A stretch of DNA of 64,000 nt from Chryseobacterium polytrichastri. GTDB lineage: Bacteria > Bacteroidota > Bacteroidia > Flavobacteriales > Weeksellaceae. Made by a program: the position numbers and the translations under genes. Location: NCBI RefSeq assembly GCF_900142445.1, contig NZ_FRAV01000005.1, positions 62,001 to 126,000 of the forward strand, in the 5' to 3' direction. The stretch's first letter is position 1, and every line of letters starts with the position of its first letter. Below, piece after piece: positions 1 through 64,000 of the stretch. Below the pieces are notes generated by a model, which was not told the origin of the DNA, did not search any database, and saw nothing but the letters and a program-made list of their open reading frames with translations.

Positions 1-797
1 TAATTATTTGGATTGCTGGTAATTTTTTTGGTGAGGAAGCTATTCGCGGTGAGATCAGTAATCAGATCAGCGGAATTATGGGAACCGAAGTTTCCAAAAG
101 TGTAGAAAGCATGATTGCTGGAGCTCTAATCGACAAACAAAATATCATCATGAAAATAGTGGGGATTGGTTCCTTAGTTTTTGGTTCCACTACTCTATTT
201 TTCCAACTTCAGCATTCTCTGAACAGTCTTTGGGATGTGCAGTCTGCTCCTAAAAAAGCGTTCATTAAGTTTTTATTAGACAGGGCCAATTCATTAGGAA
301 TGATTCTTATGATTGGTTTTTTATTAATGATTACCATGATCCTATCTTCATTGATTAGTGTTTTCAATGGTATCATTACTAAATATTTCGGATTTGAAAC
401 TTATTTACTCGTAGAATTTGTAAATTTTGGAATCGGTTTTGGGCTTGTCATGCTGTTGTTTGCATTAATGTTTAAATTTCTTCCTGATGTACAAATCAGT
501 TGGAGGCCAGTTTGGAAAGGTGCTTTTTTAACAACCCTATTATTTACATTAGGTAAATTTTTATTAAGCCTCTATTTCGGAAATTTCAAACCTACTTCCG
601 CTTTTGGAACTGCGGGAACAGTGATCTTAATTATGATGTGGATCAATTACTCTTGTATGCTCGTGTTCTTTGGAGCCGAATTTACCAAGGTATACACTTA
701 TAAGAAAGGATATAAAATCATTCCTTCAAAACATGCTAAATGGAGCGCAGCAAAACTCTATGAAGAAAATAATAAAAATCAGAATACTGAAGTCTGA
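1..797 (+). CDS. YihY/BrkB family inner-membrane protein, 5'-truncated by window edge
   Basis: The reading frame is open from base 3 to the stop at 795-797, so the true start lies left of the window; the ATG at 78 is internal. The visible part has several hydrophobic segments and the family-like passages LWDVQ, GTAGTVILIMMWINYSCMLVFFGAEFTK near the end, which match the C-terminal half of YihY/BrkB (formerly mis-called RNase BN). The family consists of multi-pass inner-membrane proteins of uncertain function, sometimes linked to envelope integrity or export. The tail after the last membrane helix is polar and lysine-rich, so probably cytoplasmic. It converges on argS across a shared terminator. 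Family assignment is confident; function is not. Confidence 0.85.
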   Translation, partial: IIWIAGNFFGEEAIRGEISNQISGIMGTEVSKSVESMIAGALIDKQNIIMKIVGIGSLVFGSTTLFFQLQHSLNSLWDVQSAPKKAFIKFLLDRANSLGMILMIGFLLMITMILSSLISVFNGIITKYFGFETYLLVEFVNFGIGFGLVMLLFALMFKFLPDVQISWRPVWKGAFLTTLLFTLGKFLLSLYFGNFKPTSAFGTAGTVILIMMWINYSCMLVFFGAEFTKVYTYKKGYKIIPSKHAKWSAAKLYEENNKNQNTEV

Positions 798-810
798 TTT
801 TTGAATCTAT

Positions 811-845
811 AAAAAAGCCTCTTGAAAATATCAAGAGGCTTTTAT
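811..845. terminator. bidirectional rho-independent terminator between yihY-like gene and argS
   Basis: Perfect 10-bp stem AGCCTCTTGA (816-825) and TCAAGAGGCT (831-840), five-base loop, with an A-run before and a T-run after. It can stop transcription in both directions and sits between converging genes. Confidence 0.9.
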
Positions 846-847
846 TT

Positions 848-2614
848 TTACATTCTGTTTACGGTTCCTATTCCCAGTAATCCTAATGATTTTTGTATTG
901 TTTTTGCCGATAAATCTGATAGATTCAAACGGAACTGTCTTAAGTTATCATCCTCCAGTTTTAAAATCGGAGTGTTTTGATTTTGATAGAATGAATTATA
1001 AGATTTCACCAAATCATATACATAATTAGCAACCAATGCAGGGCTTAGTGCCTCCGCTGCTTTTTCTACTATGTTTTTATAATTAGCCAATAATACAATT
1101 AATTCTTTTTCAAATTGGTTAGCATCTACAGTAACGACTTCTTTATATTCATAGTTCGCTTTTGCCAATAAAGACTGAATACGAGCATAGGTATATTGAA
1201 TGAATGGTCCTGTATTTCCGTTAAACTCGATACTCTCTTCAGGGTTGAACAACATTTTCTTTTTAGGATCAACCTTAAGCATGAAATATTTTAAAGCACC
1301 CATTCCTATGGTTTCATAAGAAGCTTTTCTCTCTTCTTCTGCAAGCTCTTCAAGTCTTCCAATTTCTTTTGCTTTTGCTTCTGCAGTGTCATACATTTCC
1401 TGCATCAACTCATCTGCATCTACAACAGTTCCTTCACGAGATTTCATTTTTCCGTTTGGAAGTTCCACCATTCCATAAGACAAGTGAAATAATTGATCTG
1501 CCCAAGGGAATCCTAGCTTACCTAACACTTTAAATAAAACCTGGAAGTGATAATCCTGCTCGTTTCCTACTGTATAAATTAATTTCTGGATATTATTTTG
1601 TTTGAAACGTTCAACTGCTGTTCCTAAATCCTGTGTCATATACACTGATGTTCCGTCTGAACGCAACAATAATTTGTGATCCAACCCTTCATCTGTAAGA
1701 TCACACCAAACAGAACCATCTTCTTTTTGGTACAATACTCCTTTTTCCAAACCATCCTGAATAAGGTCTTTTCCTAAAATATAGGTGTTGCTTTCATACT
1801 GAACCTGATCAAAATCAACGCCTAATCTTTTGTAAGTTTCGCTAAAGCCTTCATAAACCCAAGAGTTCATTTCACTCCAAAGATTTCTTACCTTTTCGTC
1901 TCCTTTTTCCCAATCTAGAAGCATTTGTTGAGCTTCAAGAATTAATGGAGCTTCTTTTTTAGCTTGATCTTCCGTTGAACCTTGTGCAACCAATTCAGCA
2001 ATTTGTGCTTTATATTCCTGATCAAATTTTACATAATAATTTCCAACAAACTTATCTCCTTTTGTAGCGGTAGCTTCAGGAGTTTCTCCTTTTCCAAACT
2101 TTTCCCAAGCCAACATCGACTTACAAATATGAATTCCTCTGTCGTTGATAATTTGAGATTTAATCACATCATATCCGGCTTCCTTAAGAATCTGAGCAAC
2201 AGAAAAACCTAACAAGTTATTTCTTACATGCCCTAAGTGCAAAGGTTTGTTGGTATTTGGAGAAGAATATTCTACCATTACAGTAGCATCTTTCTTTTCT
2301 ATATTTGAAAAACCATCATTCACAGATCTAAATTGATCTACAAAGAATTGATTTTTAACTTTAACATTAAGGAAACCTTTAACCACATTAAAACTTTCCA
2401 ATAATTCTGTTTGAGTCGTTAAAGCATCTCCCAGCTCAACACCAATACTTTCAGGATTTTTTTTCAACTGCTTAACCAATGGAAAAGTAACAATTGTAAA
2501 ATCACCTTCAAATTCAGTTTTATTTTCCTGAACTTCCAGTTTGATGTCTTTTAATTGATATACATTTAAAATAATCTCCGAAAGTTTCTCTTCTATTATA
2601 TCTTTAATATTCAT
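848..2614 (-). CDS. argS: arginine--tRNA ligase
   Basis: This 588-residue protein is a class I aminoacyl-tRNA synthetase that charges tRNA-Arg in the cytoplasm. The N-terminal Add1-like domain (about 1-100) is followed by the HIGH-type motif HLGH at 126-129 inside SSPNTNKPLHLGHVRNN, and the KMSKS-type motif appears as KMKSREG at 389-395. The C-terminal DALR helical anticodon-binding domain ends in the usual short hydrophobic tail (LLGIGTVNRM). Length fits the family. It stands alone on the minus strand between two terminators. A -7-like box TATATTTG lies 64-71 bases upstream of the start. No oddities were seen. Confidence 0.97.
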   Translation of the reverse strand: MNIKDIIEEKLSEIILNVYQLKDIKLEVQENKTEFEGDFTIVTFPLVKQLKKNPESIGVELGDALTTQTELLESFNVVKGFLNVKVKNQFFVDQFRSVNDGFSNIEKKDATVMVEYSSPNTNKPLHLGHVRNNLLGFSVAQILKEAGYDVIKSQIINDRGIHICKSMLAWEKFGKGETPEATATKGDKFVGNYYVKFDQEYKAQIAELVAQGSTEDQAKKEAPLILEAQQMLLDWEKGDEKVRNLWSEMNSWVYEGFSETYKRLGVDFDQVQYESNTYILGKDLIQDGLEKGVLYQKEDGSVWCDLTDEGLDHKLLLRSDGTSVYMTQDLGTAVERFKQNNIQKLIYTVGNEQDYHFQVLFKVLGKLGFPWADQLFHLSYGMVELPNGKMKSREGTVVDADELMQEMYDTAEAKAKEIGRLEELAEEERKASYETIGMGALKYFMLKVDPKKKMLFNPEESIEFNGNTGPFIQYTYARIQSLLAKANYEYKEVVTVDANQFEKELIVLLANYKNIVEKAAEALSPALVANYVYDLVKSYNSFYQNQNTPILKLEDDNLRQFRLNLSDLSAKTIQKSLGLLGIGTVNRM

Positions 2615-2677
2615 GTATCCTATTTATTTTTTCATGGCTGTATGGAATAGCCGTATTTCGTCTTAAATTTCAAAATA

Positions 2678-2685
2678 CAAATATA
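2678..2685 (-). promoter_or_regulatory. candidate -7 box of the argS promoter
   Basis: Reads TATATTTG on the minus strand, matching the Bacteroidota TAnnTTTG box, 64 bases upstream of argS. No clear TTG -33 element at the preferred spacing, so this is a partial match. Confidence 0.5.
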
Positions 2686-2692
2686 CGGAAAT

Positions 2693-2718
2693 AAAAAAAC
2701 CGCCCGGAGGCGGTTTTT
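2693..2718. terminator. terminator after the susCD-lipoprotein operon
   Basis: GC-rich stem CCGCC (2700-2704) and GGCGG (2709-2713) with a four-base loop, flanked by an A-run on the left and a T-run on the right. On the minus strand it ends in a T-run and lies 20 bases past the lipoprotein stop codon. Confidence 0.88.
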
Positions 2719-2737
2719 AATATGAATGTTAAATAAA

Positions 2738-3178
2738 TTAAAATTTTCTATAAACTAAGATTCCTTCATCATTTCCGGGTACATTATCTAAATTTTTACT
2801 ATTATCATTAATTCGAAGTTCTGTATCAGAATATGAATTAACTTTTTTAGTTAGTGTTTTAGTAGCTCCGGATTCAATATAAGTTAGTATTAAAGTACTT
2901 AAATTATCATACTTCCAGTTCCCTTCAAATGAATCCAATGTATTACAATTACCCGAGTCTGAAAGACCATATCTTTCATATACTCCAGAGAAATCTGTAT
3001 TGATTAATAACTGCCCCTTACTCTCACATTCGTTTAACATAATATCCTTACCTCTAAAAATATACTTATAAGGTTTCCAGTTCCCATTGATACTGGTGTT
3101 TTCTACAATAACATTAGGTTCATCAGTTGAGCATGAAACCATTCCCAATAAAAGGAAAATGACAATAATATACTTCAT
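2738..3178 (-). CDS. lipocalin-like outer lipoprotein
   Basis: 146 residues with a lipoprotein signal peptide: hydrophobic stretch IIVIFLLLGMV and lipobox MVSC, so Cys16 becomes the lipidated N-terminus. The body (about 30-146) begins with NGNWKPYKY and continues as alternating short strands with GNWKY and a final ILVYRKF, the look of the lipocalin-like families common as Bacteroidota lipoproteins. The start lies 56 bases beyond the susD stop with no terminator between, and a strong terminator follows, so it is probably the last gene of the susC-susD operon. A role as an accessory surface binding protein is inference. No catalytic motif is visible. Confidence 0.7.
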   Translation of the reverse strand: MKYIIVIFLLLGMVSCSTDEPNVIVENTSINGNWKPYKYIFRGKDIMLNECESKGQLLINTDFSGVYERYGLSDSGNCNTLDSFEGNWKYDNLSTLILTYIESGATKTLTKKVNSYSDTELRINDNSKNLDNVPGNDEGILVYRKF

Positions 3179-3233
3179 ATAACATACTTTTCATTATCCA
3201 AACAAAATAGTTGTCGGATTATTATTAGCTAAT

Positions 3234-4694
3234 TTAAAATTTATCCCAAAAGACTTTTGTTGACACTTTATCTCCACCAATCTTTGTAGCAGCAGCGTTT
3301 ACGTTTGTAGCATTTAAAAGATACTCTTGGTCAGAATATCTCATTCTTACCGGTACTGCTTCAACAACAGAGTTAGTTGGATTCACAAACACAGGGAAAT
3401 CTAATCTTCTAGTAAAATTCCAAGCTTGGAAACCTTTATTAAACATCGCAACCCATGATTGTTCTCCTAGAGATTTTTTCCAATTGGCAGCGTTATAAGG
3501 ATTAGCAGCGATATAAGCTGTTGCACTTGTGCTGCTTACCCCATATTCTGTCATAGAGGCCATAATAGCATCCGCATACAAAGCAGGAGCGGTACCTCCA
3601 ACATTAAATCCTCTCTGTGCTGCTTCAGCTCTTAAAAATAAAATCTCAGTGTAATCTAATAAATACCCCTGTGCATTTTCTCCTGTAATAGCACTGGTAA
3701 AATGAGAATAATTACTGAATGGGTTTTGTCTAGCATATACCCCTCCAATATAAGCACCTCCAACAGTTGTAAACCAGGCTGCTCTTCTTGGGTCAACAGT
3801 AGTATTCATAAAGTTTACCAAAACATCTGAAGGAACAAAATCATTTCTACCAGATTGTATTACATCCTGATAAACCGGATTTGAAAATTGTCCTGAAGGA
3901 AATGTATGTAATCCAAAATTATCTTCTGGTCCTGTAAATAACCCATTTGTAAATGCTGCTTCCGCATATGTTTTAGCTAATGCAGGCTCTACATCTGATA
4001 GAGTAACGGCCATTCTAAATTTTAAAGAATTCCCCATTTTTCTCCATTTAGTCATATCTCCTTTATAGATAAAATCATTTGAGTATCCTGTTGCAGTAGT
4101 ATTGATCATTGCAAGAGCAGCATCAATTCTTTTGATCAGATCCAAATAAATTACTTTGGCATCATCATAAGGAATCTCTGCAGACCCTGGATTTTCCGGG
4201 GTAGCCTTTAATGCTCCAAAATAAGGAATATCTCCATAGGTATCAACTAAATTAGCCCAAGCATACACATTCACCAATTCTATCATGGCAAGGTTATTAC
4301 TTTTTTGATCAGGAGTTCCTCCTTCTGTACCTAAAAATTTCTTTGCATCTCTTAGTGCCGATAAAACCCCAGGAGAATTAATTATAGCAGAAGAAGATGC
4401 CATCATATAATTATAATGATTTCTTGGAATGGGTCTTGAGGACATATTATATCTACTTTCACCAATATAAGTTGTCTGAGACCACTGTTGGGTAAAGAAC
4501 CTAGAAATATTACGATTAACATTAGTTGTCATTAACTGATCAAGCAAAACCTGTTCTGCACTAGCGAAAAGCACACCAGAAGGAACTTCTGACGGATGTT
4601 TCGGATCTTCATTCAAAGATGTTATATCTCTTTCACAAGAGGTGAGCGTCAATACTAATGAAGCAAAACCTAGTATTAAAAATATTTTTTTCAT
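3234..4694 (-). CDS. SusD/RagB-family outer-membrane lipoprotein
   Basis: 486 residues with signal peptide and lipobox (LTSC, Cys20) followed by ERDITSLNEDPKHPSEVPSG, a typical SusD_2-type mature start. SusD proteins are lidded, TPR-rich surface lipoproteins that sit on the SusC barrel and help capture substrate. Helical TPR-like regions and the passages NLVDTYGDIPYFGAL and AEIPYDDAKVIYLDLIKRIDAAL support the family. Its start follows the susC stop by 7 bases, so the two are co-transcribed and translationally close. No glycoside hydrolase or protease sits in the operon, so the substrate (glycan, peptide or other) cannot be read from context. Confidence 0.93.
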   Translation of the reverse strand: MKKIFLILGFASLVLTLTSCERDITSLNEDPKHPSEVPSGVLFASAEQVLLDQLMTTNVNRNISRFFTQQWSQTTYIGESRYNMSSRPIPRNHYNYMMASSSAIINSPGVLSALRDAKKFLGTEGGTPDQKSNNLAMIELVNVYAWANLVDTYGDIPYFGALKATPENPGSAEIPYDDAKVIYLDLIKRIDAALAMINTTATGYSNDFIYKGDMTKWRKMGNSLKFRMAVTLSDVEPALAKTYAEAAFTNGLFTGPEDNFGLHTFPSGQFSNPVYQDVIQSGRNDFVPSDVLVNFMNTTVDPRRAAWFTTVGGAYIGGVYARQNPFSNYSHFTSAITGENAQGYLLDYTEILFLRAEAAQRGFNVGGTAPALYADAIMASMTEYGVSSTSATAYIAANPYNAANWKKSLGEQSWVAMFNKGFQAWNFTRRLDFPVFVNPTNSVVEAVPVRMRYSDQEYLLNATNVNAAATKIGGDKVSTKVFWDKF

Positions 4695-4701
4695 TATTAA
4701 T

Positions 4702-7662
4702 TTAGAATTTAAAAGTTATATCAATACCTATGTCACGCGTCGTTGGTAACGAACCTATAGACTGCCCCTTAGAAGCTAGGCCATTACCTTCTCCTGTTTC
4801 AGGATCTGCATATGGTAAATTTTTGTGAATAATCCAAAGGTTTCTTCCAACAAGAGAAATTTTAGCATCTCGAATAGAAGTATTTGCCAATAGAGATTTT
4901 GGTAAGTTATATCCTATACTTGCCTCTCTTAATTTTACATAAGAAGCATCATACACAAATCTCTTCTGAGGCATAACATTATATCCATCAACATTTCCAC
5001 TTATCCCAGGATCACTTGTAGGGGTAGTATTGACGTTTCCATTAGGGTTAACTCCTGGATTAATTACACCACTTTCTCTATAATCAGCTGTTTCTCTATA
5101 AAGTCCCCCCTCTATTCCATATGCCATATCTGCAGAATATACACTTCCACCTTGCTTCACGTCAATAAGGAATGTGAAAGAGAAATCTTTGTAGCGAAAA
5201 CTATTTCTAATCCCTCCAATCCAATCTGGTGTAATATTACCTATTACCTGATTATTATTTATTAAATAATTCCCCGTAGTTTCATCAACTACTTTTTGGC
5301 CATTCGCATCATATACAAAGTCCGATCCTACTAAAGCACCAAAAGCTTGACCAACACGAGCATTAAGAGATACTCCATTTTGATAAGTCGCCAATAGATA
5401 ATTCTGAGAATTTCCGTTTAATGAAATTACCTTATTTTGATTCTTAGACCAGTTTACGTCAACATCCCATGTAAAATTACTCGTTTTAATAGGTGTACCA
5501 TTTAACTGCACTTCAACTCCTGTATTATCAATCTGTCCTGCATTTACCAAGAAAGTTCTATACCCTGTAGAAGAAGAAACAGGAAGGTTAATAATTTGAT
5601 CAAACGTTCTTGTCTTATATACTGCAACATCAAAACCTAATCTATTTTTTAAGAATTTAGCCTCCATACCAAATTCAGTTTCCTTAGATCTCTGAGGTTT
5701 TAAATTGGGATTAGCTAGGAAATAAGGCTGATTAAATAATCCTCCACCTCTAGCTTTAAATGTATTTTGTAGTCTGTAATTAGTTGTAGAAGAACCTACC
5801 TCTGCATAATTTCCTCTTATTTTCCAAAAGCTTAACCAAGACGGTTTCCATAATTCTGAAAGAATTACAGATCCAGTAGCTGAATAATAATCATAGGTGT
5901 TGTTCGCACTTGGAAGGTTCGAGCTTCTATCCACTCTATAAGTTCCATCAACATACAAGAAATTCTTATATCCAAAAGAAGCTGTTCCATATACACTTGA
6001 AGTAACAAATTTCGCATAAGTCTCATCAGGAGCAAGCATTGCACCTAAAGAATTAGACAATGCAAACAAGCCTGGTTTAGACAAACCTCCTTCTGTACTA
6101 GCATATACATTATCTATTAAATTTCTTCTAACATTTCCTCCAACAATACCACTCACATTCAGATCAGAAGTAATATCGAATTTATAATTAGCAATTAAAT
6201 CAAAATTGGTTTCTGTATTCTTCACATTAGTTCTTGCATATCCTGAACCAACAGTTTGTCCAGATGCTCCAAAAACCTGAGGGATGGATCCGTTCATTAA
6301 CCTTTCTTCAATAACCATTTGTAGATCATCGTAGGATACTTTACCGGTAATACCAAAGTTTTTAGAAATGTCATATTTTAACTGAGCATAAGAAAATGTT
6401 CTTGTTCTATTATCCGATTGATAGTTCTGATACCTTTGGAAATAAGGATTATTCCAGTATTGAGGTGTTCCATTTTCAGGTGAAGTTCTATTCCATGAGA
6501 CATTACTATTTCCATTATTGGCATAAGCATCTCTTAATGCTAAAACATCTACATTGGTTTGCCACCACTGTCTAAATCCAGAAACAATATTATCGGAATA
6601 TCCTGTTTCGTTTCTCCCTTTTGTATCTTGTAATGTCAGGGTAGAAAAAACCGATGCATGCAATTTATCTGTGAAATCATAATTAAACTTTGCAGATACC
6701 GTATTTTTTCTTAGTTCAGAATTTGGTAATAAACCATTAGAAAGCATATTGGTATAAGACAATGAAATATTAGATTTCTTATCACCTTTTTCAAGGCTAA
6801 CGGTATTAACGTAGGTAGTTGGTGTCTCAAAAAACTTGACAGGTCCATTTTTAGCGGCTACCCAAGGAGTTGCTTTTCCATAATTTGGAGAAGACGGATC
6901 AAAAGAATCCCATTGATATACTAGCAAATTAGGGTCAAATTTAGGTCCATAAGAAGCATCATCTCCGAAGTTAGCATAGTTATATCCTCCAGGACCTGGA
7001 TCTTCATTCCAAGACTGTCCTCCATATCCAGCCCCATATTTATTCTGATATTTTGGAAAAGTTGATTTATCTACGAAACCTGCAGTAATTCCAGAGGTAA
7101 GGGTAACTCCCCAGCTTCCATCATCTTTTCCTCTTCCGTTTTTAGTAACAATTAAGATAACCCCATCACTTCCTCTCTCACCATATAAAGCAGACGCTGC
7201 AGCTCCTTTAAGTACATTGATAGACTCTATATCCTCTTGGTTAATATCTGAAAGGAAGTTTCCATAATCAAATGGACCTCCAGTTGCTGTATTGTTATTA
7301 ACGGGTGAACCATCAATTACAATTAGTGGGGACCCTCCGGATAAAGATTTATAACCTCTGATAAGTAAGTTGGAAGATCCACCGAAATTATTATTCGTAT
7401 TCACCTGTAAACCAGCTACCTTACCAGAAAGAAGTGCCGCTACGTTACCTGTATTTGTGGTGCCGCCAGTTAATTCTGCAGCTTTAACTTCTTCCGAAGC
7501 ATATCCAAGAGACTTTTTTTCTCTTTTAATACCCAGTGCAGTTACTACCACACCTTCGATGTCCTGTGTTCTTACGGTATCTTTCTTCTTTTGCTGAGCA
7601 TTCGCTACAGCTAGGGATGACGATATTACTAAGACAAGCACACCTGCTGTTAGTTTCTTCAT
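4702..7662 (-). CDS. SusC/RagA-family TonB-linked outer-membrane transporter
   Basis: 986 residues. A signal peptide (about 1-23, ending NAQ) is followed by a short linker, then DIEGVVVTALGIKREKKSLGYASEEV, the TonB-box and plug start of SusC proteins, with the plug around 50-180 (IRGYKSLSGGSPLIVIDG, GAAASALYGERGSDGVILI) and a beta-barrel to the C-terminal Phe (IDITFKF). The usual N-terminal carboxypeptidase-regulatory-like domain is missing, as in many flavobacterial SusC proteins. It imports a bound substrate using TonB energy, with SusD downstream acting as lid. About 450 bp of AT-rich non-coding DNA lies upstream. No anti-sigma factor or hybrid sensor gene is adjacent to indicate regulation. 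Confidence 0.95.
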   Translation of the reverse strand: MKKLTAGVLVLVISSSLAVANAQQKKKDTVRTQDIEGVVVTALGIKREKKSLGYASEEVKAAELTGGTTNTGNVAALLSGKVAGLQVNTNNNFGGSSNLLIRGYKSLSGGSPLIVIDGSPVNNNTATGGPFDYGNFLSDINQEDIESINVLKGAAASALYGERGSDGVILIVTKNGRGKDDGSWGVTLTSGITAGFVDKSTFPKYQNKYGAGYGGQSWNEDPGPGGYNYANFGDDASYGPKFDPNLLVYQWDSFDPSSPNYGKATPWVAAKNGPVKFFETPTTYVNTVSLEKGDKKSNISLSYTNMLSNGLLPNSELRKNTVSAKFNYDFTDKLHASVFSTLTLQDTKGRNETGYSDNIVSGFRQWWQTNVDVLALRDAYANNGNSNVSWNRTSPENGTPQYWNNPYFQRYQNYQSDNRTRTFSYAQLKYDISKNFGITGKVSYDDLQMVIEERLMNGSIPQVFGASGQTVGSGYARTNVKNTETNFDLIANYKFDITSDLNVSGIVGGNVRRNLIDNVYASTEGGLSKPGLFALSNSLGAMLAPDETYAKFVTSSVYGTASFGYKNFLYVDGTYRVDRSSNLPSANNTYDYYSATGSVILSELWKPSWLSFWKIRGNYAEVGSSTTNYRLQNTFKARGGGLFNQPYFLANPNLKPQRSKETEFGMEAKFLKNRLGFDVAVYKTRTFDQIINLPVSSSTGYRTFLVNAGQIDNTGVEVQLNGTPIKTSNFTWDVDVNWSKNQNKVISLNGNSQNYLLATYQNGVSLNARVGQAFGALVGSDFVYDANGQKVVDETTGNYLINNNQVIGNITPDWIGGIRNSFRYKDFSFTFLIDVKQGGSVYSADMAYGIEGGLYRETADYRESGVINPGVNPNGNVNTTPTSDPGISGNVDGYNVMPQKRFVYDASYVKLREASIGYNLPKSLLANTSIRDAKISLVGRNLWIIHKNLPYADPETGEGNGLASKGQSIGSLPTTRDIGIDITFKF

Positions 7663-8117
7663 ATCAAATTATTTTTGTACCCTACAAATTTGTAAAACTT
7701 TATTAAGAACACAAAGAAAAATGTTAATAAATTATAAACTATTCAAATATTACCAATAAAAACACAATTAAAAATATTAAATAATGTTAAAAAATAAAAT
7801 ATTAACAAAAATACAGCATTTAAATATCACTTTTATTTGAAATATGGCAACAATAATTATTATAGGTTTTATCTATATAAACACAATGAAAAAACACAAT
7901 TTATAACTGGCTAACAACATGTTATGAATTAAATATAAAATTTAAAATATATTTAATTAAAATTATCAATGCGATGCATATAATTTTTTTTTCTAAAAAA
8001 ACACTTAAACCTTACTAGCTTACTACATAAAAAATATAACTCGCGGTAATAATATAGATCTCATAAAGCTTATTTTTTTAATTTTACATCTTAAATTTTT
8101 ACAAAGAAATTATTTTC
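7663..8117. other. AT-rich divergent intergenic region susC / rnhB
   Basis: 455 bases without a coding frame, extremely AT-rich, with poly-A/T tracts. On the minus strand CAAATTTG preceded at 19 bases by TTTG (about 7688-7720) is a weak promoter candidate for susC. Nothing else recognisable. Confidence 0.5.
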
Positions 8118-8702
8118 ATGGATTTAATAAAAAGCTGGTCAAACTCTTATATCGAAGCAGGATGTGATGAAGTAGGAAGAGGGTGTTTATGTGGGCCGGT
8201 AGTAGCAGCCGCTGTCATTTTAGATGATAATTTTAAGCAAAATTTAGTTAATGATTCTAAAAAGTTAAATTTCAAAACTAGGATGGAGCTTGACAGCTAT
8301 ATTAAAGACAATGTTAAAAATTATGCTATTGCAGAATTATCACCAGAATTTATAGATCAACACAATATACTGAATGCAAGCATTCACGCAATGCACAGAG
8401 CATTAGACCAGTTAACAATAAGACCAGAGCTTATTTTGGTAGACGGAAACAAGTTTCATCCCTACAATTACATTCCTCATCAATGTATTATAAAAGGAGA
8501 TTCAAAAGTGTTATCCATTGCGGCGGCATCTATTTTAGCAAAAAATTATAGAGACAGATTGATGATTGAGCTGCATGAAGAATACCCTGAATATGGATGG
8601 AATACCAACTTTGGATACGCTACTAAGAAACATCAGGAAGCCCTCATAAAGCATGGTCCCACAAAGCACCATAGACAATCTTTCAGACTTAAGTACGATT
8701 AA
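8118..8702 (+). CDS. rnhB: ribonuclease HII
   Basis: 194 residues, near the family length. RNase HII cuts RNA in RNA-DNA hybrids and starts ribonucleotide excision repair. The active site is visible: Asp17-Glu18 in CDEVGRG, and Asp109 in LILVDGNKF, with the conserved SKKL (about 46-49) and AAASILAKNYRD (about 134-145) blocks. The C-terminal passage YGWNTNFGYATKKHQEAL is also typical. It is a single plus-strand gene, divergent from susC. No oddities. Confidence 0.96.
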   Translation: MDLIKSWSNSYIEAGCDEVGRGCLCGPVVAAAVILDDNFKQNLVNDSKKLNFKTRMELDSYIKDNVKNYAIAELSPEFIDQHNILNASIHAMHRALDQLTIRPELILVDGNKFHPYNYIPHQCIIKGDSKVLSIAAASILAKNYRDRLMIELHEEYPEYGWNTNFGYATKKHQEALIKHGPTKHHRQSFRLKYD

Positions 8703-8848
8703 AGGGTTATTGCATAAGAGACGGAAAGATTCAAGTTAGCCCTTGGTTTTAAATTTGTCTATCCTACAAAACCCCATCATTAATCTATTAAAAACACAGT
8801 ATTATATTACAAATTTTAAATATTTTTCAATAAATCAAAACAAAACAT

Positions 8849-8876
8849 TTGAAATAGATATTTTTATTTATATTTG
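8849..8876 (+). promoter_or_regulatory. consensus flavobacterial promoter for the double-glycine peptide gene
   Basis: TTG at 8849-8851, a 17-base spacer, then TATATTTG at 8869-8876. This is the full TTG-N17-TAnnTTTG pattern. Predicted start of transcription is near 8882, giving a leader of about 70 bases before the ATG at 8953. Confidence 0.8.
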
Positions 8877-8952
8877 AATCATAAAGATTCTATAGTTTTT
8901 CTGAATTTTCAAGAAATCTAAAGAATAATCTTAACCACCAAAAAATAAAAAT

Positions 8953-9090
8953 ATGAAAAACATTGCAAAATTTACAAATGTTAAGTTAATTAACAGAAAT
9001 CAGTTAAAGCAAATTATGGGTGGGCGAATCTGTGCTTGTGGCACACCTTGTCCAGACATGAATCAACCACCTCCAAAACCTTGTAATTAA
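8953..9090 (+). CDS. double-glycine leader peptide (bacteriocin-like / modified-peptide precursor)
   Basis: A 45-codon gene. The first 24 residues, MKNIAKFTNVKLINRNQLKQ followed by IMGG, look like a double-glycine export leader (the LxxIxGG pattern of bacteriocin and Bacteroidota natural-product precursors). The predicted mature peptide starts RICACGTPCPDM and ends NQPPPKPCN: 21 residues with four cysteines and a proline run. A consensus promoter lies upstream and a strong hairpin terminator downstream, so it is a free-standing transcription unit. No peptidase-containing ABC transporter, radical SAM enzyme or immunity gene is nearby, so processing would rely on genes elsewhere. The gene call is solid; whether the product is a bacteriocin, a signal or a modified peptide is open. 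Confidence 0.78.
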   Translation: MKNIAKFTNVKLINRNQLKQIMGGRICACGTPCPDMNQPPPKPCN

Positions 9091-9108
9091 AAATATTTTA
9101 ATTACAAG

Positions 9109-9141
9109 AAAAAAGAGAAGCAATAATTGCTTCTCTTTTTG
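9109..9141. terminator. bidirectional terminator between leader-peptide gene and yidC
   Basis: Stem GAGAAGCAA (9115-9123) and TTGCTTCTC (9127-9135) with a three-base loop, A-run on the left and T-run on the right. Serves both converging genes. Confidence 0.9.
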
Positions 9142-9160
9142 TTATAATAAATTGTTGTTA

Positions 9161-10960
9161 TTATTTCTTTTTATTTTTCTGTTGCTCTACTGCGCTTTGT
9201 TGTTGCTGAGCTTTATCCATCATTTCTCGCATTTTCTTTTGGAACTTACCTTCTGTTTTTGGTTTTTCCTTATTAGCCTGAATCTGTGCATGAATTTTCT
9301 TTTCATCCAAGATTACATATTTAATGACTAAAATAATTAAGATGTTAATCGCATTCGAAATAAAATAATACCAAGAAAGACCAGACGCCGAAGTATTCAA
9401 GAAGAATAAAAATGTAACAGGGAAAATATACATTAACACTTTCATGTTAGGCATACCTTCTTGTTGTGGCTGTTGCATATTTCCTGAAGTCATTACGGTA
9501 TAAATTAAAATTACAACCGTACACGCTAAAGCAAATACACTTAAATGATCTCCTAAGAAAGGAATTTTAAATGGCAATTTAATTAAATCATCATAAGCCG
9601 TTAAATCTTTTGCAAACCAGAATCCTTGTCCTCTTAAATCAATAAAGTTCGGGAAGAAACGGAATAGGGCATAGAAAATCGGAATCTGTACCAATGCCGG
9701 TAAACATCCCGCCATCTGATTCACTCCAGCTTTTCGATAAATTTCCATCGTAGCCTGCTGCTTTTTCATAGGATCTGCATCCTTGAACTTCGCATTTGCT
9801 TCATCAATCTCAGGACGAATCACTTTCATCATCGCACTCAGCTTATGCTGCTTATACATGATTGGTGATAGAATTAACTTCACAATGATTGTCAATATAA
9901 AAATTACCCAACCAGATGCAATTCCCCAAGATGCAATCAAGTTATACATTGGCATAAAGAATCCACGATTCATCCAACCTATAAACGACCATCCTAATGG
10001 TAAAATCTCGTCAAAGTTTTTATCATATGATTTTAACAACGGTAAATCTAAAGGCAAGAAGTACCACGTAAAGTCTTGGTTCAATTCACTTCCAGTCATT
10101 TGAACAAAACCTTCATAGTTTAGTTTCTTCAAATACTCTCCTTCTTCAATTGATTCCTGATTTCCTTTACTGTGTGTAAATCCGTTTTTAGCTTCAATTA
10201 CTGAAGAGAAGAACTGTTGTTTTACACCAATCCAGTTAAGGGTTTCTTTTTCTTCCTCCATCGTCGTTCTTCCGTCATAATCATAGTCTTTATAATTATT
10301 GAACGCATAAGAAAATTCTGAGTGAGACTGTTCCTGAGCTCTACCTTTTTCTAAGTTTCTTACACTGTAATCCCAGATAAAATCTGCTTTAGTATCAGAA
10401 GTAACCTTAGCAAGACCTTGAGATCTTACTTTGAAGTCTACCGTGTATTTATCTAATAAGGTATAAATGAACTGGATAACAGCTCCGTTATAGTTAGCCG
10501 TCAACGTAACAGCATTCCCATTAACTGTTGGAGAGAAAACTAAATCTTTAGTATTGATTACCTTACCTGTTTTATCTTTAAACTGGAAACCGTAGTTTGA
10601 GTTGTTTTTAGTAATCAGATAAAGAGGAAGATCAGCTCTGTCACTTTTGCGATCGTAAGCTTTGTATTTTAAAAGTTCTACTTTAGAAACTTGCCCTCCT
10701 AAACTTGAAAATTCCAATTTCAATTCATTGTTTGCCAAATTTGCAGTCTGAATTGCATTAGGAGTTACATTTGGATTGATATTGCTTGCCTGAGTTTGTT
10801 TTACAGCATTTTTAACTTGTTCAGTTTTTTGTTGCTGAGCCTTTACCTCTTCCTCTTTCGATTGTTTGTTTTGGAAATAAAACATAAAACCGAAGAGTAC
10901 CAAACATAAAACCGCAAAACTAATCATTTGACTTTTATCGAGTCCGTTGTTCTGTTGCAT
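9161..10960 (-). CDS. yidC: membrane protein insertase YidC
   Basis: 599 residues. One N-terminal membrane helix (about 12-30), a large periplasmic beta domain (about 60-330), then the conserved insertase core of five helices (about 355-560) containing GWSFIGWMNRGFFMP, SPIMYKQHKLSAMMKVIRPE and QMAGCLPALVQIPIFYALFRFFP, and a basic, Gln/Lys-rich tail. YidC inserts and folds inner-membrane proteins, alone or with SecYEG. It lies downstream of pyrG on the same strand, but a 411-base gap with a repeat element separates them, so a separate promoter is likely. No anomalies. Confidence 0.97.
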   Translation of the reverse strand: MQQNNGLDKSQMISFAVLCLVLFGFMFYFQNKQSKEEEVKAQQQKTEQVKNAVKQTQASNINPNVTPNAIQTANLANNELKLEFSSLGGQVSKVELLKYKAYDRKSDRADLPLYLITKNNSNYGFQFKDKTGKVINTKDLVFSPTVNGNAVTLTANYNGAVIQFIYTLLDKYTVDFKVRSQGLAKVTSDTKADFIWDYSVRNLEKGRAQEQSHSEFSYAFNNYKDYDYDGRTTMEEEKETLNWIGVKQQFFSSVIEAKNGFTHSKGNQESIEEGEYLKKLNYEGFVQMTGSELNQDFTWYFLPLDLPLLKSYDKNFDEILPLGWSFIGWMNRGFFMPMYNLIASWGIASGWVIFILTIIVKLILSPIMYKQHKLSAMMKVIRPEIDEANAKFKDADPMKKQQATMEIYRKAGVNQMAGCLPALVQIPIFYALFRFFPNFIDLRGQGFWFAKDLTAYDDLIKLPFKIPFLGDHLSVFALACTVVILIYTVMTSGNMQQPQQEGMPNMKVLMYIFPVTFLFFLNTSASGLSWYYFISNAINILIILVIKYVILDEKKIHAQIQANKEKPKTEGKFQKKMREMMDKAQQQQSAVEQQKNKKK

Positions 10961-11008
10961 TCTATTTTAATTAAATTTTTTACCTATTTAAACTTTTCAT
11001 AAAATCTT

Positions 11009-11200
11009 AACCACAAAAGGCACAAAAGTTTCGCTTAACACTTAAGTTAGTTTAAAGATCACGTTAATCCTTATTAAAAGAAAACTTAAGTTTTTTGAAA
11101 ATCTTTGATTTTCCTCTTATGTGAACTTTTTATTTTCAAAACATTAAACTTAAAATACTTATGTATTTCTTAGCTCAACGCTTTTGTTTCTTTTGTGGTT
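11009..11200. repeat. dispersed intergenic repeat, copy A (MITE-like, terminal inverted repeats)
   Basis: 192 bp, non-coding. The left end (11009-11028) starts AACCACAAAAG and contains a second CAAAAG; the right end (11181-11200) is the inverse, CTTTTGTTTCTTTTGTGGTT. A central hairpin GAAAATC-TTT-GATTTTC lies at 11097-11113. Similar elements lie at 15813-15984 and 41807-41986, plus a solo right end at 15641-15681. No transposase is encoded, so it would have to be moved in trans. Confidence 0.7.
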
Positions 11201-11304
11201 ATAAATTTTAAACCCATACGTAAAGTGTATATACACTATACATAATTCGAGTCGACAAAAATACTGTTTTTTTATCAAAACTCTATCTTTTACTCTGTTA
11301 CTAT

Positions 11305-11346
11305 ATAATAAACTCAAGCTGATAATAATCAACCTGAGTTTATATA
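11305..11346. terminator. weak hairpin downstream of pyrG
   Basis: Stem TAAACTCA (11309-11316) and TGAGTTTA (11335-11342) with an inner TGAT/ATCA pair. It lies 30 bases past the pyrG stop. The T-run on the minus strand is interrupted, so termination is likely but not certain. Confidence 0.5.
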
Positions 11347-11371
11347 TGACGTTTGTAATTAAACAATTACC

Positions 11372-12979
11372 TTATTTCTGTTCGCAAGCCTTAATAAAAG
11401 CTTTGAATAAAGGATGCGGTGTTGTAACCGTACTCTTGTATTCCGGGTGATACTGTACCCCAACATAGAACGGGTGATCTGGCATCTCAAGAGCTTCAAC
11501 CAATCCTGTTTCTGGGTTTGTACCTGTGGCTAAGAAACCATTCTTTTCGAATTCCTGAAGATAATCACTGTTGAATTCATAACGGTGACGGTGTCTTTCA
11601 GAAATATTTTTAGCTCCGTAAATATCATATAACTTAGAAGCATTTTTCAATGAACATTTCCAAGCTCCAAGACGCATTGTTCCTCCTTTATCTACTACAT
11701 TTTTCTGCTCTTCCATGATTGAAATTACAGGATCAGGTGTAGAAGTATCAAATTCCATTGAGTTCGCTTTTGAATGTCCAAGAACGTTTCTCGCAAATTC
11801 AATCGTCATGATCTGCATTCCCAAACAAATTCCCAACATCGGAACTTTATTTTCTCTTGCATATTGAGCTGTAAGAACTTTACCTTCAATTCCTCTGTCA
11901 CCAAAACCTGGGGCAACAAGAATTCCATCAACACCATTTAAAGTTTCTTTAATATTTTCAGCTGTAATATCTCCACTGTATACCCATCTCACTTTCACTT
12001 CAGTTTCAAGACTTGCTCCTGCATGTTTGAAAGCTTCTGCAATAGAAATATAAGAATCCTGCAGAGAAATATATTTTCCTACTAAAGCAATTTCTACCGT
12101 TCTTTTAGGATTTTTGAATTTCTTCAGGAAAGTTTTCCAGTCTTTAAGATCAGCTTCTTTATCATTTTTAAGATCTAATTCTTTTAAAACGACATCATCA
12201 AAATTTTGTTTTTGAAGGTACATTGGAACTTCATAGATCGTTTCCAAATCTTTACATTCAATCACATTATCTAAAGAAACATTACAGAATTGAGCCAACT
12301 TCGCTCTCTGATCTTTTGGAATATTGTGTTCTGTTCTACACACTAAAACATCCGCCATAATTCCACTTTCCATTAATTGACGAACAGAATGCTGAGATGG
12401 CTTAGTTTTTAATTCTCCACTTGAAGCCAAATAAGGCAATAAAGTTAAGTGAATCACCATAGAGTTTTTCTCTCCCAACTCCCACTTCAACTGACGAACA
12501 GTTTCAATGTATGGTAAAGATTCAATATCTCCCACAGTTCCACCGATCTCCGTAATAATGATATCGTAGTTCTGCTTAGATAAAATTTTAATTCTACGCT
12601 TAATTTCGTTTGTGATATGAGGAATTACCTGCACTGTTTTTCCAAGGAAATCTCCTTTTCTTTCTTTATCAATTACAGTTTGGTAAATTTTTCCTGTCGT
12701 AACGTTGTTATTTTGAGAAGTTGGAGCGTCCAAATAACGCTCATAGTGACCTAAATCCAGATCCGTCTCCGCACCATCTTCGGTTACATAGCATTCTCCA
12801 TGCTCATAAGGATTCAGTGTTCCTGGGTCGATGTTGATATAAGGATCTAGTTTTTGGATCGTTACATTAAAGCCGCGTGATTTTAGTAGAAGTCCCAGAG
12901 AAGCAGAAACGATTCCCTTTCCCAAAGATGAAGTTACACCTCCTGTCACAAAGATGTACTTTGTATTCTTTTTACTCAT
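11372..12979 (-). CDS. pyrG: CTP synthase
   Basis: About 535 residues from the ATG at 12979. It makes CTP from UTP, ATP and glutamine. The N-terminal amidoligase domain starts KYIFVTGGVTSSLGKGI and includes DPYINIDPGTLNPYEHGE and ITEIGGTVGDIES; the C-terminal glutaminase carries the catalytic Cys in LGICLGMQ and the His-Glu pair in YHPEYKS. An in-frame TTG at 12997 would add six residues, but it lies inside the -7 promoter box TAACTTTG (12995-13002), so the ATG at 12979 (MSKKNTK) is the better start. The gene is divergent from the ynb-like cluster. Confidence 0.96.
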   Translation of the reverse strand: MSKKNTKYIFVTGGVTSSLGKGIVSASLGLLLKSRGFNVTIQKLDPYINIDPGTLNPYEHGECYVTEDGAETDLDLGHYERYLDAPTSQNNNVTTGKIYQTVIDKERKGDFLGKTVQVIPHITNEIKRRIKILSKQNYDIIITEIGGTVGDIESLPYIETVRQLKWELGEKNSMVIHLTLLPYLASSGELKTKPSQHSVRQLMESGIMADVLVCRTEHNIPKDQRAKLAQFCNVSLDNVIECKDLETIYEVPMYLQKQNFDDVVLKELDLKNDKEADLKDWKTFLKKFKNPKRTVEIALVGKYISLQDSYISIAEAFKHAGASLETEVKVRWVYSGDITAENIKETLNGVDGILVAPGFGDRGIEGKVLTAQYARENKVPMLGICLGMQIMTIEFARNVLGHSKANSMEFDTSTPDPVISIMEEQKNVVDKGGTMRLGAWKCSLKNASKLYDIYGAKNISERHRHRYEFNSDYLQEFEKNGFLATGTNPETGLVEALEMPDHPFYVGVQYHPEYKSTVTTPHPLFKAFIKACEQK

Positions 12980-12994
12980 TAGATTAGGTTTGTG

Positions 12995-13025
12995 CAAAGT
13001 TAGGGGAAAAAGAAACGCAAACCAA
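12995..13025 (-). promoter_or_regulatory. candidate pyrG promoter
   Basis: On the minus strand TAACTTTG (13002-12995) fits TAnnTTTG, with TTG 20 bases further upstream (13025-13023). Transcription would begin about 10 bases before the ATG at 12979, a very short leader. Confidence 0.6.
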
Positions 13026-13090
13026 TTTTTTACCTTTATGAAATTGTAAAACCTGCCTCTATCATTTATAAATACTGATAAAAAAAATAT

Positions 13091-13098
13091 CTATATTT
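13091..13098 (+). promoter_or_regulatory. -7 box of the ynb-like cluster promoter
   Basis: TATATTTG, a full match to TAnnTTTG, 33 bases before the ATG at 13131. No TTG at the usual spacing. It would drive at least the first three genes of the cluster. Confidence 0.6.
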
Positions 13099-13130
13099 GA
13101 TCTCACCAAACACAAAAAGCCATAACCATA

Positions 13131-13733
13131 ATGATTTCGGTATATAAATTAAAACCAAAATTCCAGCAGCTGCTCACTCCTATTCTATTATTCTTACATA
13201 AAAAGAAAATTACAGCCAATCAAATTACGATCAGTTCCATTTTATTATCTGTGATTATTGGAATCTTATTTTGGAATGCCGATGTTTCCAAATGGTTTTT
13301 CCTGAGCTTACCCATCGGATTATTGATAAGAATGGCATTGAATGCGCTGGACGGAATGATGGCAAGAAAATTTAATCAAACGAGTAAGTTAGGCGAAGTC
13401 TTAAATGAAGTCGGCGATATTGTTTCAGATGTGATTATTTTTTTTCCGTTATTAAAATTTCAGCCGGAGAGTTTATATTTAATTATCATCTTCATTATTT
13501 TAAGCATCATTAATGAGTTTGCAGGATTAATTGGGAAAGCAATAGGAAAAGAACGCCGCTACGATGGACCCATGGGGAAAAGTGACCGTGCTTTGATCTT
13601 GGGACTGTATGGATTGATCATAATTTTTGGAGTTAATATTTCAAATTATTCTCAATATATATTTGGACTCATTATTTTATTACTTTTGATCAGTACGTAT
13701 ACCCGACTTAAAAAATCCCTCCATGAAGCCTGA
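13131..13733 (+). CDS. CDP-alcohol phosphatidyltransferase family protein, YnbA-like
   Basis: 200 residues with about five or six membrane helices. The family transfers a phosphatidyl group from CDP-diacylglycerol to an alcohol. The signature runs N71-x2-D74-G75-x2-A78-R79-x8-G88-x3-N92-x3-D96: the first and third aspartates of the canonical D-x2-DG-x2-AR-x8-G-x3-D-x3-D motif are asparagine, with an extra Asp at 100. Gene order (this, a CdsA-like gene, then PAP2-phosphatase and hydrolase-methyltransferase genes) resembles E. coli ynbABCD, where YnbA is about the same size. It overlaps the next gene by 11 bases. The alcohol acceptor is unknown. Confidence 0.85.
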   Translation: MISVYKLKPKFQQLLTPILLFLHKKKITANQITISSILLSVIIGILFWNADVSKWFFLSLPIGLLIRMALNALDGMMARKFNQTSKLGEVLNEVGDIVSDVIIFFPLLKFQPESLYLIIIFIILSIINEFAGLIGKAIGKERRYDGPMGKSDRALILGLYGLIIIFGVNISNYSQYIFGLIILLLLISTYTRLKKSLHEA

Positions 13734-14526
13734 AGAAAATAAATTTGCAGATGTTCCTTTACGCGTAAAAACATGGATTTACATTATCTTAGTTTTTGCT
13801 ATCGGAATTTCACATCCTTTGGCGATGAAGGTCTTTATTTCATGGATCAGTTTTCAATGCTTTTTTGAATTTTTGAGAATGTTCAACGTGAATACAAACA
13901 AAATTATTCTTTCAATTTTTATTGGAATTTCACAATTCTTTTTATTGTATTTTTTGAATATTGAGAATTATTTTCTTTATAGTTTAGGCGTATCAATTAT
14001 TGTATTATTATATTTTTCAATCTTAAAATCATCCCGAAAGCAGGTATTGGAAATCCTAACAGCTTTACTAATTTGCCTTTTTGCTTTTCCCCATTTAGTT
14101 TTTATCAGAGAAAATACTTCAGGAATATATGCTATTATTTTTGTTGTCGTTGTGACAGAACTCAATGATGTTTTTCAATATCTAATGGGTAAATTTTTCG
14201 GAAAACATAAAATAGTTCCGAAGATCAGTCCTAATAAAACCTTGGAAGGCTTTCTAGGAGGTGTATTTTTGACGATTATATTAAGTAATATTTTAGGTTT
14301 CTTTTTATTGAATTCTAATATTCTCACCAATACAATTTTAGGTTTCATATTGGGAATTTCAGGATTCTTTGGAGATGTTTTTATGTCTTATTTAAAAAGA
14401 AAAAATGATATAAAAGACACCGGCAATCTACTTCCCGGACATGGCGGTTTATTAGACCGAATGGACAGTTTAATTTTCAATGCCCCAATTTTTTTCTGGA
14501 TGCTTTCGTTTCTTTTAAATCTATAA
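13723..14526 (+). CDS. phosphatidate cytidylyltransferase-like protein (CdsA family, YnbB-like)
   Basis: 267 residues, about seven or eight membrane helices. The C-terminal CDS signature is intact: SYLKRKNDIKDTGNLLPGHG followed by GLLDRMDS (about 225-252), with the earlier KISPNKTLEGFLGG block. The family makes CDP-diacylglycerol from phosphatidate and CTP, the donor for the preceding gene's product. The window does not show whether the genome's housekeeping CdsA lies elsewhere; the ynb-like setting suggests this is a dedicated second copy. Translational coupling with the upstream gene is likely from the 11-base overlap. The next start is 3 bases after its stop. Confidence 0.88.
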   Translation: MKPEENKFADVPLRVKTWIYIILVFAIGISHPLAMKVFISWISFQCFFEFLRMFNVNTNKIILSIFIGISQFFLLYFLNIENYFLYSLGVSIIVLLYFSILKSSRKQVLEILTALLICLFAFPHLVFIRENTSGIYAIIFVVVVTELNDVFQYLMGKFFGKHKIVPKISPNKTLEGFLGGVFLTIILSNILGFFLLNSNILTNTILGFILGISGFFGDVFMSYLKRKNDIKDTGNLLPGHGGLLDRMDSLIFNAPIFFWMLSFLLNL

Positions 14527-14529
14527 AAA

Positions 14530-15567
14530 ATGAGCGAAAAATTTAAAAGAGCATTATTATTTTCAGGAGGCGGAACACGATTAATGATTTACCTCGGGAT
14601 GTTTGCGGCATTGGAAGAATCAGGTATGAAGCCCGACGTTCTTATCGCTTCATGTGGCGGTGCTTTTGCAGCAACCGTCATCAATGCTTTTCCTGATAAT
14701 CTTTCCCGAAAGAAATATTTACAATCAGAAGAATATTTTCAGTTTGTATCTCAAACAGCATTAACAAAACATAAAAAACTCTCTGAAATTGGACTTTTCT
14801 CTTTAAAAAAACTATTTAATAAAAGGAACGCACCTTATATTGAAGATGTCTTTAATCGATACTTGGTTGAAATGAATCAGGATTTATCAGAAGACTTCCC
14901 CTCGTTGAAAAATGCTTCTTTTTCTCAGGAAATTCCGACTTTAATTATTGGTTCAGAGCTCAATTTTAATCCAACAGAAATTGGACAAAAACGAATTCAT
15001 CGAAAATTATATCAAAAAACAATTTTTACAGATCCTGAAACAGCGAAGAAAATAATTCCGCAGCACATCATCATTACTTCTGAAAATTTAAAACAGAGTG
15101 CCGTTGAAGAAATCCCCAACATAAGAACAGATGTTTCTTTATTAACAAGCACTAGAATTTCTGTTTCCGATATGTTCTATGTTGCTCCCGCTTCATTTCA
15201 GGGGAAATATTTTGCAGGGGGTGCTATTGATCTCATTCCAATTGAATTGGCAAAGCATCTTGCAGAAGAAGTTATTATTGAAAAAAAACAATCTTATACT
15301 CCCGTTGAAGAAGCTTTTGTTCGCGCCGTTTTAGGATACAGCGGAAATAAAAGGCTGGAAGAAATTGGAAATCAGTCACCCGATTTTCAAATTGACACAA
15401 ATAATATTAAGCAAAAACTGGAAGGACATTATATCAAAAAAAGTATCAATTGGAGAAAAGTTGAGATTACACTTTCTTTGCCTACAAGTCATCAACAGTT
15501 TGTAAAAGATATGGAAATGCAGTGGCAATATGGCTTTGATCAGACGATGAAAAGTATAAAAATATAA
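14530..15567 (+). CDS. patatin-like phospholipase
   Basis: 345 residues. The N-terminus RALLFSGGGTRLMIYLGMFA carries the glycine-rich oxyanion loop (GGGTR), and the nucleophile motif is reduced to ASCGG with Ser41, lacking the first Gly of GxSxG. The aspartate region reads FAGGAIDLIP rather than the usual DGG, so the Ser-Asp dyad is present at best in altered form. Patatins are serine acyl hydrolases of membrane lipids. It follows the CdsA-like gene by 3 bases and so belongs to the same transcription unit, suggesting lipid remodelling. The canonical E. coli ynb operon lacks a patatin, so this is an addition. Activity is uncertain because of the altered motifs. Confidence 0.8.
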   Translation: MSEKFKRALLFSGGGTRLMIYLGMFAALEESGMKPDVLIASCGGAFAATVINAFPDNLSRKKYLQSEEYFQFVSQTALTKHKKLSEIGLFSLKKLFNKRNAPYIEDVFNRYLVEMNQDLSEDFPSLKNASFSQEIPTLIIGSELNFNPTEIGQKRIHRKLYQKTIFTDPETAKKIIPQHIIITSENLKQSAVEEIPNIRTDVSLLTSTRISVSDMFYVAPASFQGKYFAGGAIDLIPIELAKHLAEEVIIEKKQSYTPVEEAFVRAVLGYSGNKRLEEIGNQSPDFQIDTNNIKQKLEGHYIKKSINWRKVEITLSLPTSHQQFVKDMEMQWQYGFDQTMKSIKI

Positions 15568-15607
15568 TTTCAAAACAGATAAGTTTTGGATAAATCCTGC
15601 ATTCAAC

Positions 15608-15640
15608 AACCATGTCAAGGTTTTGAACCTTGACATGGTT
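15608..15640. repeat. 13-bp perfect hairpin, palindromic repeat or terminator
   Basis: AACCATGTCAAGG (15608-15620) pairs with CCTTGACATGGTT (15628-15640) around a seven-base loop. No T-run follows, so it is not a classic terminator. It abuts a solo end of the dispersed repeat, which suggests a REP-like element. Confidence 0.6.
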
Positions 15641-15681
15641 CTAAAATACTAATATGTTAATCTTTTGCCTCTTTTGTGGTT
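15641..15681. repeat. solo right end of the dispersed repeat
   Basis: These 41 bases match the right end of copy B (15944-15984) at 37 positions, ending in CTTTTGCCTCTTTTGTGGTT. The rest of the element is absent. Confidence 0.65.
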
Positions 15682-15722
15682 GAAATAAGAATTTAATAAA
15701 ATTATTAATTATTTTAAGTTTT

Positions 15723-15776
15723 GGCTAAAGCCTATTCTTTTTCTTTTTTTTTTATTTGAACGGGTTAAAACCCGTT
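15723..15776. repeat. two short palindromes (REP-like)
   Basis: GGCTAAAGCC at 15723-15732 and AACGGGTT-AA-AACCCGTT at 15759-15776, separated by a T-rich stretch. Non-coding. Probably part of a second short intergenic repeat family. Confidence 0.45.
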
Positions 15777-15812
15777 TCTATTGATAAGGACTCTATACTT
15801 ATTTGAAAATTT

Positions 15813-15984
15813 ACTGCAAAAGCAACAAAAGCTATTTGGATAACTAATCATTATTTAATTTTAGAAAACAAAAGTTCTTGAAAGATTAAAAATCAAAGAT
15901 TTTTCAAAACTTATGTGCTCTTATTTACACTTTAATGATAAACTTAAAATACTAATGTGCTAATCTTTTGCCTCTTTTGCGGTT
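15813..15984. repeat. dispersed intergenic repeat, copy B
   Basis: 172 bp with ends ACTGCAAAAGCAACAAAAG (left) and CTTTTGCCTCTTTTGCGGTT (right), inverse of each other. It has an inner hairpin AAAAATC-AAA-GATTTTT and shares AAACTTAAAATACT with copy A near the right end. It splits the ynb-like cluster between the patatin and SDR genes. Confidence 0.68.
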
Positions 15985-16073
15985 AAAATAAAAAAGGTAT
16001 AAAAGGAATTTCACCCTTTTCATTATTAAATAAAAATCTATTTTTACCTAAAATTGAAAATCACAACACGCTT

Positions 16074-16826
16074 ATGAATGTTTTTATTGCAGGCGGGACT
16101 TCAGGAATAGGCTATTCGTTGGCTCAGCATTATCTTTCAAAAGGATATTGCGTGGGGATTTGCGGAAGAGATCTGACTAAAATACCAGAAAACAGTTCAG
16201 GCAATTTAAAAGTATTTCAAGCGGATGTTTGTGATATGAATTCAATTTTTTCGGCCGTAAATAATTTTTCACAAAATGGGAATCTTGATATTTTCATCAA
16301 TTGTGCCGGAAGTTACGCAGAAGATGTTGCCGGAAATATTTCTTATGAAGAAGCCGAAGAAATGTTACAAACCAATATTTTAGGAACTGTGAATGGTTTT
16401 GAAGTTGCCCGAAAAATAATGAAAGGTCAAGACAAAGGAAGCATTGCTGTTATTGCTTCAGTTTCCGGAATTATGGACTATGAAAATTCGAGTTTGTATA
16501 CCAAAACTAAACGTTCTGTGATTCAGATTGCGGATGCTTATCGCCGAGCTTTGAAACCGTTTGGAATTTCTGTAACGACAATCGCTCCGGGATACGTGGA
16601 TACATTGAAATTGAGACAGCTTAATGCTAATGATTTAAGCAAGAAACCATTTCTTACTGATCTTGAAAAGGCAACAGCTACCATTTCAGATGCCATTGAA
16701 ATGCAAAAGAAAATAATTATTTTTCCTGTAAAAATGAAATGGATGATGAAATCTTTATCCCTTCTCCCCTCTTCATTATTAAATATCATCATGTTTAAAA
16801 AAGCAAAATGGATGAAAAACGATTAG
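16074..16826 (+). CDS. short-chain dehydrogenase/reductase
   Basis: 250 residues. The Rossmann start MNVFIAGGTSGIG gives the TGxxxGIG-type cofactor motif (GGTSGIG, 7-13), the NAG motif appears as CAGSY, and the active-site YTKTK provides the Tyr-x3-Lys pair after a conserved SVSG serine. The C-terminal third has a hydrophobic stretch (SLLPSSLLNIIMF), suggesting membrane association. It overlaps the following PAP2-phosphatase gene by 19 bases, so the two are coupled. In this cluster it may oxidise or reduce a lipid head group or acyl product; the substrate is not readable. Confidence 0.85.
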   Translation: MNVFIAGGTSGIGYSLAQHYLSKGYCVGICGRDLTKIPENSSGNLKVFQADVCDMNSIFSAVNNFSQNGNLDIFINCAGSYAEDVAGNISYEEAEEMLQTNILGTVNGFEVARKIMKGQDKGSIAVIASVSGIMDYENSSLYTKTKRSVIQIADAYRRALKPFGISVTTIAPGYVDTLKLRQLNANDLSKKPFLTDLEKATATISDAIEMQKKIIIFPVKMKWMMKSLSLLPSSLLNIIMFKKAKWMKND

Positions 16827-18115
16827 ATGTAAAGCAGAAAATCTATGCAATGCTATTGTGTTCTGTTGTATTCATAATCGTTTACAATTATTCGGCGTGG
16901 CATGCTTCAACGCTGGAAAAAGTTTCTTCTTTTGTTTTTGATTTTGAAAAATACATCCCGTTTCTTCCTTGGACTATTATTCCTTACATGACCAGCGGAT
17001 TATTTTTCTGTTCAGTTTTTTTCTATTGTAACACAAAAGAGCAACTCAAGGTTCTGACTCGAAGAATTCTGTTAGTAACTCTTATTGCAGGAATTTGTTT
17101 TTTATTATTTCCCTTGAAATTTTCTTTACAAAGACCTGAAATTACCCATTCTGTTTTTGGATATTCTTTTCAGTTTTTATCAACATTTGATTCTCCTTTC
17201 AACCAAGCGCCTTCCCTACATATTGCATATGCTTTTATTTTCTGGACTGTTTTTAAAGATTTAAAAAAATGGAGAATGTTTTTGCTATTTTGGTTAATCG
17301 CTTTGGGAATTTCCACCTTAACAACTTATCAACATCATTTCATTGATATTATCACAGGAACCATTCTGGCTCATATTAGTTTCCTTATCTTTCCTTATCA
17401 AAAGAATAACTTTTTATATAGGAATTTTCAAGTGGCTAATTCTTACTTCTTGATAGGATGGATTTTCGTTTTAGTCTCTTTATTATTGTATAAATTTTCA
17501 CATACATATTGGTTGCTTTTGTTGTGGGTGGCTCTCATTATGATCATAATTTGCTATCATTACCAGAAAAATAATATTCACTTTTTAAAAGATAACAACG
17601 GAAATATTCCTTTTTATAAAAAGCTGTTTTACTTTCCTTATACGTTCATCTATTGGATATTCTGGAAGTTTTTAAGAAAGAATAAAAGACCATTAGAGAT
17701 TGTACCTAGTCTTTATATTTCGTCAAGGCTCAATAAAGAAGATCTAATATATTTTGAAATTAATAAAAATACTTTCGTTTACGATTTGGCAGCAGAAATG
17801 GAAGAAAATGAGATGATAAAAGAAAAAGCAACATACTTTTCCGTTCCTTTTTTAGACATTGGAACCTTAGATATTCATCAAACGAAAAAACTCGTTACAG
17901 AAATCGTAAAGAATTATCATCAGTTACCGAAAGACGGGAAAATATTGATTCATTGCACGATGGGTTATACCAGAAGTTCTGTCATCGGAATTTTAGTAAT
18001 GAAAAATATTCTATCTTTACCTCTAAACCAAGCCATAACCAATATGAAAATCCTGAATAAGAACGCAGTCATTCATTCTTATCTCTTCGATTTTCTGAAA
18101 AAAATTAATATATGA
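16808..18115 (+). CDS. PAP2-dual-specificity phosphatase fusion, YnbD-like inner-membrane protein
   Basis: 435 residues. An N-terminal membrane half (about 10-260) carries PAP2 motifs: PSLH at about 136-139 and the later QHHFID, giving the His-x3-Asp pair. The C-terminal cytosolic half (about 290-435) is a dual-specificity phosphatase with the signature HCTMGYTRSS, that is Cys-x5-Arg. Both domains remove phosphates from lipids or phosphoproteins. Length and layout fit E. coli YnbD (about 430 residues). A lipid phosphate product of the YnbA/YnbB-like enzymes is the obvious substrate (inference). It overlaps both neighbours (19 and 4 bases). Confidence 0.87.
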   Translation: MDEKRLDVKQKIYAMLLCSVVFIIVYNYSAWHASTLEKVSSFVFDFEKYIPFLPWTIIPYMTSGLFFCSVFFYCNTKEQLKVLTRRILLVTLIAGICFLLFPLKFSLQRPEITHSVFGYSFQFLSTFDSPFNQAPSLHIAYAFIFWTVFKDLKKWRMFLLFWLIALGISTLTTYQHHFIDIITGTILAHISFLIFPYQKNNFLYRNFQVANSYFLIGWIFVLVSLLLYKFSHTYWLLLLWVALIMIIICYHYQKNNIHFLKDNNGNIPFYKKLFYFPYTFIYWIFWKFLRKNKRPLEIVPSLYISSRLNKEDLIYFEINKNTFVYDLAAEMEENEMIKEKATYFSVPFLDIGTLDIHQTKKLVTEIVKNYHQLPKDGKILIHCTMGYTRSSVIGILVMKNILSLPLNQAITNMKILNKNAVIHSYLFDFLKKINI

Positions 18116-19806
18116 ATAGCGGAAATTTTAAAAGTTTTGATGAAAGCGAGATCTTTTATCGTGAATGGAATTATCAACCTCAACAAAAGAGTATCATCAT
18201 CATTCATCGTGGTCATGAACACTCCGAAAGACTGAACGATATCGCACAATCGCAACAATTCTCAAACTACAATATTTTTGCATTCGACCTTCGCGGACAT
18301 GGGCATACGAAGACCCCAACTTCTTCTATTTTTATGGACTATGTACGTGATTTGGATTCTTTTTCAAAATTCATACAATCAAAGTATACTATAAAAATTC
18401 AGGATACATTTGTACTTGCCAACAGTATTGGAGGCGTAGTTGCCTCTGCCTGGGCACATGATTTCGCTCCTAACATTGCAGGAATGGCTCTTTTAGCGCC
18501 TGCTTTTAGAATTAATCTTATCGTTCCTTTGGCGAATGAAATGATCACTTTGGGGACTAAACTAAAGAAAGGATTGATCATTAAAAGTTATGTGAAATCA
18601 ACCATGTTGACGCATGATCCTGAACAACAAAAAGCTTACGATACAGATCCTTTGATCACACGATCTATTGATGCAGAATTACTCATCGATCTGGCTAAAG
18701 CAGGAAAACGTTTGGTAGAAGATGCAGCCGCAATTGATACACCGACTCTTATTTTATCGGCCGAAAAAGATCATGTTGTTTTCAATAAAGATCAGAAAAT
18801 TTTTCATGACCAATTAGATACAGATCTAAAACACTACGAAGTCCTTCCTAACTTTTTTCACGGAATTTTATTTGATACCGGAAAAGAATTGGTCTATGAT
18901 AAAATTAAAGATTTCGCTGAAAAATGTTTTAGTCAAACTCAGAAAAAAGCATCCCTTTCACCCGATAAATTTTCTGTAAAAGAATATCAGGATCTTCAAA
19001 ATAATGTAGGCAATAATCTCAACTTTAAATTTCAAAAATGGTCTTTGAATACCATCGGAAAGATCAGTAAAGGAATGGAGATCGGATTGAAACATGGCTT
19101 TGATTCTGGCGCTTCTTTAGATTATGTGTATCACAATCAGCCTCAAGGGAAATTAGGTTTTGGAAAAATGATGGATAAAAATTATCTCGAGGCTATTGGC
19201 TGGACAGGAATTCGAATCAGAAAGCAACATTTAATTAAACTTTTAGAACAAAAAATTAAAAGCCTTCAGCAGGAAGGAAGAAAAGTAAAAATTCTTGATA
19301 TTGCTGGCGGAACAGGAAATTATCTATTCGATATTAAAGAAAAATATCCTGAAGTTGAAATTGTGGTTAATGAATTTGTAAAGGCTAATATTGAGATCGG
19401 AGAAAAAGTAATTCAGGAAAAGAAATATCAAAATATCAGATTTACTAACTTTGATTGTTTTGATCCTGAAACCTATAAGAAATTAAATTTCGAACCTAAT
19501 ATTACCATCGTTTCGGGAATTCTGGAACTTTTTGGAGATAATGAAATGGCAAGTAAAGCCATTCAGGGAGTCAATTCTATTTCAGAAAAAAATTCATTCA
19601 TTGTATATACTGGACAACCTTGGCATCCGCAATTGAAAATGATTGCTTATGTATTGAACAATCATCAAAATAAAGACTGGATTATGAGGAGGCGTTCTCA
19701 AAAAGAATTGGATAGAATGATGACTTTCAACAATATTCAGAAAGAAAATATGTTGATTGATGATTTTGGAATTTTTACGGTGTCTTCCGGAAAGGTTAAT
19801 TTTTAA
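18112..19806 (+). CDS. alpha/beta hydrolase-methyltransferase fusion, YnbC-like
   Basis: 564 residues, start overlapping the previous stop (ATGA). The N-terminal half (about 1-280) is a serine hydrolase of the monoacylglycerol-lipase type: HRGHEHSERL, a nucleophile elbow ANSIGG, the acid in AEKDHVV and the His in NFFHGILFD. The C-terminal half (about 300-564) is a class I SAM methyltransferase with motif I ILDIAGGTGNY. The two-domain layout and length match E. coli YnbC (about 585). The enzyme could deacylate and methylate a lipid made by the cluster (inference). It is the last gene of the run and ends before a terminator shared with yceI. Confidence 0.87.
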   Translation: MNSGNFKSFDESEIFYREWNYQPQQKSIIIIHRGHEHSERLNDIAQSQQFSNYNIFAFDLRGHGHTKTPTSSIFMDYVRDLDSFSKFIQSKYTIKIQDTFVLANSIGGVVASAWAHDFAPNIAGMALLAPAFRINLIVPLANEMITLGTKLKKGLIIKSYVKSTMLTHDPEQQKAYDTDPLITRSIDAELLIDLAKAGKRLVEDAAAIDTPTLILSAEKDHVVFNKDQKIFHDQLDTDLKHYEVLPNFFHGILFDTGKELVYDKIKDFAEKCFSQTQKKASLSPDKFSVKEYQDLQNNVGNNLNFKFQKWSLNTIGKISKGMEIGLKHGFDSGASLDYVYHNQPQGKLGFGKMMDKNYLEAIGWTGIRIRKQHLIKLLEQKIKSLQQEGRKVKILDIAGGTGNYLFDIKEKYPEVEIVVNEFVKANIEIGEKVIQEKKYQNIRFTNFDCFDPETYKKLNFEPNITIVSGILELFGDNEMASKAIQGVNSISEKNSFIVYTGQPWHPQLKMIAYVLNNHQNKDWIMRRRSQKELDRMMTFNNIQKENMLIDDFGIFTVSSGKVNF

Positions 19807-19807
19807 G

Positions 19808-19862
19808 TTATCAACGCAAAGGCGCAAATTTATAATTATTGATCTATTTTTAAGGCGCAAGG
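19808..19862. repeat. possible short repeat of the ACGCAAAGG type
   Basis: AACGCAAAGGCGCAAA at the left and AAGGCGCAAGG at the right, about 50 bases apart. A looser relative lies at 51653-51700. Recognised by eye only. Confidence 0.3.
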
Positions 19863-19928
19863 ATTTTAATCTTCTATAAAAATTGAATGAGAATAAGTAA
19901 ATCTTTGTTTTAAATATTTACATAAAAT

Positions 19929-19965
19929 AAAAAAGGCTTCTCAATATTCTTGGGAAGCCTTTTCT
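19929..19965. terminator. bidirectional terminator between ynbC-like gene and yceI
   Basis: AAAAGGCTTC (19931-19940) pairs with GAAGCCTTTT (19954-19963), extended inward by TCAA/TTGG pairs, with A-run and T-run flanks. The two genes converge on it. Confidence 0.85.
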
Positions 19966-19986
19966 TAAATCAAATTTATATAAAAA

Positions 19987-20562
19987 TTATTGTTTCACTA
20001 ACTCAAAATATAAGTTTACGTCAACATCTTTAGCTACACCAGCACCTGTTGGATCATATTTAATATTATAATCTAAACGGTTAACTGTAAATTTTGTCTG
20101 GAAACCCATTACTTCTTTTCCTTGTTGATTTTTTGTGATTCCACCGTATGTTACAGGAACAGAAATTTCTTTAGTAACATCTTTTATCGTTAATTTCCCT
20201 TTCAATGTGTAAGTATTATTTTTATCCTTCACAAGAGGGCCACTTTCAAAAGTCATCTTTGGAAAATTTTCTGCATCAAAGAAATCTGCACTTTGTAAAT
20301 GCTTATCTCTCATTTCAACCCCTGTATTCACAGAACCTGTGCTCACAAAGAAACTAAATACCGCATTATCTAATCCTGCTTCTTTACCGGGAGTCATTAC
20401 TTTTCCTTCAAACTTATCAAATCTACCTTGTACAAAGCTGATCCCCATATGTTTGATATTAAAATTTACTGATGAATGCATAGGATCTACAGCCCAACTC
20501 GTCTGTGCAAAACCTACAACGCTTACCAAAGCCAACACAAAAGTTAAAAATACTTTTTTCAT
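19987..20562 (-). CDS. YceI family periplasmic protein
   Basis: 191 residues with a signal peptide (1-19, ending GFAQ). The mature part begins WAVDPMHSSVNFNIKHMGIS, the typical YceI opening, and has the lipocalin-like barrel passages GRFDKFEGKV, FFDAENFPKMTFES and LTIKDVTKEISVPVTYGG. YceI proteins bind polyisoprenoid-type lipids and are often induced by stress or base; the exact ligand is unknown. It is transcribed alone, converging with the ynb-like cluster. A TATCTTTG box lies upstream. Length fits the family. Confidence 0.93.
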   Translation of the reverse strand: MKKVFLTFVLALVSVVGFAQTSWAVDPMHSSVNFNIKHMGISFVQGRFDKFEGKVMTPGKEAGLDNAVFSFFVSTGSVNTGVEMRDKHLQSADFFDAENFPKMTFESGPLVKDKNNTYTLKGKLTIKDVTKEISVPVTYGGITKNQQGKEVMGFQTKFTVNRLDYNIKYDPTGAGVAKDVDVNLYFELVKQ

Positions 20563-20585
20563 AGTGAAATATTTATATTATCCGA

Positions 20586-20593
20586 CAAAGATA
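20586..20593 (-). promoter_or_regulatory. -7 box of the yceI promoter
   Basis: TATCTTTG on the minus strand, a match to TAnnTTTG, 24 bases upstream of the yceI ATG. No well-spaced TTG. Confidence 0.5.
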
Positions 20594-20625
20594 GAGGAAC
20601 AAACAGATCGTGACGTTGATCTATG

Positions 20626-21036
20626 TTAGTTTCTACTTTTGGATAAAATTATCTTTGAATAGAGCAAATCAAAAAGAAATAGAATAAAAAGAACGATCAG
20701 TGAATTGATATAAAGAAATAAAGCTAGGAATTCTGCATCTCCTTTATTAAAAAAATATTGTAGCGGATTCGTTCCTGAAATCATTAATGTAATTATATAA
20801 ATAATTTCAAATAAAACAGCCATTTTTAAAACTGAATCATAATTCTTTCTGAAGATTAATATGGTAATAAAACTAATGACTGTTACAATAAGACATTCCA
20901 CCAAAACTCCGATTGGAACCATTGCTACTCCATCTGATCTCTCTTTTAAAAAATACAATATCCATTCACTGAATTGAGCATTAAGAAGGCTCATGACAAC
21001 AAAAATCAACAAACTTTTGAGTACACTATTTTTCAT
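20626..21036 (-). CDS. small multi-pass membrane protein, unknown function
   Basis: 136 residues with four predicted membrane helices (about 5-22, 42-62, 70-88, 103-128) and a basic C-terminus (SKIILSKSRN). I do not recognise a family. The only polar feature is the loop LKERSDGVAMVPI between the first two helices. It lies between yceI and the divergent radA, and its start is about 60 bases from radA's. Coding is supported by clean spacing and hydrophobicity pattern; function is unknown. Confidence 0.65.
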   Translation of the reverse strand: MKNSVLKSLLIFVVMSLLNAQFSEWILYFLKERSDGVAMVPIGVLVECLIVTVISFITILIFRKNYDSVLKMAVLFEIIYIITLMISGTNPLQYFFNKGDAEFLALFLYINSLIVLFILFLFDLLYSKIILSKSRN

Positions 21037-21097
21037 GTTTGAAAATTAACCAAAATTTCGGAAGAAAAATTCAAAAAAAAATCAAGAACTTCGCGGT

Positions 21098-22447
21098 ATG
21101 GCAAAATTAAAAACAGCATATTTCTGTCAAAGCTGCGGATCACAGTATTCTCAATGGATGGGGCAATGTAAAAACTGTGGAGAATGGAATACTTTGGTGG
21201 AAGAGGTCGTAGAAAAAACCTCATCTAAAACACCTCCTTTTTCAAAATCAAAGCAACACGTTATCAATATTGTTGAAGTAGAAGCAATAGAAGAACCGCG
21301 TATAAAAACTCCTTCCGAAGAATTGAATCGTGTGTTGGGAGGCGGAATTGTTTTAGGTTCAGTTACCTTAATCGGTGGTGAGCCCGGTATTGGAAAATCT
21401 ACCTTGCTTTTACAGCTTGCTCTGAAAATGAAGAAAAAAGTTTTCTATGTTTCGGGGGAAGAAAGTGCATCTCAGATTAAAATGAGAGCCGACAGATTAA
21501 CGGATGTTCAAAATCCGAAATGTTTTCTTTATACAGAAACTTCACTGGAGAAAATCCTTCATGAAGCTAAAAAGCTGGAACCCGATTTTGTTATTATTGA
21601 CTCTATTCAGACGCTGCAATCTCAATTAATTGAAAGTTCACCCGGAACGGTTTCTCAGATCAGAGAATGTTCTAACGAGATCATTAAATATGCTAAAGAA
21701 AATAATGTTCCTGTTTTCTTGGTTGGGCACATCACAAAAGATGGGCAAATTGCAGGTCCAAAAGTTCTGGAACACATGGTAGATGTTGTATTGAATTTTG
21801 ATGGCGATAGAAATCATCTTTTCAGATTATTAAGAGCCAACAAAAACCGTTTTGGATCTACGGCTGAAATCGGGATCTATGAAATGGTTTCTCAAGGGTT
21901 AAAGGAAATTAAAAATCCATCCGAAATTTTAATTACTAAAAAATTCGAAGAACTTTCCGGAAATTCTGTTGCCGTAACTTTAGAAGGAAACCGCCCGATG
22001 TTGTTGGAAATTCAGGCGTTGGTAAGTACTGCCGTGTATGGAACTCCACAAAGAAGCTGTACAGGTTTTGACGCTAAAAGACTGAATATGTTGTTAGCAG
22101 TTCTCGAAAAACGTGCAGGTTTTCAGTTGGGTTCAAAAGACGTTTTCTTAAACATTACCGGAGGAATAAAAACCGACGATCCTGCTTTGGATTTAGCGGT
22201 GATTGCATCTATCCTTTCTTCCAATGAAGATATTGCCATCTCAGAACATTTTTGTTTTGCGGGAGAAATTGGTTTAAGTGGCGAGATACGTCCGGTTGCG
22301 CAAGTTGAACAGAGAATTACTGAAGCTGAAAAGTTAGGTTATGAAACTATTTTTGTTTCTAATCTAAATAAAATTGCCAAAAGGAAACACGGAATAAAAA
22401 TTGAAGAAGTAAGTAAAATTGAAGATTTTCATGAAAGACTTTTCTAA
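21098..22447 (+). CDS. radA: DNA repair protein RadA
   Basis: 449 residues, family length. The N-terminal zinc finger has Cys10, Cys13, Cys24 and Cys27. The RecA-like ATPase core has Walker A GGEPGIGKST (93-102), Walker B-like FVIIDSIQTL, and the RadA-specific KNRFG motif (about 250). A Lon-like C-terminal domain follows (NITGGIKTDDPALDLAV, GEIGLSGEIRPV). RadA drives branch migration in recombination repair. Single gene on the plus strand, no anomalies. Confidence 0.97.
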   Translation: MAKLKTAYFCQSCGSQYSQWMGQCKNCGEWNTLVEEVVEKTSSKTPPFSKSKQHVINIVEVEAIEEPRIKTPSEELNRVLGGGIVLGSVTLIGGEPGIGKSTLLLQLALKMKKKVFYVSGEESASQIKMRADRLTDVQNPKCFLYTETSLEKILHEAKKLEPDFVIIDSIQTLQSQLIESSPGTVSQIRECSNEIIKYAKENNVPVFLVGHITKDGQIAGPKVLEHMVDVVLNFDGDRNHLFRLLRANKNRFGSTAEIGIYEMVSQGLKEIKNPSEILITKKFEELSGNSVAVTLEGNRPMLLEIQALVSTAVYGTPQRSCTGFDAKRLNMLLAVLEKRAGFQLGSKDVFLNITGGIKTDDPALDLAVIASILSSNEDIAISEHFCFAGEIGLSGEIRPVAQVEQRITEAEKLGYETIFVSNLNKIAKRKHGIKIEEVSKIEDFHERLF

Positions 22448-22522
22448 TAATTAAAAAAGTCACCTTGTGTTGAAATATTATGTTTATATTTATATATCCA
22501 TAATCTTAAAACATACCTACAC

Positions 22523-24070
22523 ATGAAAACAAATTTTATTATTCTACTTGTTTGCTGTGCGAATTTGTTGTCTGCACAGATCAGTGTTTTTCAAAATCCT
22601 ATTCAGGAAGGAAGCTTAGCTGAAAATCAAAAGATTACTAAAGAGCTCGCTTCAAGTTATATTTCAACAAAATATTATAAACAGAATGACTTTAATTTAA
22701 AGTCTGATCTCAAAATTAACTTACCCAATAATAAACAGATCACCGCAAAATTTGATCGGGTTTTAAATTACAGTAACAAAAGCCAATCTTATGTTTATAG
22801 CATTGAGAATGAACCTCAATCTGATTTGGTATTTTCAACATATGATCATATTGTAACCGGAATGTATGCTCCCGCTAGTGGAGAAAAGGTGATGTTTCAT
22901 CAAACAAACGGAGATATTTTCGCATTGTCAACGGTAAGCGATCAGAAAATTCTTGATCAGGATTCTAAAGATGACTCTATTTTAGATTCTACCCTTCCCG
23001 GATTTGGAAAAGTTAATTCGAATGTTTGTCTGGATACAACCCCGGTTTGCGCCTCTTCCCGTGTTGATGTGATGGTGGTGTATACTTCTGCTGCAAGAAC
23101 AGCCTGGGGTGGTGTTGCACAAAGTAATTCTTTTATAGCAACCGCCATTACTAATTTTAATACCTCTTTAACCAATTCGGGGATTTCAAATGTGACGATT
23201 AACTTGGTCTATTCAGGAGAAATCGCTTATACAGAACCTGGAAATATCAGCACAGATCTTTCGAGATTAAGAACTAATAATGATGGTTATATGGATAATG
23301 TTCATACCCTAAGAACTACGTACGGAGCAGATTTGGTAGCTTTGGTTACCGGAACACCAACCAATACTTGTGGTTTGGGATATGTGAATACCAGCCCAAC
23401 CAATTACAGCGGTGCCAACGGATTTTGTGTGAGTCTTTATAATTGTGCAGTATCCAACTATTCTTTGGCGCATGAATTAGGACACAATATGGGATTACAA
23501 CATGATTGGTATGTGAATACAAGTACTTCCCCATGCAGCCATCATCATGGATATGTAAACAGAACAGCCATTAATAACGGAGCTTCAAGTACTTCTTCTC
23601 AACGATGGAGAACTATTATGGCTTATAATGACGAATGTTCGGCTGCCGGATTTAACTGCACGAGAATCAACCGTTGGGCAAACCCTGGTGTAAATTATAA
23701 TTCAGAACCTACAGGAATTGCTATAGGAAACACTAATCCATCTAACGAAGCGTTTGGATTCTCCCGTTTTGCGTGTGTGGTTTCTAATTTTATGCCGGCA
23801 GTTTCAGCAGATGTATTATCTACCTCAGAAATTCTTCCTAATACAAAAGAATTTACTTTATATCCTAATCCCGCCAAAGATATGATTACTATTTCGTTAA
23901 GTGACAGTGAAAGATATTCATTTAAAATATTTAACACGACAGGACAGCTTATTGAAACAACCACCGAAAGAACTATTCATTTAAAAGGATACACTTCAGG
24001 AGTCTATTTTCTCAATATTTACGATGGTAAAGGTTCATTCATTGGAAGTAAAAAATTTATCGTTCAATAA
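22523..24070 (+). CDS. secreted zinc metalloprotease with T9SS type A sorting domain
   Basis: 515 residues. The signal peptide (1-18, ending LSAQ) is followed by a propeptide-like region (about 25-175), a reprolysin-like catalytic domain, and a C-terminal sorting tail. The zinc site is HELGHNMGLQHD (317-328), the extended HExxHxxGxxHD motif, followed by the Met-turn-like IMAYND. The tail (about 435-515) has FTLYPNPAKDMITI and ends KKFIVQ, the type A signal for T9SS export. It probably digests extracellular protein. Flanked downstream by a terminator. Confidence 0.93.
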   Translation: MKTNFIILLVCCANLLSAQISVFQNPIQEGSLAENQKITKELASSYISTKYYKQNDFNLKSDLKINLPNNKQITAKFDRVLNYSNKSQSYVYSIENEPQSDLVFSTYDHIVTGMYAPASGEKVMFHQTNGDIFALSTVSDQKILDQDSKDDSILDSTLPGFGKVNSNVCLDTTPVCASSRVDVMVVYTSAARTAWGGVAQSNSFIATAITNFNTSLTNSGISNVTINLVYSGEIAYTEPGNISTDLSRLRTNNDGYMDNVHTLRTTYGADLVALVTGTPTNTCGLGYVNTSPTNYSGANGFCVSLYNCAVSNYSLAHELGHNMGLQHDWYVNTSTSPCSHHHGYVNRTAINNGASSTSSQRWRTIMAYNDECSAAGFNCTRINRWANPGVNYNSEPTGIAIGNTNPSNEAFGFSRFACVVSNFMPAVSADVLSTSEILPNTKEFTLYPNPAKDMITISLSDSERYSFKIFNTTGQLIETTTERTIHLKGYTSGVYFLNIYDGKGSFIGSKKFIVQ

Positions 24071-24089
24071 TTGTTCACTTTTATAATGA

Positions 24090-24134
24090 ATAAAAATCCT
24101 CTGAATATTTTAATTTTATTCAGAGGATTTTTCA
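24090..24134. terminator. terminator after the metalloprotease gene
   Basis: A perfect 15-base stem, AAAAATCCTCTGAAT (24092-24106) with ATTCAGAGGATTTTT (24118-24132), loop of 11 bases, ending in T-run. Confidence 0.9.
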
Positions 24135-24156
24135 TTATTAACCCTTACCTTGTCGT

Positions 24157-24756
24157 ATGAATTATCTGGCACATTCTTTTCTTACTTTTTCGGACGGGCA
24201 AATTGTTGGGCAATTTCTCGAAGATTTTATCCGAAACAGAGACCGTTTTTCTTTTCCTAAAGAAATTCAGGATGGAATTACTTTACACAGAGCGATTGAT
24301 ACTTTTACTGATGCTCATCCTGCGTTGCATGAGGCCAAGAAGGTTTTTAGTCCCTTGGTAAGATTATATTCCGGAGCATTTGTGGATGTTGCTATGGATT
24401 ACTTTGTAGCGAATGATTTAAGTTTACATTCTCTTCATGAATGGAAAGAGCATTCTCTAAGAGTATACCGGGTTCTTAATGAAAATCAAAAATGGCTTCC
24501 CGAAAATTTCAAAAGAATGCTCATCAAGATGGAACATGATGATTGGCTTTATAATTACCGTGAAGATTGGGGTATAAAATTCAGTATTCAGAATGTTCTC
24601 AACAAAGCGAAGTACTTGGATAAAGACCTTCCTGTGTTTGACGTATTTCTTCAAAATAAAGATATTCTTCAGGAATGCTACAATAACTTCTTTCCTGATT
24701 TGTTGGCTCATGCAAAAGGGGTTAATGCTTTACTGGAAATAGAAAATCCATTTTAA
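24157..24756 (+). CDS. acyl carrier protein phosphodiesterase-like protein (AcpH, DUF479)
   Basis: 199 residues. MNYLAHSFLTFSDGQIVGQF and GITLHRAIDTFTDAHP, with the HRxIDxFTDxHP block, are typical of the AcpH/DUF479 family, which hydrolyses the 4'-phosphopantetheine group from holo-ACP in E. coli. Conserved Asp and His residues in that block are the likely metal ligands of an HD-like fold. It lies between two terminators and is a single-gene unit. The assignment is by family pattern; the activity in Bacteroidota is inferred. Confidence 0.88.
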   Translation: MNYLAHSFLTFSDGQIVGQFLEDFIRNRDRFSFPKEIQDGITLHRAIDTFTDAHPALHEAKKVFSPLVRLYSGAFVDVAMDYFVANDLSLHSLHEWKEHSLRVYRVLNENQKWLPENFKRMLIKMEHDDWLYNYREDWGIKFSIQNVLNKAKYLDKDLPVFDVFLQNKDILQECYNNFFPDLLAHAKGVNALLEIENPF

Positions 24757-24761
24757 TGATA

Positions 24762-24795
24762 AAAAAAACACTTACTCGTTAGTAAGTGTTTTTTA
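24762..24795. terminator. terminator after the AcpH-like gene
   Basis: AAAAACACTTACT (24764-24776) pairs with AGTAAGTGTTTTT (24781-24793), four-base loop, T-run after. Bidirectional in form. Confidence 0.9.
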
Positions 24796-24855
24796 ATGTT
24801 TGGGAACATTTATATGTTGTTTTGTGTTTGTAGAATAATTTATGCCTGAAAAAAA

Positions 24856-26385
24856 TTAATCACCAATTCTGTATACCAATACCTGAGTAGAAACTGCAGC
24901 TAAACTCATTCCGAGACCACTACAGTTACCTGACTGGCCCCTTCCTAAAGCAATCTGCCAGGTTGCATTGGCTGGAACTGTAGTAGCATACGTTATTGTC
25001 CCTCCATGATTTGATAGATTACCTTCACCATGAGCTGCTGTGCTATGTACTCTTTGTGTACTCCCATTCAAAGGGAAATCTACAAAATAAGAGCTTATAT
25101 TACATCCTGTTGCACCATGAGTAGCTTCATAAACAAATGTCATCTGATATGTTCCTGCAGGAAAAGTAATAGTATTAGTAGTTGTATTATATGTCATCCC
25201 AGGAATTGTATTTTTTACTACCGCCATTGGTACTACTGAGGATCCACCTGCTGCAACTCCATTTAAAAAATCAGCTTGTGCTGTTGCTAACCTAAAAATA
25301 GCAGGATTGGGAATAGATAAAGCACTTAATGTACCAATTGTTTTTACAACTCCGGTAGCATCCAGTACCATTAACTTATCTGTAGTCGTAACTCCTGCTC
25401 CAGTACCCTCCAAACGTAAAGGGTTAGCCGCCGCAGTTACATGAAGTGCATTGGTTGGTGCACTATTACCAACTCCCACATTTCCTTGTACAATTGCACC
25501 ATTAGTAGGGGCAGCAATACCTATATAACTATTTCCAACTGCAGCATTACCGTTGACTGTCAGATTACTTGCAGGACTCACCGTAGCATTAATCCCTAAC
25601 TTACCTGAACGTGTAAGTGTTAACATTTGTAAAACTGAGGTACTTGCATTATCACTCACCGCCTGAAAATTCAAAATAGGTTCTGTAGCATTTAAACTAT
25701 AGTTCATTTTAAATAATTTTGACCCAGCAGCAGCACTTGTATTTTCCAGATAAAAACCTGGACCGCTAAAACCTGCTGCGCTACCTGTTCCGGTAACTGC
25801 CAATCCTGAAATAAAACTGTTAGCTATTCCGGTTGTTGAGCCAGTTTCTGTAATATGAATCTGTTGTTTTGGAGCTATAGTACCTACCCCAATTCTTTTA
25901 TTGGTAGCATCCACAGAAAATGTTGTAGCATCTACAGAAAATGCATTGACTGCACTTGCTGTAAAAGCTAATGTATTAGCTCCCTGCGTTACAATTCTAT
26001 TTCCTTGTAAAGTACCATCACCATTATAAATATTAAGGTTAGTAAATACAGTCCCACTAGGGTTTTCTAGTTTTACCCATGCAAGACCATTATAATAATA
26101 ATATCCTACAGCGTCTATATTCACAGCATTACCTGTTTGTGTTCCTGTCACTGCATTATTTACATAAATCATGGTAGAAGTAGGTATCGCCGTCATACTT
26201 TGTGCTCTTTGTCGGTCTACCCTTGGAAGCAATAGACCATCTATATTTGCGCTAGTTCCGGTAGCATTTTTAGCGGCTATGTCTAAGGAAGAATTCGGCG
26301 TATTTGTGTTTATCCCTACTTGCGCGTAAGAAGCGCTACTAAAAGCAAACAGTGCTATTATGGGGTAAAAATTTTTCATTCTCAT
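24856..26385 (-). CDS. large secreted/surface protein of the 'VGINTNTP' type
   Basis: 509 residues. The signal peptide (about 1-21, ending SYAQ) is followed by VGINTNTPNSSLDI, a start common to flavobacterial secreted proteins. The middle is low-complexity, Ala/Thr/Asn-rich, with repeats such as RIGVGTIAPKQQIHI, KLGINATVSPASNLTV and GNVGVGNSAPTNALHV, a pattern that looks like tail-fibre or cell-surface stalk repeats. The C-terminal ~150 residues match those of the next gene (26884-27699) closely, e.g. SSYFVDFPLN, HSTAAHGEGNLSNHGG, WQIALGRGQSGNC, and end in YRIGD. No T9SS tail is seen. The second Met (26379) is an equally good start. Function unknown; the C-terminal module could be a jelly-roll head. 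Confidence 0.75.
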   Translation of the reverse strand: MRMKNFYPIIALFAFSSASYAQVGINTNTPNSSLDIAAKNATGTSANIDGLLLPRVDRQRAQSMTAIPTSTMIYVNNAVTGTQTGNAVNIDAVGYYYYNGLAWVKLENPSGTVFTNLNIYNGDGTLQGNRIVTQGANTLAFTASAVNAFSVDATTFSVDATNKRIGVGTIAPKQQIHITETGSTTGIANSFISGLAVTGTGSAAGFSGPGFYLENTSAAAGSKLFKMNYSLNATEPILNFQAVSDNASTSVLQMLTLTRSGKLGINATVSPASNLTVNGNAAVGNSYIGIAAPTNGAIVQGNVGVGNSAPTNALHVTAAANPLRLEGTGAGVTTTDKLMVLDATGVVKTIGTLSALSIPNPAIFRLATAQADFLNGVAAGGSSVVPMAVVKNTIPGMTYNTTTNTITFPAGTYQMTFVYEATHGATGCNISSYFVDFPLNGSTQRVHSTAAHGEGNLSNHGGTITYATTVPANATWQIALGRGQSGNCSGLGMSLAAVSTQVLVYRIGD

Positions 26386-26806
26386 GGTTAGTTTATTTAA
26401 GGTTATTTTTTCCTGATTAATAAAGTATATAATCTATATTACATACAATCAGTGATTTCATGGTTTAGGAAAAACGAGTTTAATTTTTATATTAAATGTT
26501 AATTTTTTTATAAAATAAGCCGCTTTATGTTAAAACAAATATAATATTTTTTATTCACAATGCAAAGATTATTAATAAATATTAACCATTATTCAATAAG
26601 TCATTACAAATCACTTATTTGAGATTTAATCATATTTACCAATGCCTATCTGATAAGAAAAGAATGATAATATTGAACGCTTTACATTCATTCAATTTTT
26701 AATAGAAACCATTAAAATAACTATTACATCATTTTTGTATGCTTTCTATAGAAATATTACTCGTAAATATATTTCACGGTTCAATAGAATTTGAACCTCT
26801 GCCTAT
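26386..26806. other. non-coding gap between two related secreted-protein genes
   Basis: AT-rich. Contains a short hairpin GGTTCAA (26778-26784)/TTGAACC (26791-26797). I see no gene and no clear promoter box, though one for the 24856-26385 gene must lie here. Confidence 0.4.
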
Positions 26807-26843
26807 AAAAAATGGCTGCCCGATAAGGACAGCCATTTTAAAA
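26805..26843 (-). terminator. terminator after the shorter secreted-protein gene
   Basis: AAAATGGCTG (26809-26818) pairs with CAGCCATTTT (26830-26839). On the minus strand the stem is followed by a T-run. It lies 41 bases past the stop codon of the next minus-strand gene. Confidence 0.8.
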
Positions 26844-26883
26844 GTTTAATGCTAAGTTTAAATAACTTTATGTAGAAAGAGTA

Positions 26884-27699
26884 TTAATCTCCCACTCTAA
26901 ACACCAATAATTGTGTTGAGCTATCTCTTAGCCCCATACCTTTCCCAGTACAATTCCCCGACACACCTCTCCCTAAGGCTATTTGCCAGGTTTGGCCTGC
27001 CGGAATTGTGGTAGCATATGCAAGAGAGCCTCCATGATTTGATAAGGTTCCTTCAATATGTGAAGCAGTGCTATGAATTCTTTGAATAGAATTATTCAAA
27101 GGAAAATCTACAAAATAAGAGCTAATGGTACATCCTGCTGCATTATGGGTTCCCTCATATACAAACATCATCTCATAGGTACCAGCCGGGAAAGTAATCG
27201 TACTTGTAGATGCATTATACGACAATCCGGGAATCGTATTTTTCACCAAAGTCATCGGAACAACCTGGGAAGCCCCAGCAGGTATCCCGTTTAAAAAATC
27301 ATTTTGAGAAGTTCCTAATCTAAATACTGCAGGATTTGGAATAGATAATCCTCCTAATGTATTGATACTTTTAATAACTCCATTGGCATCTATAACCACC
27401 AAACGATCCGTAGTTGTATTACCGGCGGCCACTCCTTCCAGTTTCAATGGATCTGCTGCAGATTTTATATGGAGCGCATTAGCAGGAGCAACCGTTCCTA
27501 TTCCTAATCTACCTTGTGAGGTCACCACAACATCATTTGCTTGTTGAGCTGCTGTAGGGACACCTGTAGCAGAGTTATCTTTTGCCCCATCAATATTAAA
27601 AACACCTTGTGGATTAGGTGTATTTATCCCTACTTGGGCGTACGAAATAGTACTTATTGACAATAATGCCAATAATGAATAGAATTTAATTTTTTTCAT
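26884..27699 (-). CDS. secreted protein paralogous to the C-terminal half of the neighbour
   Basis: 271 residues with signal peptide (1-21, ending SYAQ) and then VGINTPNPQGVFNIDG. Residues from about 75 on match the last ~190 residues of the 509-residue neighbour, including NALHIKSAADPLKLEG, LSIPNPAVFRLGTSQNDFLN and the terminal block to VFRVGD. Two cysteine-containing spots (AGCTISSYF and GNCTG) are kept in both. The pair looks like a tandem duplication in which this copy lacks the long stalk. Function is unknown; no T9SS tail. Confidence 0.75.
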   Translation of the reverse strand: MKKIKFYSLLALLSISTISYAQVGINTPNPQGVFNIDGAKDNSATGVPTAAQQANDVVVTSQGRLGIGTVAPANALHIKSAADPLKLEGVAAGNTTTDRLVVIDANGVIKSINTLGGLSIPNPAVFRLGTSQNDFLNGIPAGASQVVPMTLVKNTIPGLSYNASTSTITFPAGTYEMMFVYEGTHNAAGCTISSYFVDFPLNNSIQRIHSTASHIEGTLSNHGGSLAYATTIPAGQTWQIALGRGVSGNCTGKGMGLRDSSTQLLVFRVGD

Positions 27700-28166
27700 A
27701 ACATTTAGGTTTTTTATATTGTTTTTATGTTTTTTTAAAGGTTAGATAAGATGTCATTAAAAAGGATATTTTTGAGTTAAGGGATATAGAAAATTTTTGA
27801 AAACAGAGCACGATATAGCCGGCAGAGTTTCCTCTGCAAAGTACATAGATAATATTTACTGAAGTTCTAGACTACAATAAAATTATTTGATTTCGTAAAT
27901 ATTCTGGATAGATATGCCAACTTGGGCGAAAGTATAATCGCTACATCTGAATGTAGCAAATACCATAAGTATTTGTGTTTCATTTTTCATTATTTGTGTC
28001 TTAAAAATTTGTGTTTTTCAGAAAATAAAATGCATTATTAAACGCTTATTACTTCTCTTACAAATATATTATTTTTTTCAAATAAAAAAAACAAAAAACC
28101 TGATTTTTGTAATAATTTAACCTTAAAAACATTATAGAAAGTAGAGTTAAAATTAAAGAAAAGCCA
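27700..28166. other. non-coding gap with the decayed fragment
   Basis: 467 AT-rich bases. Besides the remnant at 27883-27990 I see no complete gene, no promoter box and no strong hairpin. Confidence 0.4.
27883..27990 (-). pseudogene. remnant of a third VGI-type secreted protein
   Basis: A 35-codon minus-strand frame encodes MKNETQILMVF then, after a few residues, YTFAQVGISIQN before a stop. The AQVGI motif at the signal-peptide end is the same as in the two genes downstream (SYAQVGINT). No long frame follows, so this looks like the decayed 5' end of another copy. Evidence is short, so moderate at best. Confidence 0.4.
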
Positions 28167-28691
28167 TCAAAACGTCTGATACAGGTATCTATTGGGATAG
28201 GTGAGTTTTTCACTTTTACGGTTTCCATTCACTACAATATGAACAATATTGATCTGATCATCGTAGAGATTATAGAGAAAACTGACAGCTACTTCCACTT
28301 TTTTAGGACCATTTAAGGGCTCAGACTCTAAAAAAACATTTACAGATTCATTATCTTCTTCATACCCTACATAATTAACTTTTAAAAACCGATTATCTCC
28401 TTTTAGCTTTAAATATTCGGCACAATAATTTTTTAATGCTTCATTTAATTGAGTCTTATATTTTTCATCATTAAAATGAAAAGGTTTTCCGTATTTCTTT
28501 GTCAGCCCATTTTCCAGATCATCCAGAAAAAAGCGTCCGGTAATTTCAAAGCTTTTTGATTTTGAGTTATAATTAATTTCCACTGAGCCTACATGATAGG
28601 GATGAAATGCTTCTTTAGTCTTCACATTTTGAAATGTAACAGGAATTAAAAGAGATAGTGCTACCAACAATATATTTAGCTTCAAAAACAT
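28167..28691 (-). CDS. DUF6702 family protein
   Basis: 174 residues. An N-terminal signal or membrane segment (about 4-20) is followed by FHPYHVGSVEINYNSKSKSFEITGRFFLDDLE, the HPYHVS-type opening of the DUF6702 family, and a beta-rich body ending NRYLYQTF. Members are commonly found near M1 peptidase and HupE/UreJ genes in Bacteroidota; here those two genes lie 4 kb away beyond the subtilase, so the neighbourhood is rearranged. Likely exported to the periplasm. Role unknown. Confidence 0.75.
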   Translation of the reverse strand: MFLKLNILLVALSLLIPVTFQNVKTKEAFHPYHVGSVEINYNSKSKSFEITGRFFLDDLENGLTKKYGKPFHFNDEKYKTQLNEALKNYCAEYLKLKGDNRFLKVNYVGYEEDNESVNVFLESEPLNGPKKVEVAVSFLYNLYDDQINIVHIVVNGNRKSEKLTYPNRYLYQTF

Positions 28692-28714
28692 GGAGTGTAA
28701 TTATTTGGACAAAT

Positions 28715-28747
28715 ATAAAAAAAGTGGCAGTTATTAGCTGCCACTGT
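28715..28747 (-). terminator. terminator after the subtilase gene
   Basis: AGTGGCAG (28723-28730) pairs with CTGCCACT (28738-28745), seven-base loop; on the minus strand a T-run follows. Confidence 0.82.
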
Positions 28748-28772
28748 ATGTACTTATAAAATGAGGATGATC

Positions 28773-31700
28773 TTATTCTTTAATCACCTTTTTCACAATT
28801 TTAGTATTGTTATCTAAAGTAATTGTAAACACATAAGTTCCTTTTACCAAATCAGAAACATTGATTTTATTAGAAGTAGATGTAATATCTACATTTCTAA
28901 TCAATTTCCCTGAAATATCATGTATAGTAACTACGGCCTTAGAAACTTTACCAAGATTAACATTTACAACACTCTTCGCAGGGTTAGGATAAATGTTGAT
29001 GCCATCGTTTCCTTTGGTATCATTCACTCCTAATGTATTAGAATTGGTCTTCACAAAATATCCTCCAAATCCTGTGGTCTGGAAGCTAACTTCCCAATAT
29101 TGGTAGGTATCATTCCAAACAATATCAGCTACATTCGGTGTAATGGTAGAAGCAGCACTTCCGTAAGAAGCTACTGTTCCTGTATTTGCTACACTTGTTC
29201 CTGAATATTTTTCAATAATAAGATTAGCTTTATTTGCATTATCTGTACTTGATGTAGGTAACTTAACCGTATTGGTAAGGTTATAGGCATCAAATTCTGC
29301 CTGCTTGAAATACAACGTTACTTTTCCTGTTGTGGTAGTTGCATTGTTTTCAGGGTTTACTTCGAATCTTCTTGAAACATAGTTCGGCTGTGCATTATCT
29401 ACCCAAACTTTAGAGGTTACATTTCCTGTTACCGTACTTGCAGCTTCTTTTTCTACTCTTGAAATCAACTGGCAATTGTTTACAAAATAATTGTATCCTG
29501 TAGCTACCGGAGACAATTTCGTTTGATTAGCTGTTGCCAATACTTTCACCTCAGCTACATTTTCATATACCGTAGCTCTCATTTTAAGATCGAATGTTCT
29601 TGGAGTCCAACTCGTACCATCTGTAGAAGTTTTTGATCTGTTGTTCACAACTATCGCTTCCGTCTTCATGGCAATTCTTCCGCTCAATCCGTTGATCACA
29701 ATATAGAAATCTTTTCCTGTAACGGTCTGAACATTTAAATCTGAAACATTCACATAGTTCCATGTAAATCTCTGAATATCATTTACCCAAGACGAAACTG
29801 TTTTAGTTGCAATGATATCTCCCGGATTTCCGTTGGCATCTACTTTTCTTATCTGAATATCAACAGCCATATCACTAGGAATAGTAGAAGTACCTGTCAG
29901 GAATGAGAATCCTCCCAGTTTACCTGTTAATGTTGGAGTATAACGAACAGCTAATGCTGTGTTCTCAAAGAAAGTATTAGATTCTGTATTTGCAATGATA
30001 TAAGGCTCGTCATATGTAACTATCTCAAAATTAGACTTCACACAGTTTAATTCATCCGTTACGGCTTTATAAATATCCAATTTACCAAATCCCCATCTTG
30101 CATTAGGAATATTCCCTGTAGCTCCGTCTTTTCTTGCATTCAGCGTTAATCTGCTTTTTACAGCCGCCGCCGTTAAATTAGGATTAGCCTGAAGCAATAA
30201 TGCAACCGCTCCTGCAATTCCTGGCGAAGACATACTTGTACCTTGGTTTTTCACATAATATGTTGTCCCGCTAATAATATCTGTAGCATCTGGTGCTGAG
30301 TTACTAGATCTTGCAGAGATCACATTTTGTCCAGATCCTGCTATTTCGGGTTTTTGGAAACCATCAACTCTAGGTCCTTGAGAACTAAATGCCGAAATAG
30401 ACTCCTGCGGAGTAAGTGTATAATATCCTCCTGCAGCAGTATACCAACTCGCTCTTCCCATATAAGAGGCTACTGTAATCGCACTAGATGCATTACCTGG
30501 TGAACCTACAATATATTCGTTATTTCCTCCCGTCAAAGCAGTAGCAACCCCTTGACTGTATAACCAACCATGCGTATTGATTTGTTGCGCTCCGTTATTG
30601 GTAATTTCTAATGTATAGTTTCCTTGTGCATTGGTCGTAGATCCTGTAGGACGGCTCACAATTAGCTGTACATATCTTTTATTATTATCAGTTCCCCAAT
30701 AATTATACATTGTAGCAGTTAATCCACCACCTAAAATACTGTGCGTTGTATTCGTAGAAATATTCTGAATATACTGTTGTCCGTCCGGTGTTGTTAGTTT
30801 AGCTGTAACCGGACTATCATCATTAGCATACATTACAAAAGAAAATATAGCTGCTGCAGACGTATTACTACCTACAGTAAATGCATAAGTTTGTGCTGCA
30901 TTAGGTGCAATATCAACAGTTCTATGGATATTCCCACCATAATCATTACCAGCAGAAATAACCACTACTCTACCCGGACCTGAAGCTATAAAATCATTTA
31001 CTGCCACTTCATTGCTTGCTGTACCATCATGAGCAGACCCTTGACCTCCAATACTCATATTCACAACAATAGGCTTATTTAAAGCCGTCGCCACATTTTT
31101 AAAATAGGTTAAAGCATTGATGGTATTGGTTGTTGGAAAAGACCCATTTCCTCCTTTTACGAAAACAATATCTGCTCCCGGAGCAAACCCTTTATGTCTT
31201 TTGTCTGCAAAGGCAGATCCGTTTCCTGCTGCTGTTCCCGAAACGTGTGTTCCGTGACCGTTGGTATCAGTCTCACGAACAAAATTGGTTGGTGTTCCAT
31301 CCAATTCATCTTCAATCTGTGCTCTTGTATATTCTACCCCTGTAGAAAATCCTGCCGGTGAAGTTTCAGCTCCCTGAGGCGTTAAGGTCTGATCCCAAAT
31401 TGAATAAATTCTACTTTTTGTCTGATCTGTAGCTCCTCTGAAATCAGGATGCTTCCAATCGATTCCCGTATCATAAACACCAACCAAAACTCCGGTTCCT
31501 ACATATGAAGTATTATTAAAAGCTCCATCCTGTAAAAGACTTGCCCCAGACTGTGCTCTGCTTACATCATTATGAAGAACATCAAAAGTAGGTGCCATCA
31601 CTGAGGTTACATAAGGAAGCTGAGTCAGTTTTTGAATATCGTCTATTCCTACCAGTGCGGTAGCAAAAGTAGGAAGTACACTTTGAACCAAAATTCCCTC

Positions 31701-32006
31701 TGATTTTAATCTATCAGGGCTTTTTGTATAAATAATACATGAGTACATGGTTTGTGCACCTTTAGAAGTGACAACCAAATGTTGATCCAGCTGCATTTCC
31801 GGACGGGCCATTTCTTTAATTTCAACTCCTTTTGATAATTTGTCTTTATTCTTTAACAACGTTTCAAATCGAGAGTCTAATTTCTGAACCTGGCCAAACA
31901 TTCCGTAGGATGAAAGTCCTAAAAAAACTGCGGCTACATTTCTTAAAGTATTCCTTCCTGTAACAGGAATGTTTACTTTTGCAAATAATAGTTTTCTAAA
32001 ATTCAT
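28773..32006 (-). CDS. S8 subtilisin-like serine peptidase with T9SS type A sorting domain
   Basis: 1077 residues. The catalytic triad is complete: Asp179 in VGVYDTGIDW, His251 in NGHGTHVSG and Ser591 in QGTSMSSPGIAG. Between His and Ser lies an insertion of about 200 residues resembling a PA/beta domain (around 370-480). After the protease domain come beta-sandwich regions (about 660-980) and a C-terminal sorting tail with IYPNPAKSVVNVNL and ending KKVIKE. An N-terminal hydrophobic segment (about 23-39) and a propeptide (about 40-150) precede catalysis. It is a large secreted protease exported by T9SS. Terminator downstream; divergent from the HupE-like gene. Confidence 0.95.
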   Translation of the reverse strand: MNFRKLLFAKVNIPVTGRNTLRNVAAVFLGLSSYGMFGQVQKLDSRFETLLKNKDKLSKGVEIKEMARPEMQLDQHLVVTSKGAQTMYSCIIYTKSPDRLKSEGILVQSVLPTFATALVGIDDIQKLTQLPYVTSVMAPTFDVLHNDVSRAQSGASLLQDGAFNNTSYVGTGVLVGVYDTGIDWKHPDFRGATDQTKSRIYSIWDQTLTPQGAETSPAGFSTGVEYTRAQIEDELDGTPTNFVRETDTNGHGTHVSGTAAGNGSAFADKRHKGFAPGADIVFVKGGNGSFPTTNTINALTYFKNVATALNKPIVVNMSIGGQGSAHDGTASNEVAVNDFIASGPGRVVVISAGNDYGGNIHRTVDIAPNAAQTYAFTVGSNTSAAAIFSFVMYANDDSPVTAKLTTPDGQQYIQNISTNTTHSILGGGLTATMYNYWGTDNNKRYVQLIVSRPTGSTTNAQGNYTLEITNNGAQQINTHGWLYSQGVATALTGGNNEYIVGSPGNASSAITVASYMGRASWYTAAGGYYTLTPQESISAFSSQGPRVDGFQKPEIAGSGQNVISARSSNSAPDATDIISGTTYYVKNQGTSMSSPGIAGAVALLLQANPNLTAAAVKSRLTLNARKDGATGNIPNARWGFGKLDIYKAVTDELNCVKSNFEIVTYDEPYIIANTESNTFFENTALAVRYTPTLTGKLGGFSFLTGTSTIPSDMAVDIQIRKVDANGNPGDIIATKTVSSWVNDIQRFTWNYVNVSDLNVQTVTGKDFYIVINGLSGRIAMKTEAIVVNNRSKTSTDGTSWTPRTFDLKMRATVYENVAEVKVLATANQTKLSPVATGYNYFVNNCQLISRVEKEAASTVTGNVTSKVWVDNAQPNYVSRRFEVNPENNATTTTGKVTLYFKQAEFDAYNLTNTVKLPTSSTDNANKANLIIEKYSGTSVANTGTVASYGSAASTITPNVADIVWNDTYQYWEVSFQTTGFGGYFVKTNSNTLGVNDTKGNDGINIYPNPAKSVVNVNLGKVSKAVVTIHDISGKLIRNVDITSTSNKINVSDLVKGTYVFTITLDNNTKIVKKVIKE

Positions 32007-32135
32007 ATTGCGTAATTTTTAACAATACAATGATACAATTTTTATTTATTTTAAAGAAGATTAACATAAATTATCAACCATGAAATACGCTATTTAAAAA
32101 ATTATTATTTAATCTATTAGTAAATCTAAATATCT

Positions 32136-32714
32136 ATGCAGGACTTTTTATTCTATTTAAAACTAGGCTGGGAACACATCATTTCATTAGACGCTTTAGA
32201 CCATCAGCTTTTTGTTTTAGCATTAATTGCAGTATATTCTTATAACGATTGGAAAAAGATTCTAATACTTGTGACTGCGTTTACCATTGGGCATTCTATC
32301 ACTTTAGCACTAAGTATTCTTGATGTTTTCAGAGTTCCATCTGCTTGGGTAGAATTTTTAATTCCTCTAACTATTGTTCTTACCTCATTGGACAATATTA
32401 TCATGAAAAACCAAAAACAAACCTTAATGCGGGCAAATTATTATCTAGCCTTAATTTTCGGACTTATTCATGGGATGGGATTTGCCAATACGGCAAGAGT
32501 AATGATTGCTAAAAGTCAAAATATTTTCTTTCCGCTTTTAGGATTTAATATTGGCTTAGAATTAGGGCAAATTATTATTGTGTTCGCTATATTAATTGTA
32601 TTATTTATTGCACTCAAAATCTTTAAGATTAATAAGAAAGACTGGATATTATTTGTCTCTTCAGTTGTCTTTGCATTAGCCTTAAAAATGACATTAGAAA
32701 GAATTCCTTTTTAA
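32136..32714 (+). CDS. HupE/UreJ family membrane protein
   Basis: 192 residues, six membrane helices. Conserved polar motifs lie in the helices: DALDHQLF near the N-terminus, FTIGHSITLAL, and LIFGLIHGMGFA, which carry the His and Asp residues typical of HupE/UreJ nickel (or cobalt) permease-type proteins. In Bacteroidota these genes often neighbour DUF6702 and M1 peptidase genes, as here, so metal delivery to an exported enzyme is a possible role (inference). No urease or hydrogenase gene is in the window. Confidence 0.85.
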   Translation: MQDFLFYLKLGWEHIISLDALDHQLFVLALIAVYSYNDWKKILILVTAFTIGHSITLALSILDVFRVPSAWVEFLIPLTIVLTSLDNIIMKNQKQTLMRANYYLALIFGLIHGMGFANTARVMIAKSQNIFFPLLGFNIGLELGQIIIVFAILIVLFIALKIFKINKKDWILFVSSVVFALALKMTLERIPF

Positions 32715-32750
32715 CGCTGAAACATATCGAAGTTTTCAACTACTTATTAT

Positions 32751-32758
32751 TATATTTG
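32751..32758 (+). promoter_or_regulatory. -7 box upstream of the M1 peptidase gene
   Basis: TATATTTG, 22 bases before the ATG at 32781. No TTG at the preferred spacing. Confidence 0.5.
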
Positions 32759-32780
32759 ATCATTCTTAAATTATTCTGTC

Positions 32781-35156
32781 ATGAAACTAAAAGTAACTGT
32801 ACTTTCAGTATTTTTATATACGGGTTTATCTGCTCAAAATATTCAAAATAATCCGGGAAGTAATCACGGAAACAGATTTGAGCAATTAGGAACCATCCTT
32901 CCAACGCCCAATATTTACAGAGCTGCTTCTGGAGCACCTGGACATGGATATTGGCAGAACAAAGCCGATTATGACATCACCGCTTATCTGGATGAAGATA
33001 AAAGAAATCTAAAAGGTTCTGAAACCATTACCTATTATAACAATTCTCCTGATGATCTGGAATACATCTGGCTTCAGTTAGACGAAAATCAGCAGTCTAC
33101 AGTAAAAAAAGCAGATTTCCCTTACTCTTCTACTCTTCCTAAATCTACCAACGATCAGCAGTTAAAAGCAACTGACCTGCCCATAAAAGATAATGGATAT
33201 GGAGTGATTCTTGAAAAAGTAACCGATCTTTCAGGAGCTCCATTAAAATATACAATAAACCAAACCATGATGCGTATTGATTTACCCAAGGCGCTGAAAA
33301 AAGGAGAAAAACTGGTTTTTAAAGTAGCTTGGAATTACAACATACCGGACAGAATAAAAATGGGAGGCCGTGGCGGTTATGAGAATTTTGCAGAAGATGG
33401 AAATGACCTTTATACCATGACACAATGGTATCCTAGAATGTGTGTATACAGTGATTTCCACGGATGGCAAAATCATCAGTTTACTGGAAGAGGTGAATTT
33501 GCATTAGTTTTCGGAAACTTTAAAGTTTCAATGAATGTTCCTGCAGATCATATCGTAGGAGGAACAGGAGAATGTAAAAACTACGAACAGGTTTTAACAT
33601 CAGACCAATTAGCAAGATATAGAAAGGCAGAAAATGCCAACGAACCAATAGAAATTGTTACGTTGGATGATGCTAAAAAAGCAGAAAAAAATCATGCTAA
33701 ACAAAGAAAAACATGGAATTTCGAAGCAAATGATGTAAGAGATTTTGCATGGACCTCATCAAGAAAATTTGTTTGGGACGGAATGCGCGTAATTATTCCT
33801 GAAAACAATAATAAAGTAATGGCCATGAGTTTTTATCCAAAAGAAGCATATGCTTTATATAGAAAATACTCAACCAAAGCTGTTGCCCATACCATCAAAA
33901 CCTATTCAGAATTTACGATTCCTTATCCGTATCCTGTTGCCCAATCTGTGGAAGCAGCCAACGGAATGGAATACCCAATGATCTGTTTCAATTTTGGAAG
34001 AACAGAAAAAGACGGAACCTATTCTGAAGGAACAAAGAACGGAATGATTGGAGTTGTGATTCATGAAGTAGGACATAATTTTTTCCCAATGATCATTAAT
34101 TCCGATGAAAGACAATGGAGCTGGATGGATGAAGGATTAAATACTTTTACAGAATATCTTACAGAGGAAAAATGGGATAATAAATTCCCTTCAAAACGTG
34201 GTCCGGCTTGGACGATTGTTGATTACATGAAACTTCCTAAAGATCAGTTAGAGCCTATCATGTCGAATTCTGAGAACATTGTTCAGTTTGGTCCGAATGC
34301 CTACTCAAAACCGGCAACAGGATTGAATATCCTTCGTGAAACCATTATGGGAAGAGAACTTTTCGATAAAGCTTTTAAAACATATGCTAAAAGATGGGCT
34401 TTCAAACACCCTGAGCCTGCAGATTTTTTCAGAACAATGGAAGATGCGAGCGGTGAAGATTTAGATTGGTTCTGGAGAGGTTGGTTCTTCGGAACAGATC
34501 CTGTAGATATTGCCATTGATAAAGTAACCATTGCTACTCCTGATCTTAATGCCATACCACAAGCTAATGAAACGACATATAAAGTAGAAAAGCCTTTAGT
34601 AAATAGTTTTGAAGACCTTTCTAAAATCAGAAACAAAGAAGATAAAAGCATTACTTTCTTTGTAGATAAAGACAAAGAACTTCAGGATTTCTATTACCGA
34701 TATGACAGAGGTGAAGAAAAAGTAGATAACAATAAAGAATATACTGTAAAGGCGGATAACACTGCTGCTCTTGATAATAAAGACAAAGAAAAATTCAAAA
34801 ACATTACAGCCTATCAAATTGATTTTGTGAACAAAGGCGGATTGGTAATGCCAATAATTCTTGAGTTTACTTTTGAAGACGGTACCAAATTATACGATAA
34901 ATCTTCGGCGCAGATCTGGAGATTAAATGAGCAAAAAGTATCTAAGACATATTACTTTGAAAAGAAATTAAAATCTGTCCAACTGGATCCTATGAGGGAA
35001 ACCGCAGATATTGATACTTCAAATAATTTCTGGAGCAATGACGGAACAACTTCTGAAATTTCAAAATTCCAGGTATTTAAACAAAAGCAACAACAAGCTG
35101 TGAGAGGAGGCTCCAATGGAAAAATAAACCCGATGCAGGCCGCCGGAAAGAAATAA
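32781..35156 (+). CDS. M1 family metallopeptidase (aminopeptidase N-like), exported
   Basis: 791 residues with a signal peptide (1-18, ending LSAQ). The zinc site is HEVGH (428-432) plus Glu451 in WMDEGLNTF, the HExxH-x18-E pattern of gluzincins; the substrate-binding GxMEN-type motif reads NGMEYP (394-399). The N-terminal beta domain (about 60-330) is typical of M1. The last 80 residues are polar, with an unusual QKQQQAVRGGSNGKINP tail; no T9SS sorting domain is seen, so it may stay periplasmic. A terminator follows at 35177-35205. Confidence 0.93.
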   Translation: MKLKVTVLSVFLYTGLSAQNIQNNPGSNHGNRFEQLGTILPTPNIYRAASGAPGHGYWQNKADYDITAYLDEDKRNLKGSETITYYNNSPDDLEYIWLQLDENQQSTVKKADFPYSSTLPKSTNDQQLKATDLPIKDNGYGVILEKVTDLSGAPLKYTINQTMMRIDLPKALKKGEKLVFKVAWNYNIPDRIKMGGRGGYENFAEDGNDLYTMTQWYPRMCVYSDFHGWQNHQFTGRGEFALVFGNFKVSMNVPADHIVGGTGECKNYEQVLTSDQLARYRKAENANEPIEIVTLDDAKKAEKNHAKQRKTWNFEANDVRDFAWTSSRKFVWDGMRVIIPENNNKVMAMSFYPKEAYALYRKYSTKAVAHTIKTYSEFTIPYPYPVAQSVEAANGMEYPMICFNFGRTEKDGTYSEGTKNGMIGVVIHEVGHNFFPMIINSDERQWSWMDEGLNTFTEYLTEEKWDNKFPSKRGPAWTIVDYMKLPKDQLEPIMSNSENIVQFGPNAYSKPATGLNILRETIMGRELFDKAFKTYAKRWAFKHPEPADFFRTMEDASGEDLDWFWRGWFFGTDPVDIAIDKVTIATPDLNAIPQANETTYKVEKPLVNSFEDLSKIRNKEDKSITFFVDKDKELQDFYYRYDRGEEKVDNNKEYTVKADNTAALDNKDKEKFKNITAYQIDFVNKGGLVMPIILEFTFEDGTKLYDKSSAQIWRLNEQKVSKTYYFEKKLKSVQLDPMRETADIDTSNNFWSNDGTTSEISKFQVFKQKQQQAVRGGSNGKINPMQAAGKK

Positions 35157-35174
35157 AAGAAATATAATACTATT

Positions 35175-35206
35175 ACAAGAACTGCTTATCTGGCAGTTCT
35201 TTTTTG
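35175..35206 (+). terminator. terminator after the M1 peptidase gene
   Basis: AAGAACTGC (35177-35185) pairs with GCAGTTCTT (35193-35201), seven-base loop, T-run to 35205. Confidence 0.9.
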
Positions 35207-35325
35207 TTGGATATATCCAAAACACAAATTTTGGGAATGACATAAGAATTTACATTAGTAGTAAAACTAATATAGAGAATCAACTATAATTTAATAGATT
35301 AGGTGATATATCCGTACGAATTACC

Positions 35326-35352
35326 TAAAAAAGAACCATATAAGGAATGGTT
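35326..35352 (-). terminator. terminator overlapping the stop codon of the Panacea-linked gene
   Basis: AACCAT (35334-35339) and ATGGTT (35347-35352) form the stem; on the minus strand a TTCTTTTTT run follows. The right arm includes the stop codon of the membrane gene. Confidence 0.6.
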
Positions 35353-35827
35353 ATTCTGAAGACTTATCTTCATTTTTTAAAGTATCAAATTTATTCGGAA
35401 AGAGATTTCTAATTACATTCAAGTAAAATATTAAAATAGATGCGGTAAGAGTTCCACACACAAACATAAATTCTGTATCAGAAATATTAAAATGCAAATG
35501 AGATTTACAAAAATCCATCCCATTAAAACCATGTAATAAGATAAAAACACCAATAAAAATAGCCCACCATCTGGCGAATTCAAAAGCTAGTTTAGCATTT
35601 TTTTCTCTTAATTGTCTCTCAGAATTACTATTAATTTTTTTCAGCCTAAATTCTTCATGCTTTATCCAGACATCAATATTATCTAATCCGCCAGAAAAAA
35701 GAAAGTCTTCTTCAACCAAAGATTTACTATCTTCTGTTACTCCAACAGAGTTAACAAAATCCTGATAGTTTTCATTGAAAAACTTTTTAGCATCTTCGTT
35801 TGGATTACTTTGCTGCTCTTCGTTCAT
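35351..35827 (-). CDS. two-helix membrane protein, candidate toxin of a Panacea pair
   Basis: 158 residues. The N-terminal half is acidic and soluble (about 1-80, including a charged helical stretch EEFRLKKINSNSERQLREKN), followed by two hydrophobic helices: WWAIFIGVFILLHGF (about 87-101) and a second at about 120-143 (VCGTLTASILIFYLNVI). It overlaps the upstream Panacea gene by 23 bases, so it is translationally coupled. Panacea (PanA) antitoxins are known to pair with diverse toxins, including two-helix membrane-targeting ones; this layout fits. I recognise no catalytic domain, and toxicity is inference from context. Confidence 0.6.
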   Translation of the reverse strand: MNEEQQSNPNEDAKKFFNENYQDFVNSVGVTEDSKSLVEEDFLFSGGLDNIDVWIKHEEFRLKKINSNSERQLREKNAKLAFEFARWWAIFIGVFILLHGFNGMDFCKSHLHFNISDTEFMFVCGTLTASILIFYLNVIRNLFPNKFDTLKNEDKSSE

Positions 35828-36269
35828 TAATGTACGATTTATAATATGATTCGATTAAATCATTAGGAATTGGTTTATTGTGCACCCCATCATACACCTT
35901 TTTCCAAGGGGTATTATCCAGGTGTGTTCTAGTTGACAATTCCAATCCAGAAAATTGCTTATAATTATTCCATATCAGTTTAACAAATTCGGCGTCATCC
36001 TTTTCTAAATCTTTCTCTTTATATAATTCTACCGTCATTGGGTCTACACTTCCAGATCCAAATCTTTTTATTACATTATAAAGCACAGGAATAACAGGAC
36101 CATATTTCCATGCCTGAATTGTATCATTAATTAATGGCTTCCCATTAAATCCCAGATACCAACCATGAGCAATATATGTTAGTTTCAGAAGCTTCATCGG
36201 CTGAATTGTAAAGCCCTCTTCTTTAGCAAGCTTCATAAATTCGTTGGCGATGTCTAAACTGTTATACAT
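35805..36269 (-). CDS. Panacea domain (DUF4065, SocA-like) protein, candidate antitoxin
   Basis: About 154 residues from the ATG at 36269 (MYNSLDIAN); an upstream in-frame start at 36341 would add 24 atypical residues. The body has the Panacea pattern: FMKLAKEEGFTIQPMKLLKL then TYIAHGWYLG, a central AWKYGPVIPVLYNVIKRFG block and a C-terminal helix. The domain (formerly DUF4065, GepA/SocA) acts as a versatile antitoxin, also as proteolysis adaptor in Caulobacter SocA. The membrane-protein gene that overlaps its 3' end is the likely partner. A TATATTTG box and a palindrome lie upstream (36432-36466). Confidence 0.82.
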   Translation of the reverse strand: MYNSLDIANEFMKLAKEEGFTIQPMKLLKLTYIAHGWYLGFNGKPLINDTIQAWKYGPVIPVLYNVIKRFGSGSVDPMTVELYKEKDLEKDDAEFVKLIWNNYKQFSGLELSTRTHLDNTPWKKVYDGVHNKPIPNDLIESYYKSYINERRAAK

Positions 36270-36431
36270 AATAATTCTAAATTTACATTTTAAAGATACG
36301 TCTTTTCTATTGATTTTCAAAAAGTTTGCAAAGCTATCCAAATCTAATTATAAATCATAATTTTATTTTTTAGAATTATGATAAAAATATAATTGAGTTT
36401 GTATGATAATATTTTCTGCTTTTTTAAAAGT

Positions 36432-36466
36432 CAAATATATCCTATGAATGCGTCATAACTTGACGC
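36432..36466 (-). promoter_or_regulatory. promoter and operator-like palindrome of the Panacea pair
   Basis: TATATTTG on the minus strand (36439-36432), and just upstream of it the inverted repeat GCGTCA-taact-TGACGC (36450-36466), inside the region RNA polymerase would cover between its two boxes. Self-repression is common for toxin-antitoxin operons. The predicted leader is about 160 bases. Confidence 0.5.
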
Positions 36467-36485
36467 AATAAAACAGCATTCGAAA

Positions 36486-36510
36486 AAACCTGTCATTGGA
36501 GGTAAAATTG
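36486..36510 (+). repeat. 25-base direct repeat, copy 1
   Basis: Shares 20 of 25 positions with 38396-38420, with CTGTCATTGG identical in both. This copy sits just past the response-regulator stop; the other sits upstream of the DUF2490 gene. Could be a regulator site or chance. Confidence 0.4.
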
Positions 36511-36525
36511 TTATCCAGTCTCTTC

Positions 36526-37224
36526 CTAATTCAAATGCGCTTTCAAGAAATTTTTATAGGTTCTTCCTAGAGGAAGTTTATCTCCATCTTTAAGATACAC
36601 ATTACCGGTATCATAAGAACTGATGTGAGAAGACAAAACAATATATGATTTATGAATTCTGATAAACCCTAAGTTTTGAAATTTTTCCTCAAAATTAGAC
36701 ATACGCTCCAAGATCATATATTTTTTCAGAGAGGTAATAAGGATAATGTATTCTCCAAAACCCTGAATCCATTTGATATCTTCCAACAAAACTTTATTCA
36801 TGATATAATTAGATTTAAACATGATAAAATCTTCCTGCTTTTTATTCTCCACCGATTTTTTAAACTGTAAAAAATTCTTTGCCTTATCCACCGCCTTTTT
36901 AAACGTTTCAAAATCTACAGGTTTTACAAGATAATGCACAACATCTAACTCAAAAGCTTTTACAGCATATTGGGTTTCTAATGTAAGAAATATACAAAGG
37001 GGCTTGTAGGGCATTTTTTCCAAAAGCTCAATCCCATTCATATACGGCATATTGATATCCAGAATAACAAGATCTACTTTATTTTCCTGAAGGTATTCCA
37101 GCGCCTCTTCCGGGTTTTGAAATCCTTTTAAAAGATCAACATCCTCTATTTGGTTACAATACTGCTTGATAAGTTGCAACGCAGGATATTCATCATCCAC
37201 ACTTACTATGGTTAAATTGGTCAT
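36526..37224 (-). CDS. LytTR-family response regulator
   Basis: 232 residues. The receiver domain (about 4-115) has acidic Asp10-Asp11, phospho-acceptor Asp56 in LVILDINMP, Thr81 and Lys101 in YLVKPVDF. The C-terminal LytTR DNA-binding domain (about 130-232) includes FIRIHKSYIVLSSHI and DGDKLPLGRTYKNFLK. LytTR proteins bind direct repeats upstream of targets. It overlaps the sensor kinase gene by 4 bases (ATGA), so they form a two-component pair. The divergent DUF2490-CitMHS-symporter genes are the obvious targets (inference from layout). Confidence 0.93.
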   Translation of the reverse strand: MTNLTIVSVDDEYPALQLIKQYCNQIEDVDLLKGFQNPEEALEYLQENKVDLVILDINMPYMNGIELLEKMPYKPLCIFLTLETQYAVKAFELDVVHYLVKPVDFETFKKAVDKAKNFLQFKKSVENKKQEDFIMFKSNYIMNKVLLEDIKWIQGFGEYIILITSLKKYMILERMSNFEEKFQNLGFIRIHKSYIVLSSHISSYDTGNVYLKDGDKLPLGRTYKNFLKAHLN

Positions 37225-38327
37225 GATAATTTAATTTTTAAAACAGTCTGATATTGGTTATTTTCAATACTTGTAGAAAGAAAAGTAAATATTCCTGAAT
37301 ATTTCTTTTCTAAGATGCTCATTACTGCTTCATTACCCAACCCACTATTATCATCATTTACAAGGATTTTCTTTTTGGCAACGGTATTTATAATTTCAAA
37401 ATAAATTTCTTGGTTCTGTATTTTGTAACTGACTTTTATAAAACTGTCAGATTCAATTCCTATAGCGGAATGTTTCAGGGCATTTTCAAACAGGGTAAGA
37501 AAAATAGAGGGTGGAATTTCAATTAATTCTAATGTTTCTTCATCTTGGATATCAAAAGAAATCGCGAGCAGATTATTGTATTTTAATTGATATAAACCTG
37601 TAAGAGATTTTATAGAAGAAAACTCCTGTGCAATACTTATTGTTTCCTTATTGCTATCATAAATAACATATTGAAGGAGCTTACTGAGTTGCAATATAGA
37701 TTCTGATGTATTCTCTGAAGCATGAAAACTCTTTGAATAAATATTATTAAGGGTATTCAGCAGAAAATGAGGATTCAGTTTAGATTTAAGTAAATCCAGA
37801 TGTAGCTGCTCTTTTTCTTCCCCCAACTCCTGAAAATCCTGCTCTATTAAAAATTTATCTTTCGTTATTCCTAAAAACGAAGCTACAAGAATTACAATCC
37901 CCTGTTCTGTATATACATTATATAAAAATTTGGTATTGGAAAGGGTTTCATTAAAATTCATTCTAAAAACTGCAGGTTCCAGTAAAATTCTAAAAAGGCT
38001 GGATACCAAAAAGCAGATTAAAGCGTATAAAATAAACTGCGGATATTTATTCGATAAGTAAAATTGTGGAACAAGATAATAGTATACCAAATAGTACATT
38101 CCAATGTTGAAAATAATTATAAATAAAACACACCAAATCAATTCCGGAGCATCAAGAAAGTAGTTTTCGGTGAAAAAAGTAATCAAAATGAAAATAAAAA
38201 AGAAGAAAACATGCTGAAACTTCAGTAAAAAGCCCCAACGGTATTTCATTAGCATTTTCAGAATCTTGTCATTAAACAAAATCCTAAAAACCAACAGTAT
38301 AACTACAATATTTACAAGTAAAAACAT
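37221..38327 (-). CDS. LytS-type sensor histidine kinase
   Basis: 368 residues. Four or five membrane helices span about 1-155 and no large extracellular domain is seen. The His_kinase domain starts with LKSKLNPHFLLNTLNNIYSK, phospho-acceptor His187, followed by an HATPase-type C-terminus with EIPPSIFLTLFENALKHSA and GLGNEAV. Its signal could be the organic acid handled by the divergent transporters (inference). A TATATTTG box on the minus strand at 38353-38360 is a candidate promoter. Confidence 0.92.
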   Translation of the reverse strand: MFLLVNIVVILLVFRILFNDKILKMLMKYRWGFLLKFQHVFFFFIFILITFFTENYFLDAPELIWCVLFIIIFNIGMYYLVYYYLVPQFYLSNKYPQFILYALICFLVSSLFRILLEPAVFRMNFNETLSNTKFLYNVYTEQGIVILVASFLGITKDKFLIEQDFQELGEEKEQLHLDLLKSKLNPHFLLNTLNNIYSKSFHASENTSESILQLSKLLQYVIYDSNKETISIAQEFSSIKSLTGLYQLKYNNLLAISFDIQDEETLELIEIPPSIFLTLFENALKHSAIGIESDSFIKVSYKIQNQEIYFEIINTVAKKKILVNDDNSGLGNEAVMSILEKKYSGIFTFLSTSIENNQYQTVLKIKLS

Positions 38328-38352
38328 CTAAAAACTAGAATTTTCGGTCTTT

Positions 38353-38360
38353 CAAATATA
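38353..38360 (-). promoter_or_regulatory. -7 box of the two-component operon
   Basis: TATATTTG on the minus strand, 26 bases before the kinase start. It lies in the 150-base divergent region shared with the DUF2490 gene. Confidence 0.5.
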
Positions 38361-38395
38361 ACATCTTTTTTATTTCGTTATGCAGTTTACTGATA

Positions 38396-38460
38396 AAATC
38401 TGTCATTGGTTGAAAAATTAATCAGCGATTTCTTCTTCTGGATATATTTGAGAGAATAGA
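38396..38460 (+). promoter_or_regulatory. regulated promoter of the DUF2490-transporter operon
   Basis: TATATTTG at 38453-38460 lacks a TTG at standard spacing, as expected for an activator-dependent promoter. About 33 bases upstream ends the second copy (38396-38420) of the 25-base repeat with CTGTCATTGG, a candidate LytTR regulator site. Confidence 0.45.
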
Positions 38461-38477
38461 TATTAATTAAATATTAC

Positions 38478-39170
38478 ATGAAGATTAAATTAGAATTAAT
38501 TATTATTTTACTCCTCGGTTTTTGTACCTCTGCAAGTGCACAAAGTCGTGACAATTATAATATGTGGTTCCAGTATCTTATGACCGCAGAATTAACAGAT
38601 AAAAGTGCTTTAACGGCGCTGTCTCAATATCGTTCCTTTGATCTGGGGTATGATACAAGACTATTTCTGGTCACAGCATATGTAGATTATGAAGTTGCCA
38701 AAGATGTAAGACCAGCAGCAGGATTTATGTTTCTGGTTTTAAATTCTTATAATTCAGACAACTCCAAAAAGCAAAGATATGAGAAACGCCCTTTTCAACA
38801 GGTTAGTTTAGGAGGCCGTATTGGAAGAACATTAGTATCTCATCGTTTCCGTGTTGAAGAGCGTTTCATAGACAACCCGGATACGTTTCTTGTAAGGCTT
38901 CGTTATCTTATTTCCCTGAGAATCCCATTTAACAAAGCAGGAGAAAAAGAAAAGTATTATGGAATTCTGAAAAATGAAATCAGAATGAACGTAGTTAAAG
39001 AAGATCCTTTTGACAGCAACCGTATAACTGCAGGAATCGGAATAAAAACAGGAAAAAACTCTGCAATAGAAGTCGCTTTCATCAACCAGATCCAGACAGG
39101 AGCCACAAGTAATTATGGATTTATAGGATTCAGAAATAACTTTGATTGGCGCAAAAAAGAAAAAAATTAG
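38478..39170 (+). CDS. DUF2490 domain outer-membrane beta-barrel protein
   Basis: 230 residues with a signal peptide (1-21, ending ASAQ). The body opens with DNYNMWFQYLMTAELTDKSA and shows regular amphipathic strands, ending NYGFIGFRNNFDWRKKEKN; DUF2490 proteins are predicted small outer-membrane barrels. It is divergent from the LytS/LytTR pair and followed 22 bases later by a CitMHS transporter, so it may be the outer-membrane channel for the same substrate (inference). Confidence 0.82.
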   Translation: MKIKLELIIILLLGFCTSASAQSRDNYNMWFQYLMTAELTDKSALTALSQYRSFDLGYDTRLFLVTAYVDYEVAKDVRPAAGFMFLVLNSYNSDNSKKQRYEKRPFQQVSLGGRIGRTLVSHRFRVEERFIDNPDTFLVRLRYLISLRIPFNKAGEKEKYYGILKNEIRMNVVKEDPFDSNRITAGIGIKTGKNSAIEVAFINQIQTGATSNYGFIGFRNNFDWRKKEKN

Positions 39171-39192
39171 AAAACACAAAACACAATTAGTT

Positions 39193-40479
39193 ATGCTTAC
39201 ATTCCTTGGATTTTTAATGATCATCATCTTTATGGTGCTCATTATGAATAAAAAAATGACCCCGCTTACCGCCTTGGTTATCGTTCCCGTAGTTGTTGCA
39301 GTTGTTGCAGGTTTCGGCCCTGAGCTTGGAGGTATGATGAAAAATGGGGTTAAAGAAATAGCTCTTACCGGAGTTATGTTGATTTTTGCCATCCTTTACT
39401 TCAGCTTAATGATAGACACAGGATTATTTGAACCTCTTGTTAATATCATTCTGAAAGCTGTTGGAGATAACCCAATTAAAACAACTATAGGTACCGCCAT
39501 CCTTACAACACTTGTTTCTCTGGATGGAGATGGCTCTTCCACCTATATCATTGTTGTTGCTGCTATGCTACCGCTTTATAAAAAGCAAGGTTTAAATCCT
39601 TTAATACTAACCTGTATCATTATGTTGGCAGGCGGTATTATGAATATTCTTCCTTGGGGAGGTCCTACAGCAAGAGTAATGAGTTCCCTGAAATTAGGAC
39701 ATACAGAAATCTTTGTCCCTATGATTCCCATTATGGTTTTAGGAATTTTGTGGGTCATATTTGTTGCCTATATTTTAGGGTTAAGAGAAAAAAGACGCAT
39801 TGCAAAACATGGTAAATACACAAAATACAGCAATACCGATATCATTGGAGAATCAGACCCAGCCCTTCTTCGTCCGAAATTGATATGGGTAAATTTAATT
39901 CTTACCCTTATTCTTTTAACCGTAATGATCCTTGATATTGTTCCTCTTGGTATTGCCTTTATGATTGCCTTCTGTATTGCTTCTGTTATTAATTACCCGA
40001 AATTAAAAGACCAGCAAAAAATAATGTCCAAACATGCAGGGAATGCTTTATCAGTTGCAGGAATGATCTTTGGAGCAGGAATTTTCACAGGAATCCTTAA
40101 CGGATCTGGTATTATGCAGGCTATGGGAAATAGTGTGATAGAAATAATACCCAAAAGCTGGGGTGGTTCTTTGAATATCATTACAGCAGTATTCAGTGTT
40201 CCATTAACTTTCTTCCTCACCAATGATGCCTATTATTTTGGAATCCTACCCATCATTACAGCCACCGGACATCAGTTGGGTATTCCACCCGATGTACTTG
40301 GCAGAGCAAGTCTTGTGGGCCAGGCTTCTCACCTTTTAAGTCCGCTTGTTCCTTCCACTTATTTATTGGTTTCCCTTGCAGGTGTAGAATTTTCAGATCA
40401 TTTAAAATATACTTTAAAATGGGCTATCGGCTCTTCTATCATCATGCTATTGGGTGCGTTGCTATTGGGCGTTATTTAA
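39193..40479 (+). CDS. CitMHS-family citrate/organic-acid transporter
   Basis: About 428 residues from ATG 39193 (MLTFLGFL); an in-frame TTG at 39142 would overlap the DUF2490 gene and add a basic, unlikely N-terminus. About 11-12 membrane helices. SLDGDGSSTYIIVVAAMLPL and LAGGIMNILPWGGPTARV are the paired re-entrant motifs typical of CitMHS/ion-transporter superfamily proteins, which import metal-citrate or similar. It is followed by a dicarboxylate symporter with its own promoter. Confidence 0.9.
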   Translation: MLTFLGFLMIIIFMVLIMNKKMTPLTALVIVPVVVAVVAGFGPELGGMMKNGVKEIALTGVMLIFAILYFSLMIDTGLFEPLVNIILKAVGDNPIKTTIGTAILTTLVSLDGDGSSTYIIVVAAMLPLYKKQGLNPLILTCIIMLAGGIMNILPWGGPTARVMSSLKLGHTEIFVPMIPIMVLGILWVIFVAYILGLREKRRIAKHGKYTKYSNTDIIGESDPALLRPKLIWVNLILTLILLTVMILDIVPLGIAFMIAFCIASVINYPKLKDQQKIMSKHAGNALSVAGMIFGAGIFTGILNGSGIMQAMGNSVIEIIPKSWGGSLNIITAVFSVPLTFFLTNDAYYFGILPIITATGHQLGIPPDVLGRASLVGQASHLLSPLVPSTYLLVSLAGVEFSDHLKYTLKWAIGSSIIMLLGALLLGVI

Positions 40480-40501
40480 TTTAAAATAATTCATAACTTT
40501 A

Positions 40502-40529
40502 TTGCGGTCCGAATATAATTTTATTTTTG
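40502..40529 (+). promoter_or_regulatory. consensus promoter for the dicarboxylate symporter gene
   Basis: TTG at 40502-40504, 17-base spacer, TATTTTTG at 40522-40529, a full TTG-N17-TAnnTTTG. It shows that the in-frame TTG at 40502 is a promoter element and that ATG 40550 is the start. Confidence 0.7.
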
Positions 40530-40549
40530 CACCGACAAATAGTTTTGAA

Positions 40550-41755
40550 ATGAACCTGTTCCACACAAAAAAGACATTTACGGGCAAATACTTAAAAAAT
40601 CTTACACTTTATGTATTTGCCGCCATTATCGGCGGAGTACTTATGGGACATTATTTCCCTGAGCTAAGCATTAAACTTGGCGTGGTAAGTCAGTATTTTT
40701 TTATGGTGCTGGAAATGCTCATTCTGCCAATTATTTTCATGGCTGTTATTTATGGAATCTGTCATTTAGCTGAAATTAAAAATGCAGACAGAATCATCTG
40801 GCAAACCGGACTGTATTTTATTCTCACCACTTCAGTGGCTATTTTATTAGGTTTTATTTTTGGTTTTGCGGTAAAGCCAGGAGCTAATACAGGAATTGAT
40901 ATCAGTAAAATAAATACTGCCCTTCCTAAAATTGTTGATATCAACGACGATTCTCTCACCTCCGTTTTCTATCTCAACCGACACGGGATTTTCCTTATTT
41001 CATCAATTATTATTGGAGTTTCCTTGAACTTATCTAAAGGAAGAGAACATTTTCTAAAGATATTAGATGCTGGACTTAACGCTTTCTATACCGTTATCAA
41101 ATACCTGTACATGATACTTCCCTTTATTATTTTCTGTAATATCGCTTTTGGAATTTCAGTGTACGGAATCAATACCCTTTTACCGCTTAGCAAAGTAGTA
41201 GCAACGGTATATCTTGCAGATATTGTTTTCATTTTCGGAGTATTGGGATTTGTTTCTTATTTATTTAAATTTAATCTTTGGAAATTCCTTCTCAACATCA
41301 AGGAAGAAATTATTTTGGTCATTACCACCTCTTCTTCAAAAACAGCCTTTCCCATTATTTTTGAGAAAATGGAAAGTGAAGGATACAGTAGAAAAATTTT
41401 AAGATTTATTATTCCGCTGGGCTATAATTTTAATCTTGCAGGGGCCTGTATTTATCTTTCGGTAGCCTGTTGCTTTCTGATTCAATTTTATAATATTTCT
41501 TTAAGCATTAATGATTACATCTGGCTTTTCATGATTATTTCTCTTACCTCAAAAACAGCTTCTGGCGTTCCGGGTTCAGGATTTCTGGCCCTTATATTTA
41601 CACTCAACCGATTCGGAAAAATTCCTTTAACCGATATAGCTTTGCTTTACAGCGTAGACCGTTTTATGAATGAAGCAAGATCTGTAACCAATTTTATTGG
41701 CATTGCTGTTGCCGGTGCAGTGATTTCGAAGCTCAACCAATATCAAAAAAATTAA
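40550..41755 (+). CDS. dicarboxylate/amino acid:cation symporter (DAACS family)
   Basis: About 401 residues from ATG 40550 (MNLFHTKK). Eight membrane helices with the two hairpin motifs of the family: the serine-rich TTSSSKTAFP (HP1) and KTASGVPGSGF (HP2), plus PLGYNFNLAGACIYLSVA and the TM8 motif DRFMNEARSVTNFIG. The family takes up C4-dicarboxylates, glutamate or similar with H+ or Na+. Position beside CitMHS and a LytS/LytTR pair suggests a citrate/dicarboxylate utilisation module. The repeat copy C follows. Confidence 0.9.
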   Translation: MNLFHTKKTFTGKYLKNLTLYVFAAIIGGVLMGHYFPELSIKLGVVSQYFFMVLEMLILPIIFMAVIYGICHLAEIKNADRIIWQTGLYFILTTSVAILLGFIFGFAVKPGANTGIDISKINTALPKIVDINDDSLTSVFYLNRHGIFLISSIIIGVSLNLSKGREHFLKILDAGLNAFYTVIKYLYMILPFIIFCNIAFGISVYGINTLLPLSKVVATVYLADIVFIFGVLGFVSYLFKFNLWKFLLNIKEEIILVITTSSSKTAFPIIFEKMESEGYSRKILRFIIPLGYNFNLAGACIYLSVACCFLIQFYNISLSINDYIWLFMIISLTSKTASGVPGSGFLALIFTLNRFGKIPLTDIALLYSVDRFMNEARSVTNFIGIAVAGAVISKLNQYQKN

Positions 41756-41806
41756 GAGTCTGTGATGATGATATTTAATAATTGACTCGTTCATACTTTT
41801 TATTTT

Positions 41807-41986
41807 AACCACAAAATGTTTTACACTTAAGTTCATTAAAGTTAATTTAGATAAATGCTGATAAGAACACTTAAGCTGTATTGAAAATCTTTGATTTTCA
41901 CCTTATATGAAATTTATTATTTTCAACGTTTTCGACTCTTAAAACTTAAGTGATCTTACGTGTTTATAAACTTTTACACATTTTGA
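41807..41986. repeat. dispersed intergenic repeat, copy C
   Basis: Starts AACCACAAAATG and shares with copy A the hairpin GAAAATC-TTT-GATTTTC (41883-41899), the CACTTAAGTT and AACACTTAAG blocks and the flanking CTTATATGAAA. The right end (about 41970-41986) is degenerate. It lies upstream of groES. Confidence 0.6.
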
Positions 41987-42071
41987 CTTTGTTTAATTCA
42001 ACTAAATTACTCCTTCCTCTGTATTGATATTTTACCATCAGACGATTCGTGCAATTTTCAAAAAAAGAGCT

Positions 42072-42093
42072 GAAATTTTTCTGCCAAAATTTC
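42072..42093. promoter_or_regulatory. operator-like palindrome upstream of groES
   Basis: GAAATTTT (42072-42079) and AAAATTTC (42086-42093) around TCTGCC. A second TCTGCCAAAA follows at 42111. Such repeats near groESL suggest a heat-shock control site; the factor is unknown. It is not the CIRCE sequence. Confidence 0.4.
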
Positions 42094-42190
42094 ACATCTC
42101 CCAACAAAAGTCTGCCAAAACTCTCCTTTCCGTCGCTTGGCACGTATTTAGAGAATTACAACACAGAAATAATTAAAAATTAAACATATT

Positions 42191-42469
42191 ATGTCAGTAA
42201 ACTTTAAACCATTAGCAGACAGAGTTTTGATCGAGCCAATCGCTGCAGAAACTAAAACAGCTTCAGGTATTATTATTCCAGACACAGCAAAAGAAAAACC
42301 ACAAGAAGGTACAGTAGTAGCAGTAGGTCCAGGGAAAAAAGATGAGCCTACAACGGTAAAAGTAGGTGACAAAGTTCTTTATGGAAAATATTCAGGTTCT
42401 GAATTAAAACTAGACGGAAAAGATTTCTTAATCGTAAAAGAAGGAGATCTTTTAGGAGTTATTGGGTAA
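42191..42469 (+). CDS. groES: co-chaperonin GroES
   Basis: 92 residues. [20 protein letters not shown] and the mobile loop [16 protein letters not shown], followed by [15 protein letters not shown] and [14 protein letters not shown], are standard GroES. It forms the heptameric lid of the GroEL chamber in the cytoplasm. groEL lies downstream, but the usual short gap is replaced by 482 bases containing a disrupted four-helix-bundle gene. Confidence 0.98.
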
Positions 42470-42472
42470 ACC

Positions 42473-42504
42473 GCTTCTTGCTATTGGCTTCTAGCTGATG
42501 GCTT
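42473..42504. repeat. left inverted repeat of the groESL insert
   Basis: 32 bases matching the reverse complement of 42911-42942 at about 25 positions without gaps. Both arms consist of GCTTTTGGC-like units. They frame the four-helix-bundle gene. Confidence 0.6.
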
Positions 42505-42521
42505 AATGCACGAAAATTAGT

Positions 42522-42878
42522 ATGAGAGATTTTAAAAAATTTGAAGTTTGGTAATTAAGTCATCAATTGACTTTAAAAATCTATACTTCAACTAAAACTT
42601 TTCCAAAGGAAGAAATTTTTGGATTAACCTCTCAAATCAGAAGATCATTTGCTTCAATAGGATATAATATTTCAGAAGGAAGTGGTAGAAATTCAGATAA
42701 AGAATTTGCTAATTTTATCAATATTGCTTTAGGATCATCTAATGAAGCTGAAAACCAATTAATTCTGGCTAAAGATTTAGAATATATCAACGAAAGTGAT
42801 TATCAAGATCTTTTAGAAGAATTAACCCTATTAAAAAAGAAGCTTGTTGCATTATGGAATAAGCTAAGACAAAATTAA
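42522..42878 (+). pseudogene. four-helix-bundle (23S rRNA intervening-sequence type) gene with early stop codon
   Basis: Reading from ATG 42522 gives MRDFKKFEVW, then TAA at 42552-42554, then LSHQLTLKIYTSTKTFPKEE in the same frame to the stop at 42876-42878. The family (TIGR02436-type, related to the bAvd proteins of diversity-generating retroelements) normally starts with just such an MRDFKKLEVW segment, so the stop, one base from CAA or AAA, is a nonsense change in an otherwise intact gene of 118 codons. GYNISEGSGRNSDKEFANF is the conserved helix block. A TTG at 42567 could restart translation and give 103 residues. It sits between groES and groEL, an unusual site, framed by inverted repeats. 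Confidence 0.75.
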
Positions 42879-42910
42879 AAAAAAATTAACAATAAACTTG
42901 CGAATTGCTA

Positions 42911-42942
42911 AAGCCAAAAGCCAAAAGCAAATCGCCAAAAGC
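42911..42942. repeat. right inverted repeat of the groESL insert
   Basis: Partner of 42473-42504. It ends nine bases before the groEL ATG at 42952 and would form a long stem with the left arm in the mRNA, just ahead of groEL translation. Confidence 0.6.
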
Positions 42943-42945
42943 TAA

Positions 42946-44577
<1,632 letters not shown>

Positions 44578-44605
44578 CGGTCAGCGACCGAGGCAATTTA
44601 ATATA

Positions 44606-44640
44606 CTAACCGTTCTGCTTTTGTGGAGCGGTTTTTTTTG
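44606..44640 (+). terminator. groEL terminator
   Basis: AACCGTTC (44608-44615) pairs with GAGCGGTT (44626-44633), one G-U pair, followed by a T-run. Confidence 0.88.
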
Positions 44641-44765
44641 TTTGAATATGGTTTTCCGTAAGGAAATAGTATATTTATATTTTATATTTAATGATTAATA
44701 AATAGATAGTTAAATCAAAACAACATTAGCGCAATTGTATATATTTTTTATATTGACGTAATGCG

Positions 44766-44773
44766 TAAATTTG
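44766..44773 (+). promoter_or_regulatory. -7 box of the OLD-like nuclease gene
   Basis: TAAATTTG, matching TAnnTTTG, 31 bases before the GTG start. Confidence 0.45.
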
Positions 44774-44803
44774 TATGTTAGGCAACATTATAAATAAACT
44801 CCC

Positions 44804-46501
44804 GTGATAATAAAATCTATAACTTTAAAAAATAAGTCTGAAATAAATATTGGAAAAATTTCAGTATTAGTAGGTCCAAATAATGTTGGAAAATCTCAAA
44901 CATTGAGAGATATTCAGCAAACAATGGATAATGGAAAAATGAGTCAAAAGATTTTGATTGACAAAATTACTTTTGAAACACCAACAAAATTTGAAGATAT
45001 ATTTTTTAATCTCAAAGTCACTGATAGTACAAATAATATTGGCTATAAAGTAGTAAGAGGAATAAAAAATAATCTAAGTCAAAAAGATCAATATGAGTTT
45101 AATTGGGAATCTATGAAGCAACAACTCGAGAGAGAGAAAAATATTGATTTTACTTTAGGAAACATTAGTAAATTTAAAGTTTCATTTTTAGATTCATCAA
45201 CAAGGCTTAATCTTGTAAAAACCTCGACATCATTTAATCCAGAAAAAGAAGAACCTTCAAACCTATTACAAAATTTATATATCGACAATAATAATGATAA
45301 ACTATTGAGGGACGCATTTTATAATTCTTTTGAAATGGACATAAAATTAGATTACAGCGGACTAAGAGACTTTTGTCTTCGAGTAGCTAAAGAATTCGAA
45401 GAAATTCCAGAAGATCCAAGAAAAGCATTTCCAATTTTCAATAAATATAATAAAATAGATAATCAAGGTGATGGATTTCGTAGTTTTGCAGGGATAATAT
45501 TAAGTTTGTTGTTTTCAAAAGATAGGATTATTTTACTAGATGAACCTGAGGCTTTTTTGCATCCAGCACAAGCAAGATTTTTAGGAAAATGGATTGCTGA
45601 CAATTCTGATAATTTTACTGGTCAATTATTAATTTCAACCCATAATTCAAATTTTTTAAGTGGTTTATTGCAAAGTGATAAAAAAGTAGATATATACCGA
45701 TTGAATAGAGTTGATGATAATACTTCTTTTAATCTCATTCCCTCTGAAGCAACAGAGAATCTTTCAAAATCACCAATGTTATCAAGCCAAAGAATACTTG
45801 AAGCAATTTTCCATAAAGGTGTAATAGTTTGTGAGGCTGATGCTGATAGAATTGTTTACCAGTCAGTTTCAACTCTTTTATTCAATAATCAAGAGGTTTT
45901 GTTTGTTCATTCACATAATAAACAAACCTTAAAAGATGTAGCAAAACTACTTAAAGACACAAAAATACCCGTTGGAGTTATTTGTGATATTGATTTATTA
46001 AATGATGAAACAGATTTTAAAAACCTTATTCTAAGCGTTACAAATAATACAGTTTCTGAAGCATTAACAATTAAAAGAAGAGAAATTGCAGATAGTATTA
46101 ACAATTCTAATGAAGAAGAATTACTTAAAAATATTCAAGAAAAAATAATAGAATTTCAAGAACAGCTAAAAAATGGTGAACATAGACTTGGCGGAGCCAT
46201 TGGAGCTATAAACAGAATTCGAAAAGAGACATCAAAATGGAGTATCCCAAAAAGCAATGGCATCAACGGTTTTGAGGAATCTATTCAGACAACAGTAATA
46301 TCATTAATACATGAACTTAATGAGTTAAATATTTTTCTTGTTCCAGTAGGTGAACTAGAAGGTTGGATTGATGTCGGAACAAAAAGAAAAAACAAATGGA
46401 TAATAAAAGCTTTAGATTCTATTTTCGCAGGACAAACTCCCGATAATTTACGTGACTTCGTTGGTCTTGCTATAAATAAAGTAAAAAATAACATTACCTA
46501 A
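44804..46501 (+). CDS. OLD-family ATP-dependent nuclease (ABC ATPase plus TOPRIM)
   Basis: 565 residues from a GTG start. The ABC-type ATPase half has Walker A GPNNVGKS (24-31), a signature-like FRSFAGIILSL (about 225-235), Walker B RIILLDEPEAFLHP with Glu247, and an H-loop His280 (LISTHN). The C-terminal TOPRIM half has Glu344 in VCEADADR and the acidic pair Asp395-Asp397 in CDIDLL. OLD-family proteins act in phage defence (P2 Old, Gabija GajA, PARIS AriA, retron effectors). No partner helicase or second defence gene is adjacent, so it resembles a solitary class 1 OLD. The flanks look like an acquired segment. Nuclease role is from family; target is unknown. Confidence 0.85.
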   Translation: MIIKSITLKNKSEINIGKISVLVGPNNVGKSQTLRDIQQTMDNGKMSQKILIDKITFETPTKFEDIFFNLKVTDSTNNIGYKVVRGIKNNLSQKDQYEFNWESMKQQLEREKNIDFTLGNISKFKVSFLDSSTRLNLVKTSTSFNPEKEEPSNLLQNLYIDNNNDKLLRDAFYNSFEMDIKLDYSGLRDFCLRVAKEFEEIPEDPRKAFPIFNKYNKIDNQGDGFRSFAGIILSLLFSKDRIILLDEPEAFLHPAQARFLGKWIADNSDNFTGQLLISTHNSNFLSGLLQSDKKVDIYRLNRVDDNTSFNLIPSEATENLSKSPMLSSQRILEAIFHKGVIVCEADADRIVYQSVSTLLFNNQEVLFVHSHNKQTLKDVAKLLKDTKIPVGVICDIDLLNDETDFKNLILSVTNNTVSEALTIKRREIADSINNSNEEELLKNIQEKIIEFQEQLKNGEHRLGGAIGAINRIRKETSKWSIPKSNGINGFEESIQTTVISLIHELNELNIFLVPVGELEGWIDVGTKRKNKWIIKALDSIFAGQTPDNLRDFVGLAINKVKNNIT

Positions 46502-46550
46502 CATTGTATCGGCAAAATGCGAGGTTAAATCTCAACTTTCGTCAGGATTT

Positions 46551-46706
46551 CTAATCAATTTTAAAATTCAATAAATCTTTAGGTGCTACATTTAGACCTC
46601 TAGCCAAATCTATTAATGTAGTAAATGCAAAATTTCTTTTCCCCGCTTCCGCACGAATCCCTTCGTGTGGCTTTTGTATAAAAAACAACCTTTATTCAAC
46701 AAAATT
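46551..46706 (-). pseudogene. 3' remnant of an XRE-type helix-turn-helix regulator
   Basis: The minus-strand frame has no start codon but ends with EAGKRNFAFTTLIDLARGLN then VAPKDLLNFKID and a stop. This is the C-terminal half of an HTH_3/XRE domain (the usual AGKRNxSFxxLxxLAxGLxVxPKxLL pattern). The 5' half is lost upstream of a stop at 46707-46709. It lies directly downstream of the OLD-like gene, consistent with a recombination junction. Confidence 0.5.
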
Positions 46707-46809
46707 TAAATTCTGAATTAGTAAATTTAAGATCCGATGTCTTAGATTTCGATTTCCATCACTTTTCCCTATATTTAAAACATATTTGTCAACCCAAACC
46801 TCCACACCC

Positions 46810-47982
46810 TTGAAAACAAAATCATTACTCCTTTCACTTTTCGGTTTATGTTTAGCCAATGCACAAACCTTAAATTTTAAACATCTTTCGGATATGTCTG
46901 TGAGAAGAGGAGCGATAAGCAGTGCTATTGCAGGTGACAATATCTATGTGAGCAATGGTTATAAAGATTCGGATGGCAATGCTACTTTTATTGAGAAATA
47001 CAGTATTAAAGATAACCGCTGGAGTGTAATCAATTCTACTTTGGTTCCTAAAAGATTCGCCAATTCGGAGACTTACGGTAATAAAGTTTATATTTTTAAC
47101 GGGTGGGGAAACAGCCATCTTGAAATTATAGACCTTGAAACTCATAAAAAAACGAAGGGAGCTGTTAATCATTCCTATACAGGAAATGCAGGTTCGGCTA
47201 TCCATAATGGAAAAATATATGTGTTCGGCGGCAGTGGGCTAAACGGTGCTGCAACCACCGTATTTTCTAACCGATTCCAATACTATGATATTGCTACAAA
47301 TACATGGAATCCATTACCCAATATGCCTACTGCCAGAGAAGCAAAGGGTAAAATTGTGAATGATAAGTTGTATGTTATTGGTGGTTTTAACGGTACATCA
47401 TCCCGTCTGGTCAATGTTTACGACCTCAACAAAAATCTTTGGACTGAGCAATATACGATGCCTTTTGGAATATCAGGTCATTCATTAGCGGTATCCGGTA
47501 ATAAGATTTTTATTGCAGGTGGTTATAATAATCAAACTTTTCTGGCCTATTTCGATACAGAAACCAATAAATTGAATCAGTTATCATCCAATATGATCCC
47601 TCGAAGACATGCTGCTGCAGAAATTTATAACAATAAATTATACATCATGGGTGGAAGTACAACGTCTTTAACCAAATCAGCCATTAAAAGCATTCAAGTT
47701 GCGGATATTAGCGAAGGGGCACTTTCCAATGAAAATGCCAATGAAGATGTATTTAAATCAAAAGTTTATACGAATGCCCAAAGAGACGGTTTCGTCATCA
47801 GCAATAAAAATAATAGCAATCAGTTTGAATACACTGTTTATACAATGGATGGAAAAGAAGTCGGAAAAAGTTTTGCTTATTACAACAAAAATATAGATTT
47901 GTCAAAAGTACCGCGTGGAACATATATTTTTACATATAAAAACGAGAAAGGACTTTTACAACAGATTAAAATTATAAGATAG
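46810..47982 (+). CDS. secreted Kelch-repeat protein with T9SS-like C-terminus
   Basis: About 391 residues from a TTG start at 46810, which gives the clean signal peptide (M)KTKSLLLSLFGLCLANAQ; an earlier TTG at 46786 adds eight residues. Five or six Kelch blades are seen, with typical GG-Y-W spacing, e.g. GKIYVFGGSGLNG, DKLYVIGGFNGTS, NKIFIAGGYNN, NKLYIMGGSTT. The last ~75 residues (about 320-391) contain a sorting-type fold ending LSKVPRGTYIFTYKNEKGLL then QQIKIIR. It is probably exported by T9SS and may bind a glycan or protein. No enzyme residues are recognised. Confidence 0.82.
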   Translation: MKTKSLLLSLFGLCLANAQTLNFKHLSDMSVRRGAISSAIAGDNIYVSNGYKDSDGNATFIEKYSIKDNRWSVINSTLVPKRFANSETYGNKVYIFNGWGNSHLEIIDLETHKKTKGAVNHSYTGNAGSAIHNGKIYVFGGSGLNGAATTVFSNRFQYYDIATNTWNPLPNMPTAREAKGKIVNDKLYVIGGFNGTSSRLVNVYDLNKNLWTEQYTMPFGISGHSLAVSGNKIFIAGGYNNQTFLAYFDTETNKLNQLSSNMIPRRHAAAEIYNNKLYIMGGSTTSLTKSAIKSIQVADISEGALSNENANEDVFKSKVYTNAQRDGFVISNKNNSNQFEYTVYTMDGKEVGKSFAYYNKNIDLSKVPRGTYIFTYKNEKGLLQQIKIIR

Positions 47983-48007
47983 ATTTCATTAGCAAAATAC
48001 CCAAACT

Positions 48008-48310
48008 ATGAAAAACTCTGCTTCAAATAAAATCACTAACAAACTTACCTTCTTTTTCATTTTGGGTTTATTATCTATTCTTGCCATAATTATTTTCTCT
48101 ATTATTGCATTTAATAGTGTTTCTGCACAAGATGGTTTAGCCGGAATGTATGCATTATTTGGATTAATTCCTGTGGTGATAATTATGATCCTGGACAGAA
48201 TTTGTGTCTGGAAATTTGGAGCCCGCAAGGTCAATAAAATTCAGTTCTATATTGCAGGAGTCCTATTTTCACTTTTTATCCTTAATTGGATAAGACTACA
48301 GCTTCAATAA
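48008..48310 (+). CDS. small membrane protein, unknown function
   Basis: 100 residues with three membrane helices (about 13-35, 45-63, 79-95) and a short Ser/Gln loop (NSVSAQDGLAG). It follows the Kelch gene by 25 bases and precedes another membrane-anchored protein by 15 bases, so the genes probably share a transcript. I recognise no family. Confidence 0.6.
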   Translation: MKNSASNKITNKLTFFFILGLLSILAIIIFSIIAFNSVSAQDGLAGMYALFGLIPVVIIMILDRICVWKFGARKVNKIQFYIAGVLFSLFILNWIRLQLQ

Positions 48311-48325
48311 AAACTAAAATGAACT

Positions 48326-48997
48326 ATGATGAACACAAAAAAAATATTTAAATGGACAGGAATCATTTTCGGACTTACTGTATTATTTCTAATAGCAAGC
48401 AATTTTATCTGGCTCAACGAAAGGGAAAATCTTCTTTATAAAATGCAGCAATATGTAACGTACAGTAAAGAAGACTGGAAAAATTATGAAACAAACGAGA
48501 AATATCTTGAAAATGCTCCTACTGAAGCCGCTCAAACTGCTGTAGCTACCGCTGCTGTGACAGATTTGCATCCCTATAACATTGGTTTTTTCACGGGAAA
48601 TGAAAAGACAGAGGAGTTAAAAAGAATAAAAAATGCGCATTTTGAAAAATTAGTTCCCGCAAAAAATAAACCTTCTGATGAAGATGCACAAGCTGCTCTG
48701 ATAAGATTAACTCAAGGTCGCCTCACGGATGTGATCATTAATCAGGAATTGAATATCAAAGTAGGGCAATGTTATGAAAACCCAAATACAGAAGGAAATT
48801 ACAATTGCGTAAGCTGCATGATTCTACTTTACAACAGAGATAAAAAAGACTGGCAGGAAGCACCCGATGGTGATAATTTCCTAGATAATTCTTACGATTT
48901 CTATCAACCCTCTGAAGGCGATATTTGGGAAGCTAAAAATTTATCGATCATGATTCCCTATGATTACGAGCTTATTAAAAAGTATGAAAAAAAGTAA
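48326..48997 (+). CDS. membrane-anchored protein, unknown function
   Basis: 223 residues; a second ATG at 48329 is equally likely as start. One N-terminal membrane helix (about 8-28), then a soluble, probably periplasmic domain. It has four cysteines in the second half, three of them in QCYENPNTEGNYNCVSCMI, which may form disulphides or bind metal. An Ala-rich stretch (TEAAQTAVATAAVTD) lies near residue 70. No family recognised. Close spacing to the upstream gene suggests an operon. Confidence 0.6.
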   Translation: MMNTKKIFKWTGIIFGLTVLFLIASNFIWLNERENLLYKMQQYVTYSKEDWKNYETNEKYLENAPTEAAQTAVATAAVTDLHPYNIGFFTGNEKTEELKRIKNAHFEKLVPAKNKPSDEDAQAALIRLTQGRLTDVIINQELNIKVGQCYENPNTEGNYNCVSCMILLYNRDKKDWQEAPDGDNFLDNSYDFYQPSEGDIWEAKNLSIMIPYDYELIKKYEKK

Positions 48998-49079
48998 ACG
49001 TTTTAGTACTAAAAAGCAAGCAAAAAAATTAATATGATGAAAGAATATGCACGCTACCCTACTCCAAAAAAAATCATCG

Positions 49080-49799
49080 ATGAAAAACCTATTTTTAATT
49101 ATTTTAATTTTTGTCACGTCAGTTTTTTACGCACAAAATAAAGATGTTTCAGGAATTTATGGTGAAAAAATAACGGAAACATTTAATCCGAAAGGAGATT
49201 ATCTTGAACTTAAATCTGACTCCACATTTATATATAATTACTTAGGAAAAAAGTATTACGGAAATTGGGAACTTTCGCAAAATAAAGTCTTATTAAACCC
49301 AAAAATCAAGAAACAATTTCCTAAAATAAAAATGAGAGAATCCAGAATTAATTCAGATTCTATAACAATCAAGATTAACTACATCTCTAGTAATGAAAAT
49401 TCTGATCATTCAAAAAATCAGGATTTCAGAATGGCGACGATATATTTTGATAAAAAAGGACGTTATATTAATATCCTCAAAAGCCCTTCTATAAGACAAT
49501 GTGGTTGGGCACCCATCATACGTAAACAGAAAATACTTAATAACGATAATTCAGTGCAAATCTCTCAAAAAGATTTTTCTCAAATAGGATTCATGACCTA
49601 TCATTTGAATGATTATATTATTTTTACAAGAACCAGTAAAGATTCCAATTTTTTTGAATTCGATATAGAAGATATTCAAGAGGATCAGGATATCATAAAA
49701 GATGACTTCTTTTTAATCGACGGAAAATCTCTATTTTATCCCAATAAAAAAGGCAATAAAAACCTAATGCGATTGCCTTTGACGAAAAAGAAAATATAA
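49080..49799 (+). CDS. exported lipocalin-like protein, unknown function
   Basis: About 239 residues from ATG 49080 (MKNLFLIILIFVTSVFYAQ), a good signal peptide; an upstream ATG at 49047 adds a poor, polar extension. The mature protein opens VSGIYGEKITETF and has LELKSDSTFIYNYLGKKYYG then NWELSQNKVLL, typical of small Bacteroidota lipocalin-like exported proteins that follow a GxW pattern. No lipobox is seen. Function unknown. Confidence 0.65.
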   Translation: MKNLFLIILIFVTSVFYAQNKDVSGIYGEKITETFNPKGDYLELKSDSTFIYNYLGKKYYGNWELSQNKVLLNPKIKKQFPKIKMRESRINSDSITIKINYISSNENSDHSKNQDFRMATIYFDKKGRYINILKSPSIRQCGWAPIIRKQKILNNDNSVQISQKDFSQIGFMTYHLNDYIIFTRTSKDSNFFEFDIEDIQEDQDIIKDDFFLIDGKSLFYPNKKGNKNLMRLPLTKKKI

Positions 49800-49918
49800 T
49801 CGTTTAAGATCATATAATCTTTCCCCACATTACTGCAAGCATTTTTTGTTTGTTTCGAAAATCATTATTAAATCGGCTATAACAATTGAAATACCAATTC
49901 ACTACACTGAATTTTACA

Positions 49919-49926
49919 TATCTTTG
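49919..49926 (+). promoter_or_regulatory. -7 box upstream of the Crp/Fnr gene
   Basis: TATCTTTG, 85 bases before the ATG at 50011. No TTG at standard spacing. Confidence 0.4.
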
Positions 49927-50010
49927 AAATAGATTCGTAAAAACGAGCACTCGTAAAGCCGCTAACAGGTATATATCAACTATAATCCCACTTCAAAATA
50001 CCGACAATAG

Positions 50011-50598
50011 ATGATGACAAGCAAAATAATTGAATACGCAAATAATCTTATAAAACTGACAGACGAAGAAGCTGAGCAACTAAGTAATGCGTTTAAAGAA
50101 GTCAATATTAAAAAACGTCAATTTATTGTCCAACCCAATTTTACAGCCAAAAACAGATACTACGTTTTAAAGGGTACCCTTATGGCATATGTTGTGACGG
50201 ATGAAGGTCATAATCATACGATTACTTTTGCTATAGACGACTGGTGGATTACAGATTACAACAGTTATATTTTTCAGCAACCCGCTACCATGTTTATCGT
50301 TGCCCTGGAAGATACCATTGTTTTACAAATTGACCATGAAAAGGAGCATGATTTAAAAAAATCAAATCATAAGTTTGAAACATTTTTCAGGATTATGGCA
50401 GAACGTGGGCTTGCTTCACACCAACGAAGAATCATTTCAAACTTAACACAGTCCGCTGAAGAGCGATATGAAAACTATGCCAGTAAATATCCACAAATTG
50501 TCCAGCGAGTTCCGCAATATGCTTTAGCATCCTATTTAGGTATGACCACAGAATTTTTATCCCGCATAAGAAATAAAAGAGTTGCTAAAAAAAGTTGA
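50011..50598 (+). CDS. Crp/Fnr family transcriptional regulator
   Basis: 195 residues. A cyclic-nucleotide-binding-like beta barrel (about 20-125: KRQFIVQPNFTAKNRYYVLK, GTLMAYVVTDEGHNHTITFA) is followed by a helix and a C-terminal winged helix with the recognition segment YALASYLGMTTEFLSRIRNKR. The Arg/Ser pocket of true Crp is not visible, so the ligand is unknown. The neighbouring SDR gene starts 105 bases downstream on the same strand and is a likely target. Length is a little short for Crp but usual for this flavobacterial subgroup. Confidence 0.88.
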   Translation: MMTSKIIEYANNLIKLTDEEAEQLSNAFKEVNIKKRQFIVQPNFTAKNRYYVLKGTLMAYVVTDEGHNHTITFAIDDWWITDYNSYIFQQPATMFIVALEDTIVLQIDHEKEHDLKKSNHKFETFFRIMAERGLASHQRRIISNLTQSAEERYENYASKYPQIVQRVPQYALASYLGMTTEFLSRIRNKRVAKKS

Positions 50599-50703
50599 AC
50601 TACATCAACCAAATTTCCTAAACTACTTCATTTTTTCCCTTAGCCTATTGTCTGACCTTTGTATCGCAATCGGAAGTAGCCGTTTGCATAAATTAAAAAT
50701 AAG

Positions 50704-51453
50704 ATGCAAAAATTAAAAGACAAAGTTGCTGTTATCACGGGTGGTGGCAGTGGTATTGGGTTAGCTACAGCCAAAAGATTTGTGGCAGAAGGGGCAAAAG
50801 TAGCCATTACAGGACGCAGTCAAAAAACATTGGATGAAGCGCTCAAAGAACTGGGTACATCGGGCATAGCTATTCAAGGTGACAGCTCTAATCTCAATGA
50901 CCTTGAACGAATTTATAATGAAGTAGAAAATCAATTGGGTAAAGTGGATACCTTGGTTGTCAATGCCGGAGTTTACATCATGGCTCCATTAGCAGATTTT
51001 ACCGAAGAAATGTTTGATAACGTAAGCGATATTAATTTTAAAGGGGCATTTTTTTCAGTTCAAAAAGCTTTGCCTGTATTGAATGACGGGGCTTCCGTTA
51101 TATTGATTTCTTCTACGGTAAATGAAAAAGGTATTCCTAACCATTCAGCTTATTCGGCAAGTAAGGCGGCAGTTCGTTCATTGGCGCGCAGTTTCTCGGC
51201 TGACTTATTAGATAGAAAAATTAGAGTCAATACCATATCGCCCGGACCAATTGACACTCCTGTTTTCAACACCGTTACTAACACGAGTGAAGAAGCAGAA
51301 GCAATGGCAGCAGCTATGGGGAACTTTACTCCTTTAAAAAGACTAGGCGCGCCGGATGAAATTGCAAGCGGTGCAGTTTATTTAGCTTCTGACGAGTCTG
51401 CTTTTATGCTAGGTACTGAAATCCTAATTGATGGCGGCTTAAGAGACTTATAA
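50704..51453 (+). CDS. short-chain dehydrogenase/reductase
   Basis: 249 residues. The classical SDR layout is complete: TGGGSGIG (12-19), NAG (about 87-89), a catalytic Ser in ISSTVNEKG, and YSASK with the Tyr-x3-Lys pair, ending in ILIDGGLRDL. It is NAD(P)-dependent; the substrate is not readable. It lies after a Crp/Fnr regulator, as often seen for small stress or detoxification units. A long hairpin (51488-51533) lies just downstream. Confidence 0.93.
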   Translation: MQKLKDKVAVITGGGSGIGLATAKRFVAEGAKVAITGRSQKTLDEALKELGTSGIAIQGDSSNLNDLERIYNEVENQLGKVDTLVVNAGVYIMAPLADFTEEMFDNVSDINFKGAFFSVQKALPVLNDGASVILISSTVNEKGIPNHSAYSASKAAVRSLARSFSADLLDRKIRVNTISPGPIDTPVFNTVTNTSEEAEAMAAAMGNFTPLKRLGAPDEIASGAVYLASDESAFMLGTEILIDGGLRDL

Positions 51454-51487
51454 AATAGTCTTAACAATAAATCCTTTTCAAAATTTC

Positions 51488-51533
51488 ATAATCGAACTTC
51501 ACGGATAATTAGGTATCCTTGAAGTTCGATTAT
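51488..51533. repeat. 20-bp near-perfect hairpin downstream of the SDR gene
   Basis: ATAATCGAACTTCA (51488-51501) pairs with TGAAGTTCGATTAT (51520-51533), with an inner GGATA/TATCC pair, one C-T mismatch and a six-base loop. No T-run follows, so it is not a standard terminator. Confidence 0.65.
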
Positions 51534-51869
51534 CGTATGTAGAGCCTGTGATAATTTTACTCAGGAATTGCTATACATTGGGTTATCAGGTGTATTTTTT
51601 TATTGAAAAAACTCAATAGGTCATGTTTAAAATTATTTTTTGATTAAAAAAATTAACGCAAAGTTGATGAATAATTTTGCTTTATTTTAAGTGAGCAAAG
51701 TGATTCGACTTCGTCGCTGATGAAGCTAAAGCTTTTCGTTAGAAAAACACGTCATCAGTACATTGTCTTTTTAATCAAAAATAAAATCCTTTCCAAAATA
51801 TATTGAACCATTCTATATTTTACATAACAGTTTTCTTTATTTTTACCATCTCAAAAAAGTAAATAAGAC
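51534..51869. other. non-coding gap
   Basis: 336 bases, AT-rich. Includes a stretch at 51653-51700 (AACGCAAAG ... GAGCAAAG) loosely like the 19808-19862 segment, and GATTCGACTTCGTCG. No gene seen. Confidence 0.35.
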
Positions 51870-52460
51870 ATGAAGAAAATAGAAACAAAAATTGATGAAG
51901 CCTTTAGAAATACTTTTCTACTTCCCAGAGAAAAAGTAGTGACCAATTTCTTGGTTGATGTTTTAAACTCAAAATATCAATTTAGAGAAGATGATAAAAA
52001 AATTGAAGTCATCAGTTTGTATTATTATGCTTCAAGTCCTTTAAGCTTTTTATTTGCTTTGCCTAATTATGAATATTATTCTCCTGATAAAACAATTCAG
52101 ATCGCAGAGCTGCATTTGAAAGAGCATTCATTTGAAGACTACTCCAATATTGATGTTCAAGAGCTTTGCAAAAAGGTTTTGGATGAAAATAATATTGATT
52201 ATTCCGCGTATCTTGATGAAGACAACCAATTGGATTTTGCTAATTATTGGGAAAATCAGTTCGGTCTGGAAAGTGATTTTTTAATGAATTGCTGGAGAAA
52301 TGCAAAAGAAAAAACACAGTCTAAAATGATCGGATTTTTAGAATCTTCAGATGCCGGAGGTGGATTGTTTGACCTAGATAATGGCTATGACGTTCCTTTT
52401 GATGTGGATGTGGATGAATACTTACAATCTCATGGATTTATTGTTACCAAGGAGATTTAA
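51870..52460 (+). CDS. hypothetical cytoplasmic acidic protein
   Basis: 196 residues, no signal or membrane segment. The body is rich in Asp, Glu and aromatic residues (YYYASSPLSFLFALPNYEYY, FANYWENQFGLESDFLMNCW) and ends with an acidic stretch DVPFDVDVDEYLQSHGF. I do not recognise a family; the composition resembles small immunity or SUKH-like proteins, but no toxin gene is near. Coding is supported by clean length and spacing. Confidence 0.55.
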   Translation: MKKIETKIDEAFRNTFLLPREKVVTNFLVDVLNSKYQFREDDKKIEVISLYYYASSPLSFLFALPNYEYYSPDKTIQIAELHLKEHSFEDYSNIDVQELCKKVLDENNIDYSAYLDEDNQLDFANYWENQFGLESDFLMNCWRNAKEKTQSKMIGFLESSDAGGGLFDLDNGYDVPFDVDVDEYLQSHGFIVTKEI

Positions 52461-52515
52461 AAATACATTCTGATAAACGCTCGCTACATAAGTTTACTTT
52501 TTTATTAATTTTAAT

Positions 52516-53394
52516 ATGAACATGAATACAACACCATTTTCAAAGATCATTGCCGGCACCATGACATGGGGAGTTTGGGGTAAAAACTGTAACACTCAAC
52601 AGATGATCGAATTGATGCACTGTTGCCTGGAAAATAAAATTACAACATTTGATCATGCAGATATTTATGGAGATTACACTACAGAAGCTGCTTTTGGAAA
52701 AGCTTTCAACGAAAGTAAAATTGACCGTAGCAAAATACAGTTTATTTCTAAGTGCGGCATTCAAATGGAATCTGGTAAAAGAAATAACTCCGTAAAGCAT
52801 TATGATTATTCTACTTCCTATATTATTTGGTCAGTAGAACAGTCATTAAAAAACCTTCAAACAGATTATTTAGATTTACTGTTGCTGCATCGTCCAAGCC
52901 CGTTAATGAGAGCTGATGAAATTGCAGAAGCCATTACCAAACTAAAACAAGAAGGAAAAATTAAAGATTTTGGAGTTTCCAATTTTACGCCTTTGCAAAC
53001 GGATTTAATCGAGACAAAAACCAAAATTAATTATAACCAAATCAGTTTTTCTATTACCGATTTTGAAGCGATGACTAACGGAAGTTTAGATCATATGCAG
53101 ACTCGTGGTATCACACCGATGTGTTGGTCACCGCTAGGAACTGTTTTTAAAGAAGACAATGATCAGACTCAACGTTTAAAAAAGATGATTGCCAATTTTT
53201 CTACAAAATATGACGTTCCCGCTGATATTATTCTTCTGGCATGGATCTTAAAACACCCAGCCGGAATTTTACCCGTTTGTGGTACCGCTGATCCATCAAG
53301 ATTGGCTAATCTAATGAAAGCAACAACAGTCAATATGGAATTGCAAGATTGGTTTGCGTTGTGGTCAGAAAGTGCAGGGGTTCCGGTTCCGTAA
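52516..53394 (+). CDS. aldo/keto reductase (YdhF-like)
   Basis: 292 residues. Catalytic tetrad residues are visible: Asp and Tyr in FDHADIYGDY, Lys in ISKCGIQ and His in LLLLHRPSPLM. The passage GKIKDFGVSNFTPLQTDLIE and the C-terminal cofactor region (GILPVCGTADPSRLANL) fit the NADPH-dependent AKR family, subgroup YdhF. Substrate unknown. Single gene; the upstream hypothetical gene ends 55 bases before. Confidence 0.9.
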   Translation: MNMNTTPFSKIIAGTMTWGVWGKNCNTQQMIELMHCCLENKITTFDHADIYGDYTTEAAFGKAFNESKIDRSKIQFISKCGIQMESGKRNNSVKHYDYSTSYIIWSVEQSLKNLQTDYLDLLLLHRPSPLMRADEIAEAITKLKQEGKIKDFGVSNFTPLQTDLIETKTKINYNQISFSITDFEAMTNGSLDHMQTRGITPMCWSPLGTVFKEDNDQTQRLKKMIANFSTKYDVPADIILLAWILKHPAGILPVCGTADPSRLANLMKATTVNMELQDWFALWSESAGVPVP

Positions 53395-53652
53395 TTTTGA
53401 TCTTTTTTAAATTATTGAGAAATATAATTTGTCAATTTTATATTTAGCTATCAGCTAGTCCAAGTTTTCAAGCTTGTGTCTTAATCACACAATAGTAAGG
53501 ACGCTCGTGCTAGCCTTTGTGGGTTTTTAAACTGAAAAGCAACATTCAAAAAAAACAACTATATTCATTCCACTTATTTTGTGTAGTTTAGTTCTCTTGA
53601 AACCGAACGAAACAAATATTTTCAACCCGGTAGAATTAAGAAAAACACCACC

Positions 53653-54606
53653 ATGAAAATCCAGCGAGAAGATATTCACATAATAAGCCGCCACAGCAAT
53701 CTGACAGAGCAGGCAATTGAAAGAGTACTGAAAGAAAATGTTTACAATGATAAAGAAATGTGGAAAAAATTCCTTCGACTGTTCTTTATCACTCTTGGTA
53801 TTGGGTTTACTACTGCGGGAATTATTTTCTTTTTTGCGTATAATTGGGCAGATCTGAACAAATTTGCTAAACTCAGATTAACAGAAATGCTCATCATTGT
53901 AACTACCGTCGTTGTTTTACTCCCAAAAATAAAAAGCAGCACCCGAAATATTATCCTCACAGGTTCATCTTTTTTGGTCGGGGTTTTATTTGCGGTATTC
54001 GGACAAATTTATCAGACAGGCGCCAATGCCTATGATTTCTTTTTAGCCTGGACCCTTTTTATCACCTTATGGGTGGTTGTTTCCAACTTTGCCCCGTTGT
54101 GGTTATTGTATATTGTTTTAATCAACACCACATTTATTTTATATACAGAGCAAGTTGTCAAAGATTGGCCCCCTATATTGATCATTACGTTACTTTTTCT
54201 ATTCAATACAGCAATACTTCTTATTTTCATTTTTCTGGAAATGGATAAAAAAATTGAAAACGTCCCCAAATGGTTTACCTATATTTTGGCATTAGGCTCT
54301 GTTACCTTTGCGACTGCGGGAGTGAGTTTCGGGCTTCTTGATGAAGATCAATCTATATTTCCTGTTTTAGCTTTAATTGTTATATTAATGTATGGTCTCG
54401 GAATCTGGTATGGAATCAAATCAAAAAGCGGATTTTATCTTTCTGTGATTCCATTGAGTATTATTATCATGATTTCAGCCTCAATCCTCAAAAAATCTGA
54501 AGGAGCAGAGATGCTTTTACCAGTAAGCCTTTTTATCATTGTAAGTGTTACGTTGGTCATTATGAAATTAGTTAACCTTCAAAAAAAATGGAAGAATGAG
54601 AAATAA
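53653..54606 (+). CDS. DUF2157 domain membrane protein
   Basis: 317 residues with about nine membrane helices after a short cytosolic N-terminus (about 1-38). The N-terminal helix pair plus GIGFTTAGIIFFFAYNWADL is the DUF2157 hallmark. The next gene overlaps by 11 bases and is a DUF4401 protein, then a GDYXXLXY protein, a conserved three-gene operon in several bacteria of unknown role, probably acting as one membrane complex. Confidence 0.85.
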   Translation: MKIQREDIHIISRHSNLTEQAIERVLKENVYNDKEMWKKFLRLFFITLGIGFTTAGIIFFFAYNWADLNKFAKLRLTEMLIIVTTVVVLLPKIKSSTRNIILTGSSFLVGVLFAVFGQIYQTGANAYDFFLAWTLFITLWVVVSNFAPLWLLYIVLINTTFILYTEQVVKDWPPILIITLLFLFNTAILLIFIFLEMDKKIENVPKWFTYILALGSVTFATAGVSFGLLDEDQSIFPVLALIVILMYGLGIWYGIKSKSGFYLSVIPLSIIIMISASILKKSEGAEMLLPVSLFIIVSVTLVIMKLVNLQKKWKNEK

Positions 54607-55669
54607 AGAAGAAATAAAAGAACTTTTGAACCACTTTCAGACAGAAAATAAAGACGTGACATTTGATGAAAAAACCATCTTTTCCGCTTATCAAAAAAAT
54701 GATGACCATCAATCTTTAGCAGTAAAAATCCTGTCTATTTTTGGTGGTGCTTTAGCGAGTCTTGCTTTTGTAGGTTTCCTTTTTATCACAGGATTATATG
54801 ACTCTACCGCGGCTTTATTCATATTGGGCACCCTTCTAATTTTGGGAGGAATGTTCATCAACAAAATATATAATACAACCATTTTTGATACTGTAAGTGT
54901 TTCATCTTATACCATTGGGTTTATCATTTTAACACTCGCTTTGTTTAAGATGGAAATGACCGAAAACACAGTAAGCCTTATTTGTATTTTGATTGCAGCG
55001 GTTTCATTAATAATTGCTCGGAGCTATATCATTGCTTTTGCTTCTGTATTGATTATCAATGGGGCCATTATATCGCTGATCACATTAAATAAAAACTTGG
55101 ATTTCATTCATGTATATCTTTCTTTGCTTGCCCTGATTGTCACTGCCGTCTTTGTGAAAGAAGCAAAAATAATATCTCTGCATCCCGTATATTCAAAATT
55201 ATACAACCCAGTTCGTATCGGGTTAGTTATTTCATTTTTGGCAGCATTCGTTTTCATTTTCCTAGACCACGAATTTATTGAGGAATCCAGAGAATATATT
55301 TGGGTACCATCCGTCGTTATTATTCTGGCCATTCTATATGTGCTATCTCATCTTTTTCAAGTTTTACATATTTCTGAAATGAAACAAAAAATAGGAATTT
55401 ATATCGTTAGTATGTTAGTATTGCTCCCCACTGTTTTATCTCCTGCTATTTCTGGAGCTATCTTAATTATTCTGTTGAGCTTTTTAGTGAATTATAAGAC
55501 CAGTTTGGTGATTGGGATTATCGCATTCATTTATTTTGTTTCACAGTATTATTATGACCTTCATTTTACATTACTTACCAAATCAATCCTTTTATTTTCA
55601 TCCGGTATATTATTTCTGGGACTCTATTTATTAACTCATAAAAAACTGACATCAAATGAAAAAATATAA
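54596..55669 (+). CDS. DUF4401 domain membrane protein
   Basis: 357 residues, about ten membrane helices. It starts NKEEIKELLNHFQTENKDVTF, a soluble head as in DUF4401, then LSIFGGALASLAFVGFLFIT. It overlaps the DUF2157 gene by 11 bases and the next gene by 14 bases, so translation is tightly coupled. Function unknown. Confidence 0.83.
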   Translation: MRNKEEIKELLNHFQTENKDVTFDEKTIFSAYQKNDDHQSLAVKILSIFGGALASLAFVGFLFITGLYDSTAALFILGTLLILGGMFINKIYNTTIFDTVSVSSYTIGFIILTLALFKMEMTENTVSLICILIAAVSLIIARSYIIAFASVLIINGAIISLITLNKNLDFIHVYLSLLALIVTAVFVKEAKIISLHPVYSKLYNPVRIGLVISFLAAFVFIFLDHEFIEESREYIWVPSVVIILAILYVLSHLFQVLHISEMKQKIGIYIVSMLVLLPTVLSPAISGAILIILLSFLVNYKTSLVIGIIAFIYFVSQYYYDLHFTLLTKSILLFSSGILFLGLYLLTHKKLTSNEKI

Positions 55670-56144
55670 GTGGATTATTATAGTATTGAATCTCATTATT
55701 TTGTTGGTGTATTTCAACTATTCCGTAATAAAAAAAGAAGAGCTTCTGAGAGAAGGACAACTGGTTCTTTTAAAGCTAGCTCCTGTTGATCCGCGTTCTT
55801 TAATGCAAGGTGATTACATGAATTTACGGTATGAAATATCAGAAGGCAGATATTCACAAAATATTCCGAAAAGAGGATATTGCATCGTTAAGCTTGATCA
55901 TAATGGAGTTGCCCATAAAGTAAGATTTCAAAAAGAGACAACCCCTCTCAATAAAGGTGAATACGCTATTGAATACACATCACCAGACCAATGGAGTGTT
56001 AATATTGGTGCAGAATCTTTCTTTTTTCAGGAAGGGCAAGCCAAAAAGTATGAAAACGCTAGATATGGTGGGGTAAGAATTGATCAAAACGGAAACAGTC
56101 TGTTAGTTGGTCTTTATGATGATCAATTGAAAAATATAAAGTAA
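55656..56144 (+). CDS. GDYXXLXY domain-containing protein
   Basis: 162 residues with one N-terminal membrane helix (about 5-22) and a periplasmic domain. The naming motif is present as GDYMNLRY (about 52-59), within VDPRSLMQGDYMNLRYEI, and a later EGQAKKYENARYGGVRID is the second conserved block. It is the last gene of the DUF2157-DUF4401 operon. The role is unknown; the fixed trio suggests a membrane complex. Confidence 0.85.
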   Translation: MKKYKWIIIVLNLIILLVYFNYSVIKKEELLREGQLVLLKLAPVDPRSLMQGDYMNLRYEISEGRYSQNIPKRGYCIVKLDHNGVAHKVRFQKETTPLNKGEYAIEYTSPDQWSVNIGAESFFFQEGQAKKYENARYGGVRIDQNGNSLLVGLYDDQLKNIK

Positions 56145-56201
56145 AAGAGCATCATCCCCAATTTATTTTATATTTTTAACTTTTAATATGCACACAGTAA
56201 C

Positions 56202-56864
56202 ATGAAAAAAGCCTTTGAATTCCTTAACAATTTAAAAGAAAACAACAATCGGGAATGGTTTGCTCAGCATAAGGCAGAATACGATTCGATTGTCAAAGAA
56301 AACAAAGTTTTTTTCAACAAAATTTACACCGAACTTCAGGAATACGATCATTTAAAAGGGATTCATATCTTCAGAATTTACAGAGATCTTCGTTTTTCCA
56401 AAGATCAGTCTACGCCTTATAAAACCAATTTCGGAGTTGGATATTCCCGTTCAAAACCAATGTTAAGAGGTGGATATTATATTCAGCTAGAACCCAACAA
56501 TAGTTTTGTGGGAGGAGGATTTTGGGGTCCTGACACCAAAGATTTACTCCGCATCCGAAAAGAATTTGAACTCAATACAACAGCAATAGATAAAATCATA
56601 TCCAACGAGACTTTCATACAATACTTCGGAAACATTGAAGGTGATGCTGTAAAAACGGCTCCCCGAGGTTTTGATAAAAATCATCCTGCTATAGATTTAA
56701 TCCGAAAAAAGCAATATGTAGTCATGAGAAAATTTACTGATAAGGAAGTTTTATCCGAAAGTTTTCAAAAGGAAGTAGTTCTTACCTTATTAGCAATGCG
56801 TCCTTTTTTTGATTATATGAGTGAAGTACTGACAACCGATTTAAATGGAGAGTCTTTGTTTTAA
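56202..56864 (+). CDS. DUF2461 domain-containing protein (TIGR02453 family)
   Basis: 220 residues, soluble. FLNNLKENNNREWFAQHKAEYD, IFRIYRDLRFSKDQSTPYKT and GGYYIQLEPNNSFVGGGFWG are the family's conserved blocks. Found across bacteria and fungi with unknown function. It stands 57 bases after the GDYXXLXY gene and may share its transcript. The domain is complete. Confidence 0.88.
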   Translation: MKKAFEFLNNLKENNNREWFAQHKAEYDSIVKENKVFFNKIYTELQEYDHLKGIHIFRIYRDLRFSKDQSTPYKTNFGVGYSRSKPMLRGGYYIQLEPNNSFVGGGFWGPDTKDLLRIRKEFELNTTAIDKIISNETFIQYFGNIEGDAVKTAPRGFDKNHPAIDLIRKKQYVVMRKFTDKEVLSESFQKEVVLTLLAMRPFFDYMSEVLTTDLNGESLF

Positions 56865-56944
56865 AATTAAGATAGCCTGTTATCAAAAACTTTTCGATTT
56901 TGAGAATAGCTTTTTGTTATATTTATGCTCCTTAAAATAAACCA

Positions 56945-57319
56945 ATGAATGCAACATTTGACACCCTAATTCTTTACGTTAAAAACGTTGAGTTACTTAA
57001 AAATTTCTATGTTGAAAACTTTAATCTAAAAGTGATTGAAGAAGATTCTATTTGGGTTCTTTTAAATGCAGGAAACGTACATATTGGCTTTCATAAAATT
57101 GGAGATCAGTATTTGGATAAAATAGAAGCTGGTCATACCTTCGATAATAATACAAAAATTGTTTTTACCATTGATGTAGATATAGAATTGGCAAGAAACG
57201 AATTCCTGTCAAAAAATATTCAGATGAGAGAGATCAAAACATTCGACAATTACGATTTTTGGCTGTGCGACGGAACCGATCCTGAAGGAAATGTTTTTCA
57301 ATTAAAAAGTAGAAAATAA
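56945..57319 (+). CDS. VOC superfamily protein (glyoxalase/bleomycin-resistance fold)
   Basis: 124 residues in two beta-alpha-beta halves: FDTLILYVKNVELLKNFYVE and, later, TKIVFTIDVDIELARNEFLS then DPEGNVFQLKS at the end. A Glu at the position before the last strand is absent (DPEGN-VFQL), and the metal-ligand set of true glyoxalase I is incomplete, so it is more likely a binding or resistance-type member. Substrate unknown. Confidence 0.75.
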   Translation: MNATFDTLILYVKNVELLKNFYVENFNLKVIEEDSIWVLLNAGNVHIGFHKIGDQYLDKIEAGHTFDNNTKIVFTIDVDIELARNEFLSKNIQMREIKTFDNYDFWLCDGTDPEGNVFQLKSRK

Positions 57320-57362
57320 TACCGATTGATCATAGCAAATCAATGAAAAAATAAAGTATCCA

Positions 57363-58133
57363 ATGAGGTTCAAAATAGTCATTCTTCTATTCACTTTTTC
57401 GATCTTAAAAATTTTTGCGACAGGTCAGGAGCCTGATAAAATTATTATTAACAACAAGGAGTATGATTTGCTAAATAATCCTTTGGAAAAATATTTTCAG
57501 AACCATCCAGAATATCATCCCATCTACGGGCCCAAACTTTCCGAATTCCAAAAATATCGCAATGGAGAAAGAATGCTCTCTTTTTCTACCTCAAACTCTC
57601 GTGATTATATTGCAACATTTACCATTGAAAAAAATATTTTGAGTGTTGTTGATATTAAAATTCAGGATCTCAATTCAGAAAACGAAGACTATATTTCTGT
57701 ATACAAGCAGCTTTTTGGAGATCAAAAAATAGTTCTTGATTATTCCGGAATACTGGTCATACCCACTGGTGATTTAATAGAAACTGCAAATTTTGGATAT
57801 TCATATTTATTTACTCAGTATAAATTAATGACCATCAATAAAGACAACGTCGTGAAGGAAAAAGAATTAAATAAAGATGAATTTATGAAGTTCAGATTTA
57901 CTCAATTCAGAGAATACAAAAAATCAGAAGACTACAAAATTGAGCTGAAAAATTATCTTAAAAATTGGGAAGCCGAAAAAAAATCAGAGCTATCACCAGA
58001 AAACATTAAAAAAATGTCAAAAAAAGAAATGGCTCAATTAAAAAAAGAATATGCACAACCTCCTACTGAAGATCATATTGATGGATATTTTTTCGTGTCC
58101 CAAAACCCAGATTTCATCATTGTAGATTATTAA
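57363..58133 (+). CDS. exported protein, unknown function
   Basis: 256 residues with an N-terminal signal segment (about 1-20, IVILLFTFSILKIFATG). The rest is polar and Lys-rich with a helical C-terminal region (NYLKNWEAEKKSELSPENIK followed by KMSKKEMAQLKKEY). No family recognised and no lipobox. It sits between the VOC gene and the TetR regulator. Confidence 0.55.
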   Translation: MRFKIVILLFTFSILKIFATGQEPDKIIINNKEYDLLNNPLEKYFQNHPEYHPIYGPKLSEFQKYRNGERMLSFSTSNSRDYIATFTIEKNILSVVDIKIQDLNSENEDYISVYKQLFGDQKIVLDYSGILVIPTGDLIETANFGYSYLFTQYKLMTINKDNVVKEKELNKDEFMKFRFTQFREYKKSEDYKIELKNYLKNWEAEKKSELSPENIKKMSKKEMAQLKKEYAQPPTEDHIDGYFFVSQNPDFIIVDY

Positions 58134-58203
58134 AATATCTGATCTTTACTGCCTCAGAAGTTTCATAATTATTTCTATTAAAATATTTTAACACCCACTT
58201 TCT

Positions 58204-58268
58204 TTGTACGTATTCAAAAATAATATACATTTGCAATTATAATTAAATGAATATTCATTTAATTATAA
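58204..58268 (+). promoter_or_regulatory. TetR-gene promoter with 32-bp perfect palindromic operator
   Basis: TTG at 58204-58206, 19-base spacer, TACATTTG at 58226-58233, then the palindrome 58237-58268, each half TTATAATTAAATGAAT. The operator covers the predicted transcription start, so bound repressor would block initiation. This fits autoregulation by the TetR gene that follows. Confidence 0.75.
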
Positions 58269-58289
58269 ACCACTCGTAATAAATCGAAT

Positions 58290-58901
58290 ATGCGAAATAG
58301 AGATCCACACAAAGAAAATATAATAAAACAAAAGGCCATTGAAATCATTGTAAAAGATGGATTGGATGGATTTACTATCAATAAATTAGCAAAAGCCTGT
58401 AATATTTCTGTCGGCACTCCTTATGTATATTATAAAGACAAGGATGACCTTATTGTTCAACTGGTTATTGAAGAAGGAAACAAAATGGAAGCGCTCATTA
58501 ATGAAGGATTCGATCCAAACTCTTCATTGGAAGAAGGACTTCGCGTGCAATGGACCAACAGATATCATTATGCCATCAAAAATCCACTACTGATGCCTTT
58601 CTTTGAGCAAATTAATAATTCTCATTACAGTCAGCAATTTGTAAAAATGTTTAATGAAAAACCGGGATTGTTTATGAGTGAATTCAAGAATAATCTTTTA
58701 GAATTTATTTCCAATACCGTACAACGTGGAGAAATAGAAGAAACCCCATTTGAAATTTACTGGTCCATTGCGTTCGCTCCCTTAAATACGTTATTACGTT
58801 TTCATCAACAGGGAAAAAATGTAAACGGACTTCCTTTTGTTTTAACCGATGAAATACTATGGAGCACCTTCGCCAAGGTTTGTAAGGCATTAAAAAAGTA
58901 A
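58290..58901 (+). CDS. TetR/AcrR family transcriptional regulator
   Basis: 203 residues. The N-terminal helix-turn-helix (about 10-55) reads IIKQKAIEIIVKDGLDGFTI and KLAKACNISVGTPYVYYKDK, and the rest is a helical ligand domain. TetR proteins repress until a small ligand binds. A perfect 32-bp palindrome lies 21 bases before the start. The sialate esterase-like gene starts 22 bases after its stop and is likely controlled with it. Confidence 0.92.
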   Translation: MRNRDPHKENIIKQKAIEIIVKDGLDGFTINKLAKACNISVGTPYVYYKDKDDLIVQLVIEEGNKMEALINEGFDPNSSLEEGLRVQWTNRYHYAIKNPLLMPFFEQINNSHYSQQFVKMFNEKPGLFMSEFKNNLLEFISNTVQRGEIEETPFEIYWSIAFAPLNTLLRFHQQGKNVNGLPFVLTDEILWSTFAKVCKALKK

Positions 58902-58923
58902 AAATAGAATAATACGTAATACA

Positions 58924-59778
58924 ATGATACATTCATTTTTAATGATCGGCCAATCTAATATGGCTGGTCGTGGCTTTCTACAGGAAGTTTCCCCTATTCA
59001 TGACGAAAAGATAAAAATGCTGAGAAACGGAAGATGGCAAACAATGTCGGAACCCATTAATTGTGACCGATCTACTTCTGGAATTAGTCTGGCAGCATCT
59101 TTCGCTTCTTCATGGCGTTTGTTCCATAATCAGGAAGACGATATTGCCTTAATTCCGTGTGCTGATGGCGGAACAAGCTTAGACGATTGGAGTATTGAAG
59201 GTCCGTTATTTCATAATGCTGTTTTTCAAGCAAAAGCGGCACAAAAAATAAGTACACTAAGCGGAATTCTGTGGCATCAGGGAGAAAATGACAGCAATGG
59301 GAAAAAGCATCAATCCTACATAGAAAAGTTTGCCTTACTTATAAAAACTTTGAGAGAAGAACTTCATGTCCCGCATATTCCTCTGATCGTTGGTGGATTG
59401 GGTGATTTTTTACAATACGGAATGTATGGTCAATATTTTAATGAACATCATGAAGTCAGTAAAGTATTGTTAGAATTTGCCCAAAATCATGATAACTGCT
59501 ACTTTGCTTCTGCTGAAGCTTTAACAGCTAATCCGGACAACATTCATTTTGATGCAGTTTCTCAGAGAAAATTTGGGATCAGATATTTTAAAGCATTTCA
59601 GCAAAAAGCTCATATCCTCGGAACAGTGAAGGATGAAGATAAAATCATAGAACAAATTAATAACCGTCCTTTAACCAAAAACGAAAAATCCGAACTGCTT
59701 CAATATCAATTTGCTATGGGAACGATAAGTGCAGATGAATTTCAGAATCAGTTTGCAGAAATTAATAAAGGATCATAA
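58924..59778 (+). CDS. sialate O-acetylesterase-like (SGNH) hydrolase
   Basis: 284 residues, no signal peptide. The SGNH blocks are visible: GQSNMAGRG with Ser11, the Gly-containing AASFASSW and CADGGTSLDDW regions, WHQGENDS, and the Asp-x2-His-like NPDNIHFDAVSQ. The family (SASA) removes acetyl groups from sugars. The C-terminal 40 residues (LTKNEKSELLQYQFAMGTIS and on) form an extra helical tail. It follows a TetR gene by 22 bases. Substrate is not known. Confidence 0.87.
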   Translation: MIHSFLMIGQSNMAGRGFLQEVSPIHDEKIKMLRNGRWQTMSEPINCDRSTSGISLAASFASSWRLFHNQEDDIALIPCADGGTSLDDWSIEGPLFHNAVFQAKAAQKISTLSGILWHQGENDSNGKKHQSYIEKFALLIKTLREELHVPHIPLIVGGLGDFLQYGMYGQYFNEHHEVSKVLLEFAQNHDNCYFASAEALTANPDNIHFDAVSQRKFGIRYFKAFQQKAHILGTVKDEDKIIEQINNRPLTKNEKSELLQYQFAMGTISADEFQNQFAEINKGS

Positions 59779-60106
59779 AGGAACTATATCGCAATTAAAA
59801 TAACCAACATTTTACTAACATCTTATCAATACCCTATAAATTTTTATTAACAAGTTACTAACAATTCAATATCCATTATAAATACAGAATTATCTATCCT
59901 AGTTAAATAAAACACATAATATCATTAACTAAATAGAACATTTTGACACAACAAAAAAGTTATCCACAATTCTATAGAATTACTTCCAATTGTGGATAAC
60001 TTTAATAAACACTAAAAACTTCCAAGTATTTCACTTACAAAGTTTCCTATTTTATATTCATTAATTTAACGACCTTTAAACACACCTTACATCAAGATCT
60101 ATAATA
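59779..60106. other. AT-rich gap with two inverted DnaA boxes
   Basis: 328 bases with no gene. A 16-bp perfect stem holds TTATCCACA (59960-59968) and its inverse TGTGGATAA (59991-59999), both perfect consensus DnaA boxes. The flanks are strongly AT-rich (59780-59950). No TAnnTTTG promoter was recognised. Confidence 0.5.
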
Positions 60107-60892
60107 ATGAATAAAATATTTCTATTAACTTTCGTATTTGCTTATATTCAGTTTTTCGCCCAACATAAAATAGAGCTTTCTTATGCTAATCAATATGATG
60201 ATTTTATTGAAATCAATTTATATATAGACAAGCCATCCAGTAAATTTGATCTGATTAATTTTGACACCTTAACGGTTACTGATAATACCCAGAAAGTACT
60301 TAAAGAAAATAAAGAATATCCAATTAATTACAACTATAATAATGGAGATACTAAGGTAAAACGCTATTACATTCCGGCTCATCAATTTAAGACCGTAGAT
60401 ATAAAAGGGGTCATGAAATATTTTAAGCCCTCAAAAGACAATGACTCCTATTTTGATTTGGGCACCCTCAATGAAATAAAGCGAAATACCAATCTTGTGG
60501 ATAAAAAAATAAACGCAAAAAATCCTGAACTTTATTTTAGCATTGTAGATTCCACCACAATTAATAAAATTTTTCCAGACTTTAGCTATACAATAAGTGA
60601 TGACGAAGAGTATAAAAAAATTGATTTCAAATCCTACGACCTCATCTACGCTTATCGATATAATGATAAACAAAAATTGATCTATTTCATCAATGACAAT
60701 CCTGATCCCGGCTACAACAATTTATCAATAGGTGATAAAAAAACCGGAATCACCTACAAATTTATTAAACTAAAAAAAGGAATGACTCCAACCGAAAAAG
60801 ACCAAATCCGAATTGAACTGATGATAGAAAATGAAAAATCTATTCAGAGAATTCCTTTTGAACTCAAAAACATTGTTATTGAAAAGAAATAA
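60107..60892 (+). CDS. exported protein, unknown function
   Basis: 261 residues with a signal peptide (about 1-19, ending FFAQ). The mature chain is beta-rich and polar (HKIELSYANQYDDFIEINLY, YDLIYAYRYNDKQKLIYFIN). No domain or lipobox recognised. The next gene starts 5 bases after its stop, so they form a pair. Confidence 0.55.
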   Translation: MNKIFLLTFVFAYIQFFAQHKIELSYANQYDDFIEINLYIDKPSSKFDLINFDTLTVTDNTQKVLKENKEYPINYNYNNGDTKVKRYYIPAHQFKTVDIKGVMKYFKPSKDNDSYFDLGTLNEIKRNTNLVDKKINAKNPELYFSIVDSTTINKIFPDFSYTISDDEEYKKIDFKSYDLIYAYRYNDKQKLIYFINDNPDPGYNNLSIGDKKTGITYKFIKLKKGMTPTEKDQIRIELMIENEKSIQRIPFELKNIVIEKK

Positions 60893-60897
60893 AATCT

Positions 60898-61506
60898 ATG
60901 GCAAAAGAAATACAGATCCTCACTCAATTTATTGAAGGAAACCTTTCCCCAGAAGAATTTGAAGAACAACTTTTCACCAATCCAATTCTTGAAACATTTC
61001 TTTCATCATCGGTTATCAACTGGAAAGGAACCTACCTTGAAGGCACAACCGTATTCTTATATTTAGCCGAGCAAGATTACAATAGTCCGACAGGCATATT
61101 AAATGCTCAAGGTACCATAGAACTCTTTTTTAAAAAGTCAGGAATTGAAGTAACGCCTTCAAATAAATATGCAGAAGAGTATAATTTAATATCAATGCTA
61201 AGTCCAAAATACATTGATGCCGACTCTGAATTTATTGAGAAATATATTTTACCTTCAGATAAAACGCTATCAAAAACAGAACAAAAGCAATTGATTAAAA
61301 ATCGATATTCAGAACTTTTTAAGTTTCAATCTAAACCTCCAAAGTGGATACAAAATCCGCAGTGGCCGATACAAAATGGCAAGCCTTTATTTTTTCTGAC
61401 TCAAGTAGATATTAAAGATTGTGAGTTTTTCCATGATAACGGAAGTATTTACTTATTTCTAAATCCAGAAACCAAAGTAGTTGAAACAATACAGCAGTTT
61501 TATTAA
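60898..61506 (+). CDS. hypothetical protein, possibly related to DUF1963
   Basis: 202 residues, soluble. The C-terminal passage PPKWIQNPQWPIQNGKPLFF followed by LTQVDI resembles the QWP...GKPLxFLxQxDI block of DUF1963/YwqG-type proteins; the N-terminal part (FIEGNLSPEEFEEQLFTNPI) looks like an EF-like or immunity-domain start. Partner of the preceding exported protein by spacing. Assignment is tentative. Confidence 0.45.
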   Translation: MAKEIQILTQFIEGNLSPEEFEEQLFTNPILETFLSSSVINWKGTYLEGTTVFLYLAEQDYNSPTGILNAQGTIELFFKKSGIEVTPSNKYAEEYNLISMLSPKYIDADSEFIEKYILPSDKTLSKTEQKQLIKNRYSELFKFQSKPPKWIQNPQWPIQNGKPLFFLTQVDIKDCEFFHDNGSIYLFLNPETKVVETIQQFY

Positions 61507-61608
61507 TATTGTTCCTAAAAGCACTTCTGCAAAAGGGTTCCCGTAAGGTCATCAAAACAATTCGTTTTACTTTTGATTCTCAATTTTTAGATAATTAAAT
61601 ATAAAACA

Positions 61609-62169
61609 ATGAAAAAACTACTATTGGCTTTTACACTCTTTATTTTTGGAATTTCACTTTCTCAAACCCTTCCAAAATTTGAAAATGACACCTTAACGAC
61701 CTCAACAGGTTTTAAAGTATATGAAGGTTTAGATTTGAAAATAGGAACCGGTTCTATGAACGATGGTGATTTTAAGTTTATCCGAACCAATGCCTCTTCC
61801 CTATTCAATTACAGTTCTACAACAGGTTATCAAGGTCTTGCCAATCAGGCTAACTCTTTCAGAAGAAGTAATTCAGGACTCACTTTTAAGGTGAAAAAAG
61901 TAATGCCCAGAGGAAATAAAAAGAATGGATACGTATATTATGTAAAAATCGGAAGTGGATTGATCAACTATGAAATGGACATTGAAAACGCCATAAAATA
62001 TGGTGAAATTATTATTCCTGATGAGTTCATGCCCAAAGAAAAATCTCAGATTCAAAATTCTGAAACAAAATATGATAAACTGAAGAAGATAAAAGAACTG
62101 AAAGATGCGGGAGTTTTATCAGATGAAGAATTCCAAAAGGAAAAAGATAAAATCATGGATGAAAAATAA
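61609..62169 (+). CDS. exported SHOCT-domain protein
   Basis: 186 residues with a signal peptide (1-18, ending SLSQ). The C-terminal ~35 residues KLKKIKELKDAGVLSDEEFQ then KEKDKI match the short C-terminal (SHOCT) oligomerisation motif. The middle (about 25-140) is beta-rich with no recognised fold. Terminator at 62178-62206 closes the unit. Confidence 0.7.
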   Translation: MKKLLLAFTLFIFGISLSQTLPKFENDTLTTSTGFKVYEGLDLKIGTGSMNDGDFKFIRTNASSLFNYSSTTGYQGLANQANSFRRSNSGLTFKVKKVMPRGNKKNGYVYYVKIGSGLINYEMDIENAIKYGEIIIPDEFMPKEKSQIQNSETKYDKLKKIKELKDAGVLSDEEFQKEKDKIMDEK

Positions 62170-62177
62170 TCAACACA

Positions 62178-62206
62178 CAAATGCTCTATTCTATGGAGCA
62201 TTTTTT
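62178..62206 (+). terminator. terminator after the SHOCT gene
   Basis: ATGCTC (62181-62186) pairs with GAGCAT (62196-62201), followed by a T-run. Confidence 0.75.
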
Positions 62207-62235
62207 ATTTTTACATTAAAATAACCAACTTTTGA

Positions 62236-62739
62236 ATGAAAAAAATATCATCACTGCTATTTTTCTTAGCCCTACTTTATATAAATGCCCAAAATATCAC
62301 TAAAAAAGAAACATTCGAAAAATGTAGAGAAACATATTCACGAAAAATATGTAAAACAGATACAGACAAAGATGGTATTATAGATAAAGAGGATAAGTGC
62401 CCTGACATTCCTGGATTACATATATTCCAAGGTTGTCCTGATACAGATGGAGATAATATTCCAGATAAAGATGATAAATGTATAGAGGTAGCTGGACCTA
62501 TTGAAAATAATGGCTGCCCTTGGCCTGACAAGGATGGTGACGGACTAAGAGATATTGATGATCAATGCCCAGATATAGCTGGCAATATTGAAAATAATGG
62601 CTGTCCATGGCCAGATCAAGACAATGACGGAATTCCTGATAAAGATGATCACTGTCCTAATAAAGAAGGAATATCAGAATATAACGGATGCCCACGCCCT
62701 ATACAAATATTACATGTAGTCCCAAAGAAAAATATTTAA
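62236..62739 (+). CDS. thrombospondin type-3 repeat protein without barrel or OmpA domain
   Basis: 167 residues with a signal peptide (about 1-19). Four Asp-rich calcium-binding repeats follow, with the pattern DxDxDGIxDxxDxCP: [52 protein letters not shown] and [15 protein letters not shown]. Such repeats usually link an outer-membrane barrel to an OmpA-like domain, but the protein stops after the fourth (ending [12 protein letters not shown]), so it is a stand-alone or truncated form. A strong terminator follows at 62753-62788. Confidence 0.82.
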
Positions 62740-62749
62740 ATATTATGAA

Positions 62750-62788
62750 AAAAAATGACTTCTGTACTATCGACAGAAGTCATTTTTT
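62750..62788. terminator. bidirectional terminator
   Basis: ATGACTTCTGT (62755-62765) pairs with ACAGAAGTCAT (62773-62783), seven-base loop, A-run before and T-run after. It separates two converging genes. Confidence 0.92.
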
Positions 62789-62817
62789 ATTGAATCGATG
62801 CCTATTACAGAAATCGT

Positions 62818-64000
62818 TTAATTCTTTATTAATTTTACAGAATGTTGATTTCCTTTTTTAGTTTCAACCTGAATGATATAATTTCCTTTTATAAGGTTTC
62901 GAATATCTATGTGGTCGTTAAATCTTGAAGATCCAGTTTGAACAATTTTACCCGATAAATCAAAAATTTTAAAGTTAAAAGTTTCATTATCAGACTTCCC
63001 GTTTTGGATGGTAATACTATTACCTGCAGGGTTTGGATAAAGTGTCAATATATTATTTTGATCTTTATTTGATACAGAATCCGTACCTAAATATGAGGAA
63101 TCAATAAACTTAGACAAATAGGACTTGCTACCATATGTCACACTATCACCACTATATGAAAGAACAAGTGAACCATTATTTAGATTAAATAGTTTTTTAA
63201 TAAAATCAGCTCTCATTGAAGTATTTGGAGGAGTAGCCATAAATACCTGAAATCCAGTATTTGAAATGGTATAATCTATACTTCCATTGGGATTAAATCT
63301 CGTTACAAATAATTGTTGTAAAAAATTGGCAGTTCCGTTGAATAAATTAGTTATACTCCCCATTACTACTATTTTTGAATTAGGCAATACCGTTATCTGG
63401 CTCAAATCCAATTGATTTGCAGTCAAAAAGAAATAATTAGACGTTCTTCCGTTATTGGCAAAATTGGAGATCATTGCCCCGTCTGAAATTTGGATTTTTG
63501 ACAAAAAGAAAGTATCAGAGGAAGAAGAAGACTGATGCAAAATTAAAATAGAATTGTCTGAATAATTATATTCAAAACTTTTAATTCTACTCCCTTGATT
63601 ATTAGGCATCAATAAAGTTCCGCTATTACCGAATGTTGAATCATACGCTCCGTCAGGAAATCTTCTTTCTATATAAGACTCTTGCATGCTTGTTAATGGA
63701 TTAACTCTGGATCCAGCCATTACTAATTTCCCATCATTCTGAATATAGAACTTATACAATGTGAAAGAAGGTAATGATAATTTCCCATTGGTACCAAAAC
63801 TAGTATCAACCATTCCGTTGGAATTAATTTTTGTTAGATAATACCCAGCATTATACGCATACAGATAGCTATTGCCATTATTATCAACTACCATATCATA
63901 TACTGATCCATTTTGACCCACTGATTGGGTGGTAAATCCATTTGTCCCAAAACTGGGATCCAGAGTTCCGTCAAGATTAATTCTTGTAATAAATAAATCG
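62818..64000 (-). CDS. delta-60 repeat protein with T9SS type A sorting tail, N-terminus beyond window
   Basis: The frame is open to the right window edge, so the start is not in view; the GTG at 63921 is internal. The visible part carries delta-60-type repeats (about 55-60 residues each), e.g. INLDGTLDPSFGTNGFTTQS, INSNGMVDTSFGTNGKLSLP and ERRFPDGAYDSTFGNSGTLL, suggesting a beta-propeller. The C-terminal sorting domain has LTLYPNPAGNSITIQNG and ends HSVKLIKN, so T9SS exports it. Function unknown, probably surface or secreted. Confidence 0.85.
   Translation of the reverse strand, partial: DLFITRINLDGTLDPSFGTNGFTTQSVGQNGSVYDMVVDNNGNSYLYAYNAGYYLTKINSNGMVDTSFGTNGKLSLPSFTLYKFYIQNDGKLVMAGSRVNPLTSMQESYIERRFPDGAYDSTFGNSGTLLMPNNQGSRIKSFEYNYSDNSILILHQSSSSSDTFFLSKIQISDGAMISNFANNGRTSNYFFLTANQLDLSQITVLPNSKIVVMGSITNLFNGTANFLQQLFVTRFNPNGSIDYTISNTGFQVFMATPPNTSMRADFIKKLFNLNNGSLVLSYSGDSVTYGSKSYLSKFIDSSYLGTDSVSNKDQNNILTLYPNPAGNSITIQNGKSDNETFNFKIFDLSGKIVQTGSSRFNDHIDIRNLIKGNYIIQVETKKGNQHSVKLIKN

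What the first reader, a model, noticed from the sequence alone, without database searches (positions are those of the whole stretch)
13131..19806. ynbABCD-like lipid cluster with added patatin and SDR enzymes
Seen: a CDP-alcohol phosphatidyltransferase and a CdsA-like cytidylyltransferase overlap, then come a patatin, an SDR, a PAP2-phosphatase fusion and a hydrolase-methyltransferase fusion, with most junctions overlapping. Known: E. coli ynbA-ynbD encode the same four core types at similar sizes, function unsettled. Inferred: CTP plus phosphatidate gives CDP-DAG, an unknown alcohol phosphate is attached, the phosphatase removes a phosphate (as in the PGP-to-PG step), and the head group is then methylated or oxidised, so a dedicated unusual phospholipid would result.
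Basis: partly seen in the sequence, partly recalled or inferred. Interest (0 to 1): 0.75.

Follow-up and report, generated by a model that had tools for sequence, protein, structure and literature searches.

The report
Membrane-defence lipid cluster, patatin variant
These six neighbouring genes are the Bacteroidota version of a lipid-making gene set whose likely Pseudomonas relative helps cells survive membrane-cutting toxins from rival bacteria; this version swaps one enzyme for two others and carries enzymes with unusual active sites.

Summary
The six genes are real and intact. A, B, C and D are relatives of E. coli YnbA-D. Among 87 loci holding the YnbC fusion, 40 carry patatin plus SDR and 33 carry a PlsC-like acyltransferase; none carries both. 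So the "added" pair looks like a replacement for an acyltransferase, not head-group tailoring. (1) The YnbA family has rebuilt the CDP-alcohol phosphotransferase active site: the first and third metal-binding Asp are each Asn in 80 of 81 rows, with a new invariant Arg; 30 of 30 control enzymes are canonical. (2) The patatin has Cys in place of the Ser nucleophile (40 of 40) and has lost the catalytic Asp. The acyltransferase-bearing form in Pseudomonas fits the published description of arc1 (PA2541-PA2536), a locus needed to survive T6SS attack, in one study against lipase effectors; PAO1 itself was not compared. Best explanation: a specialised parallel route from lysophosphatidate to a PG-like, tailored phospholipid that helps membranes survive phospholipase attack. 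Product and each reaction are inferred. New variant of a known kind.

The parts
13131..13733 (+). A: YnbA-type CDP-alcohol phosphotransferase with remodelled motif R67xxxN71xxD74GxxA..G88xxxN92ExxD96xxxD100
   Evidence: Pfam PF01066 42 bits; 42% identical to E. coli YnbA; motif counts in 81 rows
13723..14526 (+). B: YnbB-type phosphatidate cytidylyltransferase (CdsA-like)
   Evidence: Pfam PF01148 202.7 bits; 36% identical to E. coli YnbB; D245 and D248 each in 74 of 75 rows with a letter
14530..15567 (+). P: patatin-fold protein with Cys42 in the nucleophile elbow and no catalytic Asp
   Evidence: Pfam PF01734 40 bits; Cys 40 of 40 rows with a letter; AF2 pLDDT 92.9; PlpD Z 19.5, rmsd 3.5, 231 aligned
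15568..16073 (.). 506-bp non-coding spacer with a palindrome (15610-15638) and a 60-nt direct repeat; no plausible gene
   Evidence: by longest ORFs the spacer is 26 to 513 bp in nine related Chryseobacterium loci
16074..16826 (+). S: classical short-chain dehydrogenase/reductase with S129, Y142, K146
   Evidence: PF00106 116 bits; 42 of 42 rows for each residue; present in 40 of 40 loci with P
16808..18115 (+). D: YnbD-type PAP2 (PAP2_3) plus dual-specificity phosphatase fusion
   Evidence: H138, H176, D180 70 of 70, C383 68 of 69, R389 68 of 68 rows with a letter; 31% identical to E. coli YnbD
18112..19806 (+). C: YnbC-type monoacylglycerol-lipase-like hydrolase plus Methyltransf_20 fusion
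   Evidence: PF12146 179 bits and PF12147 309.5 bits; S105 86 of 86, D220 and H250 87 of 87; human MGL Z 33.8, rmsd 2.3, 269 aligned
13092..13099 (+). TAnnTTTG box upstream of A, like the Bacteroidota -7 promoter consensus (consensus recalled)
   Evidence: two such boxes in the 186 bases scanned there, not tested against chance or for function

Best explanation
The cluster is the Bacteroidota form of the YnbABCD/Arc1 lipid module. Proposed working: P with S, or a PlsC-like protein L in other lineages, supplies or re-acylates a glycerophosphate backbone (inferred from P/L exchange). B turns phosphatidate into CDP-diacylglycerol (a review reports this in vitro for E. coli YnbB; inferred here). 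A transfers the phosphatidyl group to an alcohol phosphate with a remodelled active site (family and phosphate-binding Arg tested; chemistry inferred; glycerol phosphate is my guess for the acceptor). D removes the phosphate (inferred). C trims an acyl chain or clears lyso- or monoacyl-lipid and methylates the product (inferred). The lipid, or the repair flux itself, helps the membrane withstand phospholipase toxins delivered by rivals, as published for P. aeruginosa arc1.
For: Kinship of A-D to E. coli ynbA-D. Conserved neighbourhood: of 72 loci with at least 6 kb on both sides of C, A is near in 70, B in 63, D in 61, P in 37, L in 24, P and L together in 0. P+S and L alternate with at least three changes on the YnbC tree when rows with neither are left uncounted; no shuffle of 500 was as low for either label. 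Pseudomonas loci L077, L082 and L089 carry A, C, D, a 147-163-aa hydrophobic protein, L and B. That fits arc1A-F = PA2541-PA2536: six genes, five lipid-related, four like PG-synthesis enzymes (PMC8926400, passages). An arc1 deletion mutant has reduced fitness against B. thailandensis with a working T6SS only, and arc1A mutants are more sensitive to A. baylyi carrying only the lipase Tle1 and to V. cholerae, less so without active TseL (PMC12663445, passages). The own genome also has an Arc3A-family protein and a TssC. Low dN/dS argues against decay: A 0.04-0.06 in four Chryseobacterium pairs, P 0.06-0.11 in seven.
Against: No phenotype or lipid product was found for any Bacteroidota copy or for ynbABCD in E. 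coli. PAO1 was not compared directly: 0 of 298 genomes held the PA2536 start string; that string fits a B start only loosely in L077 (15 of 20 bases) and at none of five other loci scanned, the end string fits no B end, and 17-of-20 matches turn up elsewhere in two of three Pseudomonas genomes. In PMC8926400 no single-toxin inactivation, lipases Tle1 and Tle3 included, relieved the arc1 defect, and arc1 loss also modestly raised B. thailandensis survival. arc1A is auxiliary beside arc3A against V. cholerae. The review says E. coli YnbB supports MPIase but not phospholipid synthesis. B is missing near C in 9 and D in 11 of 72 loci. Only 45 of 173 same-genus genomes and 1 of 296 phylum genomes, the own one, carry Methyltransf_20. 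The cluster genes other than C, and A less so, are less constrained than pyrG and radA (dN/dS 0.01-0.05), and most dS values are saturated.
Confidence: 0.55

Rival explanations
1. A dedicated unusual phospholipid for general membrane physiology: the head group is attached by A, dephosphorylated by D, then methylated by C and oxidised by S, with no special link to toxin defence.
For: Domain set; a phosphate-binding Arg pair in A; presence in 4568 of 5426 E. coli genomes, 4239 over at least 80% of the query. In PMC8926400 the arc1 defect was not tied to a lipase toxin.
Against: P is always with S and both alternate with L, which points to the acyl side. Published arc1 mutants tolerated heat, H2O2, salt and detergent like wild type but were defective under antagonism (PMC8926400).
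Confidence: 0.25
2. A metabolic back-up for the glycolipid MPIase: B makes CDP-diacylglycerol for GlcNAc-PP-diacylglycerol, as proposed for E. coli YnbB.
For: Review account of Sato 2019 (PMC7018664 passages).
Against: It explains only B; B is missing near C in 9 of 72 loci.
Confidence: 0.07
3. Inositol-lipid synthesis like Bacteroidota BT1523 or mycobacterial PgsA1.
For: The best NCBIfam scores of A are archaetidylinositol-phosphate synthase (75.9 bits) and PIP synthase (43 bits), both far under their cut-offs of 180 and 170.
Against: The Arg after the fourth Asp that PMC6506517 links to inositol phosphate (MtPgsA1 R94) is Arg in only 6 of 81; BT1523 model 27.1 bits against a cut-off of 350.
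Confidence: 0.05
4. A and P are pseudoenzymes: scaffold or lipid-sensing proteins whose catalytic residues are lost, with C, D and S doing the chemistry.
For: Two of four metal-site Asp are Asn in A; the Ser-Asp dyad is absent in P.
Against: Replacement letters are uniform rather than scattered (Asn 80 of 81 at both sites, Cys 40 of 40), other pocket residues are invariant (R67, R153, R192), and dN/dS is low. A is near C in 70 of 72 loci.
Confidence: 0.15

Closest known systems
E. coli ynbABCD
   Same: Four related proteins, including both unusual fusions and the Asn/Asn motif of YnbA
   Different: No patatin, SDR or acyltransferase found in the cluster (L009); gene order A-B-C-D there, A-B-P-S-D-C here
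P. aeruginosa arc1A-F (PA2541-PA2536), antagonism resistance cluster 1
   Same: Six-gene lipid cluster with PG-synthesis-like enzymes (PMC8926400); other Pseudomonas read here have A, C, D, small protein, L, B
   Different: PlsC-like L in place of patatin plus SDR; Gac/Rsm control is not expected in Bacteroidota; PAO1 itself not compared
Canonical PgsA/PIPS CDP-alcohol phosphotransferases (MtPgsA1, AF2299)
   Same: Family profile, second and fourth Asp, acceptor-phosphate Arg pair
   Different: First and third Asp replaced by Asn; extra Arg one helix turn before the first; Arg at the R94 place in only 6 of 81
Patatin-like phospholipases (PlpD, CapV, CapE)
   Same: Fold and GGGxR oxyanion loop
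   Different: Cys for the nucleophile Ser, catalytic Asp of DGG missing
Monoacylglycerol lipases
   Same: N-terminal domain of C, intact triad
   Different: Fused to a Methyltransf_20 domain

Membership tests
YnbABCD cluster family | Relatives of YnbA, YnbB, YnbC and YnbD together | tested here: met
YnbABCD cluster family | Asn-Asn variant motif of YnbA | tested here: met
   N71 and N92 in the window; 80 of 81 each in the family
Arc1 (P. aeruginosa PA2541-PA2536) | Same six gene families | tested here: inconclusive
   A, B, C, D shared with Pseudomonas loci L077, L082, L089; L and the small protein are not in the window cluster, P and S are. PAO1 not held; identification rests on the paper's description; the primer-string test was weak
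Arc1 (P. aeruginosa PA2541-PA2536) | Protects against T6SS lipase effectors | not testable with these tools
   Published for P. aeruginosa only (PMC12663445 passages); not seen for single toxins in PMC8926400
Arc1 (P. aeruginosa PA2541-PA2536) | Gac/Rsm regulation | not tested
   Reported for P. aeruginosa; the paper says Gac/Rsm is confined to gammaproteobacteria
Canonical CDP-alcohol phosphotransferase | DxxDGxxAR..GxxxDxxxD metal motif | tested here: not met
   D1 and D3 are Asn; 30 of 30 control loci match the canonical pattern, and two further own-genome enzymes keep Asp, read by eye
Canonical CDP-alcohol phosphotransferase | Pfam CDP-OH_P_transf domain above cut-off | tested here: met
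   42 bits, cut-off 22
Patatin phospholipase | GxSxG nucleophile and DG[GA] Asp | tested here: not met
   Cys 40 of 40; no Asp among the letters listed
Patatin phospholipase | Patatin fold | tested here: met
   PlpD Z 19.5, rmsd 3.5, 231 aligned
Inositol-phosphate synthase group | Arg after the fourth Asp (MtPgsA1 R94) | tested here: not met
   Ile in the window; Arg in 6 of 81
PADLOC anti-phage systems | Match to a PADLOC model | tested here: not met
   0 families for all six proteins at E 0.001

The most novel reading that the evidence does not exclude
The YnbA family is a distinct class of CDP-alcohol phosphotransferase whose two-metal aspartate site has been rebuilt with two Asn and an Arg (one-metal or metal-independent chemistry, or a new donor or acceptor). 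It makes an undescribed phospholipid that hardens or repairs membranes against phospholipase toxins across many phyla. In the Bacteroidota-type cluster a Cys-nucleophile patatin works as an acyltransferase that, with the SDR, stands in for a PlsC-type enzyme.
Probability: 0.35. Interest if true: 0.82.

Novelty: new variant of a known kind. Interest (0 to 1): 0.62.

Why it matters
ynbABCD is in 4568 of 5426 complete E. coli genomes and arc1 is a published defence locus, yet I found no product named for either in the passages read. Joining the two, showing that the acyltransferase slot is filled by either PlsC or Cys-patatin plus SDR, and pointing to exact residues (N71, N92, R67 of A; C42 of P) makes the question testable: what lipid does it make, and does it blunt phospholipase toxins? 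A CDP-alcohol phosphotransferase working without two of its four metal-site aspartates would also change the textbook motif.

Tried and rejected
Hidden gene in the 506-bp gap: only short frames, apart from the upstream extension of the SDR frame itself; rejected. Mobile island inserted as a unit: in Chryseobacterium the flanking genes recur (10 and 11 loci counting the window; I read them as CTP synthase and RadA by eye), so it sits at one place in those, while flanks differ elsewhere. Anti-phage system: no PADLOC match and no match in phage records for one Pseudomonas YnbA query. Inositol lipid: rejected (see rivals). Further conserved partner gene: the families recurring in 3 or more loci within 8 kb were mostly genus-specific flanks; one exception is told under noticed. 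The small protein of the Pseudomonas type has no Pfam match and could not be generalised (one hit, itself, with the Shinella protein as query). Fold of the methyltransferase domain: Foldseek and VIA lists were filled by the hydrolase domain, so nothing can be said. Literature, listings only: full-text searches for ynbA-D, YnbB with CdsA, PA2536-41, patatin with catalytic cysteine, YnbA with phosphatidyltransferase, and Arc1 with Arc3 (also 11 and 27) listed no title or abstract start about the Asn motif, the Cys-patatin or the patatin/SDR variant; most listed papers were not opened, and preprints and most subscription papers are not held. The first patatin control scripts were flawed (loose pattern, wrong-strand assumption) and were replaced: 26 of 35 loci show GxSxG (two of these, L155 and L161, look like chance matches), 21 of the 26 with DG[GA] downstream; two more read CCSAG with Ser kept; seven could not be read; none read with Cys at that place.

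Presence means a profile score of 100 bits or more (200 for S) within 8 kb of C; a gene elsewhere in the genome would be missed. Residue counts use rows above the bit limits. The 30 control loci are the best-scoring hits, largely one per genome, of 61 genomes that hold more hits. L006 was left out of the tree because its C gene is in two pieces; C rows longer than 640 aa were cut to their last 620 residues there. L016 is cut by the contig end, so P cannot be seen there. The PS label counted against all other rows, those with neither included, needs six changes instead of three. The dN/dS method returned no dS for several pairs. The list for patatin position 229 shows 40 of 41 rows. On re-checking I lowered the main confidence from 0.60 to 0.55, because the PA2536 string test is weaker than I first wrote.
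Full report
What is there. The window lies in a 5.14-Mb genome whose nearest relatives at this locus are Chryseobacterium. Six plus-strand genes stand at the stated coordinates with the stated domains. I call them A (CDP-alcohol phosphotransferase), B (CdsA-like), P (patatin), S (SDR), D (PAP2 plus dual-specificity phosphatase) and C (monoacylglycerol-lipase-like hydrolase plus Methyltransf_20). Junctions: A/B overlap 11 nt, B/P 3-nt gap, P/S 506-bp gap, S/D overlap 19 nt, D/C overlap 4 nt. The gap holds no plausible gene; it contains a palindrome found at three places in this genome and a 60-nt direct repeat. By longest ORFs it measures 26 to 513 bp in nine Chryseobacterium relatives. A TAnnTTTG box, like the Bacteroidota promoter (consensus recalled), starts 39 nt before A.

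Kinship. A, B and D are 42, 36 and 31% identical to E. coli YnbA, YnbB and YnbD. C is 37% identical to E. coli YnbC, 36-38% to the four proteobacterial rows and 57% to the Fusobacterium row of the alignment. In E. coli complete genomes, 4568 of 5426 match a 3,980-base stretch from ynbA into ynbD, 4239 of them over at least 80% of it. In Bacteroidota the Methyltransf_20 marker of C is patchy: 1 of 296 genomes sampled across the phylum, that one being the own genome, but 45 of 173 in the genus, the own one included. It occurs once in the own genome.

Neighbourhoods. A scan with a YnbC alignment found 572 relatives; the best 80 were kept. With six loci from plasmid records and the window this gives 87 loci, annotated with profiles built here. 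P is in 40 of 87, always with S; S without P is in two more, L016 (contig end) and L052 (5 kb away). A PlsC-like acyltransferase (L) is in 33 of 87. None has both P and L; 14 have neither. Among the 72 loci with at least 6 kb on each side of C, A is near in 70, B in 63, D in 61, P in 37, L in 24, both 0, neither 11. On a tree of 86 YnbC rows the P and L states need at least three changes when rows with neither are not counted (six for the P label against all others); no shuffle of 500 was as low for either label. The P/S type is found in Bacteroidota, a Fusobacterium MAG, a Desulfobacterales MAG, Oxalobacteraceae, a Rhodoferax and on a Moraxella plasmid. I infer that P plus S fills the slot of L. 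L keeps a normal HX4D and FPEG[TS]R motif in 32 of 32 rows. S is therefore more likely to work on the acyl or backbone side than on the head group.

The active site of A. The canonical motif is D1xxD2GxxAR...GxxxD3xxxD4, with Mg-1 held by D1, D2 and D3 in M. tuberculosis PgsA1 (PMC6506517, passages). In 81 A rows, D1 is Asn in 80 and D3 is Asn in 80, D2 and D4 are Asp in 81, and an Arg one turn before D1 (R67) is present in 81. The two exceptions are L069 (Asp at D1) and a second paralogue in L072 (Ser at D3). In 30 of 30 control loci, the best-scoring CDP-OH_P_transf hits from 61 Bacteroidota genomes, D1 and D3 are Asp, and 0 of 30 have Arg at that place; two other own-genome enzymes, read by eye, also keep Asp. 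These controls are high-scoring and so lean towards canonical enzymes. Solved relatives aligned (cholinephosphotransferase, MtPgsA1, AF2299) also have Asp. R153 and R192 of A (81 of 81) align with MtPgsA1 R155 and R195, proposed to bind the phosphate of the acceptor, so an alcohol phosphate is the likely acceptor. The place of R94, linked to inositol phosphate there, is Arg in only 6 of 81, so inositol phosphate is unlikely. Glycerol phosphate is my guess. dN/dS of A is 0.04-0.06 in the four Chryseobacterium pairs where dS could be computed, against 0.01-0.05 for pyrG and radA, so this is a maintained site and not decay.

The patatin. GGGxR is kept in 39 of 39 rows with a letter, the nucleophile is Cys in 40 of 40, and the DGG Asp is replaced (Ala 26, Met 6, Thr 3, Leu 3, Ile 1 of 41 rows, one gap, one not listed; none of the 23 rows printed has Asp). 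An AlphaFold2 model (mean pLDDT 92.9) puts Cys42 between a strand and a helix, the nucleophile elbow. The nearest solved fold is PlpD (Z 19.5, rmsd 3.5, 231 aligned); FabD-type transacylases follow at Z 6-7.4, too weak to mean much alone. Other Bacteroidota patatins show Ser where readable: GxSxG in 26 of 35 loci, two of them doubtful, plus two with CCSAG; seven unreadable. A Cys nucleophile without the Asp base would favour acyl transfer over hydrolysis; that is inference.

The other proteins. C: the hydrolase triad S105, D220, H250 is invariant, and the domain matches human monoacylglycerol lipase with Z 33.8, rmsd 2.3 over 269 residues; the methyltransferase domain keeps D396 and G400 in 87 of 87, but its fold neighbours could not be read because the hydrolase filled the lists. 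D keeps PAP2 His/Asp residues in 70 of 70 and the phosphatase Cys in 68 of 69, while the first basic position of the PAP2 motif varies (Arg 26, Lys 22, Gln 16 of 71). S keeps Ser-Tyr-Lys in 42 of 42.

Function. PMC8926400 (abstract, section 5 and passages) names arc1A-F, PA2541-PA2536, a Gac/Rsm-controlled six-gene P. aeruginosa cluster in which five genes are lipid-related and four resemble PG-synthesis enzymes. A mutant survives T6SS antagonism poorly but tolerates heat, H2O2, salt and detergent. In that paper no inactivation of a single attacker toxin, the lipases included, relieved the arc1 defect, and the authors call its role broader. PMC12663445 (passages) finds that arc1A mutants are more sensitive to A. 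baylyi carrying only a lipase and to V. cholerae, less so without its active lipase, with an auxiliary role beside arc3A there. The Pseudomonas loci read here (L077, L082, L089) carry A, C, D, a 147-163-aa hydrophobic protein, L and B, matching that description. PAO1 itself could not be compared: 0 of 298 genomes of that genus hold the printed PA2536 start string; it fits the B start of L077 at 15 of 20 bases but not those of five other loci, its end string fits no B end, and better chance matches exist elsewhere in two of three genomes. So the link rests on the paper's description plus gene content. My recollection of the PAO1 annotations agrees and is recall only. The own genome also has an Arc3A-family protein and a TssC. 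Other ynbA mentions seen are single passages in a c-di-GMP screen and a radiation study. A review credits E. coli YnbB with CDP-DAG synthesis in vitro and MPIase support (PMC7018664, passages).

Model. L, or P plus S, provides acylated backbone; B activates it; A adds an alcohol phosphate; D dephosphorylates; C trims and methylates. This is a full parallel route to a PG-like lipid. Shown: gene content, residues, exchange, selection, and (by others) the phenotype of P. aeruginosa arc1. Inferred: the arc1 identity, each reaction, the product and the defence role in Bacteroidota.

Verdict. New variant of a known kind (YnbABCD/Arc1), with two unexpected active sites that deserve biochemistry.

Noticed in passing
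L052, L054, L055, L056, L069, directly downstream of C: Five loci that lack D carry instead a separate O-methyltransferase-like protein (Methyltransf_2, 53 bits for the L054 copy) right behind C. Of the 11 full loci without D these are five; it may be another module swap.
   Followed up: partly
L006 (Moraxella osloensis plasmid pNP7-2), 8281-16224: A plasmid typed mobilizable carries the patatin/SDR type, but C is in two pieces and D is split by a transposase gene.
   Followed up: partly
L010 (E. coli conjugative plasmid), 6808-12000: An acyltransferase-type cluster (A, B, L, C) on an E. coli conjugative plasmid, distinct from chromosomal ynbABCD; only a short D fragment was found, with IS66 genes further downstream.
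   Followed up: partly
window 15568-16073: The patatin-SDR spacer holds a 60-nt direct repeat and a palindrome present at three genome places; spacer length varies from 26 to 513 bp among close relatives, as if small repeats come and go inside the operon.
   Followed up: partly
L167 and L168 (own genome C58 and C40): The genome also encodes an Arc3A-family DUF2339 protein and a T6SS TssC, so attack and defence parts may coexist.
   Followed up: no
G398:C15:194552-195426 (same genus): One same-genus genome has the Methyltransf_20 region split into two frames, a likely decayed copy.
   Followed up: no
L129 and L138: Two other patatins of this genus read CCSAG at the nucleophile elbow: the first Gly is Cys but Ser is kept.
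   Followed up: no
L032, L037, L038, L046, L053, L067, L070, L075, L076: Nine of 72 full loci have no recognised B (CdsA-like) gene near C, presumably relying on the housekeeping enzyme.
   Followed up: no
L059, L065, L068, L071, L081: A divergent YnbA type in Verrucomicrobiota, Planctomycetota, Acidobacteriota and a deltaproteobacterial MAG keeps both Asn but has Arg after the fourth Asp, as inositol-phosphate enzymes do.
   Followed up: no
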